The position numbers and the translations under genes are program-made. Below, one piece after another: positions 1 to 64,000 of a stretch of DNA of 64,000 bases. Position 1 is the first letter of the stretch, and every line of letters starts with the position of its first letter. Below the pieces are notes generated by a model, which did not search any database, was not told where the DNA came from, and saw nothing but the letters and a program-made list of their open reading frames with translations. Origin of the DNA: Hyphomicrobiales bacterium (GTDB lineage: Bacteria; Pseudomonadota; Alphaproteobacteria; Rhizobiales; Rhizobiaceae); the NCBI GenBank assembly GCA_900470285.1, contig UCAG01000005.1:124001-188000 (forward strand), in the 5' to 3' direction.

Positions 1-1790
1 ATGCGCAGTTCCGGTATCACCACAAGAGCCAGCAGCGAATGCTGCATATAGGCATTATTCAGCGTGCAGCCCATCGCAGCCATAGCTTTCACCAGCTTGT
101 CCGCTTTTGCTGCAACGATCTCGGCACGCTCGTCAGACATCAGTCCGGCAATCGGCATTTCCACACAGGCCAGTTCCCGGCCCTTGGAATAAAGCACCAC
201 GCCGCCGCCGATCTCGCCCAGACGATTAACGGCTTTCGCCATATCTTCCTTATTGGTGCCGACAGCGATGATATGATGACTGTCATGGGCAACGGTCGAG
301 GCCAGAGCGCAATCGAGCGTATAGCCGAAACCGGATACGAAAGCATTGGTGATCTGACCTGTACCGCGATGACGTTCCACCAGAGCAATCTGGCAAACAT
401 CATTACGGCGATCCATCTGCACAATGCCGTCACTCACGGAAAGTTCAGCCTCCAAAGCACGGGTCGGCGCCTGATTTTCAATCACACCGATAACGCGCGC
501 CGTTACATTCTTCGTTGGTTTTGGTGGTTTAATATCAAAATCTTGTGCCGAAAATTTACGACCAAGCTTTACCGTATTCTTCGCTTTTTCCGGATATTCA
601 TAAGGTGCAATATCGGCGACCAGTTTACCCTGCTCGGCCAGCAACACACCGCGTCCGTAAACACGCTCAATTGTCAGTGCAGAGAGATCAGACACGATCA
701 GGAAATCCGCACGGCGACCCGGTGTGATAGAGCCGATTTCACGCTCTAAGCGGAAATGCTGAGCCGTATTAATCGTCGCCATCTGGATCGCGGTGACAGG
801 TTTCAGCCCTTGCGCAATCGCATGGCGCACAACACGATCCATATGGCCATCATGCACGAGCGTGCCAGAATGGCTGTCGTCAGTGCAGAGGATAAAATTA
901 CGGGAATCCAGCCCCTGCTCGGTAATGGCTTTGACTTGTGTTGCCACATCGAACCATGCGGAACCGAGGCGCAGCATTGCGCGCATACCCTGACGCACGC
1001 GGGCAATGGCATCCTCAGCGCGTGTGCCTTCATGGTCGTCTTCGGGACCACCGGCAACATAGCCGTGGAAAGCGCGACCAAGATCAGGCGATGCATAATG
1101 CCCGCCAACCGTCTTACCGGCATTCATTGTGGCATCAATCACGCCGCGCATGGTCGGGTCATTATTGGCAACGCCCGGAAAATTCATCACTTCACCAAGA
1201 CCGATAATATTCGGCCAGCTCATAGCTTCCAGCACTTCTGCTGCGCCAATTTCCGCACCGCCATTTTCAAGTCCTGGTGCAGAAGGCACGCAGCTCGGCA
1301 TCTGCACATAGACATTGACCGGCATGGCCATTGCCTCGTCATGCATCAGCCGCACGCCCTCAAGACCTAGCACATTGGCGATTTCATGCGGATCAATAAA
1401 CATCGAGGTCGTGCCATGCGGAACAACCGCACGGGTAAACTCTGTGACTGTCACCATGCCGCTTTCGACATGCATATGCGCATCGCACAGACCCGGCACC
1501 AGATAGCGGCCTTCGGCATCCACAACCTTGGTTGTCGCACCGATGCAATGGGTTGCATCATGACCAACATAGGCAAAACGCCCTTCAACAATAGCGATAT
1601 CAATGCCAGCAACAATTTCGCCCGAATAAACGCTGACCAGACGACCATTACGCACCACCATATCAGCTGGCTTGCGCCCCATGGCAACATCAACCAGAAC
1701 AGGCGCAGATGCCGCCCATGATTTGATTTCAGTTTTTGACTTTTTAAGATCTGATGATGACAAGATAGCCTCCATGGCATGACCGGTCAT
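1..1790 (-). CDS. ade: Adenine deaminase, C-terminal end cut by window edge
   Basis: Reading leftward from an ATG at 1790, the frame stays open to base 1 (about 596 codons). Family knowledge: Ade hydrolyses adenine to hypoxanthine and ammonia in purine salvage, in the cytoplasm. The translation shows the amidohydrolase signature GLCDAHMHVESGMVT, then VPHGTT and DPHEIANVLG, and later TDDSHSGTLVHDGHMDRVVR, all typical of Ade. E. coli Ade is 588 residues, so only the last few residues should be missing to the left. A second in-frame ATG lies at 1775, and neither ATG has a strong Shine-Dalgarno, so the exact start is uncertain. The gene is divergent from the SDR gene at 2007. Confidence 0.95.
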   Translation of the reverse strand, partial: MTGHAMEAILSSSDLKKSKTEIKSWAASAPVLVDVAMGRKPADMVVRNGRLVSVYSGEIVAGIDIAIVEGRFAYVGHDATHCIGATTKVVDAEGRYLVPGLCDAHMHVESGMVTVTEFTRAVVPHGTTSMFIDPHEIANVLGLEGVRLMHDEAMAMPVNVYVQMPSCVPSAPGLENGGAEIGAAEVLEAMSWPNIIGLGEVMNFPGVANNDPTMRGVIDATMNAGKTVGGHYASPDLGRAFHGYVAGGPEDDHEGTRAEDAIARVRQGMRAMLRLGSAWFDVATQVKAITEQGLDSRNFILCTDDSHSGTLVHDGHMDRVVRHAIAQGLKPVTAIQMATINTAQHFRLEREIGSITPGRRADFLIVSDLSALTIERVYGRGVLLAEQGKLVADIAPYEYPEKAKNTVKLGRKFSAQDFDIKPPKPTKNVTARVIGVIENQAPTRALEAELSVSDGIVQMDRRNDVCQIALVERHRGTGQITNAFVSGFGYTLDCALASTVAHDSHHIIAVGTNKEDMAKAVNRLGEIGGGVVLYSKGRELACVEMPIAGLMSDERAEIVAAKADKLVKAMAAMGCTLNNAYMQHSLLALVVIPELR

Positions 1791-2006
1791 AAATATATCC
1801 GGCGCAGGCAAAAATCAGTTTTGCCAAGTTTAGCCGGAAATTACCAGTTTGTTTTGATTGTTTAAGCAATTATCTCATCGGATTACACAGCTAAGCCGCA
1901 TCATTCAAACGGCGCAATAATTATTATAACACTGACTATATAATACTTTACAGCAAAAGCATTTTCATGGCAGCTTCAGAAAAATTCAAATCGGGAGCGA
2001 TAGAAT

Positions 2007-2708
2007 ATGGACGGAAAAGTAGCGATTATTACTGCCGGTGGTTCAGGCATGGGCGCCGCCGCCGCACGCAAACTGGCGGATAACGGCTATAAGATTGCAG
2101 TTTTATCCTCATCAGGCAAAGGTGAAGCGCTGGCAAAGACCTATGACGGTATAGGCGTAACCGGCAGCAACCAGTCCAATGATGATCTGCAAAAGCTCGT
2201 AGATAGCGCGCATCAGAAATGGGGACGTATCGACGTCTTAGTGAATAGTGCGGGTCACGGGCCGCGCGGTAGCCTGCTGGATTTCTCCGATGAGGACTGG
2301 CATCGCGGCATGGATGTGTATTTGATGAATGTGGTGCGCTCCGTGCGATTGGTAACGCCAATCATGCAGGCGCAAAAAAGCGGCTCGATCATCAATATCT
2401 CGACTTTCGCAGCTTTTGAGCCGGATCCGGCTTTTCCGGTCTCCAGTGTGTTTCGTGCCGGCCTCGCCTCCTACACCAAACTGTTTGCTGATAAATATGC
2501 AGCGGAAAATATCCGCATGAACAATATTCTGCCGGGCTTTATCGACAGTCTGCCGGAGAAACAGGAATTCAAAGACCGTATTCCGATGCAGCGCTATGGC
2601 ACCGAGCAGGAAATTGCTGAAACCATCGCATTTCTGGCGTCTGATGGCGCGGGTTATATTACCGGCCAGAATATCCGCGTTGACGGCGGCATTACGCGTT
2701 CAGTTTAA
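2007..2708 (+). CDS. SDR-family protein lacking the canonical YxxxK pair
   Basis: A 233-residue short-chain dehydrogenase/reductase-type protein with a Rossmann fold. The nucleotide-binding motif TAGGSGMG is at residues 9-16, the NSAG motif at 80-83, the catalytic-type Ser at about 132 (INISTF), and the C-terminal TGQNIRVDGG pattern is intact. Where classical SDRs carry YxxxK, this protein reads SSVFRAGL at 146-153, placing Ser at the Tyr position and Arg at the Lys position. The fold assignment is firm. Oxidoreductase activity is uncertain, because such variants could bind NAD(P) without classical catalysis. The start is preceded by GGGAG with suitable spacing. It is a single-gene unit followed by tRNA-Leu. 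Confidence 0.85.
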   Translation: MDGKVAIITAGGSGMGAAAARKLADNGYKIAVLSSSGKGEALAKTYDGIGVTGSNQSNDDLQKLVDSAHQKWGRIDVLVNSAGHGPRGSLLDFSDEDWHRGMDVYLMNVVRSVRLVTPIMQAQKSGSIINISTFAAFEPDPAFPVSSVFRAGLASYTKLFADKYAAENIRMNNILPGFIDSLPEKQEFKDRIPMQRYGTEQEIAETIAFLASDGAGYITGQNIRVDGGITRSV

Positions 2709-2934
2709 GAGTATCTTGCCGCGGCCGGACTATACCGGCCGCTGCCTCTCTTATGTGACATGAGTTACACAAGACTAAATTACTGATTTCAATCAACATT
2801 GATTTTTGCAAAATATATTTATGCCGAGTGATATTCCGGCAGATTTTTCACTCAGCACACAATCTGCGCCTTGACTTCCGCAAGCAAATCACGGATCAAA
2901 AGGCAGGTTTCAGGTGCATAAAACATCTTGCACT

Positions 2935-3020
2935 GCGGACGTGGAGAAATCGGTAAACTCAGCAGACTTAAAATCTGCCGCTCTTAGAGCTTGCGGGTTC
3001 AAGTCCCGCCGTCCGCACCA
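2935..3020 (+). tRNA. tRNA-Leu(UAA)
   Basis: An 86-nt cloverleaf with a long variable arm. The acceptor stem begins GCGGACG and ends CGTCCGC followed by an encoded ACCA end. The anticodon stem is GCAGA/TCTGC enclosing CTTAAAA, giving anticodon TAA. The T arm contains GGTTCAAGTCC. The class II variable arm fits leucine. Confidence 0.95.
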
Positions 3021-3236
3021 CCTTTATTAAAAATCTATAAAAATTAAATAGTTAGCATATGTCACGCTCCTTGTTTTGAGCTGCTTTGAATTACGTTGGG
3101 CTATGCAGTTAAACGCGTCTCACTATAGATCACATGATGAACACAGTGTCCTATTTGTGAGCTTTGTCTGTCTCCTTCCGCATACTATATCAAGACCAAT
3201 TGCTATTGAAACCGCTTGAGCGGCAGGAGTATCTCT

Positions 3237-4286
3237 ATGAGAGCCTTTGGTTTTTTAAGTTTTGGTCATTATGTGAATGCACAGGGCTCGCAGGCGCGGA
3301 CAGCCAGCGACATGCTGAAACAGGCCGTCGATATCGGCGTTGGCGCAGACGAACTTGGTGTAAACGGCGCTTATTTCCGCGTGCATCACTTTGCGCGTCA
3401 GCAGGCATCGCCAATGCCATTGCTGGCAACGATTGCAGCAAAAACAAAACATATCGAAGTCGGTACCGGTGTTATCGATATGCGCTATGAGAACCCGTTA
3501 TATCTGGCTGAAGAAGCTGCGGCTCTCGATATTCTTGCAGACGGACGTATTGCTTTGGGGATCAGCCGCGGTTCACCGGAAACAGTGGTGCGCGGTTACG
3601 AAACCTTTGGCTATACCGGCTCAACCGATCCGCGCGGCGCTGATATTGCACGCACCAAATTCGATTTGTTTATGCGCTCAATTGACGGCGAACGACTGGC
3701 ACCAGGTGAACGCAGTATGACCGGCGGTCAGATGATGCCGATTGAACCGCGTTCCTCCACATTGCGCGATCACATCTGGTGGGGCTCTGCTACCCGTGAA
3801 AGTGCTGAATGGACAGGACAACAAGGTCTGAACATGATGTCGTCCACCTTGTTGACAGAAGATGCAGGAATGCCTTTTGACGAGCTTCAGGCCGAACAGA
3901 TTGTTCGTTTCCGTGAAGCTTATCGTGAAGCTGGCCATACCGGCGCTCCGCGCGTTTCAGTCAGTCGCAGCATCTTTCCGATCGTGAACGAACAGGATGC
4001 CGCTTATTTTGGCAATGCATCTGAAAGATATGACGGGGTTGGTATGATTGACGGTTTCCGCTCAACATTCGGCCGTACCTATGCTGCCGAACCGGACAGG
4101 TTGATTGAGGAGCTGAAGAATGATCGCGCCATTGCGTTGGCAGACACTCTTATGCTGACAATTCCGAACCAGCTCGGGCCGGATTATAACCTGCATATGT
4201 TGGAATCTTTTGCCAAATATGTGGCTCCTGCCCTTGGCTGGAAACCGAACTGGGAAGGCCCTGTCACCGGCGATATAATCGACTAG
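3237..4286 (+). CDS. LLM-class (luciferase-like) flavin-dependent oxidoreductase
   Basis: A 349-residue protein starting MRAFGFLSFGHY. It has the bacterial luciferase-like TIM-barrel pattern: an N-terminal beta strand, then IEVGTGVIDMRYENPLYLAEEAAALD, then DGRIALGISRGSPETVVRGYETFGY in the flavin/phosphate-binding region. Family members use reduced FMN with oxygen or F420, but the substrate cannot be read from sequence. The start at 3237 is chosen because GGCAGGAG lies 7 nt upstream; an upstream in-frame start at 3216 has no such site. It stands alone and is followed by three consecutive hairpins at 4285-4432. Confidence 0.88.
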   Translation: MRAFGFLSFGHYVNAQGSQARTASDMLKQAVDIGVGADELGVNGAYFRVHHFARQQASPMPLLATIAAKTKHIEVGTGVIDMRYENPLYLAEEAAALDILADGRIALGISRGSPETVVRGYETFGYTGSTDPRGADIARTKFDLFMRSIDGERLAPGERSMTGGQMMPIEPRSSTLRDHIWWGSATRESAEWTGQQGLNMMSSTLLTEDAGMPFDELQAEQIVRFREAYREAGHTGAPRVSVSRSIFPIVNEQDAAYFGNASERYDGVGMIDGFRSTFGRTYAAEPDRLIEELKNDRAIALADTLMLTIPNQLGPDYNLHMLESFAKYVAPALGWKPNWEGPVTGDIID

Positions 4287-4387
4287 AGCGCCGTGTGCCA
4301 GACTTGGCACACAAAGGCCGCTCTAACACTTTAAAATGAGAGCATAATTTTACCTTAAACTGATCCAAGTTTAAGGAATTATGCTCT
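4285..4387. repeat. Two consecutive palindromic repeats downstream of the flavin oxidoreductase
   Basis: Hairpin one spans 4285-4324: outer arms AGAGCG/CGCTCT and inner arms GTGTGCCA (4293-4300) and TGGCACAC (4305-4312). Hairpin two spans 4339-4387: outer arms AGAGCATAATT and AATTATGCTCT, inner arms CCTTAAAC and GTTTAAGG around an 8-nt loop. The AGAGC...GCTCT ends are shared with other intergenic palindromes in this window (33.1, 59.1 and 62.9 kb), which suggests a dispersed repeat family. Confidence 0.75.
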
Positions 4388-4390
4388 TAC

Positions 4391-4432
4391 AAATAATCCC
4401 TCAAGCCAGCGATGGTTTGAGGGATTATTTTT
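4391..4432 (+). terminator. Rho-independent terminator
   Basis: A 13-bp stem AATAATCCCTCAA (4392-4404) pairs with TTGAGGGATTATT (4418-4430) and is followed by T residues. It would end transcription of the flavin oxidoreductase gene. It covers the TTG at 4431 that would be the furthest upstream start of the next gene, arguing for a start further downstream. Confidence 0.8.
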
Positions 4433-4487
4433 GAGTATTCTTATCACTGCGAAAACAAAACAGCCTTGGATGCAGGAGCAATGCAGC

Positions 4488-5081
4488 GTGATTTATTTAG
4501 TTCGCCATGGTCAAACGATTTTTAACGCTGCCGCACGCTGGCAGGGACAAGTCGACTCTCCGCTAACTGCACTCGGATTACGTCAGGCTGCTGCCGCAGG
4601 TGCGACTCTTCGCAAAACTATCACCTCCGATGATATTATCCTGTTTTCCAGCCCGTTAGGCCGTGCACACAGCACTGCAAAAATAATTGCCGAAAAACTG
4701 GGCAAACATGATGACATCATACTCGATCCGCGCCTGATGGAAATTGGTATGGGGTCATGGGAAGGTCTTACGGATTACGAGATAGAGCAGGAATGGCCGA
4801 ACGCCCGCGATGGATTGGAACGCCATGAATGGTTCTTTCACTCTCCTGACGGCGAAAATTTTGAAGATATGTCCGCCCGCGTTCAAGACGTGCTGACCAC
4901 CATTGAAGAACATAAGGCTCAAATCAAAATCATTGTTTCGCATGGTGTGACCGGTCGGATAATTCGCAGTATTTATGCCAATATCCCGAGAAGTGAAGCA
5001 TTGAAACTTGAAGTCCCTCAGGATGTTCTGTTCGGATTATCCGGTAACGGGAATATTGAGCGGATTACTTACGACATATGA
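4488..5081 (+). CDS. Histidine phosphatase family protein (phosphoglycerate mutase-like)
   Basis: About 197 residues from the preferred start. The RHG motif that carries the phospho-accepting histidine is at the extreme N terminus (IYLVRHGQTIFN). The second arginine/glutamate region (SSPLGRAHSTAKII ... LMEIGMGSWEGLTD) and the second histidine (IIVSHGVTGR) are all present. Substrate is unknown; the family includes alpha-ribazole phosphatases, broad-specificity phosphatases and mutases. I chose GTG at 4488 because GGAG sits 9 nt upstream (4475-4478) and it places RHG as usual. An ATG at 4470 and a TTG at 4431 are possible, but the latter lies inside a terminator. The stop overlaps the next start (ATGA). 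Confidence 0.85.
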   Translation: MIYLVRHGQTIFNAAARWQGQVDSPLTALGLRQAAAAGATLRKTITSDDIILFSSPLGRAHSTAKIIAEKLGKHDDIILDPRLMEIGMGSWEGLTDYEIEQEWPNARDGLERHEWFFHSPDGENFEDMSARVQDVLTTIEEHKAQIKIIVSHGVTGRIIRSIYANIPRSEALKLEVPQDVLFGLSGNGNIERITYDI

Positions 5082-5335
5082 GCCAGCAAACAACTTCCCG
5101 CAAACAGAACTGGTGCCTGTCCGCAATCATATCTGTGATTTTCGGCGCACTGACAGCCTTGATATTCTATTATCTGATCTTTTGGGGCGCGGGAAATGAC
5201 GGCTATGCCATCATATATTGCATTTTTACGGCACCAATCGCTTTGATTTCCGGTCTGTGGGGCGTGTTCTACTGGCGAAGCAGTGTTGCCGTTTTTGGTC
5301 TGCTTCTGGGGCTTTCACCGCTTATATATTTATAA
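5078..5335 (+). CDS. Small membrane protein of unknown function
   Basis: An 85-residue protein whose ATG overlaps the stop of the histidine phosphatase gene in an ATGA arrangement, so the two are likely translationally coupled. It is hydrophobic, with three likely membrane segments at about residues 12-35, 43-62 and 68-85. No recognisable catalytic motif. Its function is unknown; coupling suggests a role near the phosphatase at the membrane, but that is inference. Confidence 0.6.
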   Translation: MSQQTTSRKQNWCLSAIISVIFGALTALIFYYLIFWGAGNDGYAIIYCIFTAPIALISGLWGVFYWRSSVAVFGLLLGLSPLIYL

Positions 5336-5399
5336 AATACCTTACACTATCAGGCACCCTGCCCGCCATGAACAGAGCGCCTGAATTAGAGTGGCCGGA

Positions 5400-6524
5400 T
5401 TATTTTAGCTGCTCAACCAGAGTTTCCTTAACAACAGTATCGAATGAATCTCCCCCGCTGTCTTTGCTCAGCTCAGCTGTTTTCTTTGCTATATAATCAT
5501 CACGCTTGCTGATGAGGCCTGCCATTTCCCCTTCAAGTTTCGTGCGTTCCTGTGCATTGCGATCGAGAATTGCCTGTTTCTCCTGACCGGATTTACCACG
5601 CATATTTTCCGGCAATTCCTCATCCTTCACGGCATCCAGCTTTTGCTTGCCGTTTTGCACATCCGCAACAAGATCGCCGCCGCCGGTTACAACCTCTTTA
5701 GCGCCACCTTTTTTGGAGTAATAGCGTGAATTATCAACCTTGACAGCTGCGGGAGCCGCAGCTTTTGCATCCATCTTGCTGGAGAGTTCAGCCTGAACTT
5801 TCGTACTGCCATAGGCAATCACAGTCTTATCGAGATTTTGCTGAACAACGATAATTTCGTTGTCAAACGGCGTTTCCATAACAGTGATATTACCGCCATC
5901 CTGCGGAATGGCTATATAACGTCCATGCCCGAGCTGAGCGATTTCCCGCCAGACTTTGGTCGTATCAGGATCATCACCGGCCTGAATTGTATTGACGGTG
6001 ATTTTATCTTCTTTCGCACGTTTCAGAATTTGCGGATATTGCCATGTGTTCGGATAATCCATATGCGGCGGCGCATCCCCGACAAGGAAGATGATCCGTC
6101 TGGTATTATCATTTTTAGTCCATTGCAGCTTGCGGACAGATTCATCCAGCGCTTCATTCACCGATTCCGGTGTGTCACCGCCGCCATCTGCCTCAAGTTT
6201 AATCAGCTTGCCATACAATCCCTGCACATCCGCGCTCATATCATAGGATTTAACGACATATTCATCACCCTGATCACGATAGGCCACCAGTGCCATACGG
6301 ATATCGGCATCAGGATTCACATCGATGATTGTATTGGCAATAGACCAGATCTTCTTTTTTGCTCCGTCAATAAGGCCGGCCATCGAACCCGTTGTATCCA
6401 ACACGAAAGCAACCTCAATACGCTGGCTCTTGTCATTATTGGCTGCAAAAACCGGCGAGGCAAATGCAGTGACAGCAAGACCAGCCAGAAGAGTTTTTCC
6501 GAAACTGCGCAAAGAACGAACCAT
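5400..6524 (-). CDS. Exported VWA-domain protein
   Basis: A 374-residue protein with a Sec signal peptide (residues 1-27, ending SPVFA). A von Willebrand factor type A domain starts at VAFVLDTTGSM; DTTGS is the MIDAS metal-binding motif. Further VWA features are the FLVGDAPPHMDYP and VNTIQAGDDPDTTKVWREIA stretches. The C-terminal third (about 250-374) is charged and probably helical, with Lys/Glu-rich repeats. The chosen start at 6524 has GGGGA upstream and gives a clean signal peptide; the longer frame to 6728 would put the signal peptide internally. Likely a periplasmic metal-dependent binding protein; partner unknown. Confidence 0.85.
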   Translation of the reverse strand: MVRSLRSFGKTLLAGLAVTAFASPVFAANNDKSQRIEVAFVLDTTGSMAGLIDGAKKKIWSIANTIIDVNPDADIRMALVAYRDQGDEYVVKSYDMSADVQGLYGKLIKLEADGGGDTPESVNEALDESVRKLQWTKNDNTRRIIFLVGDAPPHMDYPNTWQYPQILKRAKEDKITVNTIQAGDDPDTTKVWREIAQLGHGRYIAIPQDGGNITVMETPFDNEIIVVQQNLDKTVIAYGSTKVQAELSSKMDAKAAAPAAVKVDNSRYYSKKGGAKEVVTGGGDLVADVQNGKQKLDAVKDEELPENMRGKSGQEKQAILDRNAQERTKLEGEMAGLISKRDDYIAKKTAELSKDSGGDSFDTVVKETLVEQLK

Positions 6525-6741
6525 TATTTTCCCCGAAGAATAAACGATGCTTATGCTTTGCGGCGGAATAAGGCATAATTGGGAACCTGTCTGGACAATA
6601 TTATGATCTGCAGATTTTTTATTCTTTTTGCGATATTTATTTAGCTGTCTGTACAATTTTAAATGTAATAGTAAATTCTTCGCGCTTAAATAAATAAAAG
6701 CGTCGCTGTGGCAATTACAAGAAAACAACTGAGATCATTGC

Positions 6742-8031
6742 ATGATACGTATTCTGTTTCTTTTTCTGGGTCGTGAAATCATCCAGAGACATTGGAAAAC
6801 ACTATTCGTCATCGGCGTTCTCTGGCTTATTGTCGGTCTTGCTATTCTGATTGATGCACTGGATGGAGATACCCTGCTCCGCCCGTATCTTTTCGCTTAT
6901 TTTCTGGTACCGGAAGCCGCTCTCAGCCTGCTTGCCGCGGCAGGAAGCGAAGGCACAGCCAGACAGATGCGCATAGTGCAAGGGATTGCATTATTCGTTG
7001 TTGGTATTCTCATTTACACATCCAGCGCTGCCAGCAATTTCTTTCTGGCTATGGTTTTCGGTTTATGTTTTCTGGTCGACGGCAGCATGCGCATCGCCAG
7101 CGCGTGGGTTGTGCGTTATCCGCGCTGGAAGGCCGGTATTGCCGGTGGCGTTCTGGAGCTCATACTGGCTGTTGCAACCTTGCAGCCATGGCCGACCTGG
7201 TATGAAGGCACAGTGGGTGCCAATGTCGGCGCCGTTATTATGCTCACCAGCTTTGGTATTATCCATGTTGCGCTTCGTATCCATAGTCTTGAAGCCGGTG
7301 CACCGCTTTCTCGTCTTTTCGGCCGCAGCAGCCTGCTATCAGCAATGACACTTCAACAAGATACGGATGGAGAAAACCCGACACGCGGCGAATTAATCGT
7401 TCATGTCTGGACACCAACCGGCACGGCCATGACACCGCTGCGTCAGCGCGCTATCAGCCGCTATATCGCTGCCATTGATGCAAATGGCGTCATCTCCACC
7501 GGTCATGCGGCTCTGGAACTGGTACCGGATGTCTATATCAGTCACTATCCGGCGGTAGAAATTGACCGCTCTCCTGATGAATTCAGCCGCACTTTGCGCG
7601 CCACCGCCGATAATAATATCGAAGGCAGATTTTTAGCTGATTATAAATCGGAAGCTGCAGACTGGTGCGAGTCTACAGTGCAGGTGGTTATCAATAATAT
7701 TGATGAAGATAAGCTGCGCGCTTTCTGGAAAACCTACAAGGCCGACAACACCTATAATCTGACAAACCGCAATTGCTCCAGCGCAGTGGCTGATGCTCTG
7801 GATGCCGCATTGGAAGGTGTTTACCGGAATAAACGCTGGCCGATCTTCTCGGCATTTCGTGCGATTGTCTATCCGGAACTCTGGGCTGCAAGCATGATGC
7901 GCAAGCGCGCAGAAACCATGGCATGGACGCCGGGCCTTGTTCTTGACTATGCCCGTGCGCTGAGCGCAATCGTTGACCCTAAGCCCGGCTTCTGGGTTCC
8001 CAAAATATTCCTGAAAACAAAATCAGAATAA
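6742..8031 (+). CDS. HdeD-like membrane protein with C-terminal permuted papain-like domain
   Basis: A 429-residue protein. Residues 1 to about 185 form six hydrophobic segments of the HdeD/DUF308 type (YLFAYFLVPEAALSLLAA; FGLCFLVDGSMRIASAW). After a linker, residues 215-400 form a soluble domain with a conserved-looking histidine at H255 (VISTGHAALEL) and cysteine at C345 (LTNRNCSSAVADAL). His-before-Cys order with an NC(S/T) motif is the pattern of circularly permuted NlpC/P60-type thiol hydrolases such as the YiiX and DUF4105 groups. That reading is my inference. HdeD proteins are linked to acid resistance in enterobacteria. It is divergent from the VWA gene, with a 217-bp gap between them. 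Confidence 0.75.
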   Translation: MIRILFLFLGREIIQRHWKTLFVIGVLWLIVGLAILIDALDGDTLLRPYLFAYFLVPEAALSLLAAAGSEGTARQMRIVQGIALFVVGILIYTSSAASNFFLAMVFGLCFLVDGSMRIASAWVVRYPRWKAGIAGGVLELILAVATLQPWPTWYEGTVGANVGAVIMLTSFGIIHVALRIHSLEAGAPLSRLFGRSSLLSAMTLQQDTDGENPTRGELIVHVWTPTGTAMTPLRQRAISRYIAAIDANGVISTGHAALELVPDVYISHYPAVEIDRSPDEFSRTLRATADNNIEGRFLADYKSEAADWCESTVQVVINNIDEDKLRAFWKTYKADNTYNLTNRNCSSAVADALDAALEGVYRNKRWPIFSAFRAIVYPELWAASMMRKRAETMAWTPGLVLDYARALSAIVDPKPGFWVPKIFLKTKSE

Positions 8032-8101
8032 ACGCAGGCATGTAGTGAATATGCTCGCGCCGGAGCAAAAGCACCGGCGCGTATTTAGTTTTTTGCGAAA
8101 A

Positions 8102-9079
8102 TCAGGCTTTCATATAGCGATCAAGAAAAGCCAGTGCTTTCTCCGGCTGACGGCCAAACCAGTTGTAACCGTCTTCAAAGCGTTTGGTGGTGCCTTCAAT
8201 CCAGTACAGCTCTTTGTCTGTACTCCCCAGCCTGTCAAATGTGTGCAATGCATCATCAGGATTATTGATGATGGCATCTTTCAGCACCTGCCACATCAGA
8301 ACCGGAAGTTTTATATTCGGTGCCCATAAGGCACCCGACATATCAGCCGCGGGGAAACCGCCTAGCTTCATGACTTCCAGATCAATCAGCTCCTGATATT
8401 GAGAAATGCCCTGCATTTCCGAAAAACGCTCGAATACAGAAGACATATTCGGCACTAAAGGGCTGCACATACACAAGACATTCTCGAACAGATCCGGACG
8501 TTTTGTGATCGCGGCATATTGCGAAATACCGCCCAGACACTGGCTGAACAGAGCAACCTTCATCTTGCTCAGACGCGGATGGGCATCGACAAATTTCTTT
8601 ACACCAACGCAATCACGCCATTCCCACTGGCCAATACCGCAAACACCATTATTGGCAGCGCCGCTGGTGCCGTGATTGCGGAAATCATAAGTCAGCACAT
8701 TATAACCGGCATCGGTCAAATGCTTGTATTGGATTACAAAATCGATCTCGACAGGCTCAACAAAATTACTCCACGGCTCTCCCATATGTCCGGGATAGCC
8801 TGCGCGGCACATCGGCAGCGCATGGTTAAAAATCACCAGCTTGTCACTCTCACCGCCTTTAGCTGGAATATACCAGGCTTCCAGCGGCGTGCCGTCATCT
8901 GAAGGGATAGAGATGTCGCTCCAGCCCTCCATTCCATATTCATCAGGTGTTTTGAATAAGAAGCTCCGCGGCATCTTTACCATGCCTGCCAGTGCTTTCA
9001 CTTTAGCATAATCGTCTTTGGAAATAGCTTTTTCCTGTTCACGGGCTTTCTGCATTCTTTCTTTCGAAATTCCACTCAT
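8102..9079 (-). CDS. Alpha/beta hydrolase with a Cys in the nucleophile position
   Basis: A 325-residue cytoplasmic protein without signal peptide. The alpha/beta hydrolase layout is clear: an oxyanion-region strand (KLVIFNHALPMCRAG), then YNVLTYDFRNHGTSG, then the nucleophile elbow VALFSQCLGGISQ, and late acid/base residues. The elbow reads S-Q-C-L-G rather than G-x-S-x-G, putting Cys181 where the Ser nucleophile normally sits, as in dienelactone-hydrolase-type enzymes. Start 9079 has CAGGAG upstream. It is transcribed divergently from a LysR regulator 94 bp away, the usual arrangement for a regulator controlling its neighbour. Substrate unknown. Confidence 0.85.
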   Translation of the reverse strand: MSGISKERMQKAREQEKAISKDDYAKVKALAGMVKMPRSFLFKTPDEYGMEGWSDISIPSDDGTPLEAWYIPAKGGESDKLVIFNHALPMCRAGYPGHMGEPWSNFVEPVEIDFVIQYKHLTDAGYNVLTYDFRNHGTSGAANNGVCGIGQWEWRDCVGVKKFVDAHPRLSKMKVALFSQCLGGISQYAAITKRPDLFENVLCMCSPLVPNMSSVFERFSEMQGISQYQELIDLEVMKLGGFPAADMSGALWAPNIKLPVLMWQVLKDAIINNPDDALHTFDRLGSTDKELYWIEGTTKRFEDGYNWFGRQPEKALAFLDRYMKA

Positions 9080-9173
9080 GACGATCTCCTGTTTTAATGA
9101 AATCGAATTTACCATTCCCTTTGTTATTAAACTATGCTTGATGTATAATTGAACTCATTAGCAGGAGTAATAA

Positions 9174-10067
9174 ATGAAGCGGGAAGAAATGGCTGATCTG
9201 ACAGCCTTTGTTGTGGTTGCAGAGGAACGGAACTTTACCCGTGCAGCGGCAAAACTCGGCATATCCCAGTCAGCACTCAGCCAGATTATTCAGAGGCTTG
9301 AGAGGCGTTTGGGATTGCGGTTACTCACGCGCACAACCCGTAGTGTTGCGCCGACTGACGCCGGTGAAAAACTGATGGAAACGCTTGTGCCTACCCTCGA
9401 TGAGCTGGATTCCAGAATAGCGGCTCTGGGGGAAATGCGCGGCAAACTGGCAGGCAATATCCGTATTACTTCGGTTGAACATGCCGCCAAAACCATTCTT
9501 TGCCCTGCTTTACCTAAAATCCTGACAGATAATCCCGATATTCATGTGGAGGTTGTCCTCGACTATGGCTTGGCAGATATTGTTTCAAGCCGCTACGACG
9601 CCGGAATACGGTTGGGCAGTCAGGTCGCCAAAGATATGATCGCGGTGCAAATTTCGCCCACCATTCCTATGGCGATTGTCGGTTCACCGGATTATTTCAG
9701 CAATCGTCCGCTCCCGCTTGAGCCGCAACATTTAACCGATCATCTCTGCATTAATTTACGGCTGCCGACATCTGATAGTGATTATACATGGCCTCTGGCA
9801 AAAAATGGCCGAACCATTCGCGCACATGTTCAGGGGCAACTGACCTTTAATTTGCTGGAACCGATTTTACTGAGCTGCCTGAATGGTCTCGGGCTTGGGT
9901 TTTTACCGCTGGATCAGGTGGAGCCACATATTGCAGACGGGCGTTTGATAAGTGTTCTGGAAGACTGGATACCGCATTTGCCGCCCTATCACCTCTATTA
10001 TCCGAGCCGCCGCGCAACACCGGCCTTTAAACTACTGGTCGAGGCACTGCGCTACAGAACACCATAA
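9174..10067 (+). CDS. LysR-family transcriptional regulator
   Basis: A 297-residue protein with an N-terminal winged helix-turn-helix (RNFTRAAAKLGISQSALSQIIQRLERRLGLRLLTRTTR, residues 19-53) and a LysR-type substrate-binding domain from about residue 90. GCAGGAG precedes the ATG. It shares a 94-bp divergent promoter region with the alpha/beta hydrolase, its probable target. The intergenic DNA is AT-rich, but I could not settle on one T-N11-A operator. Confidence 0.93.
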   Translation: MKREEMADLTAFVVVAEERNFTRAAAKLGISQSALSQIIQRLERRLGLRLLTRTTRSVAPTDAGEKLMETLVPTLDELDSRIAALGEMRGKLAGNIRITSVEHAAKTILCPALPKILTDNPDIHVEVVLDYGLADIVSSRYDAGIRLGSQVAKDMIAVQISPTIPMAIVGSPDYFSNRPLPLEPQHLTDHLCINLRLPTSDSDYTWPLAKNGRTIRAHVQGQLTFNLLEPILLSCLNGLGLGFLPLDQVEPHIADGRLISVLEDWIPHLPPYHLYYPSRRATPAFKLLVEALRYRTP

Positions 10068-10199
10068 TGACAGGATCTTTGCTGAATTGAGAGGTCTCCT
10101 GAAACCACTATAATCGATAGCGCAACCGGCGTTCAGGTTCCTGTCAGGAAAACCATTCACTCGTTTGTCCAAAGTACAGAACTTCAAGGACGACGAGTC

Positions 10200-11864
10200 A
10201 TGGCATTGAATATTCCGGCAGAGTTACGCCGCCCGCATATCGAGAGCGTAACCTTAAGCATCATCACAGCCGGCTATCTTACCGCAGTAAACAATGCAAC
10301 ATTCTGGCACCGCTCAGAGGAGCTGCTGCCAACCGGTGCGCTTCTGGCGCTTGTTGCGGGCATATTCTGCCTGTTAGCAGCACTTTGCATCACTGTTTCC
10401 GTGAAATATCTCACCAAACCACTGTTTATTTTTCTCATTATGATTTCGGCCACAGCATCATGGTTCATCGATCAGTTCGGAACCATCATTGATGTGGAAA
10501 TGCTGCAAAGTGCCATTGATACAACCAATGCCGAAGCAGGACATCTCATCAGCTTCGGCTTCATTCGCCATGTCGTCCTGTTCGGTATTCTGCCTTCCCT
10601 TCTGATTTTATGGGTAAAAATTGAGCACCGTTCCTTCCTGCAAAAAGTGAAGCAGAATTCTGCTTTCATCTTTCCTGCGCTGGTAGCTGCAGCCGCACTT
10701 TTCATGCTCAATGCCAGCACTTTTACCTCGCTGGGGCGCGAACATAAGGAATGGATTGCAACACTCAATCCGGTGATGCCGATTGGCAATGCTGTCAAGC
10801 TGGGCATCCGCTCCGGTAAAAATCAGAATATTATTGTGCAGCCGCTCGGTACGGATGCCAAGGTTGCCAATGCTGGTTCCGGCAACAGAAAGCCAAGGCT
10901 GACGATTATTATTGCAGGCGAAACCGCCCGTGCGGAAAGCTTTTCCCTCGGAGGCTATAAGAAAAACACCAATCCTGAACTTGCCCGTCAGGATATCACC
11001 TATTTTTCCGATACCAGCAGTTGCGGCACCATCACAGCGGTATCTCTGCCATGTATGTTCTCGGTCTACACACGCGATGATTATACCCATGAGAAAGGTC
11101 TGGAAACAGAGAACCTGCTCGATGTGCTGAAGCATGCCGGTGTGCATGTGGAGTGGTGGGACAATAATACAGGCCACAAATCTGTTGCTGATCGTGTGAC
11201 GAGTATAGCGCTGTCGGCATCCGACAATCCGAAATATTGCAAAAACGGCGAATGTCTGGACGGAATCTTTCTGGACAAGCTCGATACATGGATGTCCGGT
11301 GTAACACAGGACACCGTTTTGGTTTTGCACCAGCTTGGCAGCCACGGTCCGGCTTATTATCTGCGTTATCCTGATGAATATCGCCGTTTCACACCGGATT
11401 GTCAGAGTGCGGAGTTTTCAAAATGCAGCCGTGAAGAAATTCTCAATGCCTATGACAATAGTATCGCCTATACGGATCATATTATTTCATCGGTTATCGA
11501 CCGGCTGCGCGACAAACAGGACAAGCTCGATACCTCGCTGATTTACATGTCTGACCATGGTGAATCCGTTGGTGAATTTGGCCTCTATCTTCATGGTGCA
11601 CCCTATTTTGTAGCACCGTCACAGCAGACTCATGTGCCTTATGTGCTGTGGCTCGGAAAAGATGCCAAGTCCACAATCAGACAAGATTGCCTCACAAAGG
11701 AAGCAACCGAGCCGCAATCTCATGACAAGCTGTTCCATACAGTTCTCGGTTTGATGCAGGTGAAAACCAAGGTCTATACATCCGGGCTGGATACACTCTC
11801 TTCATGCCGCATCAACGGAGAGGCAGATTTGCAGGTTGCTAATTCTCTGGCTGTGCGCAAATAG
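10200..11864 (+). CDS. eptA: Lipid A phosphoethanolamine transferase
   Basis: A 554-residue inner-membrane protein with about five N-terminal membrane helices (to roughly residue 175) and a periplasmic sulfatase-fold domain. Visible catalytic residues are Glu241 (IIAGETARAESFSLGGY), Thr279 in CGTITAVSLPCMFS, and Asp452-His453 in YMSDHGESVGE. These line up almost residue for residue with the Zn-binding and nucleophile residues of Neisseria EptA and MCR-1. Family function: transfer of phosphoethanolamine from phosphatidylethanolamine to lipid A, lowering affinity for cationic peptides such as polymyxin. It is followed by a response regulator and sensor kinase, matching the eptA-pmrAB arrangement. 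Confidence 0.93.
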   Translation: MALNIPAELRRPHIESVTLSIITAGYLTAVNNATFWHRSEELLPTGALLALVAGIFCLLAALCITVSVKYLTKPLFIFLIMISATASWFIDQFGTIIDVEMLQSAIDTTNAEAGHLISFGFIRHVVLFGILPSLLILWVKIEHRSFLQKVKQNSAFIFPALVAAAALFMLNASTFTSLGREHKEWIATLNPVMPIGNAVKLGIRSGKNQNIIVQPLGTDAKVANAGSGNRKPRLTIIIAGETARAESFSLGGYKKNTNPELARQDITYFSDTSSCGTITAVSLPCMFSVYTRDDYTHEKGLETENLLDVLKHAGVHVEWWDNNTGHKSVADRVTSIALSASDNPKYCKNGECLDGIFLDKLDTWMSGVTQDTVLVLHQLGSHGPAYYLRYPDEYRRFTPDCQSAEFSKCSREEILNAYDNSIAYTDHIISSVIDRLRDKQDKLDTSLIYMSDHGESVGEFGLYLHGAPYFVAPSQQTHVPYVLWLGKDAKSTIRQDCLTKEATEPQSHDKLFHTVLGLMQVKTKVYTSGLDTLSSCRINGEADLQVANSLAVRK

Positions 11865-11893
11865 AAATCACGCTATATACTTGAAACCGGTTA

Positions 11894-11930
11894 CAGGGTG
11901 ACGGATTGTCCGCTGACAATTCATCACCCT
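11894..11930. promoter_or_regulatory. Hairpin between eptA and the response regulator gene
   Basis: An imperfect stem-loop, GGGTGAC-GGATTGTC paired with GACAATTC-ATCACCC around CGCT, with no following T-run. It lies in the 97-bp gap inside the likely operon and may attenuate or stabilise the eptA/regulator transcript. No experimental basis. Confidence 0.45.
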
Positions 11931-11961
11931 GCCTATATCAAACACCCGCCGGAGACTGCCG

Positions 11962-12624
11962 TTGAGAGTTCTTCTTGTTGAGGACGATGATACACTTGGT
12001 CAGGCCGTGCGCGATCATGTTCTGGCAAGCGGTCATGCTGTTGACTGGATGCAAACGGCTGAAGATGCGGCACTGGCTGCGGCAGGCGTTGCTTATGGCC
12101 TGATCCTGCTTGATCTGCGCCTTCCTGACGGCAGCGGCCTCAATATTCTCAAAGATTTGCGGAGCGCCCATAATCAGGTGCCGGTTATTATATTAACCGC
12201 ACATGACCAGATATCAGACCGCATTGAGGGACTGAATGCAGGCGCTGATGATTATCTGGTAAAACCGTTCAATCTCGGTGAGCTGACCGCACGTATGCTG
12301 GCTGTGTCACGCAGATATGGCGGCAACAGCGCATCGGTACTGCATGTCGGGGATCTCGAAATCAAAATCACCGAGCGTAATATCCTGTCCCCTCAGGGCG
12401 AGATTATTCTCTCTGGGCGCGAATGGGCAGTACTGGAATGTCTGTTGCATCGCTCCGGTGCTGTTGTTTCCAAGGCCCGGATTGAAGAAGCGCTTTATGC
12501 ATTCGGCTCGGAAATTGAGAGCAACACCGTTGAAGTCTATATCAGCCGCTTACGTAAAAAGCTCGGCCATGACCGGATAAGTACGGTGCGTGGTGTGGGT
12601 TACAAAGTTGAGGACAGAACATGA
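11962..12624 (+). CDS. OmpR-family response regulator (PmrA-like)
   Basis: 220 residues: a receiver domain (1-115) with acidic pocket EDD at 7-9, phospho-acceptor Asp51 (LILLDLRLPDGSG) and the conserved Lys in DDYLVKPF, then an OmpR/PhoB winged helix (about 125-218, SNTVEVYISRLRKKL). The start is TTG at 11962, with GGAG 7 nt upstream and no suitable ATG near the N-terminal strand, so it is a non-ATG start. Its stop overlaps the kinase start (ATGA). Position after eptA suggests control of lipid A modification, like PmrA/BasR. Confidence 0.92.
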   Translation: MRVLLVEDDDTLGQAVRDHVLASGHAVDWMQTAEDAALAAAGVAYGLILLDLRLPDGSGLNILKDLRSAHNQVPVIILTAHDQISDRIEGLNAGADDYLVKPFNLGELTARMLAVSRRYGGNSASVLHVGDLEIKITERNILSPQGEIILSGREWAVLECLLHRSGAVVSKARIEEALYAFGSEIESNTVEVYISRLRKKLGHDRISTVRGVGYKVEDRT

Positions 12625-13949
12625 AGTCTCCCAGCCTGATCGGACGTCTCATGTTCTCCGTAACCACGGCTGTAGTGTCGTTCTGGATCGTTGCTGCTGC
12701 CGGCGGCATATTGGTGATGCGGGACGAATTTGCCGAGATTTTTGACAGTGCTTTGCAGGAAACCACCGAGCGGCTGACACCACTCATTGTGGACGACATT
12801 ATGCATCGTGACCAATATGGCGCAGTTCTGTCGCTGGACAACGGCGCACAATCCTCATCCCGCCAATATCTGACCTATCAGGCCAGAGATGCCAGTGGCA
12901 AAATCCTTGTTCACTCCTCTGACATTATCGACAGTGCCTTCCCTGCACCGCTGGCTGAAGGATTCTGGGAGGACGATACTGCGCGCTATTATACTGTAGC
13001 CGCAGCCGATAATACGATCTTTGTTCAGGTCGCGGATCAGATGAAAAACAGGCGCGAAGCCATCAATGAAGGTGCGCTTGCCCTGTTACTGCCGATCCTC
13101 GTGCTTGTGCCGCTCAGTCTCTATATTATCCGCCTTGTTGCGCGGCGTTCGGTGAATCCTATCGGCGATTTACGACAGGCAATATCTGAGAAGGACAGCG
13201 GAGATCTGACTCCTATAAAAGCTGAAGGGCTGGCTATCGAGCTTCAACCGATCGTGCATTCGGTCAATATTCTGATGGGGCGTGTGCAATCCGCTCTTGA
13301 AGCAGAACGGGCATTTACCGCAAACAGTGCCCATGAATTGCGTACACCGATAGCCGGTGCACTGGCACATACGCAATTGCTGATGACAGAAGTGAAAAGC
13401 GCATCGGGCAAAGCGCGCGTCGAACAAATTGAAACATCGCTGCAAAAACTGAAACGACTGGTTGAAAAGCTGATGCAGCTGGCACGCGCAGAAGCCAATA
13501 TAGCGCTTGCGGATAAACCGGTGAATCTCCTGAGTGTCCTTGATCTTCTGGTGGAGGAGTTTCAACGCAAAATGGTTTCCAAAGACCGGATTATTTATCA
13601 GCGCCATGCTGAAACCAGTCTGATGAAGCCGGTCAATGAAGACGCCTTTGCTATTGTCATAAGGAACCTGCTTGAAAATGCTTTGCTTCATGGTGCGCAG
13701 AATGAGCCGGTTATCATTCAGGCTGATAGAAACGGTACGATCCGTATTATAAATAACGGCAAGAACCTTACTGTTGAAGAATTACTGCGTGTCCAGAAAA
13801 GATTTGGCCGCGGCACAACCGCAGCGCCGGGTTCAGGACTTGGTATTCCCATTGCGATTGAAATTGCCGGTCAGATGCATGCCCGCCTGCAATTTTCCTC
13901 TCCGCCAAACGAGCAGAAAAACGGCTTTGAGGCTATACTCAGTTTCTGA
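12621..13949 (+). CDS. Sensor histidine kinase (PmrB-like)
   Basis: A 442-residue membrane kinase. The first membrane helix is at about residues 12-32 and the second at about 150-172, bounding a short periplasmic sensor of about 115 residues. Then come a HAMP-like region, the dimerisation box with His238 (NSAHELRTPIAG), and an ATPase domain with an N box (RNLLENALLHG) and a G box (GSGLGIPIAIEIA). It overlaps the regulator gene by 4 bp, so the pair is co-translated. The periplasmic part contains several acidic residues (WEDDT, RDEFAEIFD) that could suit metal or cationic peptide sensing, but the signal is not known. Confidence 0.92.
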   Translation: MKSPSLIGRLMFSVTTAVVSFWIVAAAGGILVMRDEFAEIFDSALQETTERLTPLIVDDIMHRDQYGAVLSLDNGAQSSSRQYLTYQARDASGKILVHSSDIIDSAFPAPLAEGFWEDDTARYYTVAAADNTIFVQVADQMKNRREAINEGALALLLPILVLVPLSLYIIRLVARRSVNPIGDLRQAISEKDSGDLTPIKAEGLAIELQPIVHSVNILMGRVQSALEAERAFTANSAHELRTPIAGALAHTQLLMTEVKSASGKARVEQIETSLQKLKRLVEKLMQLARAEANIALADKPVNLLSVLDLLVEEFQRKMVSKDRIIYQRHAETSLMKPVNEDAFAIVIRNLLENALLHGAQNEPVIIQADRNGTIRIINNGKNLTVEELLRVQKRFGRGTTAAPGSGLGIPIAIEIAGQMHARLQFSSPPNEQKNGFEAILSF

Positions 13950-14034
13950 CAAGCTTATTTCCGTCTGAATTTGTGAAACCTGCGGAACCTTATGGAACAA
14001 CCGGCATCCAATAGTCTCTGAAAGGAGAAAATTC

Positions 14035-14730
14035 ATGTCCGTTTTTCTGCCTGCCGCCGAACCACAAGAAGCGGCTCTCGTCTCCCGCGCTGCCGCCGGA
14101 GAAACGGAAGCCGTCCGCCAGATCATCAAGACGCATAACCAACGCCTCTACCGGCTCGTGCGCGCGGTGTTACGCAATAATGCGGATGCCGAAGATGTGC
14201 TTCAGGAAGCCTATCTGAACGCCTTTACCCATCTTGATACATTTGAAGGCAATGCTTCGCTTTCGACATGGCTGTCGCGCATCGCGCTCAACGCGGCACT
14301 GATGCGGCTTCGGGCGCAAAAGCGCCTGAAGCGCACAGCTGTCACATATCCCGCTCCAGCAGCGGGACACACAGATGCAGAGATCATCCCCTTTCCGCTT
14401 TCCCACTCCACCACTGCCGATCCGGAGCGTATCATGGCGCAGCGCCAGCTTCTCACTCTCGTCGAGGAAGCCACCGATGCGCTTCCTGAAAGCTTTCGTC
14501 TTGTCTTTGTCGCCCGTATCATTGAGGGGCTTAGTGCTGAGGAAACAGCCGCGGCACTCAATATTCCGGTCGCCACAGTCAAGACCCGCCTGCACCGTGC
14601 CAGAAAACTTATCCGCACACGGCTTGAAGAACAGATCGGGCCGATATTGATCAACGCCTTCCCATTTGCCGGCACGCGTTGCGCCCGGCTGACTGAAGCC
14701 GTGATTATAAAACTAGGTCTCGAAAAATAA
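14035..14730 (+). CDS. ECF-type RNA polymerase sigma factor
   Basis: 231 residues with sigma region 2 (IKTHNQRLYRLVRAVLRNNADAEDVLQEAYLNAF, residues 22-55, then FEGNASLSTWLSRIALN) and region 4 (SAEETAAALNIPVATVKTRLHRARK, about 165-190). AAAGGAG precedes the ATG. Two GGAAC elements at 13984-13988 and 13994-13998 resemble ECF -35 boxes and could give autoregulation, but no convincing -10 decides between them. It heads a three-gene unit with a DUF4142 protein and a cupredoxin, both exported. No anti-sigma gene is visible beside it, so how activity is controlled is unclear. Confidence 0.92.
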   Translation: MSVFLPAAEPQEAALVSRAAAGETEAVRQIIKTHNQRLYRLVRAVLRNNADAEDVLQEAYLNAFTHLDTFEGNASLSTWLSRIALNAALMRLRAQKRLKRTAVTYPAPAAGHTDAEIIPFPLSHSTTADPERIMAQRQLLTLVEEATDALPESFRLVFVARIIEGLSAEETAAALNIPVATVKTRLHRARKLIRTRLEEQIGPILINAFPFAGTRCARLTEAVIIKLGLEK

Positions 14731-14812
14731 CGGGAACCTCTCCGGCGGGCTGACATCAAATGTAGTGTCAACCGAAACAGGCGCTGAGCAAAACAGCGCC
14801 AAGGAGAGTCCG

Positions 14813-15334
14813 ATGAAAACTCTGATCGCTGTACTCGGCACTGCCGCCCTTGCATTCACCAGCTCATTGGCAATTGCAGCTGACAAACCGACCGATCCTC
14901 AGATCGCCCATATCGCCTATAGTGCCGGTGCCATCGACATTGAAGCGGCCAGGCTTGCACTGTTGAAAACGACGAATCCTGAGGTTAAAGCCTTCGCGGA
15001 ATCGATGCAGAAAGACCATGCAGCTGTCAATGAAATGGCTCTGGCGCTTGTCAAAAAACTCAACGTAACGCCGGAAGATAATGCCACCAGCCAGTCACTT
15101 GCCAAAGCGGGTGAAGAAGAACGCGCCAAATTGCATAAGCTTGAGGGAGCTGACTTCGACAAGGCTTATATCGATAATGAAGTCGCCTATCACAAGCAGG
15201 TGAATGGCGCACTGGAAACGCTACTGATCCCTTCTGCTCAGAATGCAGAGCTGAAAGGCCTGCTGGAAACCGGTTTGAAGCTGTTTCAAGGCCATGAACA
15301 GCATGCCGAACATGTTGCGGCCAGCCTAAAATGA
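14813..15334 (+). CDS. Exported DUF4142 protein
   Basis: 173 residues with a Sec signal peptide (1-23, MKTLIAVLGTAALAFTSSLAIAA) and a ferritin-like helical bundle of the DUF4142 type (AHIAYSAGAIDIEAARLAL; VKAFAESMQKDHAAVNEMA; LETGLKLFQGHEQHAEHV). The chosen start has AAGGAG upstream and begins at the signal peptide; the longer in-frame start at 14765 does not. The stop overlaps the cupredoxin start (ATGA). Function of the family is unknown; the location downstream of the sigma factor suggests an envelope-stress role. Confidence 0.88.
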   Translation: MKTLIAVLGTAALAFTSSLAIAADKPTDPQIAHIAYSAGAIDIEAARLALLKTTNPEVKAFAESMQKDHAAVNEMALALVKKLNVTPEDNATSQSLAKAGEEERAKLHKLEGADFDKAYIDNEVAYHKQVNGALETLLIPSAQNAELKGLLETGLKLFQGHEQHAEHVAASLK

Positions 15335-15663
15335 CCCCGCTACTTCTCAACCGACGGCAGTTACTCGCTGCCGGTGCGGCGACACTCGTCGCAACACAAT
15401 TGGCTCGCGCCCATAACGGCACTGTCCACGTGGTCATTGAAAAGCTGGCCTTCGTGCCAGCCACGATCACGGTAAAGGTCGGTGAGACCATTGAATGGAC
15501 AAATAAGGATCCTTTTGCCCACACTGCCACTGTTAAAGGTGGTTGGGAGGTGATGATCCCGCCCGGCAAAGTAGCAACTCACATCGTTACCGCTGACGAT
15601 ACGGTCGATTACTACTGCCGCTTTCATCCCAATATGAAAGGAAAGATTACGGTGTCGGGTTAG
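15331..15663 (+). CDS. Exported cupredoxin (plastocyanin/amicyanin-like)
   Basis: 110 residues. The N terminus NRRQLLAAGAATLVATQLARA looks like a Tat-type signal. The mature domain is a single cupredoxin with the full type 1 copper set: His64 (PFAHTATV), then Cys96, His99 and Met102 in YYCRFHPNMKG. It probably carries electrons or binds copper in the periplasm. It is coupled to the DUF4142 gene by a 4-bp overlap and followed by a terminator. Confidence 0.93.
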   Translation: MTPLLLNRRQLLAAGAATLVATQLARAHNGTVHVVIEKLAFVPATITVKVGETIEWTNKDPFAHTATVKGGWEVMIPPGKVATHIVTADDTVDYYCRFHPNMKGKITVSG

Positions 15664-15669
15664 AAAAAT

Positions 15670-15702
15670 ACCCTGCCGGAGTAAAACCGGCGGGGGTCTT
15701 TT
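15670..15702 (+). terminator. Rho-independent terminator of the sigma/DUF4142/cupredoxin operon
   Basis: The stem CCCTGCCGG / CCGGCGGGG around AGTAAAA is followed by TCTTTT. It marks the last clearly chromosomal feature before island 1. Confidence 0.8.
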
Positions 15703-15730
15703 CGCATTATACAATATTGGCAGGAATTAA

Positions 15731-15946
15731 ATGATCCAGGCAATACAAGTGATATTGGCAATGCACGCACCGGATAGTCCGATGCGTCTTCCACGGTTGA
15801 TGCACATAAAAGAAGTAATGGTGACGACGGGTCTGGGGCGTTCCACGATCTATAAAAAGATCAAGGAAGGCACCTTCCCGCCACCACTTCACATCAGCCC
15901 TGGTTGCGTTCGCTGGAAGCGATTTAGACATTACCAGCTGGATTAA
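15731..15946 (+). CDS. AlpA-family small DNA-binding protein, C terminus frameshifted
   Basis: 71 residues. LMHIKEVMVTTGLGRSTIYKKIKEGTFPPP (about 23-52) is the MerR-like helix-turn-helix of the AlpA/phage-regulator family, which activates integrase or excision genes of P4-like elements. The family usually ends VRW-x-x-SD-x-x-x-WI. Here the frame reads VRWKRFRHYQLD and stops, while the next frame from 15918 encodes SDLDITSWINSL and continues to 15974. That points to a small indel near 15917. The helix-turn-helix is intact, so partial function is possible. GCAGGAA precedes the ATG; an alternative start is 15782. Confidence 0.7.
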   Translation: MIQAIQVILAMHAPDSPMRLPRLMHIKEVMVTTGLGRSTIYKKIKEGTFPPPLHISPGCVRWKRFRHYQLD

Positions 15947-15997
15947 TAGTCTATGTTTAGATGTTACTAAATAAACCTTAATCTTGAATAAGTATAC

Positions 15998-17965
15998 TTA
16001 GTCGTATTTAACTCTTTGAATCTCAGCGCCCTTGAATGGATCGTTAAGCACTTCGACTAATTCACTCAATATAATCAAGTCACAATGCTTTGAGCCGTTA
16101 TCCATATCATTGAGAATGTGTGTAACCCCATGATACTGCCTCATATCCGCGTTTTCCGGTATCAAAAGTGTATCAAGAGCATATCGTTCTTTATATAATT
16201 CACCTGTTTCCCATGCGATACACAAATCAATATCGTGTATATTCTTGTCATTGCTCTCAAAATCCTCCAGCAACCCGTCTAATGAATATTTATATTCTAA
16301 AACTCTAGGTTTAGTCACCTTTCCTTTTAGACCATCAACCGTATCCTTAGTAACGCCGAGAGGGTTTTTGGTTTCATCATAAATATAGAGATCAGGATCT
16401 AAATCAAAAGCTACCTTATATAGTCCATCATAGGTAAAGCGTTCATTCGTAGACATAACACGGATTCCACGTATGACACCGCCTGCTACAAGCTGATTAA
16501 ATAAAGCGATGACGTCCTGCTCCCTGGTAGGGGCTGATGTTATAGATACTCTTTTTGTAGGGATAAAGAAATGATCACTGGATAAAATTAAAGGCTTCTC
16601 AGCCTCATGAGTCTCCATTTCGTTCTTCCAGTCATCAATTTTTGTCTCTCTAACAAAATCAGGGGCAATGCCTGTATTGGGTTTTAAGTGATTGCGATAT
16701 TTAATTAAAATTTGATCTGCAATATTTTTACTTACATTTTTTGAAAAATCAGATAATTCGCGATGAAATCCTTTACGACCTAAATCTGGCGTATAATTAT
16801 CGAAGTGGAATAAAAAATGCAGCTGGTTTTGTCGGCCTATATTACGGTTCAGTGGAATTAATATAGTTTCCCCTTGAGGCATATTGTTCGCCGCCAATTG
16901 TATACCACTAGTTAAAACCTTGTATTCTTTTCTTAATCCAAGAGACTCATTAAACTGTTTCCATAATTTAGAAGTACATCCATATTCAAAACTTATACTT
17001 GGATTATGTTTTTGAATGACTTCCATATCCTCTTCATCTAGGTGACTCTTGAGCTGCGATAATAATTCTTCCGAACTCCACGTATCATATATAAAATCTA
17101 AATTTCTATAGGATGACTTCATACGTTTTGTATCACCATATTTATTATATGCATCTAGTGAGGCCTTTTGTATATCCTTCAAATTTGCCTTTTTACTACT
17201 AGATTCATGTAGCCATAGATATCCTATCTTATTTGAAGAAACTTCAGTGACTTTACCTTTATGGATCACTTTTATTATTACTTGATGCCCTATAGAGGGT
17301 ACAATAGCGCCAAGACCAGTCTTAACTGAAAGGATTTTAGTCCACACCTCGGCACTGTCAGCCTTAATCCAATTCAGCTGTTTTGGATGAGTATTATCAT
17401 CAAATTTTACTGTAATAGAAACACCGCGGTCATTTAAATCATGTTGCGGATCAGTTGATACGCTATTATCAGGTTCAACCTTCGGATTACTGCTTATGCT
17501 AGGCTCGTCTAACCATGTTCTAGCATTTACAATTCTGCCTGACGCCTCATACCCAGGCAATTTAGTTGAAATCCGCATATAGTTAAAACCATATGCAACA
17601 TAAGTCGCACCAACGCCCTTATGTCCTCTTGTCGCGCCAGTTTTAAACGAAAAATTTGGTGCTAAAAATTGTTGAAATTTATCCTTCTCAAGACCTATTC
17701 CATTATCGGTTACAGTTAAACTGTTCTCATCTTGATTTATGATAATATTTATCAGCGGATAATAGCTGTGATTTCCTGTAGATTTTTCAAACTCTGCTCT
17801 CAAGTCTACAGCATCTAAGGCGTTTTGAATAAGTTCGCAGAATGGATCATACCATCCAACATATGAACTTAAAATATTAGTAATCTCTCGCTTCAAAGCA
17901 CCCAAGGCCGCTTCATTCATTAAAGTGGTTTTTGCCTGCAATGGGTCAAACGGTTCAAAGCTCAT
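15998..17965 (-). CDS. GHKL-type (Hsp90-like) ATPase, candidate defence effector
   Basis: A 655-residue protein. The N-terminal GHKL ATPase has the N box with Glu44 and Asn48 (ELIQNALDAVD), the G1 box DNGIGL (about 87-92) and the G2 box RGHKGVGATYVAYG (about 113-126), as in MutL, MORC and Hsp90. A middle domain follows. The C-terminal third contains an Asp-rich strand (AFDLDPDLYIYDE) and an E-x-K strand (KPRVLEYKYSLDGLL, Glu557/Lys559), weakly suggesting a PD-(D/E)xK nuclease-like fold (inference). Start 17965 has GAGG 6 nt upstream; an in-frame ATG 12 nt earlier lacks it. It lies 85 bp downstream of the HEPN-like gene on the same strand, and both are far more AT-rich than the chromosome. The family is known in prokaryotic conflict systems. 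Confidence 0.8.
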   Translation of the reverse strand: MSFEPFDPLQAKTTLMNEAALGALKREITNILSSYVGWYDPFCELIQNALDAVDLRAEFEKSTGNHSYYPLINIIINQDENSLTVTDNGIGLEKDKFQQFLAPNFSFKTGATRGHKGVGATYVAYGFNYMRISTKLPGYEASGRIVNARTWLDEPSISSNPKVEPDNSVSTDPQHDLNDRGVSITVKFDDNTHPKQLNWIKADSAEVWTKILSVKTGLGAIVPSIGHQVIIKVIHKGKVTEVSSNKIGYLWLHESSSKKANLKDIQKASLDAYNKYGDTKRMKSSYRNLDFIYDTWSSEELLSQLKSHLDEEDMEVIQKHNPSISFEYGCTSKLWKQFNESLGLRKEYKVLTSGIQLAANNMPQGETILIPLNRNIGRQNQLHFLFHFDNYTPDLGRKGFHRELSDFSKNVSKNIADQILIKYRNHLKPNTGIAPDFVRETKIDDWKNEMETHEAEKPLILSSDHFFIPTKRVSITSAPTREQDVIALFNQLVAGGVIRGIRVMSTNERFTYDGLYKVAFDLDPDLYIYDETKNPLGVTKDTVDGLKGKVTKPRVLEYKYSLDGLLEDFESNDKNIHDIDLCIAWETGELYKERYALDTLLIPENADMRQYHGVTHILNDMDNGSKHCDLIILSELVEVLNDPFKGAEIQRVKYD

Positions 17966-18050
17966 CTTTATCCTCATAATGATAATATATTTTACCTTAT
18001 TAATATTATCATTATTTATAATAGTCTACCTTATTTCTATTTTTAAAAAT

Positions 18051-18782
18051 TTATAATAAAATTTTAATTTTATTAAACTCTAAAATATCTAAATTCACTT
18101 CGATATCTGTAGTAAATGCTTTTAAATATACTTCAGCATCAAAACCAATAAAGGAAACTCCACGTCCATTCAAATCTTTAAATACACGTAAAATTGCAGA
18201 TATTAATATAGGTACTACATTTATATACACCTGCTTTAAAGGATATCCTTCACTTTTAGACTGGATAATCATTTTCTCAAATTTTAAATCCCGATTAAAA
18301 GAATTTAAATGTTTTTGATTGTTTTTACAAAATTTTTCATCGTAATAAACCGAATTCACATCCAGAGTCAGTTTATGTAGAAAATCTTCCAGTTTATAAT
18401 ATTGGCGCATCACTATTATTGCTTTAGGCATTTGATGATTAAATAGCAAAAACTCAGCGCCTAGATGCTTTTCAAGACCACCCTTAAGCTGCATATATTC
18501 ATTCCAACTATGGAATAAATCATGGTTTTTATGGTGAATTGCATTTCTCATCAGTATAATTAAACTGGTGTCTCCATATTCAAAATAATCATAATTTTTT
18601 TTATCAACATCATAAAGACTGTGAAAAGCTTCTAGTACAGATTCAAATGACCTGTCTAAATTATGTATTGATTCTTCTTTATCAACTAAAAACATTCTTT
18701 TAAAATTTATATTTTCCTCCGCATACCTCCTCATGTTATTTGCTAGTTTACTTATTGCATTCTCAATTATATTTATACTCAT
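18051..18782 (-). CDS. HEPN-like protein, putative toxin/RNase partner of the GHKL ATPase
   Basis: 243 residues, all-helical in appearance, AT-rich and Lys/Asn-rich. The stretch LIILMRNAIHHKNHDLFHSW (about 74-93) contains R-N-A-I-H-H, which fits the R-x4-6-H active-site motif of HEPN RNases. The HEPN call is inference from this motif and the helical context; the protein is otherwise unrecognised. The start is uncertain: ATG at 18782 with weak GTGAG upstream, or GTG at 18791. It is the first gene of the pair with the GHKL ATPase, so both are probably on one transcript. Together they resemble a sensor/ATPase plus nuclease defence module. Confidence 0.6.
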   Translation of the reverse strand: MSINIIENAISKLANNMRRYAEENINFKRMFLVDKEESIHNLDRSFESVLEAFHSLYDVDKKNYDYFEYGDTSLIILMRNAIHHKNHDLFHSWNEYMQLKGGLEKHLGAEFLLFNHQMPKAIIVMRQYYKLEDFLHKLTLDVNSVYYDEKFCKNNQKHLNSFNRDLKFEKMIIQSKSEGYPLKQVYINVVPILISAILRVFKDLNGRGVSFIGFDAEVYLKAFTTDIEVNLDILEFNKIKILL

Positions 18783-18849
18783 TATACTCACGTCAATCTA
18801 ATTTTATTATCCAGCCAACTAATAGTAATATATAATAAAATAATATTAA

Positions 18850-20049
18850 TCAATAAACCAATCTTGCCCATATATCATATAATTCAGTCCTCCTTTGTAT
18901 ATGTTGAGCACGATTATAAGCAGCTTCGATTTTATCTTTAGGTGTGTGTGCTAGCATTGCATCAATAACATGCCGATCAGCAGGAAAATGCTCATTCATA
19001 ATCGTCGAAAAAGTTGAACGCCAACCATGCGGCACATGCCGTTGATAATAGCCTGCACGATTAAGCAGATAGCCTAAAGCATTTTCACTCATTGGCTTAT
19101 GTGCATGCCGTACATTAGGAAATACCAACGGACCCTTTCCAGTCAGAACGGCCAACTCTTTGATTGTTTCGACAGCTTGTCTGGATAGTGGCACGTAATG
19201 ATCGTTACGAGTATCATCTTTACGCGATAGGCTCATTTTCATACGAAATGCCGGTATTCGCCAGACCGGATTTTCCGGATCTAAATTTGCAAACTCACTC
19301 CATGGCGTCGTGATCAATGTTCCTGGTCTAACAACAGTTAGCATTAGTAGGCGCATTGCAAGCTTGGTCACTGGATGAGCTGGCGTATTTTCAACCGCGG
19401 CCATCACCTCCCGGGCTTCCTCAATCGTCAACACGGCCGGCCATCACCCTTTTTTGATAGGTGCCAATGCCTTCTGCACAATCGCTGCCGGATCATTATC
19501 GACGCAACCGCAGGCTATTGCATAGACAAACACCGCCGACATGCGTTGACGAACGCGGTGCGCGGTTTCTATTGCCGGCCGTCGCTCAATTTTACGCAAC
19601 ACATCCAACACATCAGGTGGAGTGATATCTTTTAGTGTTTCAGTACCAAGATAGGGAAATACGTCTCGCTCGAGGCTACCGATAACATCAGCTGCATGGC
19701 GTTCTGTCCACATAGATTTCTGCAGCTCATACCATTCGAGAGCGATAACTTCGAAGGTATTGTTTGTTGCTGCAATTTTGCGGCGCAGGGATTTTTTACG
19801 TTCCAGTGACGGGCTAAGGCCGGATTTTAATTGCTTACGCGCTTCTTCACGCATTTCTCGAGCTTCAAGCAGACTGACATCCGGATAAGTGCCCAATGAC
19901 AATATCGCCGCCTTGCCACCATAGCGATAACGATAGCGCCAGAGCTTACCACCAGCAGGCGTGATGAAGACAGACAGACCGTTGGCATCGGTCAGGTGGT
20001 ATGATTTCTCTGCGGGCTTGGCTTTACGAATTGCAACGTCAGTTAGCAT
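18850..20049 (-). pseudogene. P4-type tyrosine integrase interrupted by an in-frame TGA
   Basis: One continuous reading frame of 400 codons with a single internal TGA at 19444-19446. The N-terminal half (MLTDVAIRKAKPAEKSYHLTD...) is the P4-integrase N domain and core-binding domain. The C-terminal half carries the catalytic set: Arg in LTVVRPGTL, HGWRS (HxxR), LAHTPKD and the Tyr in AAYNRAQ. Around the stop the protein reads PIKKG-stop-WPAVLTIEE, where relatives typically have Arg, so CGA to TGA is the likely change. As it stands the recombinase would be truncated before its active site. A TTG at 19434 could restart only the catalytic half. Confidence 0.9.
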
Positions 20050-20063
20050 TCACATACCCCTTG

Positions 20064-20095
20064 GCGTATACACAAATCTGAAAAGCGGTATACGC
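20064..20095. promoter_or_regulatory. Inverted repeat upstream of the island 1 integrase
   Basis: GCGTATAC (20064-20071) and GTATACGC (20088-20095) form an 8-bp inverted repeat with a 16-nt spacer, 15-46 bp before the integrase start. A related TATACAC lies at about 20099-20106. Candidate arm-type integrase sites or an operator for the integrase promoter. Confidence 0.4.
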
Positions 20096-20217
20096 AAAAT
20101 ATACACATCATGAGCGGCTTTGGCTGAATTGGCATAGACAATCACAGACAGAGAATCGCCCGAAAAGCGTTTAAAAACAAGGGAAAAATACAATTGGAAA
20201 ATGACTGAAACAGTCAA

Positions 20218-20235
20218 ATGGCGGAGGGGGTGGGA
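20218..20235. repeat. attL-like 18-bp repeat (copy of tRNA-Ser 3' end)
   Basis: ATGGCGGAGGGGGTGGGA here matches 31639-31656 base for base. The right copy is the 3' end of tRNA-Ser with its encoded CCA. The bases on either side differ. It marks the left junction of island 2 and, probably, the original attachment point of island 1. Confidence 0.9.
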
Positions 20236-20348
20236 CTGCCCTTCCCGTTAATTCTCAGTCATTTAGTTATCCCAACCAGCAATAATTGGCTCATTGAAAA
20301 CATTGAGAAATCTAAGCGCTTGCCTAACCATAATTTGGCAGGTGCGTG

Positions 20349-20735
20349 ATGCTTTCAGCCCGTTATCACCTCCTAAGAGACCGCACTATTTCAGCCGTTG
20401 ATAGGTCATTTGCTGAGCCTGTTCGCTTGCTGTTTATTGATGCGAAAACTGGCAAAGTCGATGAGAACCGTCCAGCCGTTGTAATTGAAGCTGTTCTACG
20501 TGTGGGTGGCGGCAAAACCACATCTGTTGCTCGTGCCGCTAGCTCTTCTTGGCGCACCCGTATTCATGCGCAAAAAGCTGAATTACATATCGACCGAACC
20601 AAATATCCTGATCTTGTTGTTCGTTCACGCGACATTGTGCGGGCGTTAGCGCGTACAGGAGAGCCGCGCTTCGAAGTTGCGGCGGTTGATGATCGTGGCA
20701 GTTCACGCCTAGTCTTACAGCTTGGTGAGGCTTGA
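20349..20735 (+). CDS. Hypothetical element protein, first gene of island 2
   Basis: 128 residues from the ATG at 20349; an adjacent GTG at 20346 is in frame. AGGTG lies just upstream. The protein is rich in Arg and beta-prone (AVVIEAVLRVGGGKTTSVARAASSSWRTRIHAQKAELHIDR). I do not recognise a family, and GGGKTT does not sit in a full P-loop context. The next gene starts 3 bp after its stop. Confidence 0.55.
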   Translation: MLSARYHLLRDRTISAVDRSFAEPVRLLFIDAKTGKVDENRPAVVIEAVLRVGGGKTTSVARAASSSWRTRIHAQKAELHIDRTKYPDLVVRSRDIVRALARTGEPRFEVAAVDDRGSSRLVLQLGEA

Positions 20736-20738
20736 GCC

Positions 20739-20936
20739 ATGACAGAACAGATTCGTCCTGAGGTTCTTACTGCGGCGCTGTGGCTTTCCCTGCACCGTGA
20801 CGAATGCCCTAACCCGATTATCCCATTTGTTCGCAAGCGCTTCTCGCTCACTGCGTTGGAGGCGATTACTGCGCTTAAACAGGGACGTATTCTTGCCAGA
20901 TCGGTCAACACGGGGGATCAGTGCAATGAGCGATGA
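20739..20936 (+). CDS. Small hypothetical element protein
   Basis: 65 residues, starting 3 bp after the previous stop and overlapping the following gene by 11 bp, as in a compact phage operon. LTAALWLSLHRDECPNPIIPFVRKRFSLTALEAITALKQGRIL suggests a small helical, possibly helix-turn-helix-like fold (SLTALEAITALK). Function unknown. Confidence 0.5.
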   Translation: MTEQIRPEVLTAALWLSLHRDECPNPIIPFVRKRFSLTALEAITALKQGRILARSVNTGDQCNER

Positions 20937-21894
20937 TTTCACCCTGAGCCGTATGATGTGGCTAGATCAGATTTATGATGATCTTGAGCTTACACCGGCG
21001 GCACGCGATGCAGCCTTTCGTATCAGCCGTTATTTCAACCGTAAGCGCTTCTCTGGCAGCGGCAACCTCAATGCATGGCCGTCCTATGAAACGCTTGCCA
21101 CTGAGGCCGGTTGCACGTCCAAGACGATCCAGCGAGCCGTTACGCTCCTTAAAAGCCGCGGTCATGTGGTCACGAGCGGCAAAGGCGGACGATCGAAAAC
21201 GCTGACTTATTTTGCCGTGATCAGAACCGTCACTCATACAGTAAATAATGAGGCGGAAATGCCTTCTGTGGCTGAAAATAAAGGTGGACAGGATTGTCCA
21301 CGTTTAGCGGAAAAGGTGGACATTACTGACCCGAAAGGTGGACATTTGAATGCCGTAAAGGTGGACACGAATGTCCTACAAACCTCTTTGAATAAATCTT
21401 TGAGTAAATCCTTGAGCGCGGAACGTGCGCATGACCCAGCCGACGAACCCTTCAAGGCTGCATGGTCGGTTGCTGTTTTCGAAAAGCTTTCGAAAGGTTC
21501 GGGACAACTACCAAGGCCGACTACCCAGCTATTGCGGCAATTGATCGAAGTCGAAAAGCGACCAGCTCATGTGTTGGAACATCAGGCGAAGCACGGCTGG
21601 CCTGAGCTCAACAGCATGTTCGAGCGGCTAAGGGCGCTTGAACCTGAAACCCTTGCGCCTGCGATCCGCAATATGGCTTTCGAGATGGAAGCTGTCACAT
21701 CGGGCAGCGCTCAATGGGCTGATTGGCAGAGCGAGTTTAGGGCTAGAGGGTGGCCGTTTCCTCAGGAGGCAAAGGCTATGGCGTTCCCACGCGGCGGGGT
21801 GAAGGCACTGGCGGCGTTCATGGCAGCGTTGAAAGCAAGGCAGACTGGCGGCGGGAACATCGTTCCTCTGTCGGCAAGAGCTGTCGGGTCTTGA
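20926..21894 (+). CDS. Helix-turn-helix protein, possible replication initiator or regulator
   Basis: 322 residues from ATG 20926 (MSDDFTLSRMM). The N-terminal part has a winged helix of the HTH_36 replication-protein type (WPSYETLATEAGCTSKTIQRAVTLLKSRGHV, about 46-76). A linker repeats short Gly-Gly-basic motifs (KGGQDCP, KGGHLNA), and a helical C-terminal domain follows. Phage and plasmid genomes carry such proteins as replication initiators or regulators. The start is favoured because GGGGG lies upstream and residues before it look non-coding. The following 99 bp to the terminase gene hold no other gene. Confidence 0.7.
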   Translation: MSDDFTLSRMMWLDQIYDDLELTPAARDAAFRISRYFNRKRFSGSGNLNAWPSYETLATEAGCTSKTIQRAVTLLKSRGHVVTSGKGGRSKTLTYFAVIRTVTHTVNNEAEMPSVAENKGGQDCPRLAEKVDITDPKGGHLNAVKVDTNVLQTSLNKSLSKSLSAERAHDPADEPFKAAWSVAVFEKLSKGSGQLPRPTTQLLRQLIEVEKRPAHVLEHQAKHGWPELNSMFERLRALEPETLAPAIRNMAFEMEAVTSGSAQWADWQSEFRARGWPFPQEAKAMAFPRGGVKALAAFMAALKARQTGGGNIVPLSARAVGS

Positions 21895-21993
21895 GGGCGC
21901 GGGTCCTTCCGGCCTCTTGGCTTTTGCGGGTAGGCGCGACTGCGGGATTTCGGTCTGTGCAACTAAATTTTATAGCTAAAAACAATAGGTTAA

Positions 21994-22539
21994 ATGGTTA
22001 TGATCATGCATATGGCTCATGAAGTTGCTACCGATCCGGCACTGAAACAGGAGCCGCGCACCATTTCCAAAAGCGGTTTTGCAAAGCTGATCAATGTTTC
22101 TGCAGGACGTGTTTCGCAGATGATCACAGCGGGCATGCCGGTTGATCGTGACGGGAAACTTGATGTGGCACGGTGCAAACTCTGGATCGCGGAGAATATC
22201 AACCCGACACGGGCAGCGGCGCAGGTGCAAGGGGCAACCCTGTTCGGTGAAGAAAAGCAGACCATTTCCCTCACAGCGGAACGGGCGCGATTGGCAAAGG
22301 CACAGGCCGATGCCGTGGAATTGAAAAACGCGACCTCGCGGCGCGAACTGGTTCCGGCTGCTGACGTTGAACGACTGTGGTCAGGGGAATGGATGCAGTT
22401 GCGTTCGAGCGTTCTTGCTGTGCCGTCACGACTGCGCCAGCGTCTCCCGCACCTGACTGCCGCCGATATTGAGGCCATAGACGGCGAACTGCGCCGGATG
22501 CTTACGGAGTTTGGAAATGATCAGGGAAGTGCTTCTTGA
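21994..22539 (+). CDS. Phage terminase small subunit (Nu1-like)
   Basis: 181 residues. The N-terminal winged helix SKSGFAKLINVSAGRVSQMITAGMPVDRDGKLDVARCKLWI (about 25-65) is the Nu1/terS DNA-binding domain. The middle region (ERARLAKAQADAVELKNATSRRELVPAADVERLW) is the family's coiled coil and motor-binding linker. It recognises pac or cos DNA and recruits the large subunit. Several clustered ATG codons (21994, 22000, 22006, 22012) make the exact start uncertain. It overlaps terL by 23 bp. Confidence 0.88.
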   Translation: MVMIMHMAHEVATDPALKQEPRTISKSGFAKLINVSAGRVSQMITAGMPVDRDGKLDVARCKLWIAENINPTRAAAQVQGATLFGEEKQTISLTAERARLAKAQADAVELKNATSRRELVPAADVERLWSGEWMQLRSSVLAVPSRLRQRLPHLTAADIEAIDGELRRMLTEFGNDQGSAS

Positions 22540-24298
22540 AGTCCGTAGCCGCGCACGCCGTGCGATTATCCCGCCTGCAAAGCTAAAACTGTCTGAATGG
22601 ATAGAGCAGGAAGTGAAACTGCCTGCTGATGTATCGTCTTTGCCTGGGGCGATCCGGCTCTATCCGTTTCAGCGCGGCATGGCCGATGCTATGAGCGATG
22701 CCAAGATCGAGCGCGTTACAGTCGTAAAATCAGCGCGTATTGGCTATACCACATTGCTGGTTAGCCTGCTTGGCTCTCATGTGGTGAATGAACCGGCACC
22801 GGTATTGTTCGTTCTCCCGACTGAGGATGATTGCCGCAATTTCGTTGTGTCGAATGTCGAACCAACCTTTGAGGCTTCCCCATGCCTTGCCGGTGCGCTT
22901 GTGTCCGATCAGGGCAGAGAAAAGCGGAATACGCTGCTATCACGCCGCTTTGCCGGTGGCAGCTTGAAAGTCATTGCAGCCAAGGCACCCCGTAATCTTC
23001 GCGCTCACAATGCCCGTGTCCTGATCATGGATGAAACAGACGGCATGGAAATGACAAAAGAAGGCAGCCCGATTCCGATTGCTGAACGGCGCACCATGTC
23101 CTTTCCTGACCGCAAAATCGTTATCGGATCCACACCAATTTATGAGGATAGCAGCCATGTGCTTAGTGCTTATGAACGGTCGGACAAGCGCATTTACGAA
23201 GTGCCCTGCCCTGAATGTGGTGATTTTCACGAGATCGAGTGGAAAGATATTCATTGGCCGGAAGGCGAACCGGCAAAGGCGCATTGGGCTTGCCCTAGTT
23301 GCGGCTCTGTTGTTGAGGAACAGAATAAAGGGGCGATGGTAACTGCTGGCCGCTGGCGTATCACCGCGCCGGAAGTAAAAGGCCATGCAGGTTTTCGTAT
23401 CAATTCTCTTGTATCACCACTGGAAAAGGCTGCATGGGGCGTTCTGGCAAAAGAGTTTATTGAGGCAAAAGACGATCCGGCATTGTTGCAAGCCTTCGTC
23501 AATCTTGTGCTGGGGCAAGGCTGGCGTGAAAGCGGCGAAGAAATGGACGATAGCGAGCTTGCAAGCCGTGCCGAGCAAATCTCGCTGGATATGCTACCGG
23601 AAAGTGTTCTTGCGCTCACAGCAGGCGTGGACACACAGCGCGACCGGCTTGAGGTGACAATCATCGGCTGGTCACGCGCTGGCGAAGCCTACATTCTTGA
23701 TCACAAGGTGATCTGGGGCTTGCCTGATGATGATGCCACATGGACGGAATTGGATGCCGTCTTGAAAATGCGCTTCGATCACCCGCTTGGCGGCAAGTTG
23801 GGGCTGGATGCCGTGGCAATCGACAGTTCGGACGGTGAGACAATGGAAGATGTCTATGCGTTCTGTTTCCCTCGATCTTCGCGCAAGGTACTCGCAATCA
23901 AAGGTGTGACCGGAAATCGCCCGTGGATTGAAAAATCGAAATCCAAGGTCAAAGGCGGCGCTCTCTGGATTGTTGGTGTAGATGGTCTGAAGTCACACCT
24001 GACAGCCCGATTGTCCCGTGGGCGCACAATCCGCTTTTCTGACCGGCTGCCACCCGTCTGGTATGAGCAGCTTGCCAGTGAACGCATTGTGGTGCGCTAC
24101 ACACGCGGCCAGCCACAGCGCCGGTTTGAGCGCATACCGGGGAGACGTGCAGAGGCGCTGGATTGTGTTGTCTATGCTTTTGCAGCGCGGCAGATTCTCA
24201 ATATCAACTGGGATCAGCGAGCCGATGATTTGCGGCTAGGAGTGGAAACGGCAGTGCCTAAAGTGCAGGCAGTTGTAAAATCGAAATGGCTGCGATGA
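22517..24298 (+). CDS. Phage terminase large subunit (lambda gpA-like)
   Basis: 593 residues. The ATPase part has a lambda-type Walker A variant (VVKSARIGYTTLLVS) and Walker B with catalytic Glu (VLIMDETDGM). A Cys4 zinc knuckle follows (VPCPECGDFHE ... WACPSCGSVVEE). The nuclease part has the acidic residues AGVDTQRDRLEV, AVAIDSSDGETM and EALDCVVYAF. Length and order match GpA-family packaging motors, which cut concatemers and pump DNA into the head. ATG 22517 is chosen over TTG 22511 because GGAG is 7 nt upstream. A hairpin follows at about 24369-24402. Confidence 0.95.
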   Translation: MIREVLLEVRSRARRAIIPPAKLKLSEWIEQEVKLPADVSSLPGAIRLYPFQRGMADAMSDAKIERVTVVKSARIGYTTLLVSLLGSHVVNEPAPVLFVLPTEDDCRNFVVSNVEPTFEASPCLAGALVSDQGREKRNTLLSRRFAGGSLKVIAAKAPRNLRAHNARVLIMDETDGMEMTKEGSPIPIAERRTMSFPDRKIVIGSTPIYEDSSHVLSAYERSDKRIYEVPCPECGDFHEIEWKDIHWPEGEPAKAHWACPSCGSVVEEQNKGAMVTAGRWRITAPEVKGHAGFRINSLVSPLEKAAWGVLAKEFIEAKDDPALLQAFVNLVLGQGWRESGEEMDDSELASRAEQISLDMLPESVLALTAGVDTQRDRLEVTIIGWSRAGEAYILDHKVIWGLPDDDATWTELDAVLKMRFDHPLGGKLGLDAVAIDSSDGETMEDVYAFCFPRSSRKVLAIKGVTGNRPWIEKSKSKVKGGALWIVGVDGLKSHLTARLSRGRTIRFSDRLPPVWYEQLASERIVVRYTRGQPQRRFERIPGRRAEALDCVVYAFAARQILNINWDQRADDLRLGVETAVPKVQAVVKSKWLR

Positions 24299-24368
24299 AA
24301 AATAGGGTCGATAAATTTGCGTGTTAGAGTCCTTAGTGACTTTGTGCGCTTGGTATGGGCGTTATCAA

Positions 24369-24402
24369 TAGCGCAGCGCCATCATCGTAAGGCGCTGCTA
24401 TC
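24369..24402. terminator. Hairpin between terL and the minus-strand cargo genes
   Basis: GCAGCGCC (24373-24380) pairs with GGCGCTGC (24391-24398), extended by ATAG/CTAT. It separates convergent terL and the cargo gene ending at 24425. The T-run is poor, so termination is only likely. Confidence 0.5.
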
Positions 24403-24424
24403 ATCTTTGGAAAAATTTGACGAT

Positions 24425-24772
24425 TTAGAATGGTATCATGTCATCAAGCTCTTTATAAATCTCTTCAATTACTACATCTAAATTGAGAGCTTTGCGTTTT
24501 GCTATCTTAAAAAGTTCTTCAATTTTACCATATTTTGAAGAAAATGTATCATACGCAATAGAGTCTATAACAGTAGTTGCATCAATAGGCCTCAACCCAA
24601 TTGATATGCCCTCGACTCCATTTTCATCTTCCCATTCCCATGTACTTACATTGTATTTTGAATGAACACTTGCTTCAAAATGATTTTTATATCCATCCCT
24701 CTCACGCCAATTTACGAGGCCTTCTTTCGTTCTTTCAATCAGAACTGGTATAAGATCTTCGAGGGTTTTCAT
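24425..24772 (-). CDS. Cargo protein of unknown function (115 aa)
   Basis: 115 residues, AT-rich. The first half has a short basic/aromatic beta region (RTKEGLVNWRERDGYKNHFEASV), the second half two acidic helices (KIEELFKIAKRKALNLDVVIEEIYKELDD). I know no family function. Its start overlaps the stop of the upstream membrane-protein gene (ATGA), so the two are coupled. It sits on the opposite strand from the packaging genes. Confidence 0.6.
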   Translation of the reverse strand: MKTLEDLIPVLIERTKEGLVNWRERDGYKNHFEASVHSKYNVSTWEWEDENGVEGISIGLRPIDATTVIDSIAYDTFSSKYGKIEELFKIAKRKALNLDVVIEEIYKELDDMIPF

Positions 24773-25290
24773 TTAATGACTTCCTTGCGATTATTTTCCA
24801 GCGTTTCACTTTCCCAACTAGTTACTATGCTAAGAAGCTCATCTATGGTTCGATGAAGTGTATTGTTGTTAAATTTTGTACTGTTCTCAGCGCCCCAACT
24901 GATGTGGTGATCAATTTTTGCAAAAGTTCGATTGAGTTGTTCACTTGCTATAATATCTATTTTTTTCTCGTTTGCATGAAGCCTAATTGATCTTTTTATT
25001 GGCGTGAATAATATTTGAGCGACAGAAAAATCATTATTTTTAATAAGAAGTAGTATTGCATTAATTTGAGCATTTACATAAGCCAAGTTAACGCCATCAA
25101 CATGAGTTTTAATCTGATTTATTGCTGACTGCGCAGATTGTGTGGCCGTTTTTATTTTAAATAATTGCCATATAGTAAAGAAAAAACCAGTGATCGTTAC
25201 TGCTGATACAAACCAGTTCAGAAATCCCAAAACTTCTGTTGACATTAAGTAACATAGTTTATCGCCATCAAGGCATTCACTTATAGGCAT
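24769..25290 (-). CDS. Membrane-anchored cargo protein (173 aa)
   Basis: 173 residues. One strong membrane helix near the N terminus (LGFLNWFVSAVTITGFFFTIWQLF, about residues 21-44) is followed by a long helical cytoplasmic-type domain (ATQSAQSAINQIKTHVDG...). An internal start (MSTEVLGF) at residue 16 is possible. It lies 6 bp after the ribbon-helix-helix gene and overlaps the next gene. The layout, a single membrane helix plus helical domain coupled to a small soluble partner in phage cargo, is reminiscent of membrane-acting abortive-infection effectors. That is inference only. Confidence 0.6.
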   Translation of the reverse strand: MPISECLDGDKLCYLMSTEVLGFLNWFVSAVTITGFFFTIWQLFKIKTATQSAQSAINQIKTHVDGVNLAYVNAQINAILLLIKNNDFSVAQILFTPIKRSIRLHANEKKIDIIASEQLNRTFAKIDHHISWGAENSTKFNNNTLHRTIDELLSIVTSWESETLENNRKEVIK

Positions 25291-25296
25291 GCAATT

Positions 25297-25485
25297 TTAA
25301 CCTATGTTTAGCGCTTGATTCAGCAGTCGTCTGATTGCTTCTGGGCGTGTGGGAATATCGTCTTGATTGCGGCGATACTCTTCAATCGCATTAAGCGTCT
25401 TACGAGGTAAACGCAGATTGATCGCCTCTGTATCTACAGTAGGACGCCCTTTTTTTGATTTCTTGGTACCATCTATTGACTTCAT
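25297..25485 (-). CDS. Ribbon-helix-helix (CopG/Arc-type) regulator
   Basis: 62 residues. A basic N-terminal arm (KKSKKGRPTVDTEA) precedes a ribbon-helix-helix fold: strand INLRLPRKTLNAIEEYRR, turn, then IPTRPEAIRRLLNQAL. Such proteins repress their own operon or act as antitoxins. It is the first gene of the minus-strand cassette, and a perfect 13-bp inverted repeat begins 26 bp upstream, a plausible self-operator. Confidence 0.75.
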   Translation of the reverse strand: MKSIDGTKKSKKGRPTVDTEAINLRLPRKTLNAIEEYRRNQDDIPTRPEAIRRLLNQALNIG

Positions 25486-25511
25486 GGTTTAATGGTGCCA
25501 CAAAATAAGCA

Positions 25512-25543
25512 GCCGTACAAGATGCTGTAACATCTTGTACGGC
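25512..25543. promoter_or_regulatory. Perfect 13-bp inverted repeat, candidate operator
   Basis: GCCGTACAAGATG (25512-25524) and CATCTTGTACGGC (25531-25543) flank CTGTAA. The repeat lies in the 93-bp divergent gap between the ribbon-helix-helix gene and the Tat-signal gene at 25579, so it could control both directions. A bidirectional hairpin is possible, but there is no T-run. Confidence 0.6.
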
Positions 25544-25578
25544 CTAACCGAAACGCTAATCGTACGAGGATTGAGCGC

Positions 25579-26049
25579 ATGGCTAATGCTGCCCATATCA
25601 CACGCCGTTCTATTTTTAAACTAGCACCCGCTGCCATTTTAGCTACTGGCGGGGCTATTGCTGCGATTCCATCAGAAGCCGCCCCTCTCACTCTTGAGCA
25701 AGAGATTGATATGGCAGTCGCGCACCTTGAAGCTTTGCTTGCCAAGAAATACCCCTCCGCAATTCCGAATAGAATTTTGCTTGAGAATACTATCACCCCC
25801 ACAAGAGAGGGTGGGTATGTAATGTATTTAATGGCGCAACCACCTGAAATTGCTTGGTCTGGCAATGGATATTATGAGGTTTTTCTCTCTGTGAGAGACA
25901 AAGAACCAACAGTGATGTGGGTAGAAAAACACTGGTGCAAAATCAAACAGGATTATGAGTATCCTGCCTATGAGGGAGAGAAGGCATTACGCGTTATTCC
26001 TTGTGTATACTTCACCAGAACCTCACTCAAGATTCGCCGAAAATTGTGA
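25579..26049 (+). CDS. Tat-signal exported protein of unknown function
   Basis: 156 residues. The N terminus ITRRSIFKLAPAAILATGGA followed by AIPSEA is a typical twin-arginine signal ending near residue 35. The mature part is about 120 residues with no recognised domain (MYLMAQPPEIAWSGNGYYEVFLSVRD). GAGG precedes the ATG. Exported proteins are unusual inside a head-gene cluster, so this is probably cargo rather than a capsid component. Confidence 0.6.
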   Translation: MANAAHITRRSIFKLAPAAILATGGAIAAIPSEAAPLTLEQEIDMAVAHLEALLAKKYPSAIPNRILLENTITPTREGGYVMYLMAQPPEIAWSGNGYYEVFLSVRDKEPTVMWVEKHWCKIKQDYEYPAYEGEKALRVIPCVYFTRTSLKIRRKL

Positions 26050-26139
26050 GGCAAGAGGTAATCACTCATATTTGGTTTTTTGATTTGAAAACTAAATATA
26101 AAGTGTTAGTATTTCTCCACATAAAGGAGCTACACAAAG

Positions 26140-26778
26140 ATGGCTACAGTTACAGAGATTTGTGAAGTTATAGCGCGTTCGGCAAATATGCCGCTTGATG
26201 ATGTAAAAAAATATGCACGCGCTTTGGTCAATTCCGGCGACTTGCCAAAGGCTGTGGGACGCGCCGTACCGCATACTGATATGCATCATAGAGCAAAGCT
26301 TATTTTGGCTATTGCAGCTAGTGACAGAGCAAATGATTGCGTCGTTGCAATGCGCCAGCGCTATGAAGCTACATTACGTCATTCCCCTGATGGGCGAAGC
26401 TTTGGCGATATTCTTGCCGACGAATTACGCGAACTTTCAGACAAGTCACTGCCTGCCTATCAAAAATGGCTTTATTCTAATCTGACAGTTTCACGATCTG
26501 AACCAACAGTAACGTTACGGATCAACGAGAACATTAGAAACTATGAACCACAAACAACTAGTGAGCTGGTCTATGTCGGCCGTGAACTTTTGTTTCAGGA
26601 TATCGACGGATTAATCGAAATCAGAAAGAAATATAAAGATACTGGGTTGCCAGTGTCAGCCTTTGTCTCTGGCCGAATTCTAATAGCTTTGGCCTTTGGT
26701 TCTATAGAAGCATGGGAACTGGCGGATCGAGAAATTTCGATAGCATTTGATGCCATAAACAATTCTTCGAATAGCTAA
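26140..26778 (+). CDS. Hypothetical element protein upstream of portal
   Basis: 212 residues, with AAGGAG 10 nt before the ATG and only 10 bp to the portal gene. The N terminus (VTEICEVIARSANMPLDDVKKYARALVNSGDLPKAVGR) looks like a winged helix-turn-helix. The central and C-terminal parts are mixed helix and strand without a known motif. Similar N-terminal patterns occur in phage regulators, so a DNA-binding role is plausible but unproven. Confidence 0.6.
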   Translation: MATVTEICEVIARSANMPLDDVKKYARALVNSGDLPKAVGRAVPHTDMHHRAKLILAIAASDRANDCVVAMRQRYEATLRHSPDGRSFGDILADELRELSDKSLPAYQKWLYSNLTVSRSEPTVTLRINENIRNYEPQTTSELVYVGRELLFQDIDGLIEIRKKYKDTGLPVSAFVSGRILIALAFGSIEAWELADREISIAFDAINNSSNS

Positions 26779-26788
26779 GGAAAAGTCT

Positions 26789-28078
26789 ATGTGGCCGCTC
26801 TCTATTTTCTCGCAAAAGAACAAAGATAATGCAAATCATAAACGTGCCGTGAACGCTTCAAGCGGTAACTGGCCTGATGATGTGCGTACACTCTCTGGTG
26901 CTACTGATATCCGGCAGGCTGGACAAACCGTTTCTCAGCGAGTGGCAGGGCTTTACATCAATGATCCTGTCGTGCGTTCCGCGGTCAATCTGATTGTTTC
27001 TCAAATCGTTGGCAGCGGTGTGCGTTTGAACACGGCAGATCAAGGCATTGATACGCGGTTTAATGCTTCACGCATTGATCCGTCCGCGCTCATGTCCATT
27101 ACTGCTATGCAGCGTGCCGCTATTCGCTCTTGGGTTATCAGTGGTGAAATCCTTGGTCTGCACCGCGTTATTGGTGGTCGCTATGCATTTCAGCTTCTCG
27201 ATCCTGAACAGCTTGACCGCTCAAAAAATACGAATTTAGGCGCTTCCGGTACAATCGTTGCCGGTGTCGAGCGTGATAGTTTTGGTGTGATTGTTGCCTA
27301 TTGGATATTACCGCATTCTTCCGGCGATCCGTTTGCGCTGAATATGCAATCTTTTCGCTTTGACGCAGCGGATGTGGTGCATGTCTTTGAGCATGAATTT
27401 GCAGGGCAAGTGCGCGGGATTAGTCCCCTTGTTGCTACTTTGCCAGTGCTTAACAATGCCAGTATTGCCATTGAGGCGCGGCTGAAACAGTTACAAGTCA
27501 GCGCCATGCTGACCGCTATTCTGACCAGCCCTGACGGCACAGATGCTTTTGACGGTAATCCTAATCCGTCACTTGAACCGGGGGCGATTATTCGCGCCCG
27601 CCCAGGTGAGCAGGTGGAAGTTGTAAACGGACCACAGTCGCCGGACTTCAACGCCTTTATCAAAGTGCTTTATCGTCAGATCGCCGCGTCTGTTGGCGTG
27701 ACCTATGAAGACCTGATCGGCGATCTCGAAGGCGTGAATTATTCCAGCTTTCGTGGCGGTGCTTTGACGGCACGGCGCAAGGCCGAAGCCACCCGCAAAG
27801 TGCTGTTAATTGAAGGCGTTCTCGATCCTGTATTCAGCCGCTGGCAGGCCATTGAACGCTTAGCCGGTCGGGTACGTGCCGAATTAGATCACAGTTGGAT
27901 TGAACCAAGCTGGCCGGAAATCGACCGTCTCAAAGAAGCCAATGCAGATATTTCATTGCTTAAAGCAGGGTTGAAATCCCGCAAAGAAATCATCGAAGCG
28001 CGTGGCCGTGAATATCAGACCGTGCAATCAGAAATTCAGGCTGACAATTTTGTCATGCCACAGGGAGCTTTGAAATGA
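26789..28078 (+). CDS. Phage portal protein (lambda family)
   Basis: 429 residues. The family features are VVRSAVNLIVSQIVGSGVRLN near residue 60, RWVISGEI-type motif (RSWVISGEILGLHR), LLDPEQLD, HVFEHEFAGQVRGISPL, and the clip/stem region IKVLYRQIAASVGVTYEDLIGDLEGVNYSSFRGG, typical of lambda gpB-like portals. It forms the dodecameric ring through which DNA enters the head. It is shorter than lambda gpB (533), fitting a compact head. The stop overlaps the protease-capsid gene by 4 bp. Confidence 0.93.
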   Translation: MWPLSIFSQKNKDNANHKRAVNASSGNWPDDVRTLSGATDIRQAGQTVSQRVAGLYINDPVVRSAVNLIVSQIVGSGVRLNTADQGIDTRFNASRIDPSALMSITAMQRAAIRSWVISGEILGLHRVIGGRYAFQLLDPEQLDRSKNTNLGASGTIVAGVERDSFGVIVAYWILPHSSGDPFALNMQSFRFDAADVVHVFEHEFAGQVRGISPLVATLPVLNNASIAIEARLKQLQVSAMLTAILTSPDGTDAFDGNPNPSLEPGAIIRARPGEQVEVVNGPQSPDFNAFIKVLYRQIAASVGVTYEDLIGDLEGVNYSSFRGGALTARRKAEATRKVLLIEGVLDPVFSRWQAIERLAGRVRAELDHSWIEPSWPEIDRLKEANADISLLKAGLKSRKEIIEARGREYQTVQSEIQADNFVMPQGALK

Positions 28079-29856
28079 CAAATCTTGTTCGCCGTTTTCA
28101 GGCTCGCTCAAAGCCGAATAGTTACGATCCAGAAACGCGCAGTTTCACTGTGGTTGTGGCTACGTCTGCCCCTGTGAACTGCGGCAGTCATTTTGAAATT
28201 CTGGACTTGGTTTCCTTTGGAGCCTCTGGCTGGCCGGAAAGCCTGCCATTGCAAACAGATCATTCTATCAGTGTCCGCGACACGGTAGGCATTCTTTCTA
28301 ATTTCCGCCTCGAAACTATCGAAGGCGACATTAAAGCCCTCATTGCTGATGGGCGTTTATCTTCGTGCGCTGATAATGACGCGCTCGCCGCCAATCTTAA
28401 GGATGGTGTGCAGACCAGTTTTTCCATTTCCTTTTCCGTTTCGAAATGGCGGGACAGCACAGACCCGACGACTGGCCGCAAGGTCAGAACAGCCCTTTCA
28501 GGCAAGCTGATTGAGGGCAGCTTTGTGGTCAATCCTGCTGACCCCCATTCAAGAGTCAGGAGTGATCCTATGGATCCCGAAGAAACAACACAAATTAACC
28601 GTATGACGGTTGAGCAGTGGGACACGGTTTGCCGTGCTGCCGGTGTGCCGGATGCGGTACGCGAAGCCCTACGCAATTCCGATACACCCGATAGCGAACG
28701 CACGGCACTGGCACTTGCTGCCGTTGAACGTAGCACACCACAGGTTCGCACACTACGCCAACACAATGATGAAACACTCGATAATCCAGTTGTGCTGCGC
28801 AATGCCGTTGTGAATTTCTATGATACGGTCAACCGTGGTGAGCAACCAAGCGGACAGGCTGCGGAAGTATTCGCACAAGGTGAGCGCGCTCTTGCCGAGC
28901 GCCTGTGCCGTAGTGCTGGCATTGCAACCGTTGGTTTGTCAGATGCGGAAGTTGTGCGCCGTGCAGCTACCACGTCCGATTTTCCGATTATTGCCGGTGG
29001 TACTTTCAATCTGGCAATGCGCCGCGAACTGGATGCAGCCGCCTCGCCTGTTGCCGCCTTATTTGGCCGTGACAGTGTTTCAACCTTCAATGCCGAAACA
29101 CGCGGCCTTGTCGATTGGACAAGTCTTGCCATTGCCGACAAACTGGAAAGCGGCGAATACAAACACTCGTTTCTCCATGAGTCAGGCGAAACCGTCAGCG
29201 TTGCTGTGATTGGTGGGATTACCAGTAAGTCTTATGAGCTGACAATCAATGCCGGCTCACGCCTTGGCAATGACGGGACACAATTCGGTAAGCGTATGGC
29301 TGCGGAAATCGCAGATCGTCAGGTTGCTTATGTAGAACAAGGCAACTTATCCGGTCCGAAAATGAAAGACGGGAATACCGTTTTCCATGCCAGCCGTGGC
29401 AATATTCTGAATTTGTCTCTGGATGGTGTGACCGAAGTTAAACAGATGATGCGCGCCCGTTCCGCTATGGCGAAACGCAAGGGCGTGGGTGATGTGATGA
29501 TCGGTGTTTATCCGACACACTGGCTTGTGCATTCTGATTTTGAAGAAACAGCACTACGCCTTCTTGCTAGCATTCAGGCCTCCGCTATTGCCGATGTGAA
29601 CCCGCTGGCCGGTAAACTGCAAGTGGTTGTTGAACCGCGTCTCTCTAAGCCTGATGCGTCATGGCTCGTTGCATCCCCTGCAAAAATGGATGGTGCGGTG
29701 CGCGTCTATCTGCAAGGGCAGGAAGCACCGTTTACCGACAGCCGGATCGAATTCACCACCGATGCTGTGCAGTTTAAAATCCGCCACCCGTTCGGTCTTG
29801 GTTGGCTGGAATGGCGAAGCTGGACACGCCTTGATCATAAGGTTGTGCAGCCATGA
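28075..29856 (+). CDS. Prohead protease fused to major capsid protein
   Basis: 593 residues. The N-terminal domain (about 1-165) is a prohead-protease fold with a His (LPLQTDHSISVRDTVG) and Ser (GVQTSFSISFSV) in the order of the U35/herpes-type assembly proteases. A linker or scaffold-like helical region follows (about 170-290). The C-terminal 300 residues form an HK97-like major capsid protein (ATTSDFPIIAGGTFN; FFIRHPFGLGW-type ending IRHPFGLGWLEWRSW). Both functions lie in one intact frame, so self-cleavage during head assembly is expected. It overlaps portal and gpW-like genes by 4 bp each. Confidence 0.88.
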   Translation: MTNLVRRFQARSKPNSYDPETRSFTVVVATSAPVNCGSHFEILDLVSFGASGWPESLPLQTDHSISVRDTVGILSNFRLETIEGDIKALIADGRLSSCADNDALAANLKDGVQTSFSISFSVSKWRDSTDPTTGRKVRTALSGKLIEGSFVVNPADPHSRVRSDPMDPEETTQINRMTVEQWDTVCRAAGVPDAVREALRNSDTPDSERTALALAAVERSTPQVRTLRQHNDETLDNPVVLRNAVVNFYDTVNRGEQPSGQAAEVFAQGERALAERLCRSAGIATVGLSDAEVVRRAATTSDFPIIAGGTFNLAMRRELDAAASPVAALFGRDSVSTFNAETRGLVDWTSLAIADKLESGEYKHSFLHESGETVSVAVIGGITSKSYELTINAGSRLGNDGTQFGKRMAAEIADRQVAYVEQGNLSGPKMKDGNTVFHASRGNILNLSLDGVTEVKQMMRARSAMAKRKGVGDVMIGVYPTHWLVHSDFEETALRLLASIQASAIADVNPLAGKLQVVVEPRLSKPDASWLVASPAKMDGAVRVYLQGQEAPFTDSRIEFTTDAVQFKIRHPFGLGWLEWRSWTRLDHKVVQP

Positions 29857-30062
29857 ACATAGCAGAGATGCAGCAACAGCTTGCGAACCTTCGCGCTTTA
29901 CGCGCGGAGGGTGTTCGCAAAACACGCTTTGGCGAGGATGAAACCGAATATCGCAGTGACGCTGAGTTGGCTGCTGCCATTGCTGATCTCGAAAGACGTA
30001 TTGCGGCAGCGGCAAAGCCGACCAGCCGATTGATTTATCCTAGAGTTTCTAAGGGTTATTAA
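29853..30062 (+). CDS. gpW-like head-tail joining protein
   Basis: 69 residues: MNIAEMQQQLANLRALRAEGVRKTRFGEDETEYRSDAEL-type pattern followed by AAAIADLERRIAA. Two helices flank a short beta hairpin, matching the small gpW connector that closes the filled head and receives the tail. It is the only connector gene seen. Its start overlaps the capsid stop by 4 bp. Confidence 0.8.
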   Translation: MNIAEMQQQLANLRALRAEGVRKTRFGEDETEYRSDAELAAAIADLERRIAAAAKPTSRLIYPRVSKGY

Positions 30063-30063
30063 T

Positions 30064-30336
30064 ATGGAAATTCAGCTTCTTGGTGTGCGACTTTATAAAG
30101 GCGAAGCAAAAGCAGGTTTTAATGTGCTGGCTTATGCTGACTTAAGCATTGAAGGTGGGCTGATTATTCGCGGTGCCGCTCTTGTATTTTGCAAGGGCGA
30201 ATACCGTGTGTGGCCACCGTTGAGCAAAGATCAGAAAAAGGCGGTTCGTTGGCAGCATGATAGCCCATTCCATGCGGCTATTATGAAACTTGTTCTGCCT
30301 GCCTATCAGGTGATTACTGGCAAGTTGGAGGGTTAA
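30064..30336 (+). CDS. Hypothetical element protein (90 aa)
   Basis: 90 residues, beginning one base after the gpW-like stop. Beta-rich N-terminal part (VRLYKGEAKAGFNVLAYADLSIEGGLIIRGAALVF ... YRVWPPLSKDQKKAVRW) loosely resembles SpoVG-like small nucleic-acid-binding folds, but I am not confident. No tail-protein signature is visible. Confidence 0.55.
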   Translation: MEIQLLGVRLYKGEAKAGFNVLAYADLSIEGGLIIRGAALVFCKGEYRVWPPLSKDQKKAVRWQHDSPFHAAIMKLVLPAYQVITGKLEG

Positions 30337-30340
30337 GAAC

Positions 30341-30526
30341 ATGGCAAAACGTTCCGCCCTAATTCAGCAATCAGATGCAACACGGTTACTTAAAGCAGCG
30401 CGAGCGGCTGGGTATAACCGTGCATCTTTACGCATAACTGAAGGCACTATCGAAATTGTCGGTGAGCTTGTTGAGATTGGTGACGCGCAATCAACCAGCT
30501 CATGGGATGAGGTATTACTGAAATGA
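30341..30526 (+). CDS. Small protein coupled to the integrase, possible excisionase
   Basis: 61 residues (ATRLLKAARAAGYNRASLRITEGTIEIVGELVEIG). The stop overlaps the integrase start by 4 bp (ATGA). A recombination directionality factor is a natural guess from position, but the sequence shows no Xis-type helix-turn-helix. Confidence 0.55.
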   Translation: MAKRSALIQQSDATRLLKAARAAGYNRASLRITEGTIEIVGELVEIGDAQSTSSWDEVLLK

Positions 30527-31611
30527 AACGGAGAAACGGCCTTCCTAAGCACTGTTCGCTCGTGATTGATCGGCATGGGAAGCGCCGTATTCGTTTTCGG
30601 CAAAAAGGTTTTTCGACCTATCTGCCTTATCCGCCAAGCGGCGATGATTTTACCAAGGCATATGGGGCAGCGCTAGCTGGCGTGAAGGATTGGCAAGCTA
30701 ATATTGGTGGCGACCGTACTCGATCAGGCTCGTTTAATGCGCTTTGTGTAGCTTATTATAGATCACCTGAGTTTACAGGACAGCGCCAAACCACACAAAC
30801 AACCTATCGCGGAATCATTGAGCGTTTTCGAAAACAGCATGGTGATAAGATTGTTAAAGACCTGAGAAGAGAACACGTTAAGGCTATTATCGGCGGTATG
30901 TCCGATAGACCACATGCCGCAAATAACCTTCTTTCAATTTTGAAAATCATGCTGGATTTAGCGCTGGATAATGGCTGGATACAGAGCAATCCGGCGCGTG
31001 GAGTTCGGGGTTTTACCAAGAAAACAGTTGGTTTTCATTCTTGGACGGATGAAGAGATTGAAGCCTATGAAACACGGCACTCATCCGGCAGTAAAGCACG
31101 TCTTGCTCTTGCCCTGTTGCTCTATACTGCGCAGCGCCGTGGTGACGTTATTAAAATGGGCTGGCAACATATCAATCAAAATCGAATACGGGTTGTGCAG
31201 GGAAAAACCGGCGTTGAACTGCTTTTAAAAATTCACCCTCTCTTAGAGGTTGAATTAGCTACTGTTCAAAATAAGAACCTGACATTTCTCGTTACCGAAT
31301 ACGGCGCACCTTTCTCAGAAGCGGGATTCGGTAACTGGTTTAGAGATAGGTGCCGTGAAGCAGGCCTCACCAATTGCTCCGCACACGGTTTAAGAAAAGC
31401 TGCTGCACGTCGAATGGCAGAAGCAGGAATGTCAGCGGATATTATCAAATCCGTTACAGGCCATACGAACTTAAAAACTCTCTCACTCTACACAAATGCT
31501 GCTGATCAAGTTCGTCTCTCTGGAATGGGTATTGATGCAATAGGAAGATCAGAAGACGAACATAATTTGACCAACCTAGAAAGAAAGTTGGACAAAAAAG
31601 GAGATAAGTAA
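30523..31611 (+). CDS. int: Tyrosine recombinase (integrase) of island 2
   Basis: 362 residues. N-terminal arm/core-binding domain to about 165, then the catalytic domain with Arg in LLYTAQRRGDVIKMG, HGLRKAAARRM (HxxR), GHTNLKTLSLYTNAAD carrying His and the nucleophilic Tyr. All catalytic residues are present and the frame is intact, unlike the island 1 integrase. It ends 28 bp before the 18-bp repeat at the tRNA-Ser 3' end, so integration at tRNA-Ser is its probable activity. Confidence 0.95.
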   Translation: MKRRNGLPKHCSLVIDRHGKRRIRFRQKGFSTYLPYPPSGDDFTKAYGAALAGVKDWQANIGGDRTRSGSFNALCVAYYRSPEFTGQRQTTQTTYRGIIERFRKQHGDKIVKDLRREHVKAIIGGMSDRPHAANNLLSILKIMLDLALDNGWIQSNPARGVRGFTKKTVGFHSWTDEEIEAYETRHSSGSKARLALALLLYTAQRRGDVIKMGWQHINQNRIRVVQGKTGVELLLKIHPLLEVELATVQNKNLTFLVTEYGAPFSEAGFGNWFRDRCREAGLTNCSAHGLRKAAARRMAEAGMSADIIKSVTGHTNLKTLSLYTNAADQVRLSGMGIDAIGRSEDEHNLTNLERKLDKKGDK

Positions 31612-31638
31612 TTGAATTTATATGTTTATTTTAAACAG

Positions 31639-31656
31639 ATGGCGGAGGGGGTGGGA
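31639..31656. repeat. attR-like 18-bp repeat within tRNA-Ser 3' end
   Basis: Exact match of 20218-20235. The repeat covers the encoded CCA, the discriminator, the acceptor 3' strand and the start of the T stem of tRNA-Ser, so the element restores an intact tRNA when it inserts. Confidence 0.9.
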
Positions 31657-31729
31657 TTCGAACCCACGGTACGGTCTCCCGCACGCCGGTTTTCAAGACC
31701 GGTGCCTTAAACCACTCGGCCACCCCTCC
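31640..31729 (-). tRNA. tRNA-Ser(UGA), attachment site of islands 1 and 2
   Basis: A 90-nt class II tRNA on the minus strand. The acceptor GGAGGGG pairs with CCCCTCC, followed by G and CCA. The anticodon loop CTTGAAA gives TGA. The T arm has GGTTCGAATCC. The long variable arm fits serine. Confidence 0.95.
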
Positions 31730-31945
31730 TCAGGCAAATCAGCCTGAAACGCACTGTGTGGCGAATGAAGGCTACATACAGGCACTCTTGTCGTTTCGTC
31801 AATCGCCTCCGCTTAAATTATTGTGCTTGTTTGCAAATAATTGTTGAGACCGCATGATGTTCTGTACCATCATGCGAGCAATTCCAAAATTCAGAACCAT
31901 TCCCTTTTGATGTGACTGTTCTGACGAAAGCGCACAGGAAACTTC

Positions 31946-32404
31946 ATGAGCCTTGAAACTGTGAAAGCCTTTTTTGCTGAAAAAGCACCGGATGTGCAGG
32001 TTATTGAGCTGGAAACCAGCACTGCAACTGTTGCTGAAGCTGCTGCAGCTCATAATGTCGAGCCGGCACAAATCGCCAAAACACTTTCACTCAAACTTGG
32101 TGAAGATATTATTCTGCTTGTTGCCCGCGGTGATGCACGTCTCGATAACCGCAAGTTCAAAGATCAGTTCCAAAACAAACCGCGCATGCTGGATTTTGAT
32201 TCTGTTTTGGAGGCCACAGGTCATCCTGTCGGCGGGGTCTGCCCTTTCGGTGTTGCGGAACATCTGAAAATCTATTGTGACGTTTCGCTAAAAGCCTTTG
32301 AAGAGGTTTTGCCTGCGGCCGGTGCTGTTAACAGTGCTGTGCGAATTAATCCGCATCGTCTGGCCGAACTGACCAATGCAAAATGGGTGGATGTGTGTCA
32401 GTAA
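31946..32404 (+). CDS. YbaK/EbsC-family aminoacyl-tRNA deacylase
   Basis: 152 residues with the YbaK fold: ARGDARLDNRKFKDQF, ATGHPVGGVCPFGV (the GxxPVG loop of prolyl-tRNA editing proteins) and a C-terminal NSAVRINPHRLAELT. Family members hydrolyse mischarged Cys- or Ala-tRNAPro. It is a single gene between tRNA-Ser and rirA. Confidence 0.92.
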   Translation: MSLETVKAFFAEKAPDVQVIELETSTATVAEAAAAHNVEPAQIAKTLSLKLGEDIILLVARGDARLDNRKFKDQFQNKPRMLDFDSVLEATGHPVGGVCPFGVAEHLKIYCDVSLKAFEEVLPAAGAVNSAVRINPHRLAELTNAKWVDVCQ

Positions 32405-32522
32405 GCCTCTGACAGATATTGCAAATCTCTTGCGGAATCAGCAATTTCGCTTCGGCTGAATACATAATCACGGCCTGTAAACGGTCACCGGAATGTGACT
32501 TTAAAACAAGGGCTGTGCAAAA

Positions 32523-32549
32523 TCACTAAAACATGATTAATTTTAGTGA
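32523..32549. promoter_or_regulatory. 9-bp inverted repeat upstream of rirA
   Basis: TCACTAAAA (32523-32531) and TTTTAGTGA (32541-32549) with a 9-nt spacer, about 100 bp upstream of rirA. Candidate regulatory palindrome; the factor is unknown. Confidence 0.45.
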
Positions 32550-32579
32550 CTTTAATTTCAAAACAGGACTTCATATTTA

Positions 32580-32596
32580 TTCAGAATAGTTCTAAA
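32580..32596. promoter_or_regulatory. Irr-box (ICE)-like motif upstream of rirA
   Basis: TTCAGAATAGTTCTAAA, one mismatch from the palindrome TTTAGAA-N3-TTCTAAA bound by the heme-responsive regulator Irr in rhizobia and relatives. It lies 52 bp before the rirA start, consistent with Irr control of rirA (inference). Confidence 0.65.
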
Positions 32597-32648
32597 CTGC
32601 GCTCATGTTTTTAGCAGTGCCCTGATGCGCTGCGGGAAAGGACCTGAA

Positions 32649-33113
32649 ATGCGTCTTACCAGACAGACCAATTATGCTATTCGGATGCTGATGTATTGTG
32701 CAGCAAATGAAGGCAGTCTCAGCCGTATTGCTGAAATCGCCAAGGCCTATACGGTCTCGGAATTGTTTTTGTTCAAGATTTTGCAGCCGCTCGTTGAAAA
32801 CAACATTGTCACAACAGTACGCGGACGCAATGGCGGCGTGAAACTCGCCCGCCCTGCTGCGGAAATTTCGCTGTTTGATGTGGTGCGTGTGACTGAAGAT
32901 AATTTTGCGATGGCAGAATGCTTCGACAGTGACAGTGAGTGCCCGCTGATTGACAGCTGTGCGCTGAATTCTGCTTTGCGCGAAGCACTGAATGCTTTCT
33001 TCACAGTGCTTGGTAAATACAGCATTCAGGATTTGATTGATGCACGGCCGAATGTACGCAAACTGCTGGGAATTGATGAGCTGGAAGTCCGCGCAATCGC
33101 TGCGGCACACTAG
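32649..33113 (+). CDS. rirA: Rrf2-family iron-responsive regulator RirA
   Basis: 154 residues starting MRLTRQTNYAIRMLMYCAAN, the hallmark N terminus of RirA. A winged helix (SRIAEIAKAYTVSELFLFKILQPL) and wing TVRGRNGGVKLARP are followed by the cluster-binding cysteines 91, 98 and 104 (AMAECFDSDSECPLIDSC). RirA with a [4Fe-4S] cluster represses iron-uptake genes under iron sufficiency by binding IRO boxes. I start at 32649 rather than 32625 because this matches the family N terminus. It lies next to the hmu heme-uptake genes, which carry a candidate IRO box. Confidence 0.95.
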   Translation: MRLTRQTNYAIRMLMYCAANEGSLSRIAEIAKAYTVSELFLFKILQPLVENNIVTTVRGRNGGVKLARPAAEISLFDVVRVTEDNFAMAECFDSDSECPLIDSCALNSALREALNAFFTVLGKYSIQDLIDARPNVRKLLGIDELEVRAIAAAH

Positions 33114-33216
33114 AGTATTTCACAGTCAAGTTGGATCAACTTGACGCCCGTGATAATACGACCAAATAAAGAATCTAGAGCGAGCACTATGATTCAATCT
33201 GGACGTAAACCGCTCT
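33112..33216. repeat. Palindromic intergenic repeats downstream of rirA
   Basis: First unit: AGAGTATTTCAC..., with a core GTCAAGTTG/CAACTTGAC (33125-33133, 33137-33145) nested in TATTTCAC/GTGATAATA. Second unit at 33177-33216: its reverse complement (AGAGCGGTTTACGTCC, then ATTGAATCA) closely resembles the start of the repeat at 62896. Dispersed-repeat family members. Confidence 0.65.
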
Positions 33217-33238
33217 AACTCCGTTTATCCATGAATTT

Positions 33239-33276
33239 AAAAAGCCCTGAAACATCAGTTTCAGGGCTTTTTTATT
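33239..33276. terminator. Bidirectional terminator between rirA and hmuV
   Basis: AAAGCCCTGAAAC (33241-33253) pairs with GTTTCAGGGCTTT (33258-33270) around ATCA, followed by TTTTATTTT. It serves the convergent rirA and hmuTUV transcripts. Confidence 0.85.
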
Positions 33277-34068
33277 TTAACCGAATACCGAATGCGGCAG
33301 CACAAAAGGCTGACCGGCAGGCGGTGCGACACCAACCTGCAGCGGACATTCATAGACCCGCAGCAAACGATCATTGGTCAGTGTGGTTGCGACAGAGCCA
33401 CTGGCATCTATTTCACCATTATGCACCATCACAACATGATCTGCATAAAGGGCTGTCAGATTAAGATCGTGCAGAATCGTAATGACGCCGCCGCCTTTGG
33501 CCGCAAAATTACGGGCAATATCCATCACCACAATCTGATGGCGGATATCAAGACTGGAGACCGGTTCATCCAGCAGCAGGAAGCGTGGCTGACCATCGAG
33601 CACCGGTTTCCATACCTGGCACAGCACGCGCGCGAGTTGCGTGCGCTGTTGTTCTCCGCCGGAAAGCTCCTGATAATAACGACCGCCGAAACCGCTCAGA
33701 TCGACCAGCTCCAATGCCTGATCCGGCAAACGGATTTCTTCCGCTGCCGTCAGGCCGGAACGGCCGCCTGTCAGGCCGAGATTAACAATCTCACGCACCG
33801 TAAACGGAAAGGACAAAGCGCTGTTCTGAGGAAGCACTGCACGGCGTTCAGCCATTTGCCAGGGCTTATAGGTTTCAAACAATGCGCCATCAAGCAGCGC
33901 CTGCCCCGTATAAGGCAGATCGCCGGAAAGCGCACGGATCAGCGTAGTCTTGCCGGAGCCGTTCGGCCCGACAATGGCTGTCACCTCACCGGGTTTAGCT
34001 GAGATATTGACATTTTTCAGAATGGTTTTGCCGCTAAGCTGAACGGCCAGATTTTTTGTTTCTATCAT
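33277..34068 (-). CDS. hmuV: Heme ABC transporter ATP-binding protein
   Basis: 263 residues with Walker A GPNGSGKTT, Q-loop LPQNSALSF, signature LSGGEQQR, Walker B RFLLLDEP and the H-loop (TILHDLNL). It drives heme import by HmuU. Start 34068 immediately precedes the ABC domain and sits 2 bp after the hmuU stop; the longer frame to 34110 runs into hmuU. It is the last gene of the hmuSTUV series. Confidence 0.93.
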   Translation of the reverse strand: MIETKNLAVQLSGKTILKNVNISAKPGEVTAIVGPNGSGKTTLIRALSGDLPYTGQALLDGALFETYKPWQMAERRAVLPQNSALSFPFTVREIVNLGLTGGRSGLTAAEEIRLPDQALELVDLSGFGGRYYQELSGGEQQRTQLARVLCQVWKPVLDGQPRFLLLDEPVSSLDIRHQIVVMDIARNFAAKGGGVITILHDLNLTALYADHVVMVHNGEIDASGSVATTLTNDRLLRVYECPLQVGVAPPAGQPFVLPHSVFG

Positions 34069-34070
34069 GA

Positions 34071-35216
34071 TTATAAGTCCAGCAAACCACGGCGACGCAG
34101 CAAAATCCAAAGGAAGAACGGAGCACCGACAAATGCAGTGACAATGCCGATCGGGATTTCAGCCGGAGCAACAATAGTGCGGCTGACAGCATCCGCCAGC
34201 AGCAGCATCGAAGCACCTAGCAATGCAGAGGCAGGCAGCAAATAGCGGTGATCGGGCCCGATGGAAAGACGCAGCAAATGCGGCACAACAATACCGACAA
34301 AACCGATGCCGCCACTGACTGCAACCGAAGCGCCTGTGGCTGCGGCCACAAGAATGATTGCTACGTTTTTAATACGCTGAATTGGCAAGCCCAGATGATT
34401 GGCTGTCGCCTCCCCCAGAGCCAGAGCATTCAATCCGCGCGCCAGAAACGGAGCGGCAAACAATGTCAGCGCAATAATCGGTCCGGCAGTGAGGATTTTA
34501 ATCCATGTGGCACCGGCCAGCGAACCCATCCCCCAGAAGGTGAGATCACGCAGCTGTCTGTCATCCGCAATATAAACCAGCACCCCGCTGAAAGCGCCGG
34601 TCATAGCGCCAAGCGCAATACCGGCAAGCAGCATTGTGGCAATTGAAGTTCTGCCTCTGCGCGTGGCAACACGGTACAGGATCAATGTTGTAGTCAGACC
34701 ACCGATAAATGCTGCCAGCGGCAATGTATACATGCCGAAAAATCCGAGTACCGGTGCAAGGAAAGTGCTGCCCAAAACAATAACGACAATCGCACCAAGG
34801 CCGGCACCGGAAGAAACACCGACCAGTCCCGGATCAGCCAGCGGATTGCGGAACAGACCTTGCATAACCGCACCGGAAACAGCCAGTGACGCACCGATCA
34901 GAATGCCCAGAACAATACGCGGCAGGCGGATATCCATAATGATAATATGATCGCGCTGCGCTGTAATATCATCAGGATTGATCTGTGAGGAGAACAGGGA
35001 TTTCAGCACCGACCAGCTTGATGCCTGCGAAGCACCGGCTGTCAAGCTGAACAATGCAACAGCCACCAACAAAACCGCGAGAAGTGCAATGAGAATACGC
35101 GCCTGACGCGAACGGTCACCTTGCATGACAGCTGCGCCTTTACCGCTCTCAGCAGGCTTTATCGCATTTGAGGATGCCGCGACTGTATTGCGTTTGGCAA
35201 AGTGGGAAGCAGGCAT
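34071..35216 (-). CDS. hmuU: Heme ABC transporter permease
   Basis: About 381 residues, FecCD/BtuC type, with roughly ten membrane segments (ILIALLAVLLVAVALFSL; RIVLGILIGASLAVSGAVMQGLFRNPLADPGLVGVSSGA; GGIGFVGIVVPHLLRL). The RNPLADPG-G(V/I)SSGA and FVGIVVPH patterns are family hallmarks. The start is uncertain: ATG 35216 is assumed, TTG 35237 and ATG 35126 are alternatives, because the first about 40 residues are poorly conserved in type. It lies between hmuT and hmuV on the same strand. Confidence 0.9.
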   Translation of the reverse strand: MPASHFAKRNTVAASSNAIKPAESGKGAAVMQGDRSRQARILIALLAVLLVAVALFSLTAGASQASSWSVLKSLFSSQINPDDITAQRDHIIIMDIRLPRIVLGILIGASLAVSGAVMQGLFRNPLADPGLVGVSSGAGLGAIVVIVLGSTFLAPVLGFFGMYTLPLAAFIGGLTTTLILYRVATRRGRTSIATMLLAGIALGAMTGAFSGVLVYIADDRQLRDLTFWGMGSLAGATWIKILTAGPIIALTLFAAPFLARGLNALALGEATANHLGLPIQRIKNVAIILVAAATGASVAVSGGIGFVGIVVPHLLRLSIGPDHRYLLPASALLGASMLLLADAVSRTIVAPAEIPIGIVTAFVGAPFFLWILLRRRGLLDL

Positions 35217-35355
35217 ATCGCCAACAGTATCAGTCAAAATCTTATGCTTTCCGTTTCAGCCATGCAGCAGGCAAATCGAAAAGCTGCTGCGAATGTGAAA
35301 TTTGATGAAAACACATTCCGGCAGAAGACAGCTTCTTACCTTTTCAGAATGCGTC

Positions 35356-35387
35356 GCCCGTTGCCGGATAATCTTCCGGCAACGGGC
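35356..35387. promoter_or_regulatory. Strong hairpin between hmuT and hmuU
   Basis: GCCCGTTGCCGGA (35356-35368) pairs perfectly with TCCGGCAACGGGC (35375-35387). On the minus strand no T-run follows, so it may act as an mRNA-stabilising or attenuating element that lowers permease/ATPase synthesis relative to the binding protein. Confidence 0.55.
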
Positions 35388-35404
35388 TGAACTAATTCAA
35401 TGTC

Positions 35405-36349
35405 TTATTGAACAGCCTTGCCATAAAGGCCTTCTGCCAGATCGCGCGCGGCTTCAGCTGCGCGCGGACCAAAGCCAAGCAGATAAAGCCCGTCCATGGC
35501 CAGAATAGCTTTGTTGCGACCTGCCGGTGTGGCAGCCAGCGCCGGATTGGCAAGCAGGTCCGAATAATCATTCGACGCTTTGTCCGGACCGGTATTCATC
35601 AGCAGGATCATGTCCGGAGCAGCTTTATCAAGCGATTCATCGGTCAGCTGTTTGTAGCCCTGAAATTCGTCAATCGCGTTGATGCCGCCGGCCATTTTAA
35701 TCATGCCGTCAGCTGCAGTCTCCCGCCCTGATACCATGAAACGTCCGCCCTGACGGGAAAGAATAAACAGGACACGCTTTTTCTCGGTGATTTTGCTGGT
35801 CGCAGCCTCAACAGCCTTCAGATCAGTGCGGACTTTTTCCGCCAGAGCCGCGGCTTTATCCTGAGCACCTAATGCCTGCCCCACCGCATTGATTTTATTG
35901 GTAATGCCTTCAGCGGTATATTGATCCTGCACAATAATCATCGGCACAGAAGCACGTTTCAGCACATCCATAGTTTCTGCAGGGCCACTGCCTTCAATCA
36001 CCAGCATGGCAGTCGGTGCAACAGACAAAATACCTTCTGATGAAAGCTGACGCATATAGCCGATATCAGGGAGTTTTTTGACTGTTTCCGGATAAATACT
36101 GGTACGGTCGCGGGCAATAAGTTTGTCTTCAAGACCCAGCGCATAGATGATTTCTGTCAGTGCACCGCCAACACTCACCAGCCGTGTTGTATCCGTAAAG
36201 GTTTTGACCTCTTCTGCCTGTGCAGGTGAGATCATACCGGCGACCGGTAAAAGCCCTGTGGTGGCAGAAAGCAGACCGGCAGCAAAAGCTGCAACCAAAC
36301 GATAAGACCTGATCCGGGATGAAAAAAGAGCGCTGCGGGCAAAAGACAT
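35405..36349 (-). CDS. hmuT: Heme ABC transporter periplasmic binding protein
   Basis: 314 residues with an N-terminal signal peptide (SYRLVAAFAAGLLSATTGLLPVAG..AQAEE, about 1-46) and a TroA/BtuF-type binding fold (RLVSVGGALTEIIYALGLEDKLIARDRTSIYPETVKKLPDIGYMRQLSSEGIL). The tyrosine region PDIGYMR resembles the heme-ligand Tyr of PhuT/ShuT (ligand role from family knowledge). It delivers heme to HmuUV and lies downstream of hmuS. Confidence 0.93.
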   Translation of the reverse strand: MSFARSALFSSRIRSYRLVAAFAAGLLSATTGLLPVAGMISPAQAEEVKTFTDTTRLVSVGGALTEIIYALGLEDKLIARDRTSIYPETVKKLPDIGYMRQLSSEGILSVAPTAMLVIEGSGPAETMDVLKRASVPMIIVQDQYTAEGITNKINAVGQALGAQDKAAALAEKVRTDLKAVEAATSKITEKKRVLFILSRQGGRFMVSGRETAADGMIKMAGGINAIDEFQGYKQLTDESLDKAAPDMILLMNTGPDKASNDYSDLLANPALAATPAGRNKAILAMDGLYLLGFGPRAAEAARDLAEGLYGKAVQ

Positions 36350-36490
36350 TGGTCAATCCGAGACTGTTCCGGCCAAAGACAACTATCCTGACCGTCATTG
36401 ATGATATTCACCGCCAAGGGAAACAGCGGGCAACTTTAAAAGTGAACCATGCAGAGCGGCACAAACCACCCTGCATGGCTTTCAGATATT

Positions 36491-37561
36491 TCAGGCTGCG
36501 GCGGAACGTGCCAGACGCGGCAGTGCCTCAACCAGCTCGCGCCAGTCTGTGCGCTCTGCTTCACCTTCGTGACGCTCACCAAAAAACTGGGCAATCATTT
36601 CGCCCTGCTCGTCATAGGCTTCCAGCGATGTCACATGACCGTCTTTGGTAGGCTTACGAACAGCCCAAACGGTGTGAACGTGGTCGGTGCGGAAATGCAT
36701 ATGGAAGGTCGGATCCATAACATTGAGCCACGGACCCATCATTTTGATCTCTTTAACCGGGCCGGTATGGATCTGAATGCAGCCGTTATTGCCGACAAAA
36801 ACCATGATCGGCTGGCCGGTTTCGGAAACCGTATTCATCATGCTTTCAACTGTACCGGCTTCCAGTTCCCAGGCGAATTCTTCACCGGCAAGTTCAACAG
36901 CCTGTTTGCGGCTGACAGCGTAATCACGCAGGATCATCACGAACTGATGCACGTCAGTCATGTTTGTCCAGCGCTCACGGAAGCCGTTTACATCAACTGT
37001 ATCAATGTCTGTCGGCTCTTTTTTCGCTGCAACTTTGGTTTCAACTGTCTGGCTCTGATCGTCCGAGCGCAGCTGAGCAACCAGTGCTTCATAGGCGGCC
37101 AGATCGGACGCATCACGCAGATGGATTTTGTGAACCGCATCACCGGCCTTGTTAAAGAACTGCAATGAGCGGCGGATATTATTTTCGCTGTCAGTTTTCT
37201 CTACAGCGAAACCATAGGCCCAAGCTTTAGGGAAAATACGCAGATCGATCTGCTTGCCGAGCACCAGAGACGCATGCGGTCCGACGGAGACTTTTTCATA
37301 AGGTCCGATTTTTTCGTGCACAACGCTTTCATTGCGGGTAAGCGCCATAACTTCACCAAGGGTGGTTGCGCCGTTCAAAATTGCAGCAATGTCCACATTC
37401 AGGCGAATAGCAGATGTGCCGACATGGGCAGCAACATAATCAGCCTCGGTAATACCATGAGCCTGAGCAAAGTCCCTCTCACGGGATTTCGGATTTTCAC
37501 TGCGCAGACGCAGGATATCTTGCGGTGTCAGGGACTGAGAATGAGTTTGCGTTGCAGTCAT
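36491..37561 (-). CDS. hmuS: Hemin-degrading / heme-trafficking protein
   Basis: 356 residues with the duplicated HemS/ChuX fold: two related halves (about 1-170 and 195-350), each with an F-(F)-(N/G)-x-x-G core (RSLQFFNKAGDAVHKIHLRD; MVFVGNNGCIQIHTGPVKEI). ETDVHQFVMILRDYAVSR-like region precedes the second half. HemS-type proteins receive heme from the transporter and traffic or degrade it in the cytoplasm. It is the first gene of the minus-strand hmu run and divergent from the receptor, with a candidate RirA box between. Confidence 0.93.
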   Translation of the reverse strand: MTATQTHSQSLTPQDILRLRSENPKSRERDFAQAHGITEADYVAAHVGTSAIRLNVDIAAILNGATTLGEVMALTRNESVVHEKIGPYEKVSVGPHASLVLGKQIDLRIFPKAWAYGFAVEKTDSENNIRRSLQFFNKAGDAVHKIHLRDASDLAAYEALVAQLRSDDQSQTVETKVAAKKEPTDIDTVDVNGFRERWTNMTDVHQFVMILRDYAVSRKQAVELAGEEFAWELEAGTVESMMNTVSETGQPIMVFVGNNGCIQIHTGPVKEIKMMGPWLNVMDPTFHMHFRTDHVHTVWAVRKPTKDGHVTSLEAYDEQGEMIAQFFGERHEGEAERTDWRELVEALPRLARSAAA

Positions 37562-38000
37562 TATTATACGCCTGTACCGACCACATCCCCCGGATGCAGT
37601 CTATTAGTGTCATCGTCAAATCCGGCTTTTAACAAAATTACCGGATCAGTTTATCGGCGCCTTCAGGCCCCCGTTGCATCAATGCAACCATCCTGTTTAT
37701 TTTCAGGAAGTTTTCTTGACACAAAATATCATATTAATTATTGGAAGCAATAGTGGACTTTAAACGTCATATTAAAAATCGCGTGATTGTCCATAAAGTT
37801 GTGTGGAAAACAGAAAATATCTGACCTCCGCATAGTACAGAATTGAACCTGCATCAGCCGGATCAGGGAACTCGCAGATCAGTACGAAAAACTGCTGATT
37901 GTTGCTGAGAACATTTTTCCGGTGCAAGCGCCAAGGTTCCGAACGCAATTTAATGCCTTGCTTGCCCCGCCAATGAGCGGCAACGATGCGGAGATTTTAA
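37562..38000. other. 439-bp divergent control region of hmuS and the heme receptor gene
   Basis: No coding sequence. It holds the candidate RirA operator at 37717-37731 overlapping a TTGACA at 37716. About 255 bp separate this from the receptor start, so the receptor mRNA would have a long leader (about 37745-38000). I did not identify a known riboswitch there. Confidence 0.6.
37717..37731. promoter_or_regulatory. Candidate RirA operator (IRO box)
   Basis: TGACACAAAATATCA fits the iron-responsive operator consensus TGA-N9-TCA and is AT-rich inside as usual. It overlaps a -35-like TTGACA, so bound RirA would block polymerase. It lies 155 bp upstream of hmuS and 270 bp upstream of the receptor gene. 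Confidence 0.65.
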
Positions 38001-40118
38001 ATGCAGCAGTCTTCCAACCTCTCCAGATATCTTAAAATCGGTCTCGGCAGCACGGCTATCAGCCTTGTGGTTATGGCTGGCGCAGCCAATGCCCAGCAAG
38101 CACAGGCTCAGACTGCAAAACCGGCTGCGGAAAATGCATCCGGTGATGTGCAGCTCAACACAATCAATGTTAAAACCGTTAATCCTCAGGATATTACATC
38201 CCGTCCGGCACCGGTCAGCACAATCTCCAAAACAGAGATCAAACTGAACGGCCGTGAAAAACTGGATACGGTTCTGCGTGAAACTCCGGGCGTATTCACC
38301 CGTATTAACGGTTCCAATCCGGGTGTTGCGGTCAATATTCGTGGCTTTGAAGGCTCCGGCCGCGTGAATATGATGATCGACGGTGCACCGCAGACTTTCC
38401 GCACCACAGCACATGATGCTCAAGGGTACAGCTATATCGATCCGAACCTGCTGTCCTCCGTTGATATTACCCGCGGTGCAGTGACGACTGAAGGCGGCAG
38501 CGGTCTTGCCGGTAGTGTTAATTTCAAAACACTCGGCGTTGATGACGTATTGATGGAAGGCAAGGACAAAGGCGTTCTCGGCCGTGCATCATGGGGCAGC
38601 AACGGCGTCGGCTTCTCTGAAATGCTTGCCGGTGCGATGCGCGTCAATGAAGTGGGTATTGTTGCCGCTCTCAGCCGCCGCGATTCCAATGATTATAAAA
38701 ACGGTGACGGCATCACCCAGAATAAAACCGGTCAGGAAATGACTTCCGGCCTGTTTAAAACAGAATTCGGATTTGCCGAAGATCACAAGCTGACACTTGG
38801 CGGCGTAATCTATAACAATAAATACGGCACATCGCAGACGAATTTCATGCCTGTGCCGCCGACAATTGACTATGATCTGCTGCTGCAAAATCGTACCTTC
38901 ACAGCCAATTACGTCTACAAGCCTGCGGACAATGACCTGATCGACCTTGCGATCAACGGTTATTTCAACAGCACAAAACTGACCTATGTCGGTGGCAACA
39001 GCCCTACTCTGTCGAGCCTTGGCCGTGAAATTAAAAATGAATCCATCGGCTTCTCGGTTGCCAACACTTCCCGTTTCACAGTCAATGATCTTTATATCGA
39101 CTGGAAATACGGCGTTGAATACAATCATGATAATACCGGTGGTGTGAAAGTCGGCGTTAATCCGGTTGATTCAAGCATGAACCGTGGTGCAGCCTTTACT
39201 CAGGTCGAGTGGAATTACGACCGCCTTCAGGTTCTGACCGGCCTGCGTTATGACTTCTACAAGCTGGACGGTACAGCCGATAGCGGTATTCCGGGCTTTG
39301 AAGATAACGGCATGTATTCCGCCAATCAGTCCAAAGGCTTGTGGAACCCTAAAGTTACACTCGCTTACAATGTAACGGACTGGCTCCAGCCATATGTGAC
39401 CTATTCGCAGTCAATGCGCGCGCCAACATTGCAGGAAACAATGATCGGCGGAACACATCCCGGCGGAACAGCATCCAGCTATGTGCCTAACCCTTATCTC
39501 GCGCCTGAAGAACAGCGTGGCTGGGATATCGGTCTGAACATGAAGCATGATGATCTGATCACTGCAGGCGACACAATCCGTTTCAAAGCCAATTACTTTG
39601 ATATGGATGTCAAAAACTATATCGCGGCGCAGCGTAATACGACTTTCAACAAGCTGCAGTTTGTTAACCTGCCGGGCACATCCCGCGTAAAAGGTTTTGA
39701 ACTCGAAACACATTATAATTCCGATTATGTGTTCGGTAGCCTTTCCTACACCCATAACAAGTCTGACCTGCCGTCTCAGACACCGGGTCTTGGCGCAAGC
39801 CAGTATCTGCCGGATGATGTTTTTGCGGCGACCCTCGGCGGCTACTTCTTTGATAAGAAGCTCTCTGCCGGTGTGAAATATTCGTATGTTTCCAGCGGTC
39901 TGGTTGCTGCAACAGATGCACGGGGCAATCTGCTGCCTCCAACAAAATCCGACTCTTATGATCTGGTAGACATTTTCGCGACCTATAAATTCAATGAAAA
40001 TGTTGACCTGTCCCTCAAAGTCACCAACCTGTTTGATAAAACATACACACCGGCTCTCAGCACATCGGGCTCCGGTCAGGGTCGTACATTCGTTGTCGCC
40101 ACTCAGTTCCAGTTCTGA
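38001..40118 (+). CDS. hmuR: TonB-dependent heme/hemoglobin receptor
   Basis: 705 residues. Signal peptide about 1-31 (SLVVMAGAANAQ), a TonB-dependent plug (TRPAPVSTISKTEI..LRETPGVFTRINGSNPGVAVNIRGFEG; GAVTTEGGSGLAGSVNFKT), and a 22-strand-type barrel ending in the aromatic TQFQF. Variants of the FRAP and NPNL heme-receptor motifs are visible (SMRAPTLQE and VPNPYLAPEEQRGWDIG). It transports heme across the outer membrane with TonB energy. Brucella equivalents are called bhuA. Divergent from hmuSTUV and followed by a clean terminator. Confidence 0.92.
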   Translation: MQQSSNLSRYLKIGLGSTAISLVVMAGAANAQQAQAQTAKPAAENASGDVQLNTINVKTVNPQDITSRPAPVSTISKTEIKLNGREKLDTVLRETPGVFTRINGSNPGVAVNIRGFEGSGRVNMMIDGAPQTFRTTAHDAQGYSYIDPNLLSSVDITRGAVTTEGGSGLAGSVNFKTLGVDDVLMEGKDKGVLGRASWGSNGVGFSEMLAGAMRVNEVGIVAALSRRDSNDYKNGDGITQNKTGQEMTSGLFKTEFGFAEDHKLTLGGVIYNNKYGTSQTNFMPVPPTIDYDLLLQNRTFTANYVYKPADNDLIDLAINGYFNSTKLTYVGGNSPTLSSLGREIKNESIGFSVANTSRFTVNDLYIDWKYGVEYNHDNTGGVKVGVNPVDSSMNRGAAFTQVEWNYDRLQVLTGLRYDFYKLDGTADSGIPGFEDNGMYSANQSKGLWNPKVTLAYNVTDWLQPYVTYSQSMRAPTLQETMIGGTHPGGTASSYVPNPYLAPEEQRGWDIGLNMKHDDLITAGDTIRFKANYFDMDVKNYIAAQRNTTFNKLQFVNLPGTSRVKGFELETHYNSDYVFGSLSYTHNKSDLPSQTPGLGASQYLPDDVFAATLGGYFFDKKLSAGVKYSYVSSGLVAATDARGNLLPPTKSDSYDLVDIFATYKFNENVDLSLKVTNLFDKTYTPALSTSGSGQGRTFVVATQFQF

Positions 40119-40145
40119 GTTGAACCGGACATAGAAGATGATGCA

Positions 40146-40175
40146 GCGCGCCCTTCGGGGCGCGTTGTTTTTTTC
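40146..40175 (+). terminator. Rho-independent terminator of the heme receptor gene
   Basis: CGCGCCC-TTCG-GGGCGCG (40147-40164) with a stable UUCG tetraloop, followed by TTGTTTTTTT. Confidence 0.92.
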
Positions 40176-40307
40176 AAAATCCTGTTGAAATTCCGTTTTT
40201 ATACGCAGTGTGACAACACGCCACAGCGGTATGATTTTACCACAAATAGTCTGTTTTGCGGTTTTTCCGCACCGAATAGTTCAATTAATATGGGTATTTA
40301 ACTCAGG

Positions 40308-40324
40308 TTTAAAATCATTCTAAA
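40308..40324. promoter_or_regulatory. Irr-box (ICE)-like motif 1 upstream of bfd-bfr
   Basis: TTTAAAATCATTCTAAA matches TTTAGAA-N3-TTCTAAA with one mismatch. It starts 302 bp before bfd. In relatives, bacterioferritin genes are Irr-regulated through ICE motifs. Confidence 0.7.
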
Positions 40325-40333
40325 TTGTTGATT

Positions 40334-40350
40334 TTTAGAATGGTTTTAAT
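40334..40350. promoter_or_regulatory. Irr-box (ICE)-like motif 2 upstream of bfd-bfr
   Basis: TTTAGAATGGTTTTAAT: perfect left arm and a weaker right arm. It is spaced 26 bp centre to centre from motif 1, so two Irr dimers could bind side by side. Confidence 0.6.
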
Positions 40351-40451
40351 CTGCATGATTTGACAAGCCCGCCTCTGTGAAGCATTAGAAAATCAAACAG
40401 CTACAGTGCAACTTTAAATGTTTGGCCTTGACCCATTCATTTGGAGGAATG

Positions 40452-40616
40452 ATGAATAAGTATAATTTTATGAATGCAGCCAAGGTTGCTTTCTTTTTCA
40501 GCGACCAGGATGAAAATCAGAACATGATTTCTTCAGGTCATTTGCATATTTCAAATTCATTTTCCGTATTTTCCGGTTTAAACACCGTTTTTTCTATGCA
40601 TGGTGCAGCATGCTAG
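40452..40616 (+). CDS. Possible small upstream ORF coupled to bfd
   Basis: 54 codons (MNKYNFMNAAKVAFFFSDQD...) starting at ATG 40452, or at ATG 40449 directly before. GGAGG at 40443-40447 is the best Shine-Dalgarno in this leader. The TAG stop overlaps the bfd ATG (ATGCTAG), which would couple its translation to bfd. The peptide has no recognised motif. It could be a leader peptide or merely the bfd leader; a further in-frame start at 40422 lacks a ribosome site. Confidence 0.4.
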   Translation: MNKYNFMNAAKVAFFFSDQDENQNMISSGHLHISNSFSVFSGLNTVFSMHGAAC

Positions 40617-40921
40617 TCTGCCATTGCAATGTTATTACTGCCAAAGAAATCGAAAATACTATCATCCAGATGCTGGATGAAGATTGCTGGCAATTGATTG
40701 TTCCTGCCAAGGTCTACCATGCTATGAAGAAGCGTGGACGGTGCTGCGGCTGCTTCCCAAATGTTGTTGAAACGATCATAAGAGTGACTGAAGAATATCA
40801 TCTTCGGCGCGAGCACAATGATTCTGAGTTCATTGTCTATATTGATCGCGTTCGTGCGTTACGTGAACAATTCGGGAGCAAATGGAATGAAGGGCGACAA
40901 AAAGGTCATCGAGCGGCTTAA
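40610..40921 (+). CDS. bfd: Bacterioferritin-associated ferredoxin-like protein
   Basis: 103 residues with the BFD/(2Fe-2S) pattern: Cys4, Cys6 (MLVCHCN), Cys45 and Cys48 (RGRCCGCFP) around VYHAMKKRG. Bfd reduces the bacterioferritin core to release iron. Its C-terminal tail ([19 protein letters not shown]) is longer than in enteric Bfd (64 aa). It overlaps bfr by 35 bp and is preceded by two ICE-like motifs and a coupled small ORF. Confidence 0.88.
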
Positions 40922-41372
40922 CGAGGCACTTTTCCTCGAACTCGGTGCAGTAAACCAATACTGGCTGCATTACCGTCTCCTGTCTGACTGGGGTTACACC
41001 CGTCTGGCGAAAAAGGAACGCGAAGAGTCGATTGAAGAAATGCAGCATGCAGACCGCCTCATCGACCGCATCATTTTCCTTGAAGGCCATCCGAACCTGC
41101 AGACTGTTGCGCCGCTGCGCATTGGTCAGACCGTGAAAGAAGTTCTGGAAGCCGATCTGGCCGGTGAATATGACGCCCGCGCCTCTTACAAAAAATCCCG
41201 CGAAATCTGTGATGAAGCCGGTGACTATGTCAGCCGTCAGCTTTTTGACGAATTGCTGAAAGATGAGGAAGGCCATATCGACTTCCTCGAAACCCAGCTC
41301 GAATTGCTCGGCAAAATCGGCGAAGAACGCTACGGCATGCTCAATGCCGCACCGGCAGATGCTGCTGAATAA
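40887..41372 (+). CDS. bfr: Bacterioferritin
   Basis: 161 residues, standard Bfr length. Ferroxidase ligands are visible: Glu18 ([11 protein letters not shown]), Glu51 and His54 ([11 protein letters not shown]), Glu in [11 protein letters not shown] and Glu/His in [10 protein letters not shown]. The Met in EEMQHAD is at the heme-ligand position. It stores iron as a 24-subunit shell. The start at 40887 gives the family N terminus [15 protein letters not shown] and lies inside the end of bfd. A terminator follows. Confidence 0.96.
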
Positions 41373-41393
41373 ATTCGTTTTTACGATTAGAAT

Positions 41394-41424
41394 GAAAGGC
41401 TCCGCTCTGCGGAGCCTTTTTTAT
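41394..41424 (+). terminator. Rho-independent terminator of bfd-bfr
   Basis: AAAGGCTCCGC and GCGGAGCCTTT around TCT, followed by TTTTATT. Its GC core is the same as the terminator at 42011. Confidence 0.9.
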
Positions 41425-41536
41425 TGCCGGATACACGTCGCACCAGCCTTATAAAACAGAATTTGAAAAGCAGAATTGCAGTGTTTCTGAATTCCATCTG
41501 CAATTTAATCCTCCTGTTATTTACAGGAGACTCTCT

Positions 41537-42001
41537 ATGAACTTTCGAATTACAGGACTTTCACCGGAACCGTTTCGTCACCTTTTCGGCCTGCCGGATC
41601 ATGAACTGAAACAACATCGCGCTATACGCGTGATTGCTGAAGACAGAGGTTATCCTGACCGTATTGAGATGTGTGAGGCTGAAACCGGTGAAAGCCTGCT
41701 GCTGCTCAACCATGTATGTCAGAGTGCCGAAACACCCTATTATGCAACTCATGCGATTTATGTTCGTGAAAATGCGGTCAAGGCCTATGACCGGATTAAC
41801 GAGGTTCCCTCAGTCATGCGCACGCGACTCCTGTCTTTGCGGGCCTATAATGCTACAGGCATGATCATAGGAGCTGAAGTTGTGCAAGGCACGGATATTG
41901 AAGCGGCAATTGAACGCCTCTTCAGCGATCAGAACGCCGCCTATATTCATGCGCATAATGCCGGACGCGGCTGTTATTCCGGTCGTATTGACCGCGCCTG
42001 A
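41537..42001 (+). CDS. DUF1203 protein
   Basis: 154 residues matching the DUF1203 pattern: an N-terminal FRITGLSPEPFRHLFGLPD, central GESLLLLNHVCQSAETPYYATHAIYVRE, and the C-terminal AAYIHAHNAGRGCYSGRIDRA. The family is common in proteobacteria; function unknown. CAGGAG precedes the ATG. Monocistronic, with a terminator just after. Confidence 0.9.
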   Translation: MNFRITGLSPEPFRHLFGLPDHELKQHRAIRVIAEDRGYPDRIEMCEAETGESLLLLNHVCQSAETPYYATHAIYVRENAVKAYDRINEVPSVMRTRLLSLRAYNATGMIIGAEVVQGTDIEAAIERLFSDQNAAYIHAHNAGRGCYSGRIDRA

Positions 42002-42010
42002 ACCATACAA

Positions 42011-42038
42011 AAAAGGCTCCGCAAATGCGGAGCCTTTT
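42011..42038. terminator. Bidirectional terminator
   Basis: AAAAGGCTCCGC (42011-42022) and GCGGAGCCTTTT (42027-42038) around AAAT, between convergent DUF1203 and BMP genes. Confidence 0.9.
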
Positions 42039-42058
42039 CATTTCTTCATGCAAGCAGC

Positions 42059-43126
42059 TTATTGCGGCAGCTTGTCGTCAATGCCCTGAACATAGAAGTT
42101 CATGCTGACGATCGCTTTATCATCGGCGGTTTCACCGGCTTTGAGCCATTCAGAACCATCCTGTTTTTTCAACGGACCGGTAAACGGCTTCAGCTCGCCG
42201 GAGGTCAGCTTCTTGATGGTTTCTTCAGCCATTGCTTTCACATCGTCAGGCATATTGGTCAGCGGCGCCATGGCAACCAGACCGGTATTCATGCCGTTGA
42301 ATGTGTCCTGCGACTTCCATGTTCCATCGAGAACAGCCTTGGTACGCTCGATATAATATGGCGACCAATGGTCGATTGTAGCTGTCAGCTGGGTTTCAGG
42401 GCCGAATTTGATCATGTCCGAAGCCTGACCGAATGCCTTGATACCGCGTTCTGCCGCAACCTGAATTGGCGCAGTGGAATCTGTATGCTGGGTGAGAATG
42501 TCAACGCCCTGATCAATCAGCGCCTTGGCAGCATCTGCTTCTTTGCCCGGATCAAACCATGAGTTTGCCCAGATGATCTTGACCTTGAAATCCGGATTAA
42601 CGGACTGCGCGCCGATCATGAAAGAGTTGATAGCCTGCACAACTTCCGGCACCGGCACGGAGCCGATGAAACCAGCCATACCGTTTTTCGACAATTTGGC
42701 AGCAATCTGACCCTGCACATAACGGCCTTCATAGAAGCGCGCATTATAGGCAGATACGTTTTCTGCTGTTTTATAGCCGGTTGCATGTTCAAATTTCACG
42801 TCAGGAAATTTTTTCGCAACTTTGATGGTCGGATCCATATAGCCGAAAGACGTTGTGAAAATCAGCTTATTACCTGCACGCGCCAGACGCTCAATCGAAC
42901 GCTCGGCATCAGCACCTTCCGGCACGCTTTCCAGATAGCTGGTTGTGATCTTATCACCCAGTTCTTTTTCAAGCTCCTTGCGGGCTTCATCATGCTGATA
43001 GGTCCAGCCGAAATCACCCGGAGGGCCAATATAGATAAAGCCGACTTTCAGCTTTTCTTCAGCCATGGCGGTGCCAGCCATGGCAATCGTTGCCGCAGTG
43101 GCAAGAATTGTTAGCGTTTTCTTCAT
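42059..43126 (-). CDS. BMP-family ABC transporter substrate-binding protein
   Basis: 355 residues with signal peptide 1-22 (TLTILATAATIAMAGTAMA). The BMP (PnrA/Med) domain is recognisable from KVGFIYIGPPGDFGWTYQHDEAR, the DAERSIERLARAGNKLIFTTSFGYMD region, FIGSVPVPEV, and FDPGKEADAAKALIDQGVDILTQHTDS. BMP proteins bind nucleosides such as guanosine or inosine. It has no lipobox cysteine, so it is a soluble periplasmic form. Start 43126 has GGAG-containing leader. It is the last gene after ATPase and two permeases. Confidence 0.93.
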   Translation of the reverse strand: MKKTLTILATAATIAMAGTAMAEEKLKVGFIYIGPPGDFGWTYQHDEARKELEKELGDKITTSYLESVPEGADAERSIERLARAGNKLIFTTSFGYMDPTIKVAKKFPDVKFEHATGYKTAENVSAYNARFYEGRYVQGQIAAKLSKNGMAGFIGSVPVPEVVQAINSFMIGAQSVNPDFKVKIIWANSWFDPGKEADAAKALIDQGVDILTQHTDSTAPIQVAAERGIKAFGQASDMIKFGPETQLTATIDHWSPYYIERTKAVLDGTWKSQDTFNGMNTGLVAMAPLTNMPDDVKAMAEETIKKLTSGELKPFTGPLKKQDGSEWLKAGETADDKAIVSMNFYVQGIDDKLPQ

Positions 43127-43181
43127 TGTCCCCGTTCTCCTGTTAAGGTCCGTAATCAAAAAACTGTAAAACGACTTTGTA

Positions 43182-44102
43182 TCAGCGGTCTGGTACAAAT
43201 GGCTTACCGAGCGATGCCGGTGTATTCATCATTGTCAGACGGCGATTACGCGAAATAATCACCAGTACAATGATTGTTGCCAGATATGGCAATGCCGACA
43301 ACAGTTGCGGCGGCAGACCGATGCCGAATGCCTGCGCATGGAGCTGACCGATAGTCACTGCACCAAAAAGATAGGCGCCGATCAGCACGCGCCAAGGCCG
43401 CCATGAAGCAAAAACCACCAGAGCCAGCGCAATCCAGCCACGTCCAGCGGTCATATTTTCCACCCATTGCGGCACATAAACGAGGGAGAGCTGCGCACCG
43501 GCAAGACCGGCACAGGCACCACCGAATAGTACGGCCAGATAACGCGTGCGCACCACATGAATGCCAAGGGCGTGAGCGGAGCCGTGATTGTCGCCGATAG
43601 AGCGCAGTTTCAGCCCTGCCCGTGAGCGGAACAAGAACCAGTTGACGCCAATAACCAGCAGCAATGCGATATAGAAAATCGGATCTTGTCCGAACAGCAA
43701 TTTGCCGATCAGCGGAATGTCGCTCAGATAAGGAATATAGATCGCGCCAAGGCGCACCCCCGGAAGACCGACAAAGCCCTCGCCGATCACTGCCGATGCA
43801 CCCAGCCCGAGAATGGTCAGAGCCAGACCGGTTGCCACCTGATTGGTGACCAGTGTCAGTGTCAGAAAACCGAACAGCAAGGCGCAGGCTGCCCCCGCAA
43901 AAATTGCTGCGATCATGCCGAGCCATGCATTGCCGGTTAAATGAGCGATACCGAAACCGGTGACCGCGCCCATCAGCATCATGCCTTCAACGCCGAGATT
44001 GAGCACACCGGAACGTTCAACGACCAGCTCGCCGATGGCGGCAATCAGTAAAGGCGTGGCTGCTGTTGCAATAGTCAGCATAATTGCCTGTGTCATATCC
44101 AT
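43182..44102 (-). CDS. BMP-type ABC transporter permease (second)
   Basis: 306 residues, hydrophobic, with the BPD_transp_2 pattern (IGELVVERSGVLNLGVEGMMLMGAVTGFG, the EAA-like coupling sequence, and LKLRSIGDNHGSAHALGIHV). It pairs with the permease 4 bp upstream to form the channel of a nucleoside-type importer (YufQ-like). Confidence 0.92.
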   Translation of the reverse strand: MDMTQAIMLTIATAATPLLIAAIGELVVERSGVLNLGVEGMMLMGAVTGFGIAHLTGNAWLGMIAAIFAGAACALLFGFLTLTLVTNQVATGLALTILGLGASAVIGEGFVGLPGVRLGAIYIPYLSDIPLIGKLLFGQDPIFYIALLLVIGVNWFLFRSRAGLKLRSIGDNHGSAHALGIHVVRTRYLAVLFGGACAGLAGAQLSLVYVPQWVENMTAGRGWIALALVVFASWRPWRVLIGAYLFGAVTIGQLHAQAFGIGLPPQLLSALPYLATIIVLVIISRNRRLTMMNTPASLGKPFVPDR

Positions 44103-44105
44103 GGC

Positions 44106-45197
44106 TCAGGCCTCCCCGCGCAGATCATGCTGACTACGACTGACAAAACGAATACGGTAGTGAATGAAAGTATCGCAGGCGAGCACGAAAAACAGGATCA
44201 TCCCCTGAAACACGCGCGCGGATTTTTCTGAGATACCGATAGAAAGCTGTGCCGCCTCACCGCCGAGATAGGACAATGCCAGCACCAGACCGGCCGCAAT
44301 AATGCCCAGCGGATTAAGCCGCCCGAGAAAGGCAACAATAATCGCCGTAAAGCCGTAACCCGGTGTGATGGTTGTACGCAGCTGCCCGATAGCACCGGAC
44401 ACTTCGCTGATACCGGCAAGACCTGCCAGCGCGCCGGAGACCAGAAAGGCAAAGAATGTAATCTTACCTGCGCTGAAACCGGCGAAGCGCGCTGCACGCG
44501 GGCTTTGCCCGACCACCTTGATCTGAAAACCTTTCAGGGTGCTGTGCAACATGAACCACAGCAGGAATGCCGCAATAATGGCGAAGATAAAGCCCCAATG
44601 CGCACGCCCTGCAGCTGACCAGATTTCCGGCAGCACCGCATATTCATGAAACTGACGGCTTTCAGGGAAGTTATTACCTTCCGGATTGCGCCAAGGCCCG
44701 CGCACAAGCCAGTCCAGAAAGAACTGCGCCACATAGACCAGCATCAGGCTGGTCAGGATCGTATTGGCATTAAAACGGGTTTTTAAAAGCGCCGGTATCG
44801 CACCATAAAGCGCGCCGCCAATCATCCCCATCAGCAGCATCAGCGGCAGAACATACCAGCCCTGCACGTCCGGATATAATATCGGCAGGATCGAACCGGT
44901 AATCGCGCCCATGGTCAGCTGACCTTCGGCACCGATATTCCAGTTATTCGACAAATAGCAGACGGAAAGCCCGACAGCGATCAGGATCAGCGGCGCGGCT
45001 TTGACCAGCAATTCATGGATCGACCACATATCCAGCAGCGGCTCAATGAAAAAAGCATGGAGTGCAGCAAATGGATCTTTACCCATTAGCGCAAACAAAA
45101 TGGCGCCGCAAATCATTGCAAGCGCCAGTGCTAACAGCGGAGAAATTGCGCTGAACCAACGTGAGGGTTGTGGTCTTTTAATCAGTTCAATACGCAT
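44106..45197 (-). CDS. BMP-type ABC transporter permease (first)
   Basis: 363 residues with about nine membrane segments. SNNWNIGAEGQLTMGAITGS and FQIKVVGQSPRAARFAGFSAGK are the family motifs. It is YufP-like. Its start touches the stop of the ATPase gene, so it is tightly coupled. Partner of the permease at 43182. Confidence 0.92.
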   Translation of the reverse strand: MRIELIKRPQPSRWFSAISPLLALALAMICGAILFALMGKDPFAALHAFFIEPLLDMWSIHELLVKAAPLILIAVGLSVCYLSNNWNIGAEGQLTMGAITGSILPILYPDVQGWYVLPLMLLMGMIGGALYGAIPALLKTRFNANTILTSLMLVYVAQFFLDWLVRGPWRNPEGNNFPESRQFHEYAVLPEIWSAAGRAHWGFIFAIIAAFLLWFMLHSTLKGFQIKVVGQSPRAARFAGFSAGKITFFAFLVSGALAGLAGISEVSGAIGQLRTTITPGYGFTAIIVAFLGRLNPLGIIAAGLVLALSYLGGEAAQLSIGISEKSARVFQGMILFFVLACDTFIHYRIRFVSRSQHDLRGEA

Positions 45198-46756
45198 CAG
45201 ACTGCCCCACCCATCATCAGGCCGATTTTTTCAGCCGTTACAACATCGCGCGGCATGGCTTCGGATAACTGACCATGATGCATCACTGCGATACGGTCAC
45301 AAATTTCAAATAGTTCATCAAGGTCCTGACTGATGACCAGCACGGCAGAGCCCTGACGTGACAGATCCACCAAAGCCTGACGAATACGCATTGCCGCACC
45401 GGCATCCACGCCCCATGTCGGCTGATTGACGACAAGAACAGACGGATTGCGATCCAGCTCACGGCCGATAATGAATTTCTGCAAATTGCCGCCGGACAAC
45501 GCACCGGCCACCGGATTTTCCGCATTTTTGCGTACATCCATCATCGCATTGATGCGTTTGGCAGCGGAAGACAATGCAGATTGCGAAATGATTTTGAGCC
45601 AGCCGCCCTTCAGAAACATTTTTGCATCGGTACGGTAACGCGACAGAAACAGATTATCCGTCAGCGGCAGTTCCGGCACGGCGCCATGCCCCAGACGTTC
45701 TTCCGGCACAAAACCTGCACCCAGCATCCGGCGTTGCGTGATACCGGCGAGACCCGCCTGCTGCCCGCGAATACGGATGGTCGATGCCTGATCCTGCCGC
45801 AACTCGCCGGATACAGCTTCAAAAAACTCGCTCTGACCGTTACCGGCAACGCCGGCAATGCCCACGACCTCACCGGCAGCTACATTCAGAGAAATATTGC
45901 GTAATGCTGTTGAGAACGGTCCGCGCGGTGCCTGTGAAAGCCCGTCAATCTCCAGTAATGCCGCCCGTTCCGCTGGCTGCAACTCAGCTTTCGGACGTTC
46001 AACCAGTGCCACATCCTCACCGACCATCATACGGGCAAGTGACGCCGCTGTTTCCTGCGAAGGCGTGCAATGAGACACGACTTTGCCATGGCGCAGCACA
46101 GTTGCACGATCGCAAATCTGTTTCACCTCTTCCAGCCGATGGCTGATATAGAGAATGGATTTGCCTTCGCTTTTCAGGCGATTGAGCGTAATAAACAGCT
46201 TGTCCGCTTCCTGCGGGGTCAAAACTGATGTCGGCTCATCGAGAATAATAAGCTGCGGCTCCTGCAACAGGCAGCGAATAATTTCGATGCGCTGGCGCTC
46301 CCCAACCGACAAATCGCCGACAAGCGCATTGGTATCAACCGGCAGGCCGTATGTCTCACCGATCTGCGATGCTTTTTGCGCAACTTCATTGAGGGAGAGA
46401 CCTGCATCCAGTGACAGCGCGATATTTTCTGCAGCGGTCAGACTGTCAAACAGAGAGAAATGCTGAAAAACCATACCAATGCCAAGCTTGCGGGCATAGG
46501 CCGGATTATTCATGCGGACTTTGCGTCCCTTCCAGAAAATCTCGCCGTCCTGCGGCTGTAAAGAGCCGAACAGCATTTTAACAAGCGTGGATTTTCCTGC
46601 GCCGTTTTCCCCCAGCAGCGCATGAATTTCGCCATGTTCAATCGTCAGATCAATCTGGTCACATGCTTTCAGCGCACCAAACTGTTTGGTTAAACGCCGT
46701 ACATCCAGTAATTGCTCAGCCAGTAATTGTTGAGGTTTTGCGGAAGGTTCTGTCAT
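45197..46756 (-). CDS. BMP-type ABC transporter ATP-binding protein (two ABC domains)
   Basis: 519 residues with two ABC cassettes, as in YufO/simple-sugar-type importers. The first has Walker A GENGAGKST, signature LSVGERQR and Walker B LIILDEPTS. The second is degenerate in Walker A (GVAGNGQSE) but has LSGGNLQK and VLVVNQPTWG. Start 46756 has AGGGG 4 nt upstream. It heads a four-gene operon and supplies energy for import of a nucleoside-like substrate. A purine substrate is plausible but not proven. Confidence 0.93.
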   Translation of the reverse strand: MTEPSAKPQQLLAEQLLDVRRLTKQFGALKACDQIDLTIEHGEIHALLGENGAGKSTLVKMLFGSLQPQDGEIFWKGRKVRMNNPAYARKLGIGMVFQHFSLFDSLTAAENIALSLDAGLSLNEVAQKASQIGETYGLPVDTNALVGDLSVGERQRIEIIRCLLQEPQLIILDEPTSVLTPQEADKLFITLNRLKSEGKSILYISHRLEEVKQICDRATVLRHGKVVSHCTPSQETAASLARMMVGEDVALVERPKAELQPAERAALLEIDGLSQAPRGPFSTALRNISLNVAAGEVVGIAGVAGNGQSEFFEAVSGELRQDQASTIRIRGQQAGLAGITQRRMLGAGFVPEERLGHGAVPELPLTDNLFLSRYRTDAKMFLKGGWLKIISQSALSSAAKRINAMMDVRKNAENPVAGALSGGNLQKFIIGRELDRNPSVLVVNQPTWGVDAGAAMRIRQALVDLSRQGSAVLVISQDLDELFEICDRIAVMHHGQLSEAMPRDVVTAEKIGLMMGGAV

Positions 46757-46868
46757 GTGTCCCCTAGACATTTCTTCCGCCCACCTTATGCCATAGTCAA
46801 AAAAATAGGGAAGCCGAAAAGTAATTTATAACAATTCTATGAACACTTTTTGCAAGATACATAAAGAA

Positions 46869-46908
46869 ATTCCGGCGAAATCAGATTTCGCCGGAATATT
46901 ATTTTTAA
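46869..46908. terminator. Terminator hairpin after the quinone oxidoreductase gene
   Basis: ATTCCGGCGAAAT pairs with ATTTCGCCGGAAT (13-bp stem) followed by ATTATTTTT on the plus strand; the minus-strand side has AATTTCTTT. It lies between qor and the ABC ATPase gene. Confidence 0.65.
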
Positions 46909-46923
46909 AATCAGGGAATGATT

Positions 46924-47898
46924 TTACGGGATCAGTATCGTTGTGCCGGTGGTTTTGCGTGCCTCAAGATCACGCTGCGCCTGTGCTGCATCCCGCAATG
47001 CATAGGTCTGATTGACATTGATTTTGACTGCACCGCTGGCAACCACATCAAACAGCGCCTGCGCCGCACGTTCCAGCTCTTCCCTTGTCGCAATATAAGT
47101 GCCAAGTGTCGGACGCGTTGCATAAAGCGAACCATATTGATTGAGCAGCGCCAATTCGAATGGCGGCACCGGTCCCGATGCATTGCCATAGCTGACAAAT
47201 AAGCCGCGCGGTTGCAGAACTTGCAGCGATGCCGGGAATGTATCTTTACCGACACTATCATAAACGACCGGCAGGCCTTTGCCGCCGGTGATTTCCTTCA
47301 CCTTGTCGACGAAATTATCTTCACGATAATTGATAACATGGTCATAGCCGAGAGACAGCGCCAGATCGATTTTCTCCTGCGATCCGGCAGTACCGATGAC
47401 CGTTGCGCCGAGATGTTTCGCCCACTGACCGGCAATCTGTCCCACGCCGCCAGCGGCAGCATGGATCAGAATCGTATCGCCCTTCTGCACCTTGTAGGTC
47501 AGGTTAATCAGATAATAGGCTGTCATGCCTTTCAGCATCATTGAAGCGGCAAGGCGCAAATCCATATTATCCGGCACTTTAACCAGACGATCCGCAGCAA
47601 TCAGCCGTTCATCCGCATAGGAGCCCATAGCACCTGTATAGGCCACACGGTCACCAACTTTAACATTGGTAACGCCCTCACCAACAGCGACGACTGTGCC
47701 TGCACCTTCCTGCCCCGGAATGAAAGGCAGTTGCGGCGCTTTATAAAGACCGGTGCGGAAATAGACATCAATAAAATTCAATCCGACCGCTTCATGGCGG
47801 ATACGCGCTTCACCTGCTTTGGGCTGACCAAGTTCGACCTGTTCATATTTCAGAACATCCGCACCACCGGTTTCACGGATCAGAATTGCATTTATCAT
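46924..47898 (-). CDS. qor: NADPH:quinone oxidoreductase (MDR, zeta-crystallin type)
   Basis: 324 residues. The MDR N-terminal domain has VGLNFIDVYFRTGLY and PGQEGAGTVVAVGEGV; the Rossmann domain has the AAAGGVGQIAGQWAKHLGATVIGT motif at about 150-172. It lacks the zinc-binding residues of alcohol dehydrogenases, typical of QOR. The product reduces quinones, using NADPH. It lies 15 bp downstream of pcs on the same strand, a possible two-gene unit. Confidence 0.92.
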   Translation of the reverse strand: MINAILIRETGGADVLKYEQVELGQPKAGEARIRHEAVGLNFIDVYFRTGLYKAPQLPFIPGQEGAGTVVAVGEGVTNVKVGDRVAYTGAMGSYADERLIAADRLVKVPDNMDLRLAASMMLKGMTAYYLINLTYKVQKGDTILIHAAAGGVGQIAGQWAKHLGATVIGTAGSQEKIDLALSLGYDHVINYREDNFVDKVKEITGGKGLPVVYDSVGKDTFPASLQVLQPRGLFVSYGNASGPVPPFELALLNQYGSLYATRPTLGTYIATREELERAAQALFDVVASGAVKINVNQTYALRDAAQAQRDLEARKTTGTTILIP

Positions 47899-47913
47899 TG
47901 TCAGAATTCCCTG

Positions 47914-48666
47914 TTATTTCGCAGCAGTTTTAAGACCGAGATCAGGCAGGAACTGCATCACGATACCAATGCAGTAGAGATAAATACCGGTAACGGAAAT
48001 ACCGATACGTACCCAGAGCGGGGCATCCATCTGATAGAAAATGCCCGCCACGCCGAAAACACACCACAGCAAAAAAATCGTGAGATTGAGCGGGCGCAGC
48101 CGCACCACGCGCACCGGATGCAGAAAATTCAGCGGTATGAAAGACAGGATCGCGGAAACGACTACAACTGCAAAGGCTGTCCATTCGCCCGGACCAACGA
48201 TGAACAAGGTGAAGACCACCATATTCCAGACCACAGGGAAACCCTTGAAGAAGTTTTCTTTGGTTTTCATGCCGGTATCGGCATAATAAATCGCACTGCT
48301 GATAACAATGATAGCGCCGGACAGGAATGACAGGCCGTGCCCCATGAATCCGCTCTGATAGAGTGCAAATGCAGGGATCAGCACATAAGTGACATAATCG
48401 ATGATATTATCGAGAAGTTCACCCGACCAGTTTGGCAGCACATATTTCACTTCCAGCTTGCGGGCGATCGGCCCGTCAATGCCATCGACGAAAAGTGCCA
48501 GCCCGAGCCAGAGAAACATTGCAGTCCAGTTTTCTTCACTGGCAGCAACCAGTGACAAGAAAGCCAGAAAGGAGCCGGAAGCCGTTAACAGGTGAACAGA
48601 AAAAGCCCTGACCTGAGGCAGAGTGACTTTTTTAGCTTTCAGTTTGTCTGTCAGTTTCGCTTTCAA
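47914..48666 (-). CDS. pcs: Phosphatidylcholine synthase
   Basis: 250-residue integral membrane enzyme of the CDP-alcohol phosphotransferase family. The motif DGIDGPIARKLEVK followed by SGELLDNIIDYVTYVLIP shows the family's catalytic acidic residues, arranged as in rhizobial/Brucella Pcs. It condenses CDP-diacylglycerol with choline to phosphatidylcholine. About eight membrane segments are visible. Its presence supports the Brucellaceae/rhizobial assignment. Confidence 0.95.
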   Translation of the reverse strand: MKAKLTDKLKAKKVTLPQVRAFSVHLLTASGSFLAFLSLVAASEENWTAMFLWLGLALFVDGIDGPIARKLEVKYVLPNWSGELLDNIIDYVTYVLIPAFALYQSGFMGHGLSFLSGAIIVISSAIYYADTGMKTKENFFKGFPVVWNMVVFTLFIVGPGEWTAFAVVVVSAILSFIPLNFLHPVRVVRLRPLNLTIFLLWCVFGVAGIFYQMDAPLWVRIGISVTGIYLYCIGIVMQFLPDLGLKTAAK

Positions 48667-48968
48667 GATCTTTGCCGATTCTGTTACAAAAAATTAATGA
48701 ATTATCAGTCCTGACAGCTTTTGTCGAAAAACACTAAAAGTGCAAGAAAAGCTGACTTGAAAAACAGACAAAATGTCGCTCATCCAAAGAAGTTACCTGC
48801 TATAAGTGACTATCTCCGCTCTAAGCATATGTTTTTAGTGTCGTAACGGTGACTTATGGCCTAAAAGAATGAGCAGGATAATCTGCTTATGATTTTTAAG
48901 ATTTAGCAGGCTAATTCCGGCGATTTGACTGTTTGATTCACAAAAGCCGGAAAACAAAGAGGTGCATT
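48667..48968. other. 302-bp divergent gap between pcs and the hydroxylase gene
   Basis: I see no gene, RNA or strong palindrome here. It is AT-rich and must hold the pcs and hydroxylase promoters. A GAGGTG ribosome site ends it at the hydroxylase start. Confidence 0.5.
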
Positions 48969-50240
48969 ATGTCAGGCTCCGTTCATTCATCCGAGTTCGC
49001 TTCAGCACGCATTGTTGTGAGCGGCAGCGGCCCTGCAGGTATGATTGCGGCACTGGCAATGGCGCAAGCGGGCTATGATATTCTGCTCGCGGGACCGGTA
49101 AGCGATCAGGATGACCGGCGCACCACAGCATTAATGATGCCTGCCATTGAATATCTCGACAGTCTCGGTGTGTGGCAAACCATCCGTCCGGATACAGCAG
49201 CTCTCGCCTCCATGCGTATTGTTGACGGCACCCGCAGACTGATCCGAAGCCCTGCGGTGACATTCCGCGCTTCAGAAATCGGAACGGAAGCTTTCGGCTA
49301 TAATATCCCAAATCTGGTGCTGAACCGTGCATTGCATGAGGCAGTAACCGCGCATCCGCGCATTGCGCGCAACTTCAACAATGCCACCGCCTATCAGCAT
49401 AATGCAGACAGTATTTCTGTCACTTTCAGCGACGGACAGGTTGTAACCACACCATTGGTCGTGGCTGCTGACGGCCGCAATAGCTCAGCGCGTGATGCAG
49501 CCGGTATTCAAACCCGCCGCTGGCGCTATCCGCAAACGGCAGTTGTGTGCTCCTTTAGTCATAAAGTGCCGCATCAGAATATTTCGACCGAGTTCCACAC
49601 CGAGGACGGTCCTTTCACACAAGTGCCGCTGCCCGGCAATCGCTCCAGCCTTGTCTGGGTTGCCAATCCGCGCCATGCTGAAAAGCTGATGGCGCTCGAC
49701 AGCGAACAGCTCGCCCGTGAAATTGAAACTAAAATGCAGTCTATGTTGGGTGAAATCACGGTTGATACCAAACAGCAGGCATGGCCGCTCTCCGGTCTGG
49801 TGCCGCTGAAATTTGCTGCCAAGCGCACCATTCTGATCGGCGAAGCAGCGCATGTTTTCCCGCCAATCGGCGCTCAAGGTTTGAACCTCGGCACCCGCGA
49901 TGTGGAAACACTGATCTCCGCTCTGAACAAAGATAAGCAGGATGCCGGTTCTGACCGCGTGATCCGCGCCTACGACAGCGGCCGCCGCCCTGATATTCTG
50001 GCACGTACCGGCTCGGTCGATGTGTTGAACCGCACGCTGCTGTCAGACTTCCTGCCAGCGCAGATCATTCGCGGCACGGGACTGGAAATCCTGCGTGTTG
50101 TGCCGCCGCTGCGTGCTTTCTTCATGCGTGAGGGGTTGCGTCCCGGTGGCGGTTTCAAAGCCCTGCTACCGTCTTTCACCGCAGCGAATAAGAAGACGAC
50201 ACTGCCAACTGTCACGCCACATCACGACGGATCACAATGA
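48969..50240 (+). CDS. UbiH/UbiF-type FAD-dependent monooxygenase
   Basis: 423 residues from ATG 48969 (GAGGTG upstream). FAD motifs: an N-terminal GSGPAGMIAALAMAQAGYDI (Rossmann), central VAADGRNSSARDAAGI (DG motif), and LIGEAAHVFPPIGAQGLNLGTRDVETL (GD-like motif). This is the ubiquinone-hydroxylase family, acting on C5, C6 or C1 of the quinone ring. The exact position cannot be read from sequence. It overlaps hspQ by 4 bp, forming a small operon. Confidence 0.88.
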   Translation: MSGSVHSSEFASARIVVSGSGPAGMIAALAMAQAGYDILLAGPVSDQDDRRTTALMMPAIEYLDSLGVWQTIRPDTAALASMRIVDGTRRLIRSPAVTFRASEIGTEAFGYNIPNLVLNRALHEAVTAHPRIARNFNNATAYQHNADSISVTFSDGQVVTTPLVVAADGRNSSARDAAGIQTRRWRYPQTAVVCSFSHKVPHQNISTEFHTEDGPFTQVPLPGNRSSLVWVANPRHAEKLMALDSEQLAREIETKMQSMLGEITVDTKQQAWPLSGLVPLKFAAKRTILIGEAAHVFPPIGAQGLNLGTRDVETLISALNKDKQDAGSDRVIRAYDSGRRPDILARTGSVDVLNRTLLSDFLPAQIIRGTGLEILRVVPPLRAFFMREGLRPGGGFKALLPSFTAANKKTTLPTVTPHHDGSQ

Positions 50241-50575
50241 GTGCTTTTGAAGTAAAATATGCACGTTTCCAGATCGGACAGGTGGTGCGCCACCGCCTGT
50301 TACCGTTTCGCGGTATCATTTTCGACGTTGATCCGGAATTCGCCAATACGGAAGAATGGTACATGTCCATTCCTGAAGCCTCGCGTCCGAAACGTGAGCA
50401 GCCGTTTTATCATGTGCTGGCAGAGAATGAGGAAACGGATTACGTAGCCTATGTTTCGGAGCAAAATCTGGAAGAAGATGAAAGCGGCGAACCGCTGCGC
50501 CACCCGCAGATCAGCGACTATTTTGACATCGACAGCCACGGCGAATATCGCTTTAAAGCCGCACCATTGAATTAA
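50237..50575 (+). CDS. hspQ: Heat shock protein HspQ
   Basis: 112 residues with the YccV/HspQ signature (KYARFQIGQVVRHRLLPFRGIIFDVDPEFANTEEWY ... PFYHVLAENEETDYVAYVSEQNL). HspQ is a small heat-shock factor that stimulates Lon-dependent degradation in enterics. It is translationally coupled to the hydroxylase gene by ATGA overlap. The bidirectional hairpin after it separates it from thrS. Confidence 0.93.
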   Translation: MSAFEVKYARFQIGQVVRHRLLPFRGIIFDVDPEFANTEEWYMSIPEASRPKREQPFYHVLAENEETDYVAYVSEQNLEEDESGEPLRHPQISDYFDIDSHGEYRFKAAPLN

Positions 50576-50618
50576 ATTTATACATTAAATTTTTATTATA
50601 AAATATTGATAATTATGA

Positions 50619-50646
50619 AAAAGGCCGGATTGCTCCGGCCTTTTCT
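50619..50646. terminator. Bidirectional terminator between hspQ and thrS
   Basis: GGCCGGA (50623-50629) and TCCGGCC (50634-50640) around TTGC, flanked by AAAA and TTTT on both sides. Serves the convergent genes. Confidence 0.9.
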
Positions 50647-50654
50647 TATTTTAA

Positions 50655-52622
50655 TTATGCACGACGAAGATCCGGCGGTGTTGCCTCTTCGCGCAATGAG
50701 CTCAGCGCCTCGTCCAGCGACATAGGTGTCTGGTCACGGGAGCCGAGACGACGCACATTCACAGTGCGCTCTTCTGCTTCACGCTTACCAAGCACCAGAA
50801 TGACCGGCACTTTCTGCAGCGAGTGCTCACGCACCTTGTAGTTGATCTTCTCGTTGCGGAAGTCGGTCGTTACCTGCAAACCTGCTTTTTTGAACAAGTT
50901 AGCAACTTCCTGACCATATTCATCCGCTTCCGAAGTGATCGTTGCCACAACAACCTGAATTGGTGCGAACCACAGCGGCATATGACCGGCAAAGTTCTCG
51001 ATCAGAATACCGAGGAAACGCTCCATCGAACCGCAGATCGCGCGGTGGATCATAACCGGCTGCTGCTTCTCGGAGTTGTTATCGATATAGAATGCACCGA
51101 AGCGTTCCGGCAGGTTGAAGTCAACCTGCGTTGTACCGCACTGCCATTCACGACCGATCGCATCTTTCAGTGTATATTCGAACTTAGGACCGTAGAATGC
51201 ACCCTCACCTGGCAGAATGCCGGTTTTGATGCGGCCGCCGGAATTGGCTTCGATTGTCTTGAGCACTTCGCCCATAACGCTTTCCGCACGATCCCACAGC
51301 GCATCATCACCAACGCGCTTTTCAGGACGTGTGGAGAGCTTGACCGTGATCTGATCGAAGCCGAAATCAGCATAAGTCGAAAGGATCAGATCGTTAATGC
51401 GCAGGCATTCATCGGCCATCTGTTCATCTGTACAGAAGATATGCGCATCATCCTGCGTAAAGCCGCGAACACGCATCAAACCATGCAGCGCACCGGATGG
51501 CTCATAACGATGCACATTACCGAATTCTGCCATTTTGATCGGCAGATCGCGGTAGGATTTCAAACCATGTTTGAAAATCTGCACGTGACCCGGGCAGTTC
51601 ATCGGCTTCAGCGCGAAAACGCGGTCATCTTCAGTGTCATCACCGGCAGTGGTGACCTTGAACATGTTGTCTTTATACCAGCCCCAGTGACCGGATGTTT
51701 CCCAAAGGGATTTATCCAGCACCTGCGGTGCGTTGACTTCCTGATAGCCATGATCGTCAAGACGACGACGCATATAGCTGACAAGGCTCTGGAACATACG
51801 CCAGCCCTTGGAATGCCAGAACACCACGCCCGGACCTTCTTCCTGAAAATGGAACAGATCCATTTCACGGCCAAGACGGCGATGATCGCGCTTTTCAGCT
51901 TCTTCCAGCATTGTCAGATATTGTTGCAGATCAGCATCATTCGCAAAAGCTGTACCGTAAATACGTGTCAGCATCGGATTGTTGCTGTCACCGCGCCAAT
52001 AAGCACCGGCAACTTTCATCAGTTTGAACGCATTGCCGATCTGACCTGTTGACGCCATATGCGGACCACGGCAAAGATCGAACCAGTCGCCCTGATAATA
52101 GATCTTCAGATCCTGACCTTCAGGGATCGCATCAATCAGCTCAACCTTATAGGATTCACCCTTATCGGAGAAAACCTGCTTGGCTTTTTCGCGTGTCCAA
52201 ACTTCGCGTGTGAACGATTTGTTGCGGGCAATGATTTCACGCATTTTCTTTTCGATAACCGGCAGGTCATCGGGTGTGAAAGGCTCATTGCGGGCGAAGT
52301 CATAATAGAAGCCGTTTTCGATAACCGGTCCGATTGTGACCTGCGTGCCAGGGAAAAGCTCCTGCACAGCTTCAGCCAGAACGTGGGCGCAGTCGTGGCG
52401 GATCAGCTCCAGCGCACGCGGATCTTCACGGGTGAGAATCTCGACTTTGCCTGATGCGCCAAGCGGCTCGGACAAATCACGCACGGTGCCGTCAACCGCA
52501 TAGGCGACAGACTTTTTAGCCAGTGATTTGGAGATGGATTCGGCAAGCGCCAGACCAGTCATGGCCGGATCATATTCACGCTGTGAGCCGTCGGGAAATT
52601 CGAGAGTAATAAGATCAGACAT
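50655..52622 (-). CDS. thrS: Threonyl-tRNA synthetase
   Basis: 655 residues. TGS domain (1-60), the tRNA-SAD editing domain with H-x3-H ([19 protein letters not shown]) near 75-95, class II catalytic core (motif 2 around [31 protein letters not shown]; motif 3 near the [21 protein letters not shown] stretch), and C-terminal anticodon-binding domain ([32 protein letters not shown]). Start 52622 has GAGG in the leader. Convergent with hspQ. Confidence 0.97.
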
Positions 52623-52773
52623 TGTCATCCTCATCCAGTCCCGCCAACGATTGCGGGTGGTTGTTTAAAGTAAATGTATAATTACCGGCTCCTGCAAAAC
52701 GAAGTGCAGATGCGACCGGCAGCGTCTCTATAATCAATCTAAACGGGGAAATAAACCTTTGCCCCATAAAAGC

Positions 52774-53136
52774 TTAGTCATTATCGGGTTTTGCAGCCGA
52801 AATGTGCCAATAACGCCACGGAAAATACCATTTATAGCGCGGCTCCAGCGCTTCCGGCACACGATCTATGCCGCAGGTGCCGAACGGCCCGCAACGCATA
52901 ACACGAAACAAGCCCATCCAGCCGCCGGTCCACAAACCGTAGCGGGCAATAGCCTCATAGGCATATTCGGAACAGGTTGGCATATGGCGGCAGGAATTAC
53001 CGATAAAACCCGATAAAGTCAGCTGATAAAGCCGCACAAGCCCTGTTCCCAGCAAACGATCCGGTGTTTTACGCCATGCGCCCTGATAGTTACGGCTGTA
53101 TTTTTTGCGGGGTTTAGTTTCAGGCTGCGGGCACAT
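52774..53136 (-). CDS. yidD: Membrane protein insertion efficiency factor YidD
   Basis: 120 residues with the YidD hallmark GNSCRHMPTCSEYAYEAIARYG and later GRVMRCGPFGTCGIDRVPE-like cysteine-rich tail. A basic N-terminal extension (PRKKYSRNYQGAWRKTPDRL) precedes an amphipathic helix. It helps membrane protein insertion near YidC. Only 5 bp separate it from the scaffold gene upstream on the same strand. Confidence 0.94.
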   Translation of the reverse strand: MCPQPETKPRKKYSRNYQGAWRKTPDRLLGTGLVRLYQLTLSGFIGNSCRHMPTCSEYAYEAIARYGLWTGGWMGLFRVMRCGPFGTCGIDRVPEALEPRYKWYFPWRYWHISAAKPDND

Positions 53137-53141
53137 ATCGC

Positions 53142-53579
53142 TTACACGGCAGCTTTTGCGGCAATCTGATCCAGACAGTCAACAACAGCATCAAATGTCA
53201 ATAAAGTAGATGCATGACGGGCTTTATAATCACGCACCGGCTCGAAATAACGTAAATCTTCAAAGCGGCCTTCAGGCGGCGCACCATTATCTTTCAGCAT
53301 TGCAGTCATTTGTGCCTGTAGTTCGCGCAATTCAGCCTCTGTGGAGCCTATAATATGACGTGCCATCACCGATGAGGTCGCCTGCCCCAATGCGCAAGCC
53401 TTTACCTCATGGGCAAAATCCACGACAATGCCGTCTCTGACTTTAATATCGACAATCACGGTAGAGCCACAAAGCTTGGAATGTGCCTTTGCTGTTGCAT
53501 CCGGCGACTGAAGGCGGCCAATATGCGGAATGTTACCGGCAAATTCGAGAATCCGGGCATTATACATATCATTGATCAT
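53142..53579 (-). CDS. Iron-sulfur cluster assembly scaffold-like protein (NifU-N/SufU type)
   Basis: 146 residues from ATG 53579, with AAGGAG 8 nt upstream. Scaffold cysteines appear at KLCGSTV and KACALGQATSSVMA. The third, usually R-x-x-C-x-L, reads RHASTLL, so Ser replaces Cys there; a later Cys is present in VVDCLDQ. The fold is that of IscU/SufU. The missing third Cys leaves classical scaffold function in doubt. It precedes yidD by 5 bp. Confidence 0.82.
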   Translation of the reverse strand: MINDMYNARILEFAGNIPHIGRLQSPDATAKAHSKLCGSTVIVDIKVRDGIVVDFAHEVKACALGQATSSVMARHIIGSTEAELRELQAQMTAMLKDNGAPPEGRFEDLRYFEPVRDYKARHASTLLTFDAVVDCLDQIAAKAAV

Positions 53580-53949
53580 CCGGCTCTCCTTCAGCATGTT
53601 CCGGCGCATTGCCGGACATGATTGTATAAGTGGCTATATAAATATTTCATTTCAAGCCGCTATAGAGAATAGCACAACCGAAATACGACATAAATCGGCT
53701 GTCTTTGCTCTTTTAATATCTTCGACATACTTTATATAGAACAGGCATTTGCCTTTTGCGGATATTTCCGCGACAGTCTATGCAAACAGGCAGAGCAGAC
53801 CTTTGGCTGTATTCTGCAAAACGCCAGATAACTGCCCCGACATAAATGCCAAGCCTTCAGCGGTACAGCTAAATTTACTGCCTGAGCAAGCTTCGTAACA
53901 GTGTCCGTTTAACTCGTCTCTCCACAGAGAGAGACTACGGGAGCTCGAT
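53580..53949. other. 370-bp divergent gap upstream of folE
   Basis: No gene recognised. TCCGGC/GCCGGA (about 53602-53618) forms a small hairpin. Just before folE, GTCTCTC/GAGAGAC (about 53916-53935) flanks CACA and could affect translation initiation. Confidence 0.5.
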
Positions 53950-54561
53950 ATGAACAAGCACATTTCCGATTCACAGACCAGCAATATTGCACGCCCGACA
54001 AAGGCTGAGGCAGAAGCCGCTGTAAAAACATTGCTGCTCTGGATGGGCGAAGACCCGTCACGCGAAGGGTTACTTGAAACCCCGAAACGTGTGGCAAAAG
54101 CCTATAAAGAACTATTTTCCGGCTATCATCAGTCACCGGAAGAAGAGCTCGGCACTGTTTTTGAAGAAGTTGCCGGCTATAAAGACATGGTTCTGATAAA
54201 AGACATCAAGTTTTTCTCGCATTGCGAGCACCATATGGTGCCGATTATCGGCAAAGCACATATCGGCTATCTGCCGAATGGTTCTGTTGTCGGCCTGTCG
54301 AAAATTGCACGCGTTGTTGATATGTTTGCCCATCGCCTGCAAACACAGGAAAGCATGACAGCGCAGATTGCTCACAGCATTCAGAATATTCTCAAGCCTC
54401 TCGGCGTTGCTGTCTTAATTGAAGCAGAGCATATGTGCATGGCTATGCGCGGTATTCGCAAACAGGGATCAACCACGTTGACAACCACCTTTACAGGCGC
54501 TTTTGAACAGGATGTCGCCAATCAGGTTCGGTTCATGACCATGCTGCGGAGCGGTTCATGA
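53950..54561 (+). CDS. folE: GTP cyclohydrolase I
   Basis: 203 residues with the FolE active site: zinc ligands in [22 protein letters not shown] (about 93-114) and the later C-M-x-M-R-G ([26 protein letters not shown]). The enzyme opens GTP to dihydroneopterin triphosphate at the start of folate synthesis. GGGAG precedes the ATG. The stop overlaps hisI by 4 bp, a conserved alphaproteobacterial pairing. Confidence 0.96.
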
Positions 54562-54968
54562 CCCGATTGCCTGCCGATTTCCCTGCGCAAACCGACAAGC
54601 ACAGCACCGAGGAAGGTTCTGTCTTTGCGCCCCGTTTTGACAGCTCAGGTCTGATTACCGCAGTTGTGACAAGCGCGGATGACGGCGAATTGCTGATGGT
54701 TGCGCATATGAACAGTGAAGCTTTGCGCCTGACACTGGAAACCGGCATAGCCCATTACTGGTCGCGGTCACGCAAGTCGCTTTGGAAAAAAGGTGAAACC
54801 TCCGGCAATTTGCAGACTGTTATTGAGATGCGTACAGATTGCGATCAGGACGCCCTGTGGCTCAAGGTCAGAGTTGCGGGCAATGGTCCGACTTGCCACA
54901 CAGATCGTCACTCCTGCTTTTACCGCACAGTAGATATTTCAGGCAATAACGTCATTTTACATAAATAA
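54558..54968 (+). CDS. hisI: Phosphoribosyl-AMP cyclohydrolase
   Basis: 136 residues. The PRA-CH signature is complete: [52 protein letters not shown] (metal Asp/Cys), and [14 protein letters not shown]. Acts in histidine synthesis. It lacks the HisE pyrophosphohydrolase half. Coupled to folE by ATGA overlap. A strong terminator follows at 55004. Confidence 0.95.
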
Positions 54969-55003
54969 ATCAGCATATTAGGTTTATTTTTAACGTAAAA
55001 CAC

Positions 55004-55043
55004 AAAAGCCCTGCGTAATATTGATTACGCAGGGCTTTTTGTC
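55004..55043 (+). terminator. Rho-independent terminator of folE-hisI
   Basis: AAAAGCCCTGCGTAAT (55004-55019) pairs with ATTACGCAGGGCTTTT (55024-55039) around ATTG, a 16-bp perfect stem. Confidence 0.9.
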
Positions 55044-55129
55044 TGGAGGACGGTTCTTTCGCCAAATATCAAATCCGGCGAAAGAAATCTTGAAGACATG
55101 AGAGGCGTCCTTCACCTCCCGTCAGATTA

Positions 55130-55807
55130 TCAGAACTTGTAGTTCACACCAACGCGCACAGTGTGGAAGTTGGTTTTAACTTTAGCCACATCAACCTGGT
55201 CACTGAACTTAACTTTGCCGAGGTCTGTGTAGAGATATTCTGTCTTCAGAGTTACGTTGTCTGTGAAGGCGTGCTCTACACCAGCACCGGCAGTCCAGCC
55301 AGCGCGGGTCTTGGAAGCGCTTTCAGACAGATCCAGAGCAGCATCGTAACCTTCGATCTTCACTTTACCGTAAGCAAGACCGGCTGTACCGTAGAGCATG
55401 GTGCGTTCAGCAATGTCTGCACCCAGACGACCACGAACAGTACCGAACCACTGGACTTTGCCCTTTACAGTGCCTTCGTAAGCGCCGGCTGCATCGTAGA
55501 AATCAACCGATTTCTTCATGGTCGAGCCCTGAAAGTCAGCTTCGATACCGGCAACGATCTGATCGAACTGCCAGTTATAACCAGCCTGTACACCACCGAC
55601 AAAGCCGCGTGGCTTAATGCTGACGCCGTCTTCTTTCATTTTACCAAAACCGTAACCGGCATTGGCACCAACATAACCACCTTCCCAGCTGAAGGTGTTC
55701 ACTTCAACGGCCGGAGCAGGTTCGTTGTAAACGATAGCGTCTGCAGCCATTGCAGTGCCGGAGAACAGAACAGCTGCTGAAGCAGCGAGGATGACTTTAT
55801 TAAACAT
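55130..55807 (-). CDS. Outer membrane protein of the Omp25/Omp31 family
   Basis: 225 residues with a signal peptide (1-21, VILAASAAVLFSGTAMAADA) and a beta barrel of eight strands typical of Brucella Omp25/Omp31 (SWEGGYVGANAGYGFGK; GGVQAGYNWQFDQIVAGIEADFQGS; RGRLGADIAERTMLYGTAGLAYGKVK), ending in HTVRVGVNYKF with terminal Phe. Major surface protein; may bind peptidoglycan or hemin in relatives. The upstream gap is strongly AT-rich, as expected for a strong promoter. Confidence 0.93.
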   Translation of the reverse strand: MFNKVILAASAAVLFSGTAMAADAIVYNEPAPAVEVNTFSWEGGYVGANAGYGFGKMKEDGVSIKPRGFVGGVQAGYNWQFDQIVAGIEADFQGSTMKKSVDFYDAAGAYEGTVKGKVQWFGTVRGRLGADIAERTMLYGTAGLAYGKVKIEGYDAALDLSESASKTRAGWTAGAGVEHAFTDNVTLKTEYLYTDLGKVKFSDQVDVAKVKTNFHTVRVGVNYKF

Positions 55808-56145
55808 GGGAGAACCTCAAAATCTTTCTTGATCTTGTTTTACACCATCCGGACAAAAATGCTGTAACAATATTGCAACACGAATATTCAGAAGAACTTA
55901 TGGTTACTATTAAGTTAATTTAAACTAACAAAGTAAATACAAATAACAACTAATAAAATTACTTAATGTTCAATTAATAATCATTAAAAATACATTAATT
56001 TCACATAATTCATATTACAATATCTGTTTTCTGCAATTTATAACTGCACTAATTGCCTTGCACAGCAATCGCATGAAAGCCATAGTCTGAATATACTGGT
56101 TCCTGTATTCTGGTCATAGCCACAGGTATATTCGGGAGATATTGC
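55808..56145. other. 338-bp AT-rich gap upstream of omp25-like gene
   Basis: No gene recognised. Very AT-rich (about 55900-56040 is mostly A and T), probably the promoter of the strongly expressed porin and, at the right end, that of the patatin gene. Confidence 0.5.
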
Positions 56146-57102
56146 ATGCTGTCATGGGTACCGCGCCGCCGCACGAATGCTGCCGCCAACACACCGGCTC
56201 AAGCAGAATCTCCCAAACCTGTTATTCTTAAAACACCCCAGCCAATTGCCCTTGCTTTAGGGGGTGGCTCAGCACGCGGCTGGGCGCATATCGGCGTATT
56301 GCGCGCCCTGAATGAAGCTAATATCAAAATCTCCATGATCGCAGGCACCTCAATAGGGGCACTTGTCGGCGGCTGTTACCTGGCAGGAAAACTGGATGAA
56401 CTGGAGGAGTTTGCACGCTCCCTTACACGCAGACGCATGTTCAACCTGATGGATATTACATTCCGCGGCAGCGGATTATTCGGCGGCATGAAACTGGATC
56501 GCAAATTGCACCAACATCTCGACGGGTTGAATATTGATGACCTGCCCTGTCCTTATGTGGCTGTTGCTACGGAATTACGCACAGGCCATGAGATCTGGCT
56601 CTCCACCGGCTCGCTTATTATGGCGATGCGCGCCTCTTATGCATTGCCGGGCGTTTTTGAACCAATCCGTTACGACCACCGCCTGCTTGTTGACGGCGCA
56701 TTAGTCAATCCGGTTCCGGTTTCCGTATGCCGCGCCTATGAGCAACAATTGGTATTGGCCGTCAATCTCAACTACGACCAGTTCGGCCGCGCAGCTGTTG
56801 TAAAATATACCAGCCCTGCACGTGCCGGACAGGAGGATATTGTCAGCTCTCAGGTAGGGGTAATAAGCCATGAATCACGTTTGGGCATAACAGGCGTGAT
56901 GATGGATGCCTTCAATATCATACAAGACAGAATCTCGCGCGCGCGTATGGCCGGCGATCCGCCGGATATCGCATTAATGCCGAGTATCGGCCATATCGGC
57001 CTGACCGAGTTTCACCGTGCGGCTGAAACTATTGATATCGGCTATCAGGAAACCCGCAAACAGCTGGAAAATATTGAAAGGCTGCAACGCGTACTCTTTT
57101 GA
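56146..57102 (+). CDS. Patatin-like phospholipase
   Basis: 318 residues. Oxyanion motif GGGSARGWAHIGVL (about 39-52), nucleophile GTSIGAL (GxSxG, about 67-73) and the Asp of DGALVNPVPV (DGA) form the patatin catalytic dyad. It is related to the RssA-type bacterial proteins. Cytoplasmic, with no signal peptide; the first 35 residues are low-complexity. Substrate is unknown. Confidence 0.9.
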   Translation: MLSWVPRRRTNAAANTPAQAESPKPVILKTPQPIALALGGGSARGWAHIGVLRALNEANIKISMIAGTSIGALVGGCYLAGKLDELEEFARSLTRRRMFNLMDITFRGSGLFGGMKLDRKLHQHLDGLNIDDLPCPYVAVATELRTGHEIWLSTGSLIMAMRASYALPGVFEPIRYDHRLLVDGALVNPVPVSVCRAYEQQLVLAVNLNYDQFGRAAVVKYTSPARAGQEDIVSSQVGVISHESRLGITGVMMDAFNIIQDRISRARMAGDPPDIALMPSIGHIGLTEFHRAAETIDIGYQETRKQLENIERLQRVLF

Positions 57103-57367
57103 ATCAAAAACAGGTGCAAAAAGCGAATCTTTTCCAGCTTGTCGATAACGCGATTCCAATAAATATGCCTGACCGAACACTCATGAAGAAAAATACTCTC
57201 TCTCCATCCTATTGAAGAGATTATAAAAACGCGGTTTTACAGGAGAAAAACGCGGTTCTGTGAATTACTTTTAAAAAAATGCAATGAAACGAATAATTTG
57301 GCTTGTCACTGCAATAGTGATTTGCTACATCGCCCTCACCGAAGCAATTCGGTTTCTACCACACAGT

Positions 57368-57452
57368 GCGGTCGTGGCGGAATTGGTAGACGCGCAGCGT
57401 TGAGGTCGCTGTGGGGCAACCCGTGGAAGTTCGAGTCTTCTCGACCGCACCA
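57368..57452 (+). tRNA. tRNA-Leu(GAG)
   Basis: An 85-nt class II tRNA. Acceptor GCGGTCG/CGACCGC with encoded ACCA. Anticodon stem CAGCG/CGCTG enclosing TTGAGGT gives GAG. The variable arm is long, and the T arm has AGTTCGAGTCT. Confidence 0.95.
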
Positions 57453-57767
57453 TTCTCTCTTTAGAGAATTTTGATTTTTCAAAAATATAATTAAATCAGA
57501 TTTCCCAATGTACTCATCTGCGTGCACGGAAAAATTACAACTGATTTACATCTGAATTACACAATTCAGACCTGAGCGACATCTGGCAGTACCGCCTAAA
57601 AATCCTCAAAACACCTCATATAGTGATCCTTCATAACAAATTCATATACCTTGCAGTGAAGCCAAGCCTGAAGCTTCGTACAACCAGCAAATAGCTGCAG
57701 CCATGAATCGGATTGCCCCCTCGTCGAAGGCATACAAATTCATCATACAGAGGCGGGATAATCGCAT
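57453..57767. other. 315-bp gap after tRNA-Leu
   Basis: No convincing gene. AT-rich sequence with no strong palindrome or RNA that I recognise; short frames here lack ribosome sites. Confidence 0.4.
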
Positions 57768-58085
57768 CTAAAGACAGCTGACCTGACCAACCGCGATATC
57801 CGCGGCCACCCGGCAAATGACTGCACCAAAAATAATTATCATAATGTGACTCTCAATTATAAATGAACGCCTCGTGCGAAACTGCGGATAGAATATCCAG
57901 CGTATCAAAGTCACTAAACTGCACAGGAAGAGAAAAATAAAAACAAAACCGAGAGGCGGTATAATCAAGATGAAAGGCCAGCAACTCACAAATACGTAGA
58001 TTCCGGCGGTTGCATAGGACGCGATTGCAAGCACCACCCACAACAAGATGTGGACTTGCAGCGTCCTTTTCCAAAGTAGTTTCAT
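57768..58085 (-). CDS. Small multi-pass membrane protein of unknown function
   Basis: 105 residues from ATG 58085, with GGAG 5 nt upstream. Three likely membrane segments (about 9-30, 36-62, 80-100), separated by a basic loop (YPQFRTRRSF). No family recognised and no linked genes on the same strand. The good ribosome site and hydrophobic periodicity support it being real. Confidence 0.55.
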   Translation of the reverse strand: MKLLWKRTLQVHILLWVVLAIASYATAGIYVFVSCWPFILIIPPLGFVFIFLFLCSLVTLIRWIFYPQFRTRRSFIIESHIMIIIFGAVICRVAADIAVGQVSCL

Positions 58086-58309
58086 TGCAACTCCCCCCAC
58101 TTCAGCACTTGCGTCCTATACAGTTATTCAAGACAGGAAGATGCGAAGTGCCGCGCCATTGTTAGGCGACAAACGACCAGTAAGTCCACAATCATATTCA
58201 TCCGGTTGCAAATCTCAGGTCGTAGGTAAACAAATGCCTGGCCTTGCGTGAAAAGCGGTCAATTTGCCATCTGGATTTTTTGAACTGCAGTCTCTACCTG
58301 AATGCCATC

Positions 58310-59053
58310 ATGACAGAAAATTCCCCTGCACAGAGTCGCCCCGCGACAAACCGTAATGATCTATCCGCACGCTTTCAGGCTGCTGACGGCTCACCGCCTG
58401 TTGAATGGCAGGTCGCTGACGGGTTGACAACTTATCTGGATGCGGAAGCATTTATGGAAGCCCGTGTTGCCGCCATTCGTGACGGTACAGCCAGTGAGCT
58501 GGTCTGGCTTGTGGAACACCCGCCACTTTATACTGCAGGTACCAGTGCACGTGAAGAAGACCTGCTGTCACCCGATCGTTTTCCGGTTTACAAGACAGGG
58601 CGCGGCGGCGAGTTCACCTATCACGGTCCGGGGCAACGCGTGGCCTATGTCATGCTGGATCTGAAACGACGTCGCGAAGATATTCGTGCCTTTGTGGCAG
58701 CACTCGAAGAATGGATCATCCGCACGCTCGACAGCTTTAATGTCAAAGGTGAGCGCCGCGAAGATCGGGTGGGGGTCTGGGTTATGCGTCCTGAAAAACC
58801 TCGTCTCGCCGATGGTTCAATGGCTGAAGACAAAATTGCTGCAATCGGCATTCGTCTGCGCCGCTGGGTCAGCTTTCACGGCATTTCGATCAATGTAGAA
58901 CCACAGCTTGAAAATTTCAGCGGCATTGTTCCCTGCGGCATTGCCGAGCATGGCGTGACAAGCCTTGTTGATCTGGGGCTACCAGTTTCCATGGATGATC
59001 TGGATGTGGCGCTAAAGCAAAGCTTCGCCGAAGTTTTTGGTGATGTAAAATAG
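58310..59053 (+). CDS. lipB: Lipoyl(octanoyl) transferase
   Basis: 247 residues from ATG 58310. The signature [23 protein letters not shown] (about 95-117) and the [22 protein letters not shown] region with the conserved Lys are present; GIVPCGI contains the active-site Cys. It transfers octanoyl from ACP to lipoyl domains. Upstream codons back to 58244 are in frame but have no ribosome site or conserved match. Confidence 0.95.
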
Positions 59054-59098
59054 CAAAAACAATAAACAACATATTGTTTTAAATAAGAAAAAAATTTA

Positions 59099-59240
59099 GA
59101 GCGCTTCCGGTTAAAGTTAAATTTTGGAACAGCTCCAAATCTTTGTTTTACACATTATCCAACGTATCGGAGCGGGAAAAGAAATCAGTCCGATGAACTG
59201 ATTTCCCCGTATAGACGCTTCGCACTTTTACCGGAAAAGC
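59099..59240. repeat. Dispersed intergenic repeat, copy A
   Basis: Begins GAGCGCTTCCGGTTAAAGTT and contains GAAATCAGTCCGATGAACTG then ATTTCCCC. The reading matches copy B at 62896-63034 over most of its length (AGTCAGTCCGGCGAACTGAT there). The gap between lipB and the EamA gene holds nothing else. Confidence 0.75.
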
Positions 59241-59263
59241 TTTTAAACCGCCTTTTCTTTCAC

Positions 59264-60196
59264 TTATGCGGAAAGCATTACCTTCTCCGCTTCAGCACTA
59301 CGCTTTTGCTCGCGGATGAAAACATAAATGCCCGAGCCGATAATAATGGCGATACCAAACCATTTTGACAGGCTTGGAAAATCACCGAAAAAGATCAGCC
59401 CCACGGTCACTGCCATAACGATTTCAACATATTGAAACGGTGCAAGAATTGATGCCGGTGCCAGCTGAAATGCTTGCACTACCAGCAAATGTCCGCTGGC
59501 TGCAAAGATACCGATCATGATCAGCATGAACCACGGGAACAGCGAGGCAGGCAATACAAATTGCAGATCCGGAATAGCCGCCACCTCACCGAAGACCATA
59601 ACGGCAAGCCCCATGATACTGCCGCCGATGCCGGCATAAAGCTGCATAACCACTGGGCGTTCATTGAGACCGAATTTACGGTTCAGCACCAGATAAACTG
59701 CGAATAGAAAAGCCGAAATCATCGGCAGAACCGACACCCAGCCAAACACGCTCCAGCTTGGCTGAATTACAATAACAGTTCCGAGCAGGCCAACCAGCAC
59801 GGCACTAAGGCGACGCCAGCCTACTTTCTCATTAAGAAAAACCATTGAAAGAACCGTAAGAATAAGCGGCTCAACAAAGAACACGGCCAGCGCATCAGCA
59901 AGCGGCATATATTTTACTGCCGTGAAAAAACACAGGCTGCCGAGTGCAAGCAGGCAACCGCGAAACAGATTACCCCAGAGATGCTCTGTTTTAAGACCAA
60001 GCCCGCGACTGAAAAGAACAATTGCGCCTAAACTAATCAACCCCTGCACAAAAAAACGCATGAAACTGATGGTAGCCGGCGGAATATTCTCTTCCATTGC
60101 CAGCCATTTACCGGTTGCATCCATAAGCGGCACAATAAGCATGGCACAGATCATCGTAATCATTCCGCGCACATGCGGCTGTAACCGGTCTTGCAT
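59264..60196 (-). CDS. EamA/DMT-family transporter
   Basis: 310 residues with ten membrane segments and two EamA repeats (GMITMICAMLIVPLMDATGKWLA... and FGWVSVLPMISAFLFAVYLVLNRKFG). Likely a metabolite exporter/importer of unknown substrate, in the inner membrane. ATG 60196 is chosen because GGGG lies 7 nt upstream; ATG 60202 is too close to it. Confidence 0.9.
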   Translation of the reverse strand: MQDRLQPHVRGMITMICAMLIVPLMDATGKWLAMEENIPPATISFMRFFVQGLISLGAIVLFSRGLGLKTEHLWGNLFRGCLLALGSLCFFTAVKYMPLADALAVFFVEPLILTVLSMVFLNEKVGWRRLSAVLVGLLGTVIVIQPSWSVFGWVSVLPMISAFLFAVYLVLNRKFGLNERPVVMQLYAGIGGSIMGLAVMVFGEVAAIPDLQFVLPASLFPWFMLIMIGIFAASGHLLVVQAFQLAPASILAPFQYVEIVMAVTVGLIFFGDFPSLSKWFGIAIIIGSGIYVFIREQKRSAEAEKVMLSA

Positions 60197-60641
60197 TTTC
60201 ATTCCCCTGCAGCAAAGCCGCCTTCATTTCATTCTCTGTTCTCATCATGGCTTCTGTGTTTAAGCAACCACTCTCTCCCGCCCCTTGTCTGATTGTGTCA
60301 AACCGTCACCATAAGGACACAGAGCCTGTTGCGCGGCAGCGAATTGGCTGCGGCATGATTTGACAATTCCGTCATAATTGTTCAAACAAAATAAATCTGC
60401 GGAAAAGTCAGGATTACCGGCATTTAAACAGGAACGTAAAGAGAACCTTTATCGCTTTAGCGATATAAACATGCCAAACTATCTGTGATTCGATTTTCCG
60501 TAATTCCGAAGCGGTTCTGGTTTTTCTGAAACAGAAAATCCGTTTCGTAACTTTGTTTTCCCGCATTTATGCGAAGCTGGAGTATTCTTTCAGCCGCAAA
60601 ATGCTCCGTATCTATTTGAACGAACAGGCCAGCCATTTCAC
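60197..60641. other. 445-bp divergent gap upstream of parE
   Basis: No gene recognised. TTGACAATT ... AATTGTTCAA at about 60360-60385 is an imperfect inverted repeat containing a TTGACA hexamer, a candidate promoter/operator element. The 230 bp before parE look featureless. Confidence 0.5.
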
Positions 60642-62840
60642 ATGGATAATAGCGACGATCTTTTTTCGAATATTCTCAGCAATGCACGCGGACGTCAGGC
60701 GATACAGTCTGAATCTCCGGTCAGTGTTGCCGAAACTGTTTCGTCCCCTCTTGAGCCTGCACCTGTTGCAGAACCAGCAACAGAGTTACGCCCTGCGTCT
60801 GTCGCGAAACCTGCTGTCGTTGAGCCTGCTTCAAAGCCTGCAGCAGAGCTTCGCCCTGCTGATTCAAAATCAGTCGCAGAGCTTCGCCCTGCTCCGGCAA
60901 ACTCCGATGGCAGCGATTATAATGCCTCCGCCATTCGTGTTCTTGAAGGGCTGGAGCCGGTACGTTTGCGTCCGGGCATGTATATCGGCGGTACCGATGA
61001 AAAAGCACTGCACCACTTGTTTGCCGAAGTCATCGACAATGCGATGGACGAAGCAGTTGCCGGTCATGCCAATTTCATTGATGTTAATCTCGATGCAGAA
61101 GGCTTCCTGACCGTCAGTGATAATGGTCGCGGTATTCCGGTTGAGATTCACCCGCAGGTGCCGGGCAAATCCACACTTGAAGTGATTATGACCAAGCTTC
61201 ATGCGGGCGGTAAATTTGACGGCAAGGCCTATGAAACCTCCGGCGGTCTGCACGGCGTTGGTGTTTCCGTGGTCAATGCACTGTCCGACCTGCTGGAAGT
61301 GGAAGTGGCGCGTGCCCGCCGTCTCTATCGTTTGCGTTTTTCGCGTGGCTTGCCGCTGGGCGATCTGGAAGAACTGGGAGAAGTGCATAACCGCCGCGGT
61401 ACGCGTGTGCGTTTCCATCCCGATCCGGATATTTTCGGTAAAAACGCGAAATTTGATCCTGAGCGCCTTTACCGTATGGCGCGCTCAAAAGCCTATCTGT
61501 TTGGTGGTGTTGAAATTCGCTGGTCCTGCGACCCGTCTTTGCTCGATCCGAAAAAAGGCATTCCGGAAAAAGCCGTTTTCCATTTTCCGGGTGGTCTGAA
61601 AGACTTCCTCGCTGCCTCGCTTGGTAAAGAATTTATGGTCACCAGAGAGATTTTCTCCGGTAAGACTGAAAAACAAGGTGGTCACGGTGCCGTTGAATGG
61701 GCGATTGCATGGTATGGCGGCGACAGCTTCGTTCATTCCTATTGTAACACTATTCCGACCGGCGAAGGCGGTACGCATGAGGCGGGGCTGCGTCTGGCGC
61801 TGACACGCGGCCTGAAAGCCTATGCGGAACTGACCAATAATAAACGCGCCTCAGTGATCACCACTGATGACGTGATGATCTCTGCCGCCGGTATGATGTC
61901 GGTTTTCATTCGCGAACCGGAATTTGTCGGCCAGACCAAGGATAAGCTGGCAACGGTTGAAGCGCAGCGCATCGTGGAAAATGCGATCCGCGATCCGTTT
62001 GACCATTGGCTGGCAGCCTCCCCGCAGGAAGCTTCCAAACTGCTCGACTGGGTGGTTGAGCGTGCGGAAGAGCGCCTGCGTCGCCGTCAGGAAAAAGAAA
62101 CCACTCGCAAGACTGCAACACGAAAATTGCGTCTGCCGGGCAAGCTGGCTGACTGCTCGCAGAATTCGGCCGCCGGTGCGGAATTGTTTATCGTTGAGGG
62201 TGACTCGGCGGGCGGCTCTGCCAAACAGGCGCGTAACCGCACCAATCAGGCGATTTTGCCGTTGCGTGGTAAAATTCTCAACGTGGCCAGTGCCGGACGC
62301 GACAAGCTGACAGCCAACCAGCAGATCGGTGATCTGGTGCAGGCACTCGGTTGCGGCACGCGCAAGAATTATCGTGAAGATGATCTGCGTTATGACCGCA
62401 TCATCATCATGACCGATGCTGACGTCGATGGTGCGCATATTGCTTCGCTGCTCATCACTTTCTTCTATCAGGAAATGCCGCATCTGATTACCGGCGGTCA
62501 TCTCTATCTTGCAGTGCCACCGCTTTACCGCCTCAGTCAGGGTGGTAAAGTTGCCTATGCCCGCGATGATGCGCATAAAGATGAGCTGATCCGCACTATG
62601 TTTACAGGCAAAGGCAAGATCGAAATCGGCCGCTTTAAGGGTCTTGGCGAAATGCGTGCTGACCAGCTTAAAGAAACGACTATGGATCCAAAGAAACGTA
62701 CTTTGCTGCGCGTGGATCTGATGGAAGATGAAAACGGCTCGACCAAATCTACGGTGGATGACCTGATGGGCACCAAGCCGGAAGCCCGCTTCCGCTTCAT
62801 TCAGGAAAATGCTGAATTCGTTCAGGAGCTGGATATTTAA
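60642..62840 (+). CDS. parE: DNA topoisomerase IV subunit B
   Basis: 732 residues. GHKL ATPase domain with the N box (EVIDNAMDEAVAG), G1 DNGRGIPV and G2 (ETSGGLHGVGVSVVNALS); transducer; TOPRIM with EGDSAGGSAKQARN (EGDSAGG) and MTDADVDGAHI (DxD). The C-terminal IGRFKGLGEM and TTMDPKKRTLLRV are typical of ParE. The first about 85 residues are a low-complexity Pro/Ala/Glu-rich extension containing three AELRPA/TELRPA copies. Decatenates chromosomes with ParC. Confidence 0.96.
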   Translation: MDNSDDLFSNILSNARGRQAIQSESPVSVAETVSSPLEPAPVAEPATELRPASVAKPAVVEPASKPAAELRPADSKSVAELRPAPANSDGSDYNASAIRVLEGLEPVRLRPGMYIGGTDEKALHHLFAEVIDNAMDEAVAGHANFIDVNLDAEGFLTVSDNGRGIPVEIHPQVPGKSTLEVIMTKLHAGGKFDGKAYETSGGLHGVGVSVVNALSDLLEVEVARARRLYRLRFSRGLPLGDLEELGEVHNRRGTRVRFHPDPDIFGKNAKFDPERLYRMARSKAYLFGGVEIRWSCDPSLLDPKKGIPEKAVFHFPGGLKDFLAASLGKEFMVTREIFSGKTEKQGGHGAVEWAIAWYGGDSFVHSYCNTIPTGEGGTHEAGLRLALTRGLKAYAELTNNKRASVITTDDVMISAAGMMSVFIREPEFVGQTKDKLATVEAQRIVENAIRDPFDHWLAASPQEASKLLDWVVERAEERLRRRQEKETTRKTATRKLRLPGKLADCSQNSAAGAELFIVEGDSAGGSAKQARNRTNQAILPLRGKILNVASAGRDKLTANQQIGDLVQALGCGTRKNYREDDLRYDRIIIMTDADVDGAHIASLLITFFYQEMPHLITGGHLYLAVPPLYRLSQGGKVAYARDDAHKDELIRTMFTGKGKIEIGRFKGLGEMRADQLKETTMDPKKRTLLRVDLMEDENGSTKSTVDDLMGTKPEARFRFIQENAEFVQELDI

Positions 62841-62895
62841 GGCTTTGGCCCAAGGCTTCGCCTTGTACATTAGCGATGATATCAGACATCATTCC

Positions 62896-63034
62896 AGAGC
62901 GGTTCCCGTTAATATTGAATCGTCAGAACCGCTCTATTGTTGTGCTTTTACGTGCATCTTGTTCCGGCCGAAACAGGACAAGAAGTCAGTCCGGCGAACT
63001 GATTTCCCTGCATAGGGGCTTCACATTTTTTGGA
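62896..63034. repeat. Dispersed intergenic repeat, copy B
   Basis: Begins AGAGCGGTTCCCGTTAATAT, has AGTCAGTCCGGCGAACTGAT and ends near CTTCACATTTTTTGG. It parallels copy A at 59099 segment by segment, and its first 40 nt resemble the reverse complement of 33177-33216. Confidence 0.75.
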
Positions 63035-63100
63035 AGTGCGCTCCAACTCTGGCATTATATCCTGATCAGAATTGCCAAGACCGTTCAACCGGAGCTGCCG

Positions 63101-63775
63101 ATGTGTGCCGCAAAAACTACAATCCGGACAATTGATGAACTCCGGCAACGACTTGAGTCTGAAGCGGCCAATAAAAGTGTTATAATCGCCGGAATATGCG
63201 GATTAGCAGGAGCCGGAAAAACTACTTTATGCCGGCAGCTCACAGCAATCTCAGGTTTCAATATTGTACATCTGAGCTGTGACCGCTTCTCTTCACACAG
63301 CTATGCTGACCGTCAGGCAAGCATTGAGAGTGCCTATGCCTCCGGTATAACAGAACATATCGCCTTTGCTGAAAATCCGCAGAACTGGTATGCCCATGAC
63401 GATATTGTCACTGCCATCCATGGCTTAAGAGCAAACGGATATTATAGCTATAATCGCGCATGGAACGGGAAAACTGGCGATCTGGACGGGCATTACAATA
63501 TTGCTTTGTCTGAAAATACTCCGTCCATTGTGTTATGTGATGGTATTTATCTTCTTCATGAGCCGGTCAGAACTGCTTTAGACCTTACCATTCTGGTTGA
63601 TGCTCCGGTTGAAGTTACCGTGCAGCGCGGACACAAGCGATCCAACGGCAATACGGATCACTTTATGTCTATGGAACGCCTCAGGCAGGCATATACTATG
63701 CCGTATTTTGAGGCACTCTCAGGTCATGCCGATATTCTGTTTCAACCGGAATCTGCTCCATCTGGCTGCGTTTAA
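63101..63775 (+). CDS. P-loop kinase, uridine kinase-like
   Basis: 224 residues from ATG 63101 (GGAG 6 nt upstream); the longer in-frame region overlaps repeat copy B and is excluded. Walker A GLAGAGKTTLCRQL at about 36-49 and a Walker B-like aspartate (SIVLCDGIYLL). The layout, including HLSCDRFSSHSYADR and the Asp after it, matches uridine kinase/phosphoribulokinase-type proteins. Substrate cannot be fixed. Confidence 0.85.
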   Translation: MCAAKTTIRTIDELRQRLESEAANKSVIIAGICGLAGAGKTTLCRQLTAISGFNIVHLSCDRFSSHSYADRQASIESAYASGITEHIAFAENPQNWYAHDDIVTAIHGLRANGYYSYNRAWNGKTGDLDGHYNIALSENTPSIVLCDGIYLLHEPVRTALDLTILVDAPVEVTVQRGHKRSNGNTDHFMSMERLRQAYTMPYFEALSGHADILFQPESAPSGCV

Positions 63776-63795
63776 GCACCCTGCGTGAAAGCGGA

Positions 63796-64000
63796 TCAAT
63801 AATCATCCAGATCAGGAATGCGGCCAAAAGCGATTTTTCCGCCAATATAAGAGCCGGGAGCAATGGATGGCCCGAGACTCAGTACATCCGAACCGAATTG
63901 CTTGCGCACGCGGTCAAGCGTATCTGAAACCTGTTCCCAGCGCTGCTGACGCTGTTTGTCTTGCGACTCTTCAAACAGGTCATGACTGTCGACCACCTCA
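63796..64000 (-). CDS. dinB: DNA polymerase IV, C-terminal end (cut by window edge)
   Basis: The frame is open from the window edge to the stop at 63796. The translated tail (DLFEESQDKQRQQRWEQVSDTLDRVRKQFGSDVLSLGP) and the final IGGKIAFGRIPDLDDY match the extreme C terminus of Rhizobiales DinB proteins as I remember them. Only the last about 65 residues lie in the window, so the catalytic domain is not visible. Converges on the kinase gene. Confidence 0.75.
   Translation of the reverse strand, partial: EVVDSHDLFEESQDKQRQQRWEQVSDTLDRVRKQFGSDVLSLGPSIAPGSYIGGKIAFGRIPDLDDY

What the first reader, a model, noticed from the sequence alone, without database searches (positions are those of the whole stretch)
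20218..31656. Tail-less, capsid-encoding integrative element in tRNA-Ser: candidate capsid-forming phage satellite
Seen: perfect 18-bp flanking repeats, an intact integrase, terS, terL, portal, a protease-capsid fusion and gpW-like connector, and a helix-turn-helix protein, in only 11.4 kb. No tail, tape measure, lysis, helicase or polymerase gene. Known: capsid-forming PICIs make their own heads and packaging motor and borrow tails from helper phages. Those I know of are from other lineages. Inference: an alphaproteobacterial counterpart with independent architecture, since it shows a fused protease-capsid and no AlpA/primase module. A prophage remnant is the alternative, but every packaging frame is intact.
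Basis: partly seen in the sequence, partly recalled or inferred. Interest (0 to 1): 0.88.

Follow-up and report, generated by a model that had tools for sequence, protein, structure and literature searches.

The report
Tail-less phage satellite with own head
An 11.4-kb piece of DNA inserted in a bacterial tRNA gene carries genes to copy itself and to build and fill a small virus head, but no tail, so it probably spreads by borrowing the tails of other phages; relatives with a similar layout sit in other bacteria of the same order.

Summary
An 18-bp exact repeat (20218-20235 / 31639-31656), its right copy being the 3' end of tRNA-Ser, bounds an 11.4-kb element with intact integrase, initiator, terS, terL (gpA type), portal, protease-capsid fusion and gpW-like connector; no tail or lysis gene was found. 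I add three parts: orf129 (20346-20735) is probably a lambda gpFII-type neck stopper; an iteron origin lies inside the initiator gene; a cos site lies before terS, its GGGTCCTTCC word standing about 30 bases from the recorded DNA ends of phages of the same terminase class.

It is not a lone remnant. I bounded 26 such elements (mean 12.03 kb, SD 0.50) at tRNA or tmRNA genes in the order; none hits the tail markers. In the portal tree the 37 rows without a full tail fall on one side of a branch from the 12 labelled tailed. Head genes are under purifying selection. Best reading: a capsid-forming, tail-borrowing satellite of an alphaproteobacterial lineage whose head, terminase and replication genes differ from those described for cf-PICIs. 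Helper use and particles are inferred; the host genome showed no sheath or PF10145 tape measure. A sister type with capsid and usually a tape measure, but no TerL or portal found, turned up in passing.

The parts
20218..20235 (.). attL, 18-bp exact copy
20346..20735 (+). orf129: probable neck / head-completion (stopper) protein, lambda gpFII-like
   Evidence: phrog_25398; AlphaFold model pLDDT 78, pTM 0.65; Foldseek top hits lambda neck 8k37_M E 2e-4 and phage Chi neck E 4e-4 (TM 0.55-0.68), then T4 gp13/gp14 and other necks at E 1e-3 or weaker; homologues follow capsid and decoration genes in tailed prophages L086 and L120
20739..20936 (+). orf65, unknown, kept in both B. pituitosa copies
20926..21894 (+). 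replication initiator (lambda-O-like HTH protein)
   Evidence: phrog_270 E 1.6e-15, O-like phrog_391/678; PF13730
21280..21367 (.). putative iteron origin inside the initiator gene: four direct AAAGGTGGACA plus one inverted near-copy, then an A+T-rich stretch
   Evidence: same cluster at the same place in 5 of 5 sequences compared (window and 4 relatives); 0 of 300 codon shuffles reach the observed count in each
21901..21986 (+). putative cos site (GGGTCCTTCC ... TGCGGG / GCGCGACTGCGGGATTTCGGTCTGTG ... 24-nt block); predicted DNA ends near 21931
   Evidence: the same word, exact, 31, 31 and 29 bases from the record ends of phages BZS1 (cosL annotated), MAR and VP58.5
21994..22539 (+). terS, small terminase
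   Evidence: phrog_57 E 2.7e-34; PF07471 just under cut-off
22511..24298 (+). terL, gpA-type large terminase
   Evidence: PF05876 E 5e-90, PF20454 E 1e-97
24425..24772 (-). cargo ORF 115 aa; weak, sub-threshold AcrF1-like match
   Evidence: PF20829 18.1 bits against a cut-off of 30.5; no relative found in IMG/VR
24769..25290 (-). cargo ORF 173 aa, unknown
25297..25485 (-). ribbon-helix-helix repressor-like protein
   Evidence: phrog_4738 E 6e-8
25579..26049 (+). cargo ORF 156 aa with a twin-arginine-like signal (motif recalled)
   Evidence: phrog_38066 E 0.002
26140..26778 (+). orf212: gene just before the portal; in relatives that slot is filled by unlike proteins, some with HTH domains
   Evidence: identity only 10-17% among 12 compared
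26789..28078 (+). portal, lambda family
   Evidence: PF05136 E 9e-65
28075..29856 (+). prohead protease fused to major capsid protein
   Evidence: phrog_4523 E 3e-68; PF25209 E 8e-28; PF04586 just under cut-off
29853..30062 (+). Ad1 / gpW-like head-tail adaptor
   Evidence: phrog_2545 E 3e-16
30064..30336 (+). orf90, kept in close relatives
30341..30526 (+). orf61, small gene before the integrase
30523..31611 (+). tyrosine integrase
   Evidence: PF00589 E 7.5e-20; phrog_1
31639..31656 (.). attR, within the 3' end of tRNA-Ser
31640..31729 (-). tRNA-Ser(TGA), target gene kept intact

Best explanation
A capsid-forming, tail-borrowing phage satellite. It sits in tRNA-Ser by its own integrase. When a helper phage is active (inferred) it excises, replicates from the iteron origin inside its initiator gene, and its own TerS/TerL cut the concatemer at its own cos and pump about 11.4 kb into its own small heads through its own portal. 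Its gpW-like adaptor and gpFII-like stopper close the neck, and the heads take tails, and release from the cell, from the helper. Shown by sequence: boundaries, gene content, no detectable tail or lysis gene, conservation, selection, iterons, cos-like site. Supported by a model: neck fold. Inferred: excision, particles, helper dependence. The helper is most likely a contractile-tailed temperate phage like the prophage L086 in congener G230, which sits beside the same tRNA-Ser gene.
For: By tblastn with my query set: terS, terL, portal 26 of 26, capsid 25 (the 26th by blastp), DUF2190 decoration 22, replication gene 20, integrase 18 (4 ORFs of the pool match PF00589), Ad1 17; terL-portal gap 0.8-3.1 kb in all. 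(2) 0 of 26 hit 19 tail/neck markers; 12 of 15 tailed controls do, 7 of the 10 that were not marker sources; Pfam scan of 144 of 161 unlabelled ORFs lists no tail or lysis family; PHROGs none in the 25 of 64 families shown. (3) Portal tree: 37 rows without a full tail on one side of a branch (SH-aLRT 98, no bootstrap) from 12 rows labelled tailed. (4) dN/dS 0.02-0.07 for terS, terL, portal, capsid against the two B. pituitosa copies and between them. (5) GGGTCCTTCC with at most 1 mismatch 430-800 bases before terL in 17 of 26, 1.77 per kb there against 0.033 per kb elsewhere; 14 of the 23 not used to find the pattern; exact near the record ends of BZS1, MAR and VP58.5. (6) Iterons in 5 of 5 sequences. 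(7) orf129 neck fold. (8) Not at this tRNA-Ser in the 5 congeners whose site was recovered, of 6 held; two copies with different integrases and cargo in one B. pituitosa contig.
Against: No experiment, no excised circle, no virion-derived read; none of 80 IMG/VR contigs has terminal repeats. No sheath or PF10145 match in the host genome, so a resident helper of that kind was not found. The decoration gene of most relatives is missing here. The TerL tree does not separate satellites from tailed loci: sat 7 changes, tailed 5, with tailed L086, L120, L129 and L138 inside the same large clade. 9 of 26 elements lack the cos word at 1 mismatch or fewer, and 4 of 10 loci labelled tailed have it too. 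orf129 was found in only 5 of the 26, so the others would need a helper's stopper. An integrase was not recognised in every element. Some att repeats are short (13-16 bases). dS to the window is near or above 1 for most genes, so those ratios are rough; portal and capsid against L033 give 0.13 and 0.17. In the portal tree L068 is a head-only remnant near-identical to L069 and L141 is undetermined; only one named phage is in it.
Confidence: 0.86

Rival explanations
1. A trimmed or decaying prophage that lost its tail and lysis genes and is no longer mobile.
For: Tail and lysis genes are absent; head genes are homologous to those of tailed phages; a head-only remnant exists in the same family of hosts: L068 keeps head genes near-identical to the siphovirus-like prophage L069, followed by chromosomal-looking genes (by my reading of ORFs). 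The decoration gene is missing here.
Against: A similar tail-less layout recurs in 26 bounded elements at many different tRNA genes with nearly one size; portals without a full tail lie on one side of a branch; packaging genes are under purifying selection; frames open.
Confidence: 0.06
2. A bona fide member of the described cf-PICI family rather than an independent lineage that works alike.
For: Same functional set as cf-PICIs: capsid, protease, portal, connectors, TerS/TerL, integrase, no tail (feature list in PMC10690885, passages).
Against: No AlpA, no primase and no HNH match in this element. [quoted passage not shown] HK97-type heads of E. coli cf-PICIs are recalled, not compared here.
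Confidence: 0.05
3. A domesticated head-and-packaging cassette (GTA-like, or a defensive particle that traps helper components) that is not transmitted as a satellite.
For: No resident tail source of the types searched; variable genes between terL and portal.
Against: It keeps its own integrase, att sites, iterons and cos-like site; not at this site in 5 congeners; different integrases and targets in close relatives.
Confidence: 0.03

Closest known systems
Capsid-forming PICIs (cf-PICIs, e.g. EcCIEDL933)
   Same: Own capsid, protease, portal, connectors and both terminase subunits, no tail genes, integrase and att site (feature list read as passages in PMC10690885)
   Different: gpA-type terminase, lambda-family portal, protease fused to a phrog_4523 capsid; lambda-O-like initiator with internal iterons; no AlpA, primase or HNH match here; about 12 kb rather than about 14 kb; Alphaproteobacteria. 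No cf-PICI sequence was compared and the original cf-PICI paper (Alqurainy 2023) was not read.
Streptomyces satellites MulchRoom and MiniFlayer
   Same: Encode terminases, portal, capsid and head-tail adaptor (PMC10690885 passages)
   Different: Satellites of virulent phages with direct terminal repeats; MiniFlayer has tail fibres; Actinomycetota; no similarity tested
P4 / classical PICI / PICMI satellites
   Same: Small integrative element dependent on phages; P4 genome is also about 11-12 kb (recalled)
   Different: Those use or remodel helper capsids; this one encodes its own head and motor
VHML-like contractile-tailed prophages of the same order (e.g. L086 in congener G230)
   Same: TerL 61% identical, the same cos-like core (3 of 26 mismatches), orf129 homologue after capsid and decoration, and a place beside the same tRNA-Ser gene with its own integrase
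   Different: Contractile tail genes; portal only 24% identical; portal about 350 bases after terL, without the variable region

Membership tests
capsid-forming phage satellite (functional class) | own major capsid, protease, portal and connector | tested here: met
capsid-forming phage satellite (functional class) | own TerS and TerL | tested here: met
capsid-forming phage satellite (functional class) | no tail or lysis genes within att bounds, also in relatives | tested here: met
   for the window; for relatives
capsid-forming phage satellite (functional class) | own integrase and specific att site | tested here: met
capsid-forming phage satellite (functional class) | own replication module with origin | tested here: met
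   (by sequence only)
capsid-forming phage satellite (functional class) | mobilised by a helper phage using the helper's tails | not testable with these tools
   no experiment; no sheath or PF10145 tape measure found in the host genome
cf-PICI (described family) | AlpA-type regulator and primase module | tested here: not met
   none matched in the window element; some relatives have primases and AlpA/MerR-like excisionases
cf-PICI (described family) | HNH endonuclease in the packaging set | tested here: not met
   no HNH match in the window ORFs; one relative ORF matches HNH_repeat
cf-PICI (described family) | head and terminase genes related to described cf-PICIs | not tested
   no cf-PICI sequence was compared
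tailed prophage | tail, lysis and full-length genome | tested here: not met

The most novel reading that the evidence does not exclude
This bacterial order (Hyphomicrobiales by its named members) holds an old, order-wide radiation of satellites that build their own roughly 12-kb heads. Their portals form one lineage beside, not within, those of tailed phages, and they swap initiators or primases, integrases and a 2-kb cargo slot. A sister type encodes its own capsid and usually neck and tape measure but no TerL or portal. Together they would be an independent, second invention of structural-gene satellites, not derived from cf-PICIs, with one type stealing tails and the other setting both head size and tail length of its helper.
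Probability: 0.55. Interest if true: 0.87.

Novelty: new variant of a known kind. Interest (0 to 1): 0.76.

Why it matters
It extends head-making, tail-borrowing satellites to Alphaproteobacteria with head, terminase, initiator and cos unlike those described for cf-PICIs, and with a candidate helper type and predicted DNA ends that make tail borrowing directly testable. One tight genome size over divergent members suggests a fixed small head (inference). Such elements could easily be filed as incomplete prophages. The sister type with capsid and tape measure would be a satellite design for which the searches named in the full report listed no description.

Tried and rejected
Rejected: lone prophage remnant. 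Not found: a helper resident in the same genome, at least with a tail of the kinds searched. Tried without result: relatives of the 115-aa and 156-aa cargo genes in IMG/VR; defence genes in the window's cargo (only sub-threshold matches); homology among the portal-proximal 'orf212' proteins (10-17% identity); fold of the capsid (pLDDT 58, pTM 0.31, too poor, so no fold search was made with it); sequence match of the capsid to solved structures (one weak hit, E 0.009); terminally redundant IMG/VR contigs (none of 80). The AcrF1-like match of the 115-aa ORF is below Pfam's cut-off and is not claimed.

Weak points. Gene calls in relatives come from a simple ORF picker that makes some antisense errors. 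17 of 161 unlabelled ORFs were not scanned: the 11 shortest and 6 dropped by hand (5 long likely-antisense calls and one of 56 aa). The PHROGs listing shows 25 of 64 families. The cos word and its search stretch were chosen after seeing five close relatives. The att search skipped distances under 9 kb and could not look beyond the fetched stretch, so the narrow size range is partly conditioned. The 19 markers are mostly of contractile tails and tape measures; 5 of the 15 controls supplied markers. In the trees, L068 and L141 carry the label 'tailed' without full proof, and tree rows were picked by likeness to the window's genes.
Full report
What is there. Two exact 18-bp copies bound 20218-31656; the right one is the 3' end of tRNA-Ser(TGA). 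Inside are orf129, orf65, a replication initiator, terS, terL, a variable stretch of about 2.5 kb (three reverse-strand ORFs, a 156-aa and a 212-aa ORF), portal, protease-capsid fusion, gpW-like Ad1, two small ORFs and an integrase. No tail, tape-measure or lysis family was matched by the window ORFs scanned.

Relatives. A capsid search of genome contigs gave 8 loci, two of them on one Brucella pituitosa contig at 91% and 90% capsid identity, at a tmRNA and a tRNA-Phe, with integrases 31% and 25% identical to the window's over the matched part. Others are a Hyphomicrobiales MAG, a Pseudomonadota MAG (tRNA-Met), a Hoeflea MAG (tRNA-Arg) and more distant ones. A TerL search of 397 genomes of the order (E up to 1e-100) gave 33 places in 31 genomes. 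I examined 32 of 33; one contig fragment in G312 was left out. Of the 32: 20 are tail-less with both att copies found, 3 tail-less without att found (L131, L144, L146), 3 rearranged variants (L121, L124 with a tape measure, L134), 5 tailed (L120, L129, L138, L143 by markers, L145 by reading its ORFs) and 1 undetermined (L141). Adding L034, L035, L038, L039, L058 and L060 gives 26 att-bounded elements: 10.9-13.0 kb, mean 12.03, SD 0.50, with repeats of 13-50 bases at a tRNA or tmRNA. The att search skipped distances under 9 kb and ended with the fetched stretch. Gene presence by tblastn in the 26: terS, terL and portal 26, capsid 25 (L128's found by blastp), DUF2190 22, replication gene 20, integrase 18, Ad1 17, orf129 5; terL-portal gap 0.8-3.1 kb.

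No tails. 0 of 26 hit 19 tail/neck markers; 12 of 15 tailed controls do, but 5 of these supplied markers; of the other 10, 7 hit and L145, L068, L069 do not. Pooled, 144 of the 161 unlabelled ORFs of the 25 relatives match 23 Pfam families, none of tail or lysis; they include HTH_3, integrases, primases, MerR, HEPN and an HNH repeat. Of 214 capsid relatives found in IMG/VR the 80 kept show no tail-marker match above 40 bits, but many contigs are short.

Kinship. In named phages all TerL, capsid and portal matches are under 60% identity; the best listed are about 36%, 30% and 29%. In the portal tree the 37 rows without a full tail (33 satellites, 3 variants, 1 unlabelled) lie on one side of a branch with SH-aLRT 98, the 12 rows labelled tailed on the other. 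The tree is a quick one without bootstrap, long branches are flagged, and one named phage is in it. Two labels are weak: L068 is a head-only remnant near-identical to siphovirus-like L069, and L141 is undetermined. L085 has siphovirus-like genes downstream (by reading ORFs). TerL is more mixed: the satellites need 7 changes of label, and tailed L086, L120, L129 and L138 fall in the same large clade, so terminases have probably been exchanged.

Selection and origin. dN/dS against the two B. pituitosa copies, and between them, is 0.02-0.07 for terS, terL, portal and capsid, 0.08-0.17 for orf129 and 0.13-0.22 for the initiator; Ad1 gives 0.10, and 0.32 between the copies on only four changes; portal and capsid against L033 give 0.13 and 0.17; dS to the window is mostly about 1 or more, so these are rough. 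The initiator gene holds four direct AAAGGTGGACA and one inverted near-copy at the same place in the window and four relatives, one of them with one copy a base off; origins inside the initiator gene are known from lambda O (recalled).

cos. The gap before terS keeps a block that includes 24 bases identical in four of the five sequences aligned and one base off in the window. GGGTCCTTCC with at most one mismatch lies 430-800 bases before terL in 17 of 26 elements (13 exact) and in 4 of 10 loci labelled tailed; 1.77 per kb there, 0.033 per kb elsewhere in the 26. Serratia phage BZS1, of the same terminase class, has an annotated cosL at its record start, 74 bases before terS. I therefore place the packaged ends near 21931.

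Neck and helper. orf129 is 39% and 41% identical to proteins encoded after capsid and decoration genes and before baseplate genes in contractile-tailed prophages L086 and L120. Its model (pLDDT 78) finds the lambda neck 8k37_M (E 2e-4) and the phage Chi neck (E 4e-4) and, more weakly, other necks and stoppers. So the element probably encodes the neck up to the tail interface. L086, in congener G230, also has the nearest tailed TerL among those compared (61%), the same cos-like core with 3 of 26 mismatches, and lies on the 3' side of the same tRNA-Ser gene, next to which an integrase-like ORF begins; a second exact copy of the first 14 att bases was not found up to 80 kb of that contig. I take this phage type as the likely helper; that is inference. 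The host genome itself has no match to its sheath nor to PF10145, while 4 and 5 of the 7 genomes of the genus searched (the host's included) do.

Mobility. The element is not at this tRNA-Ser in five congeners; a sixth, 61% complete, matched only in a dispersed repeat. In G170, 96% identical at the right flank, chromosomal similarity stops at window 15691 and resumes at 31639, so the window holds a 15.9-kb insertion that I read as two units, the left one with its integrase split into two ORFs.

Known or new. cf-PICIs encode capsid, protease, portal, connectors, terminases and HNH, and depend on the helper for tails (PMC10690885, passages); [quoted passage not shown] their capsids form three clades (PMC11389934, passages). 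Gram-negative PICIs in PMC6092414 (passages) were gammaproteobacterial. That cf-PICIs use diverse tails is mentioned in PMC13345910 (passages), citing He 2025, which I did not read; nor Alqurainy 2023. Also seen as passages: PMC11080155, PMC5492332, PMC12846349. In the listings (titles and starts of abstracts; some listings were cut; open-access library only) I saw no alphaproteobacterial capsid-forming satellite. The element works like a cf-PICI; membership in that family is not shown, and two of its features (AlpA/primase, HNH) are not met here.

Sister type. Seven loci found through the capsid (L040, L041, L059, L061, L062, L066, L072) gave no match to the window's TerL, portal or terS. A tape-measure protein related to those of L041/L059 is in 6 of 7 (not L062), an orf129-like protein in 6 of 7 (not L059), att copies 10.6-12.0 kb apart in 6 of 7 (not L072). 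For L041, PHROGs gives integrase, terS, tape measure (phrog_794, E 9e-113), capsid and phrog_25398; the tape measures of L059 and L066 were also confirmed. Other TerL or portal types were not searched for in the rest. This was only partly followed.

Noticed in passing
L040, L041, L059, L061, L062, L066, L072 (for L041: 1688-12282): Elements at tRNA genes with a protease-capsid fusion, mostly an orf129-like neck (6 of 7) and a tape-measure protein on the opposite strand (6 of 7), but no TerL or portal found; terS seen in L041. Possibly satellites that set both head size and tail length.
   Followed up: partly
L124, L067: Elements of the TerL/portal/capsid kind that also carry a tape-measure gene, in another gene order.
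   Followed up: no
NZ_OW485609.1 (L256): 10.7-kb 'plasmid' of Rhodovastum atsumiense with protease-capsid fusion, DUF3987 protein, ParA and toxin-antitoxin genes, without annotated terminase or portal: a possible extrachromosomal relative.
   Followed up: no
window 15998-20049: A second unit stacked at the same tRNA-Ser: integrase split into two ORFs (18850-19434, 19444-20049), a GHKL-ATPase-like gene and an unknown gene, G+C down to 0.27-0.36; no clear defence-family match.
   Followed up: partly
L257 (Paracoccus sp. SMMA_5 plasmid pNSM5a): Same terL, cargo, portal, capsid, DUF2190 order with methyltransferases and an HNH gene in the cargo slot; suggests the family reaches Rhodobacterales.
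   Followed up: no
L253 (G230), tRNA-Ser and prophage L086: In a congener the contractile-tailed prophage taken as the likely helper type lies beside the same tRNA-Ser gene that the satellite uses here.
   Followed up: partly
window 24425-24772: 115-aa cargo protein with a sub-threshold match to AcrF1 (18.1 of 30.5 bits).
   Followed up: partly
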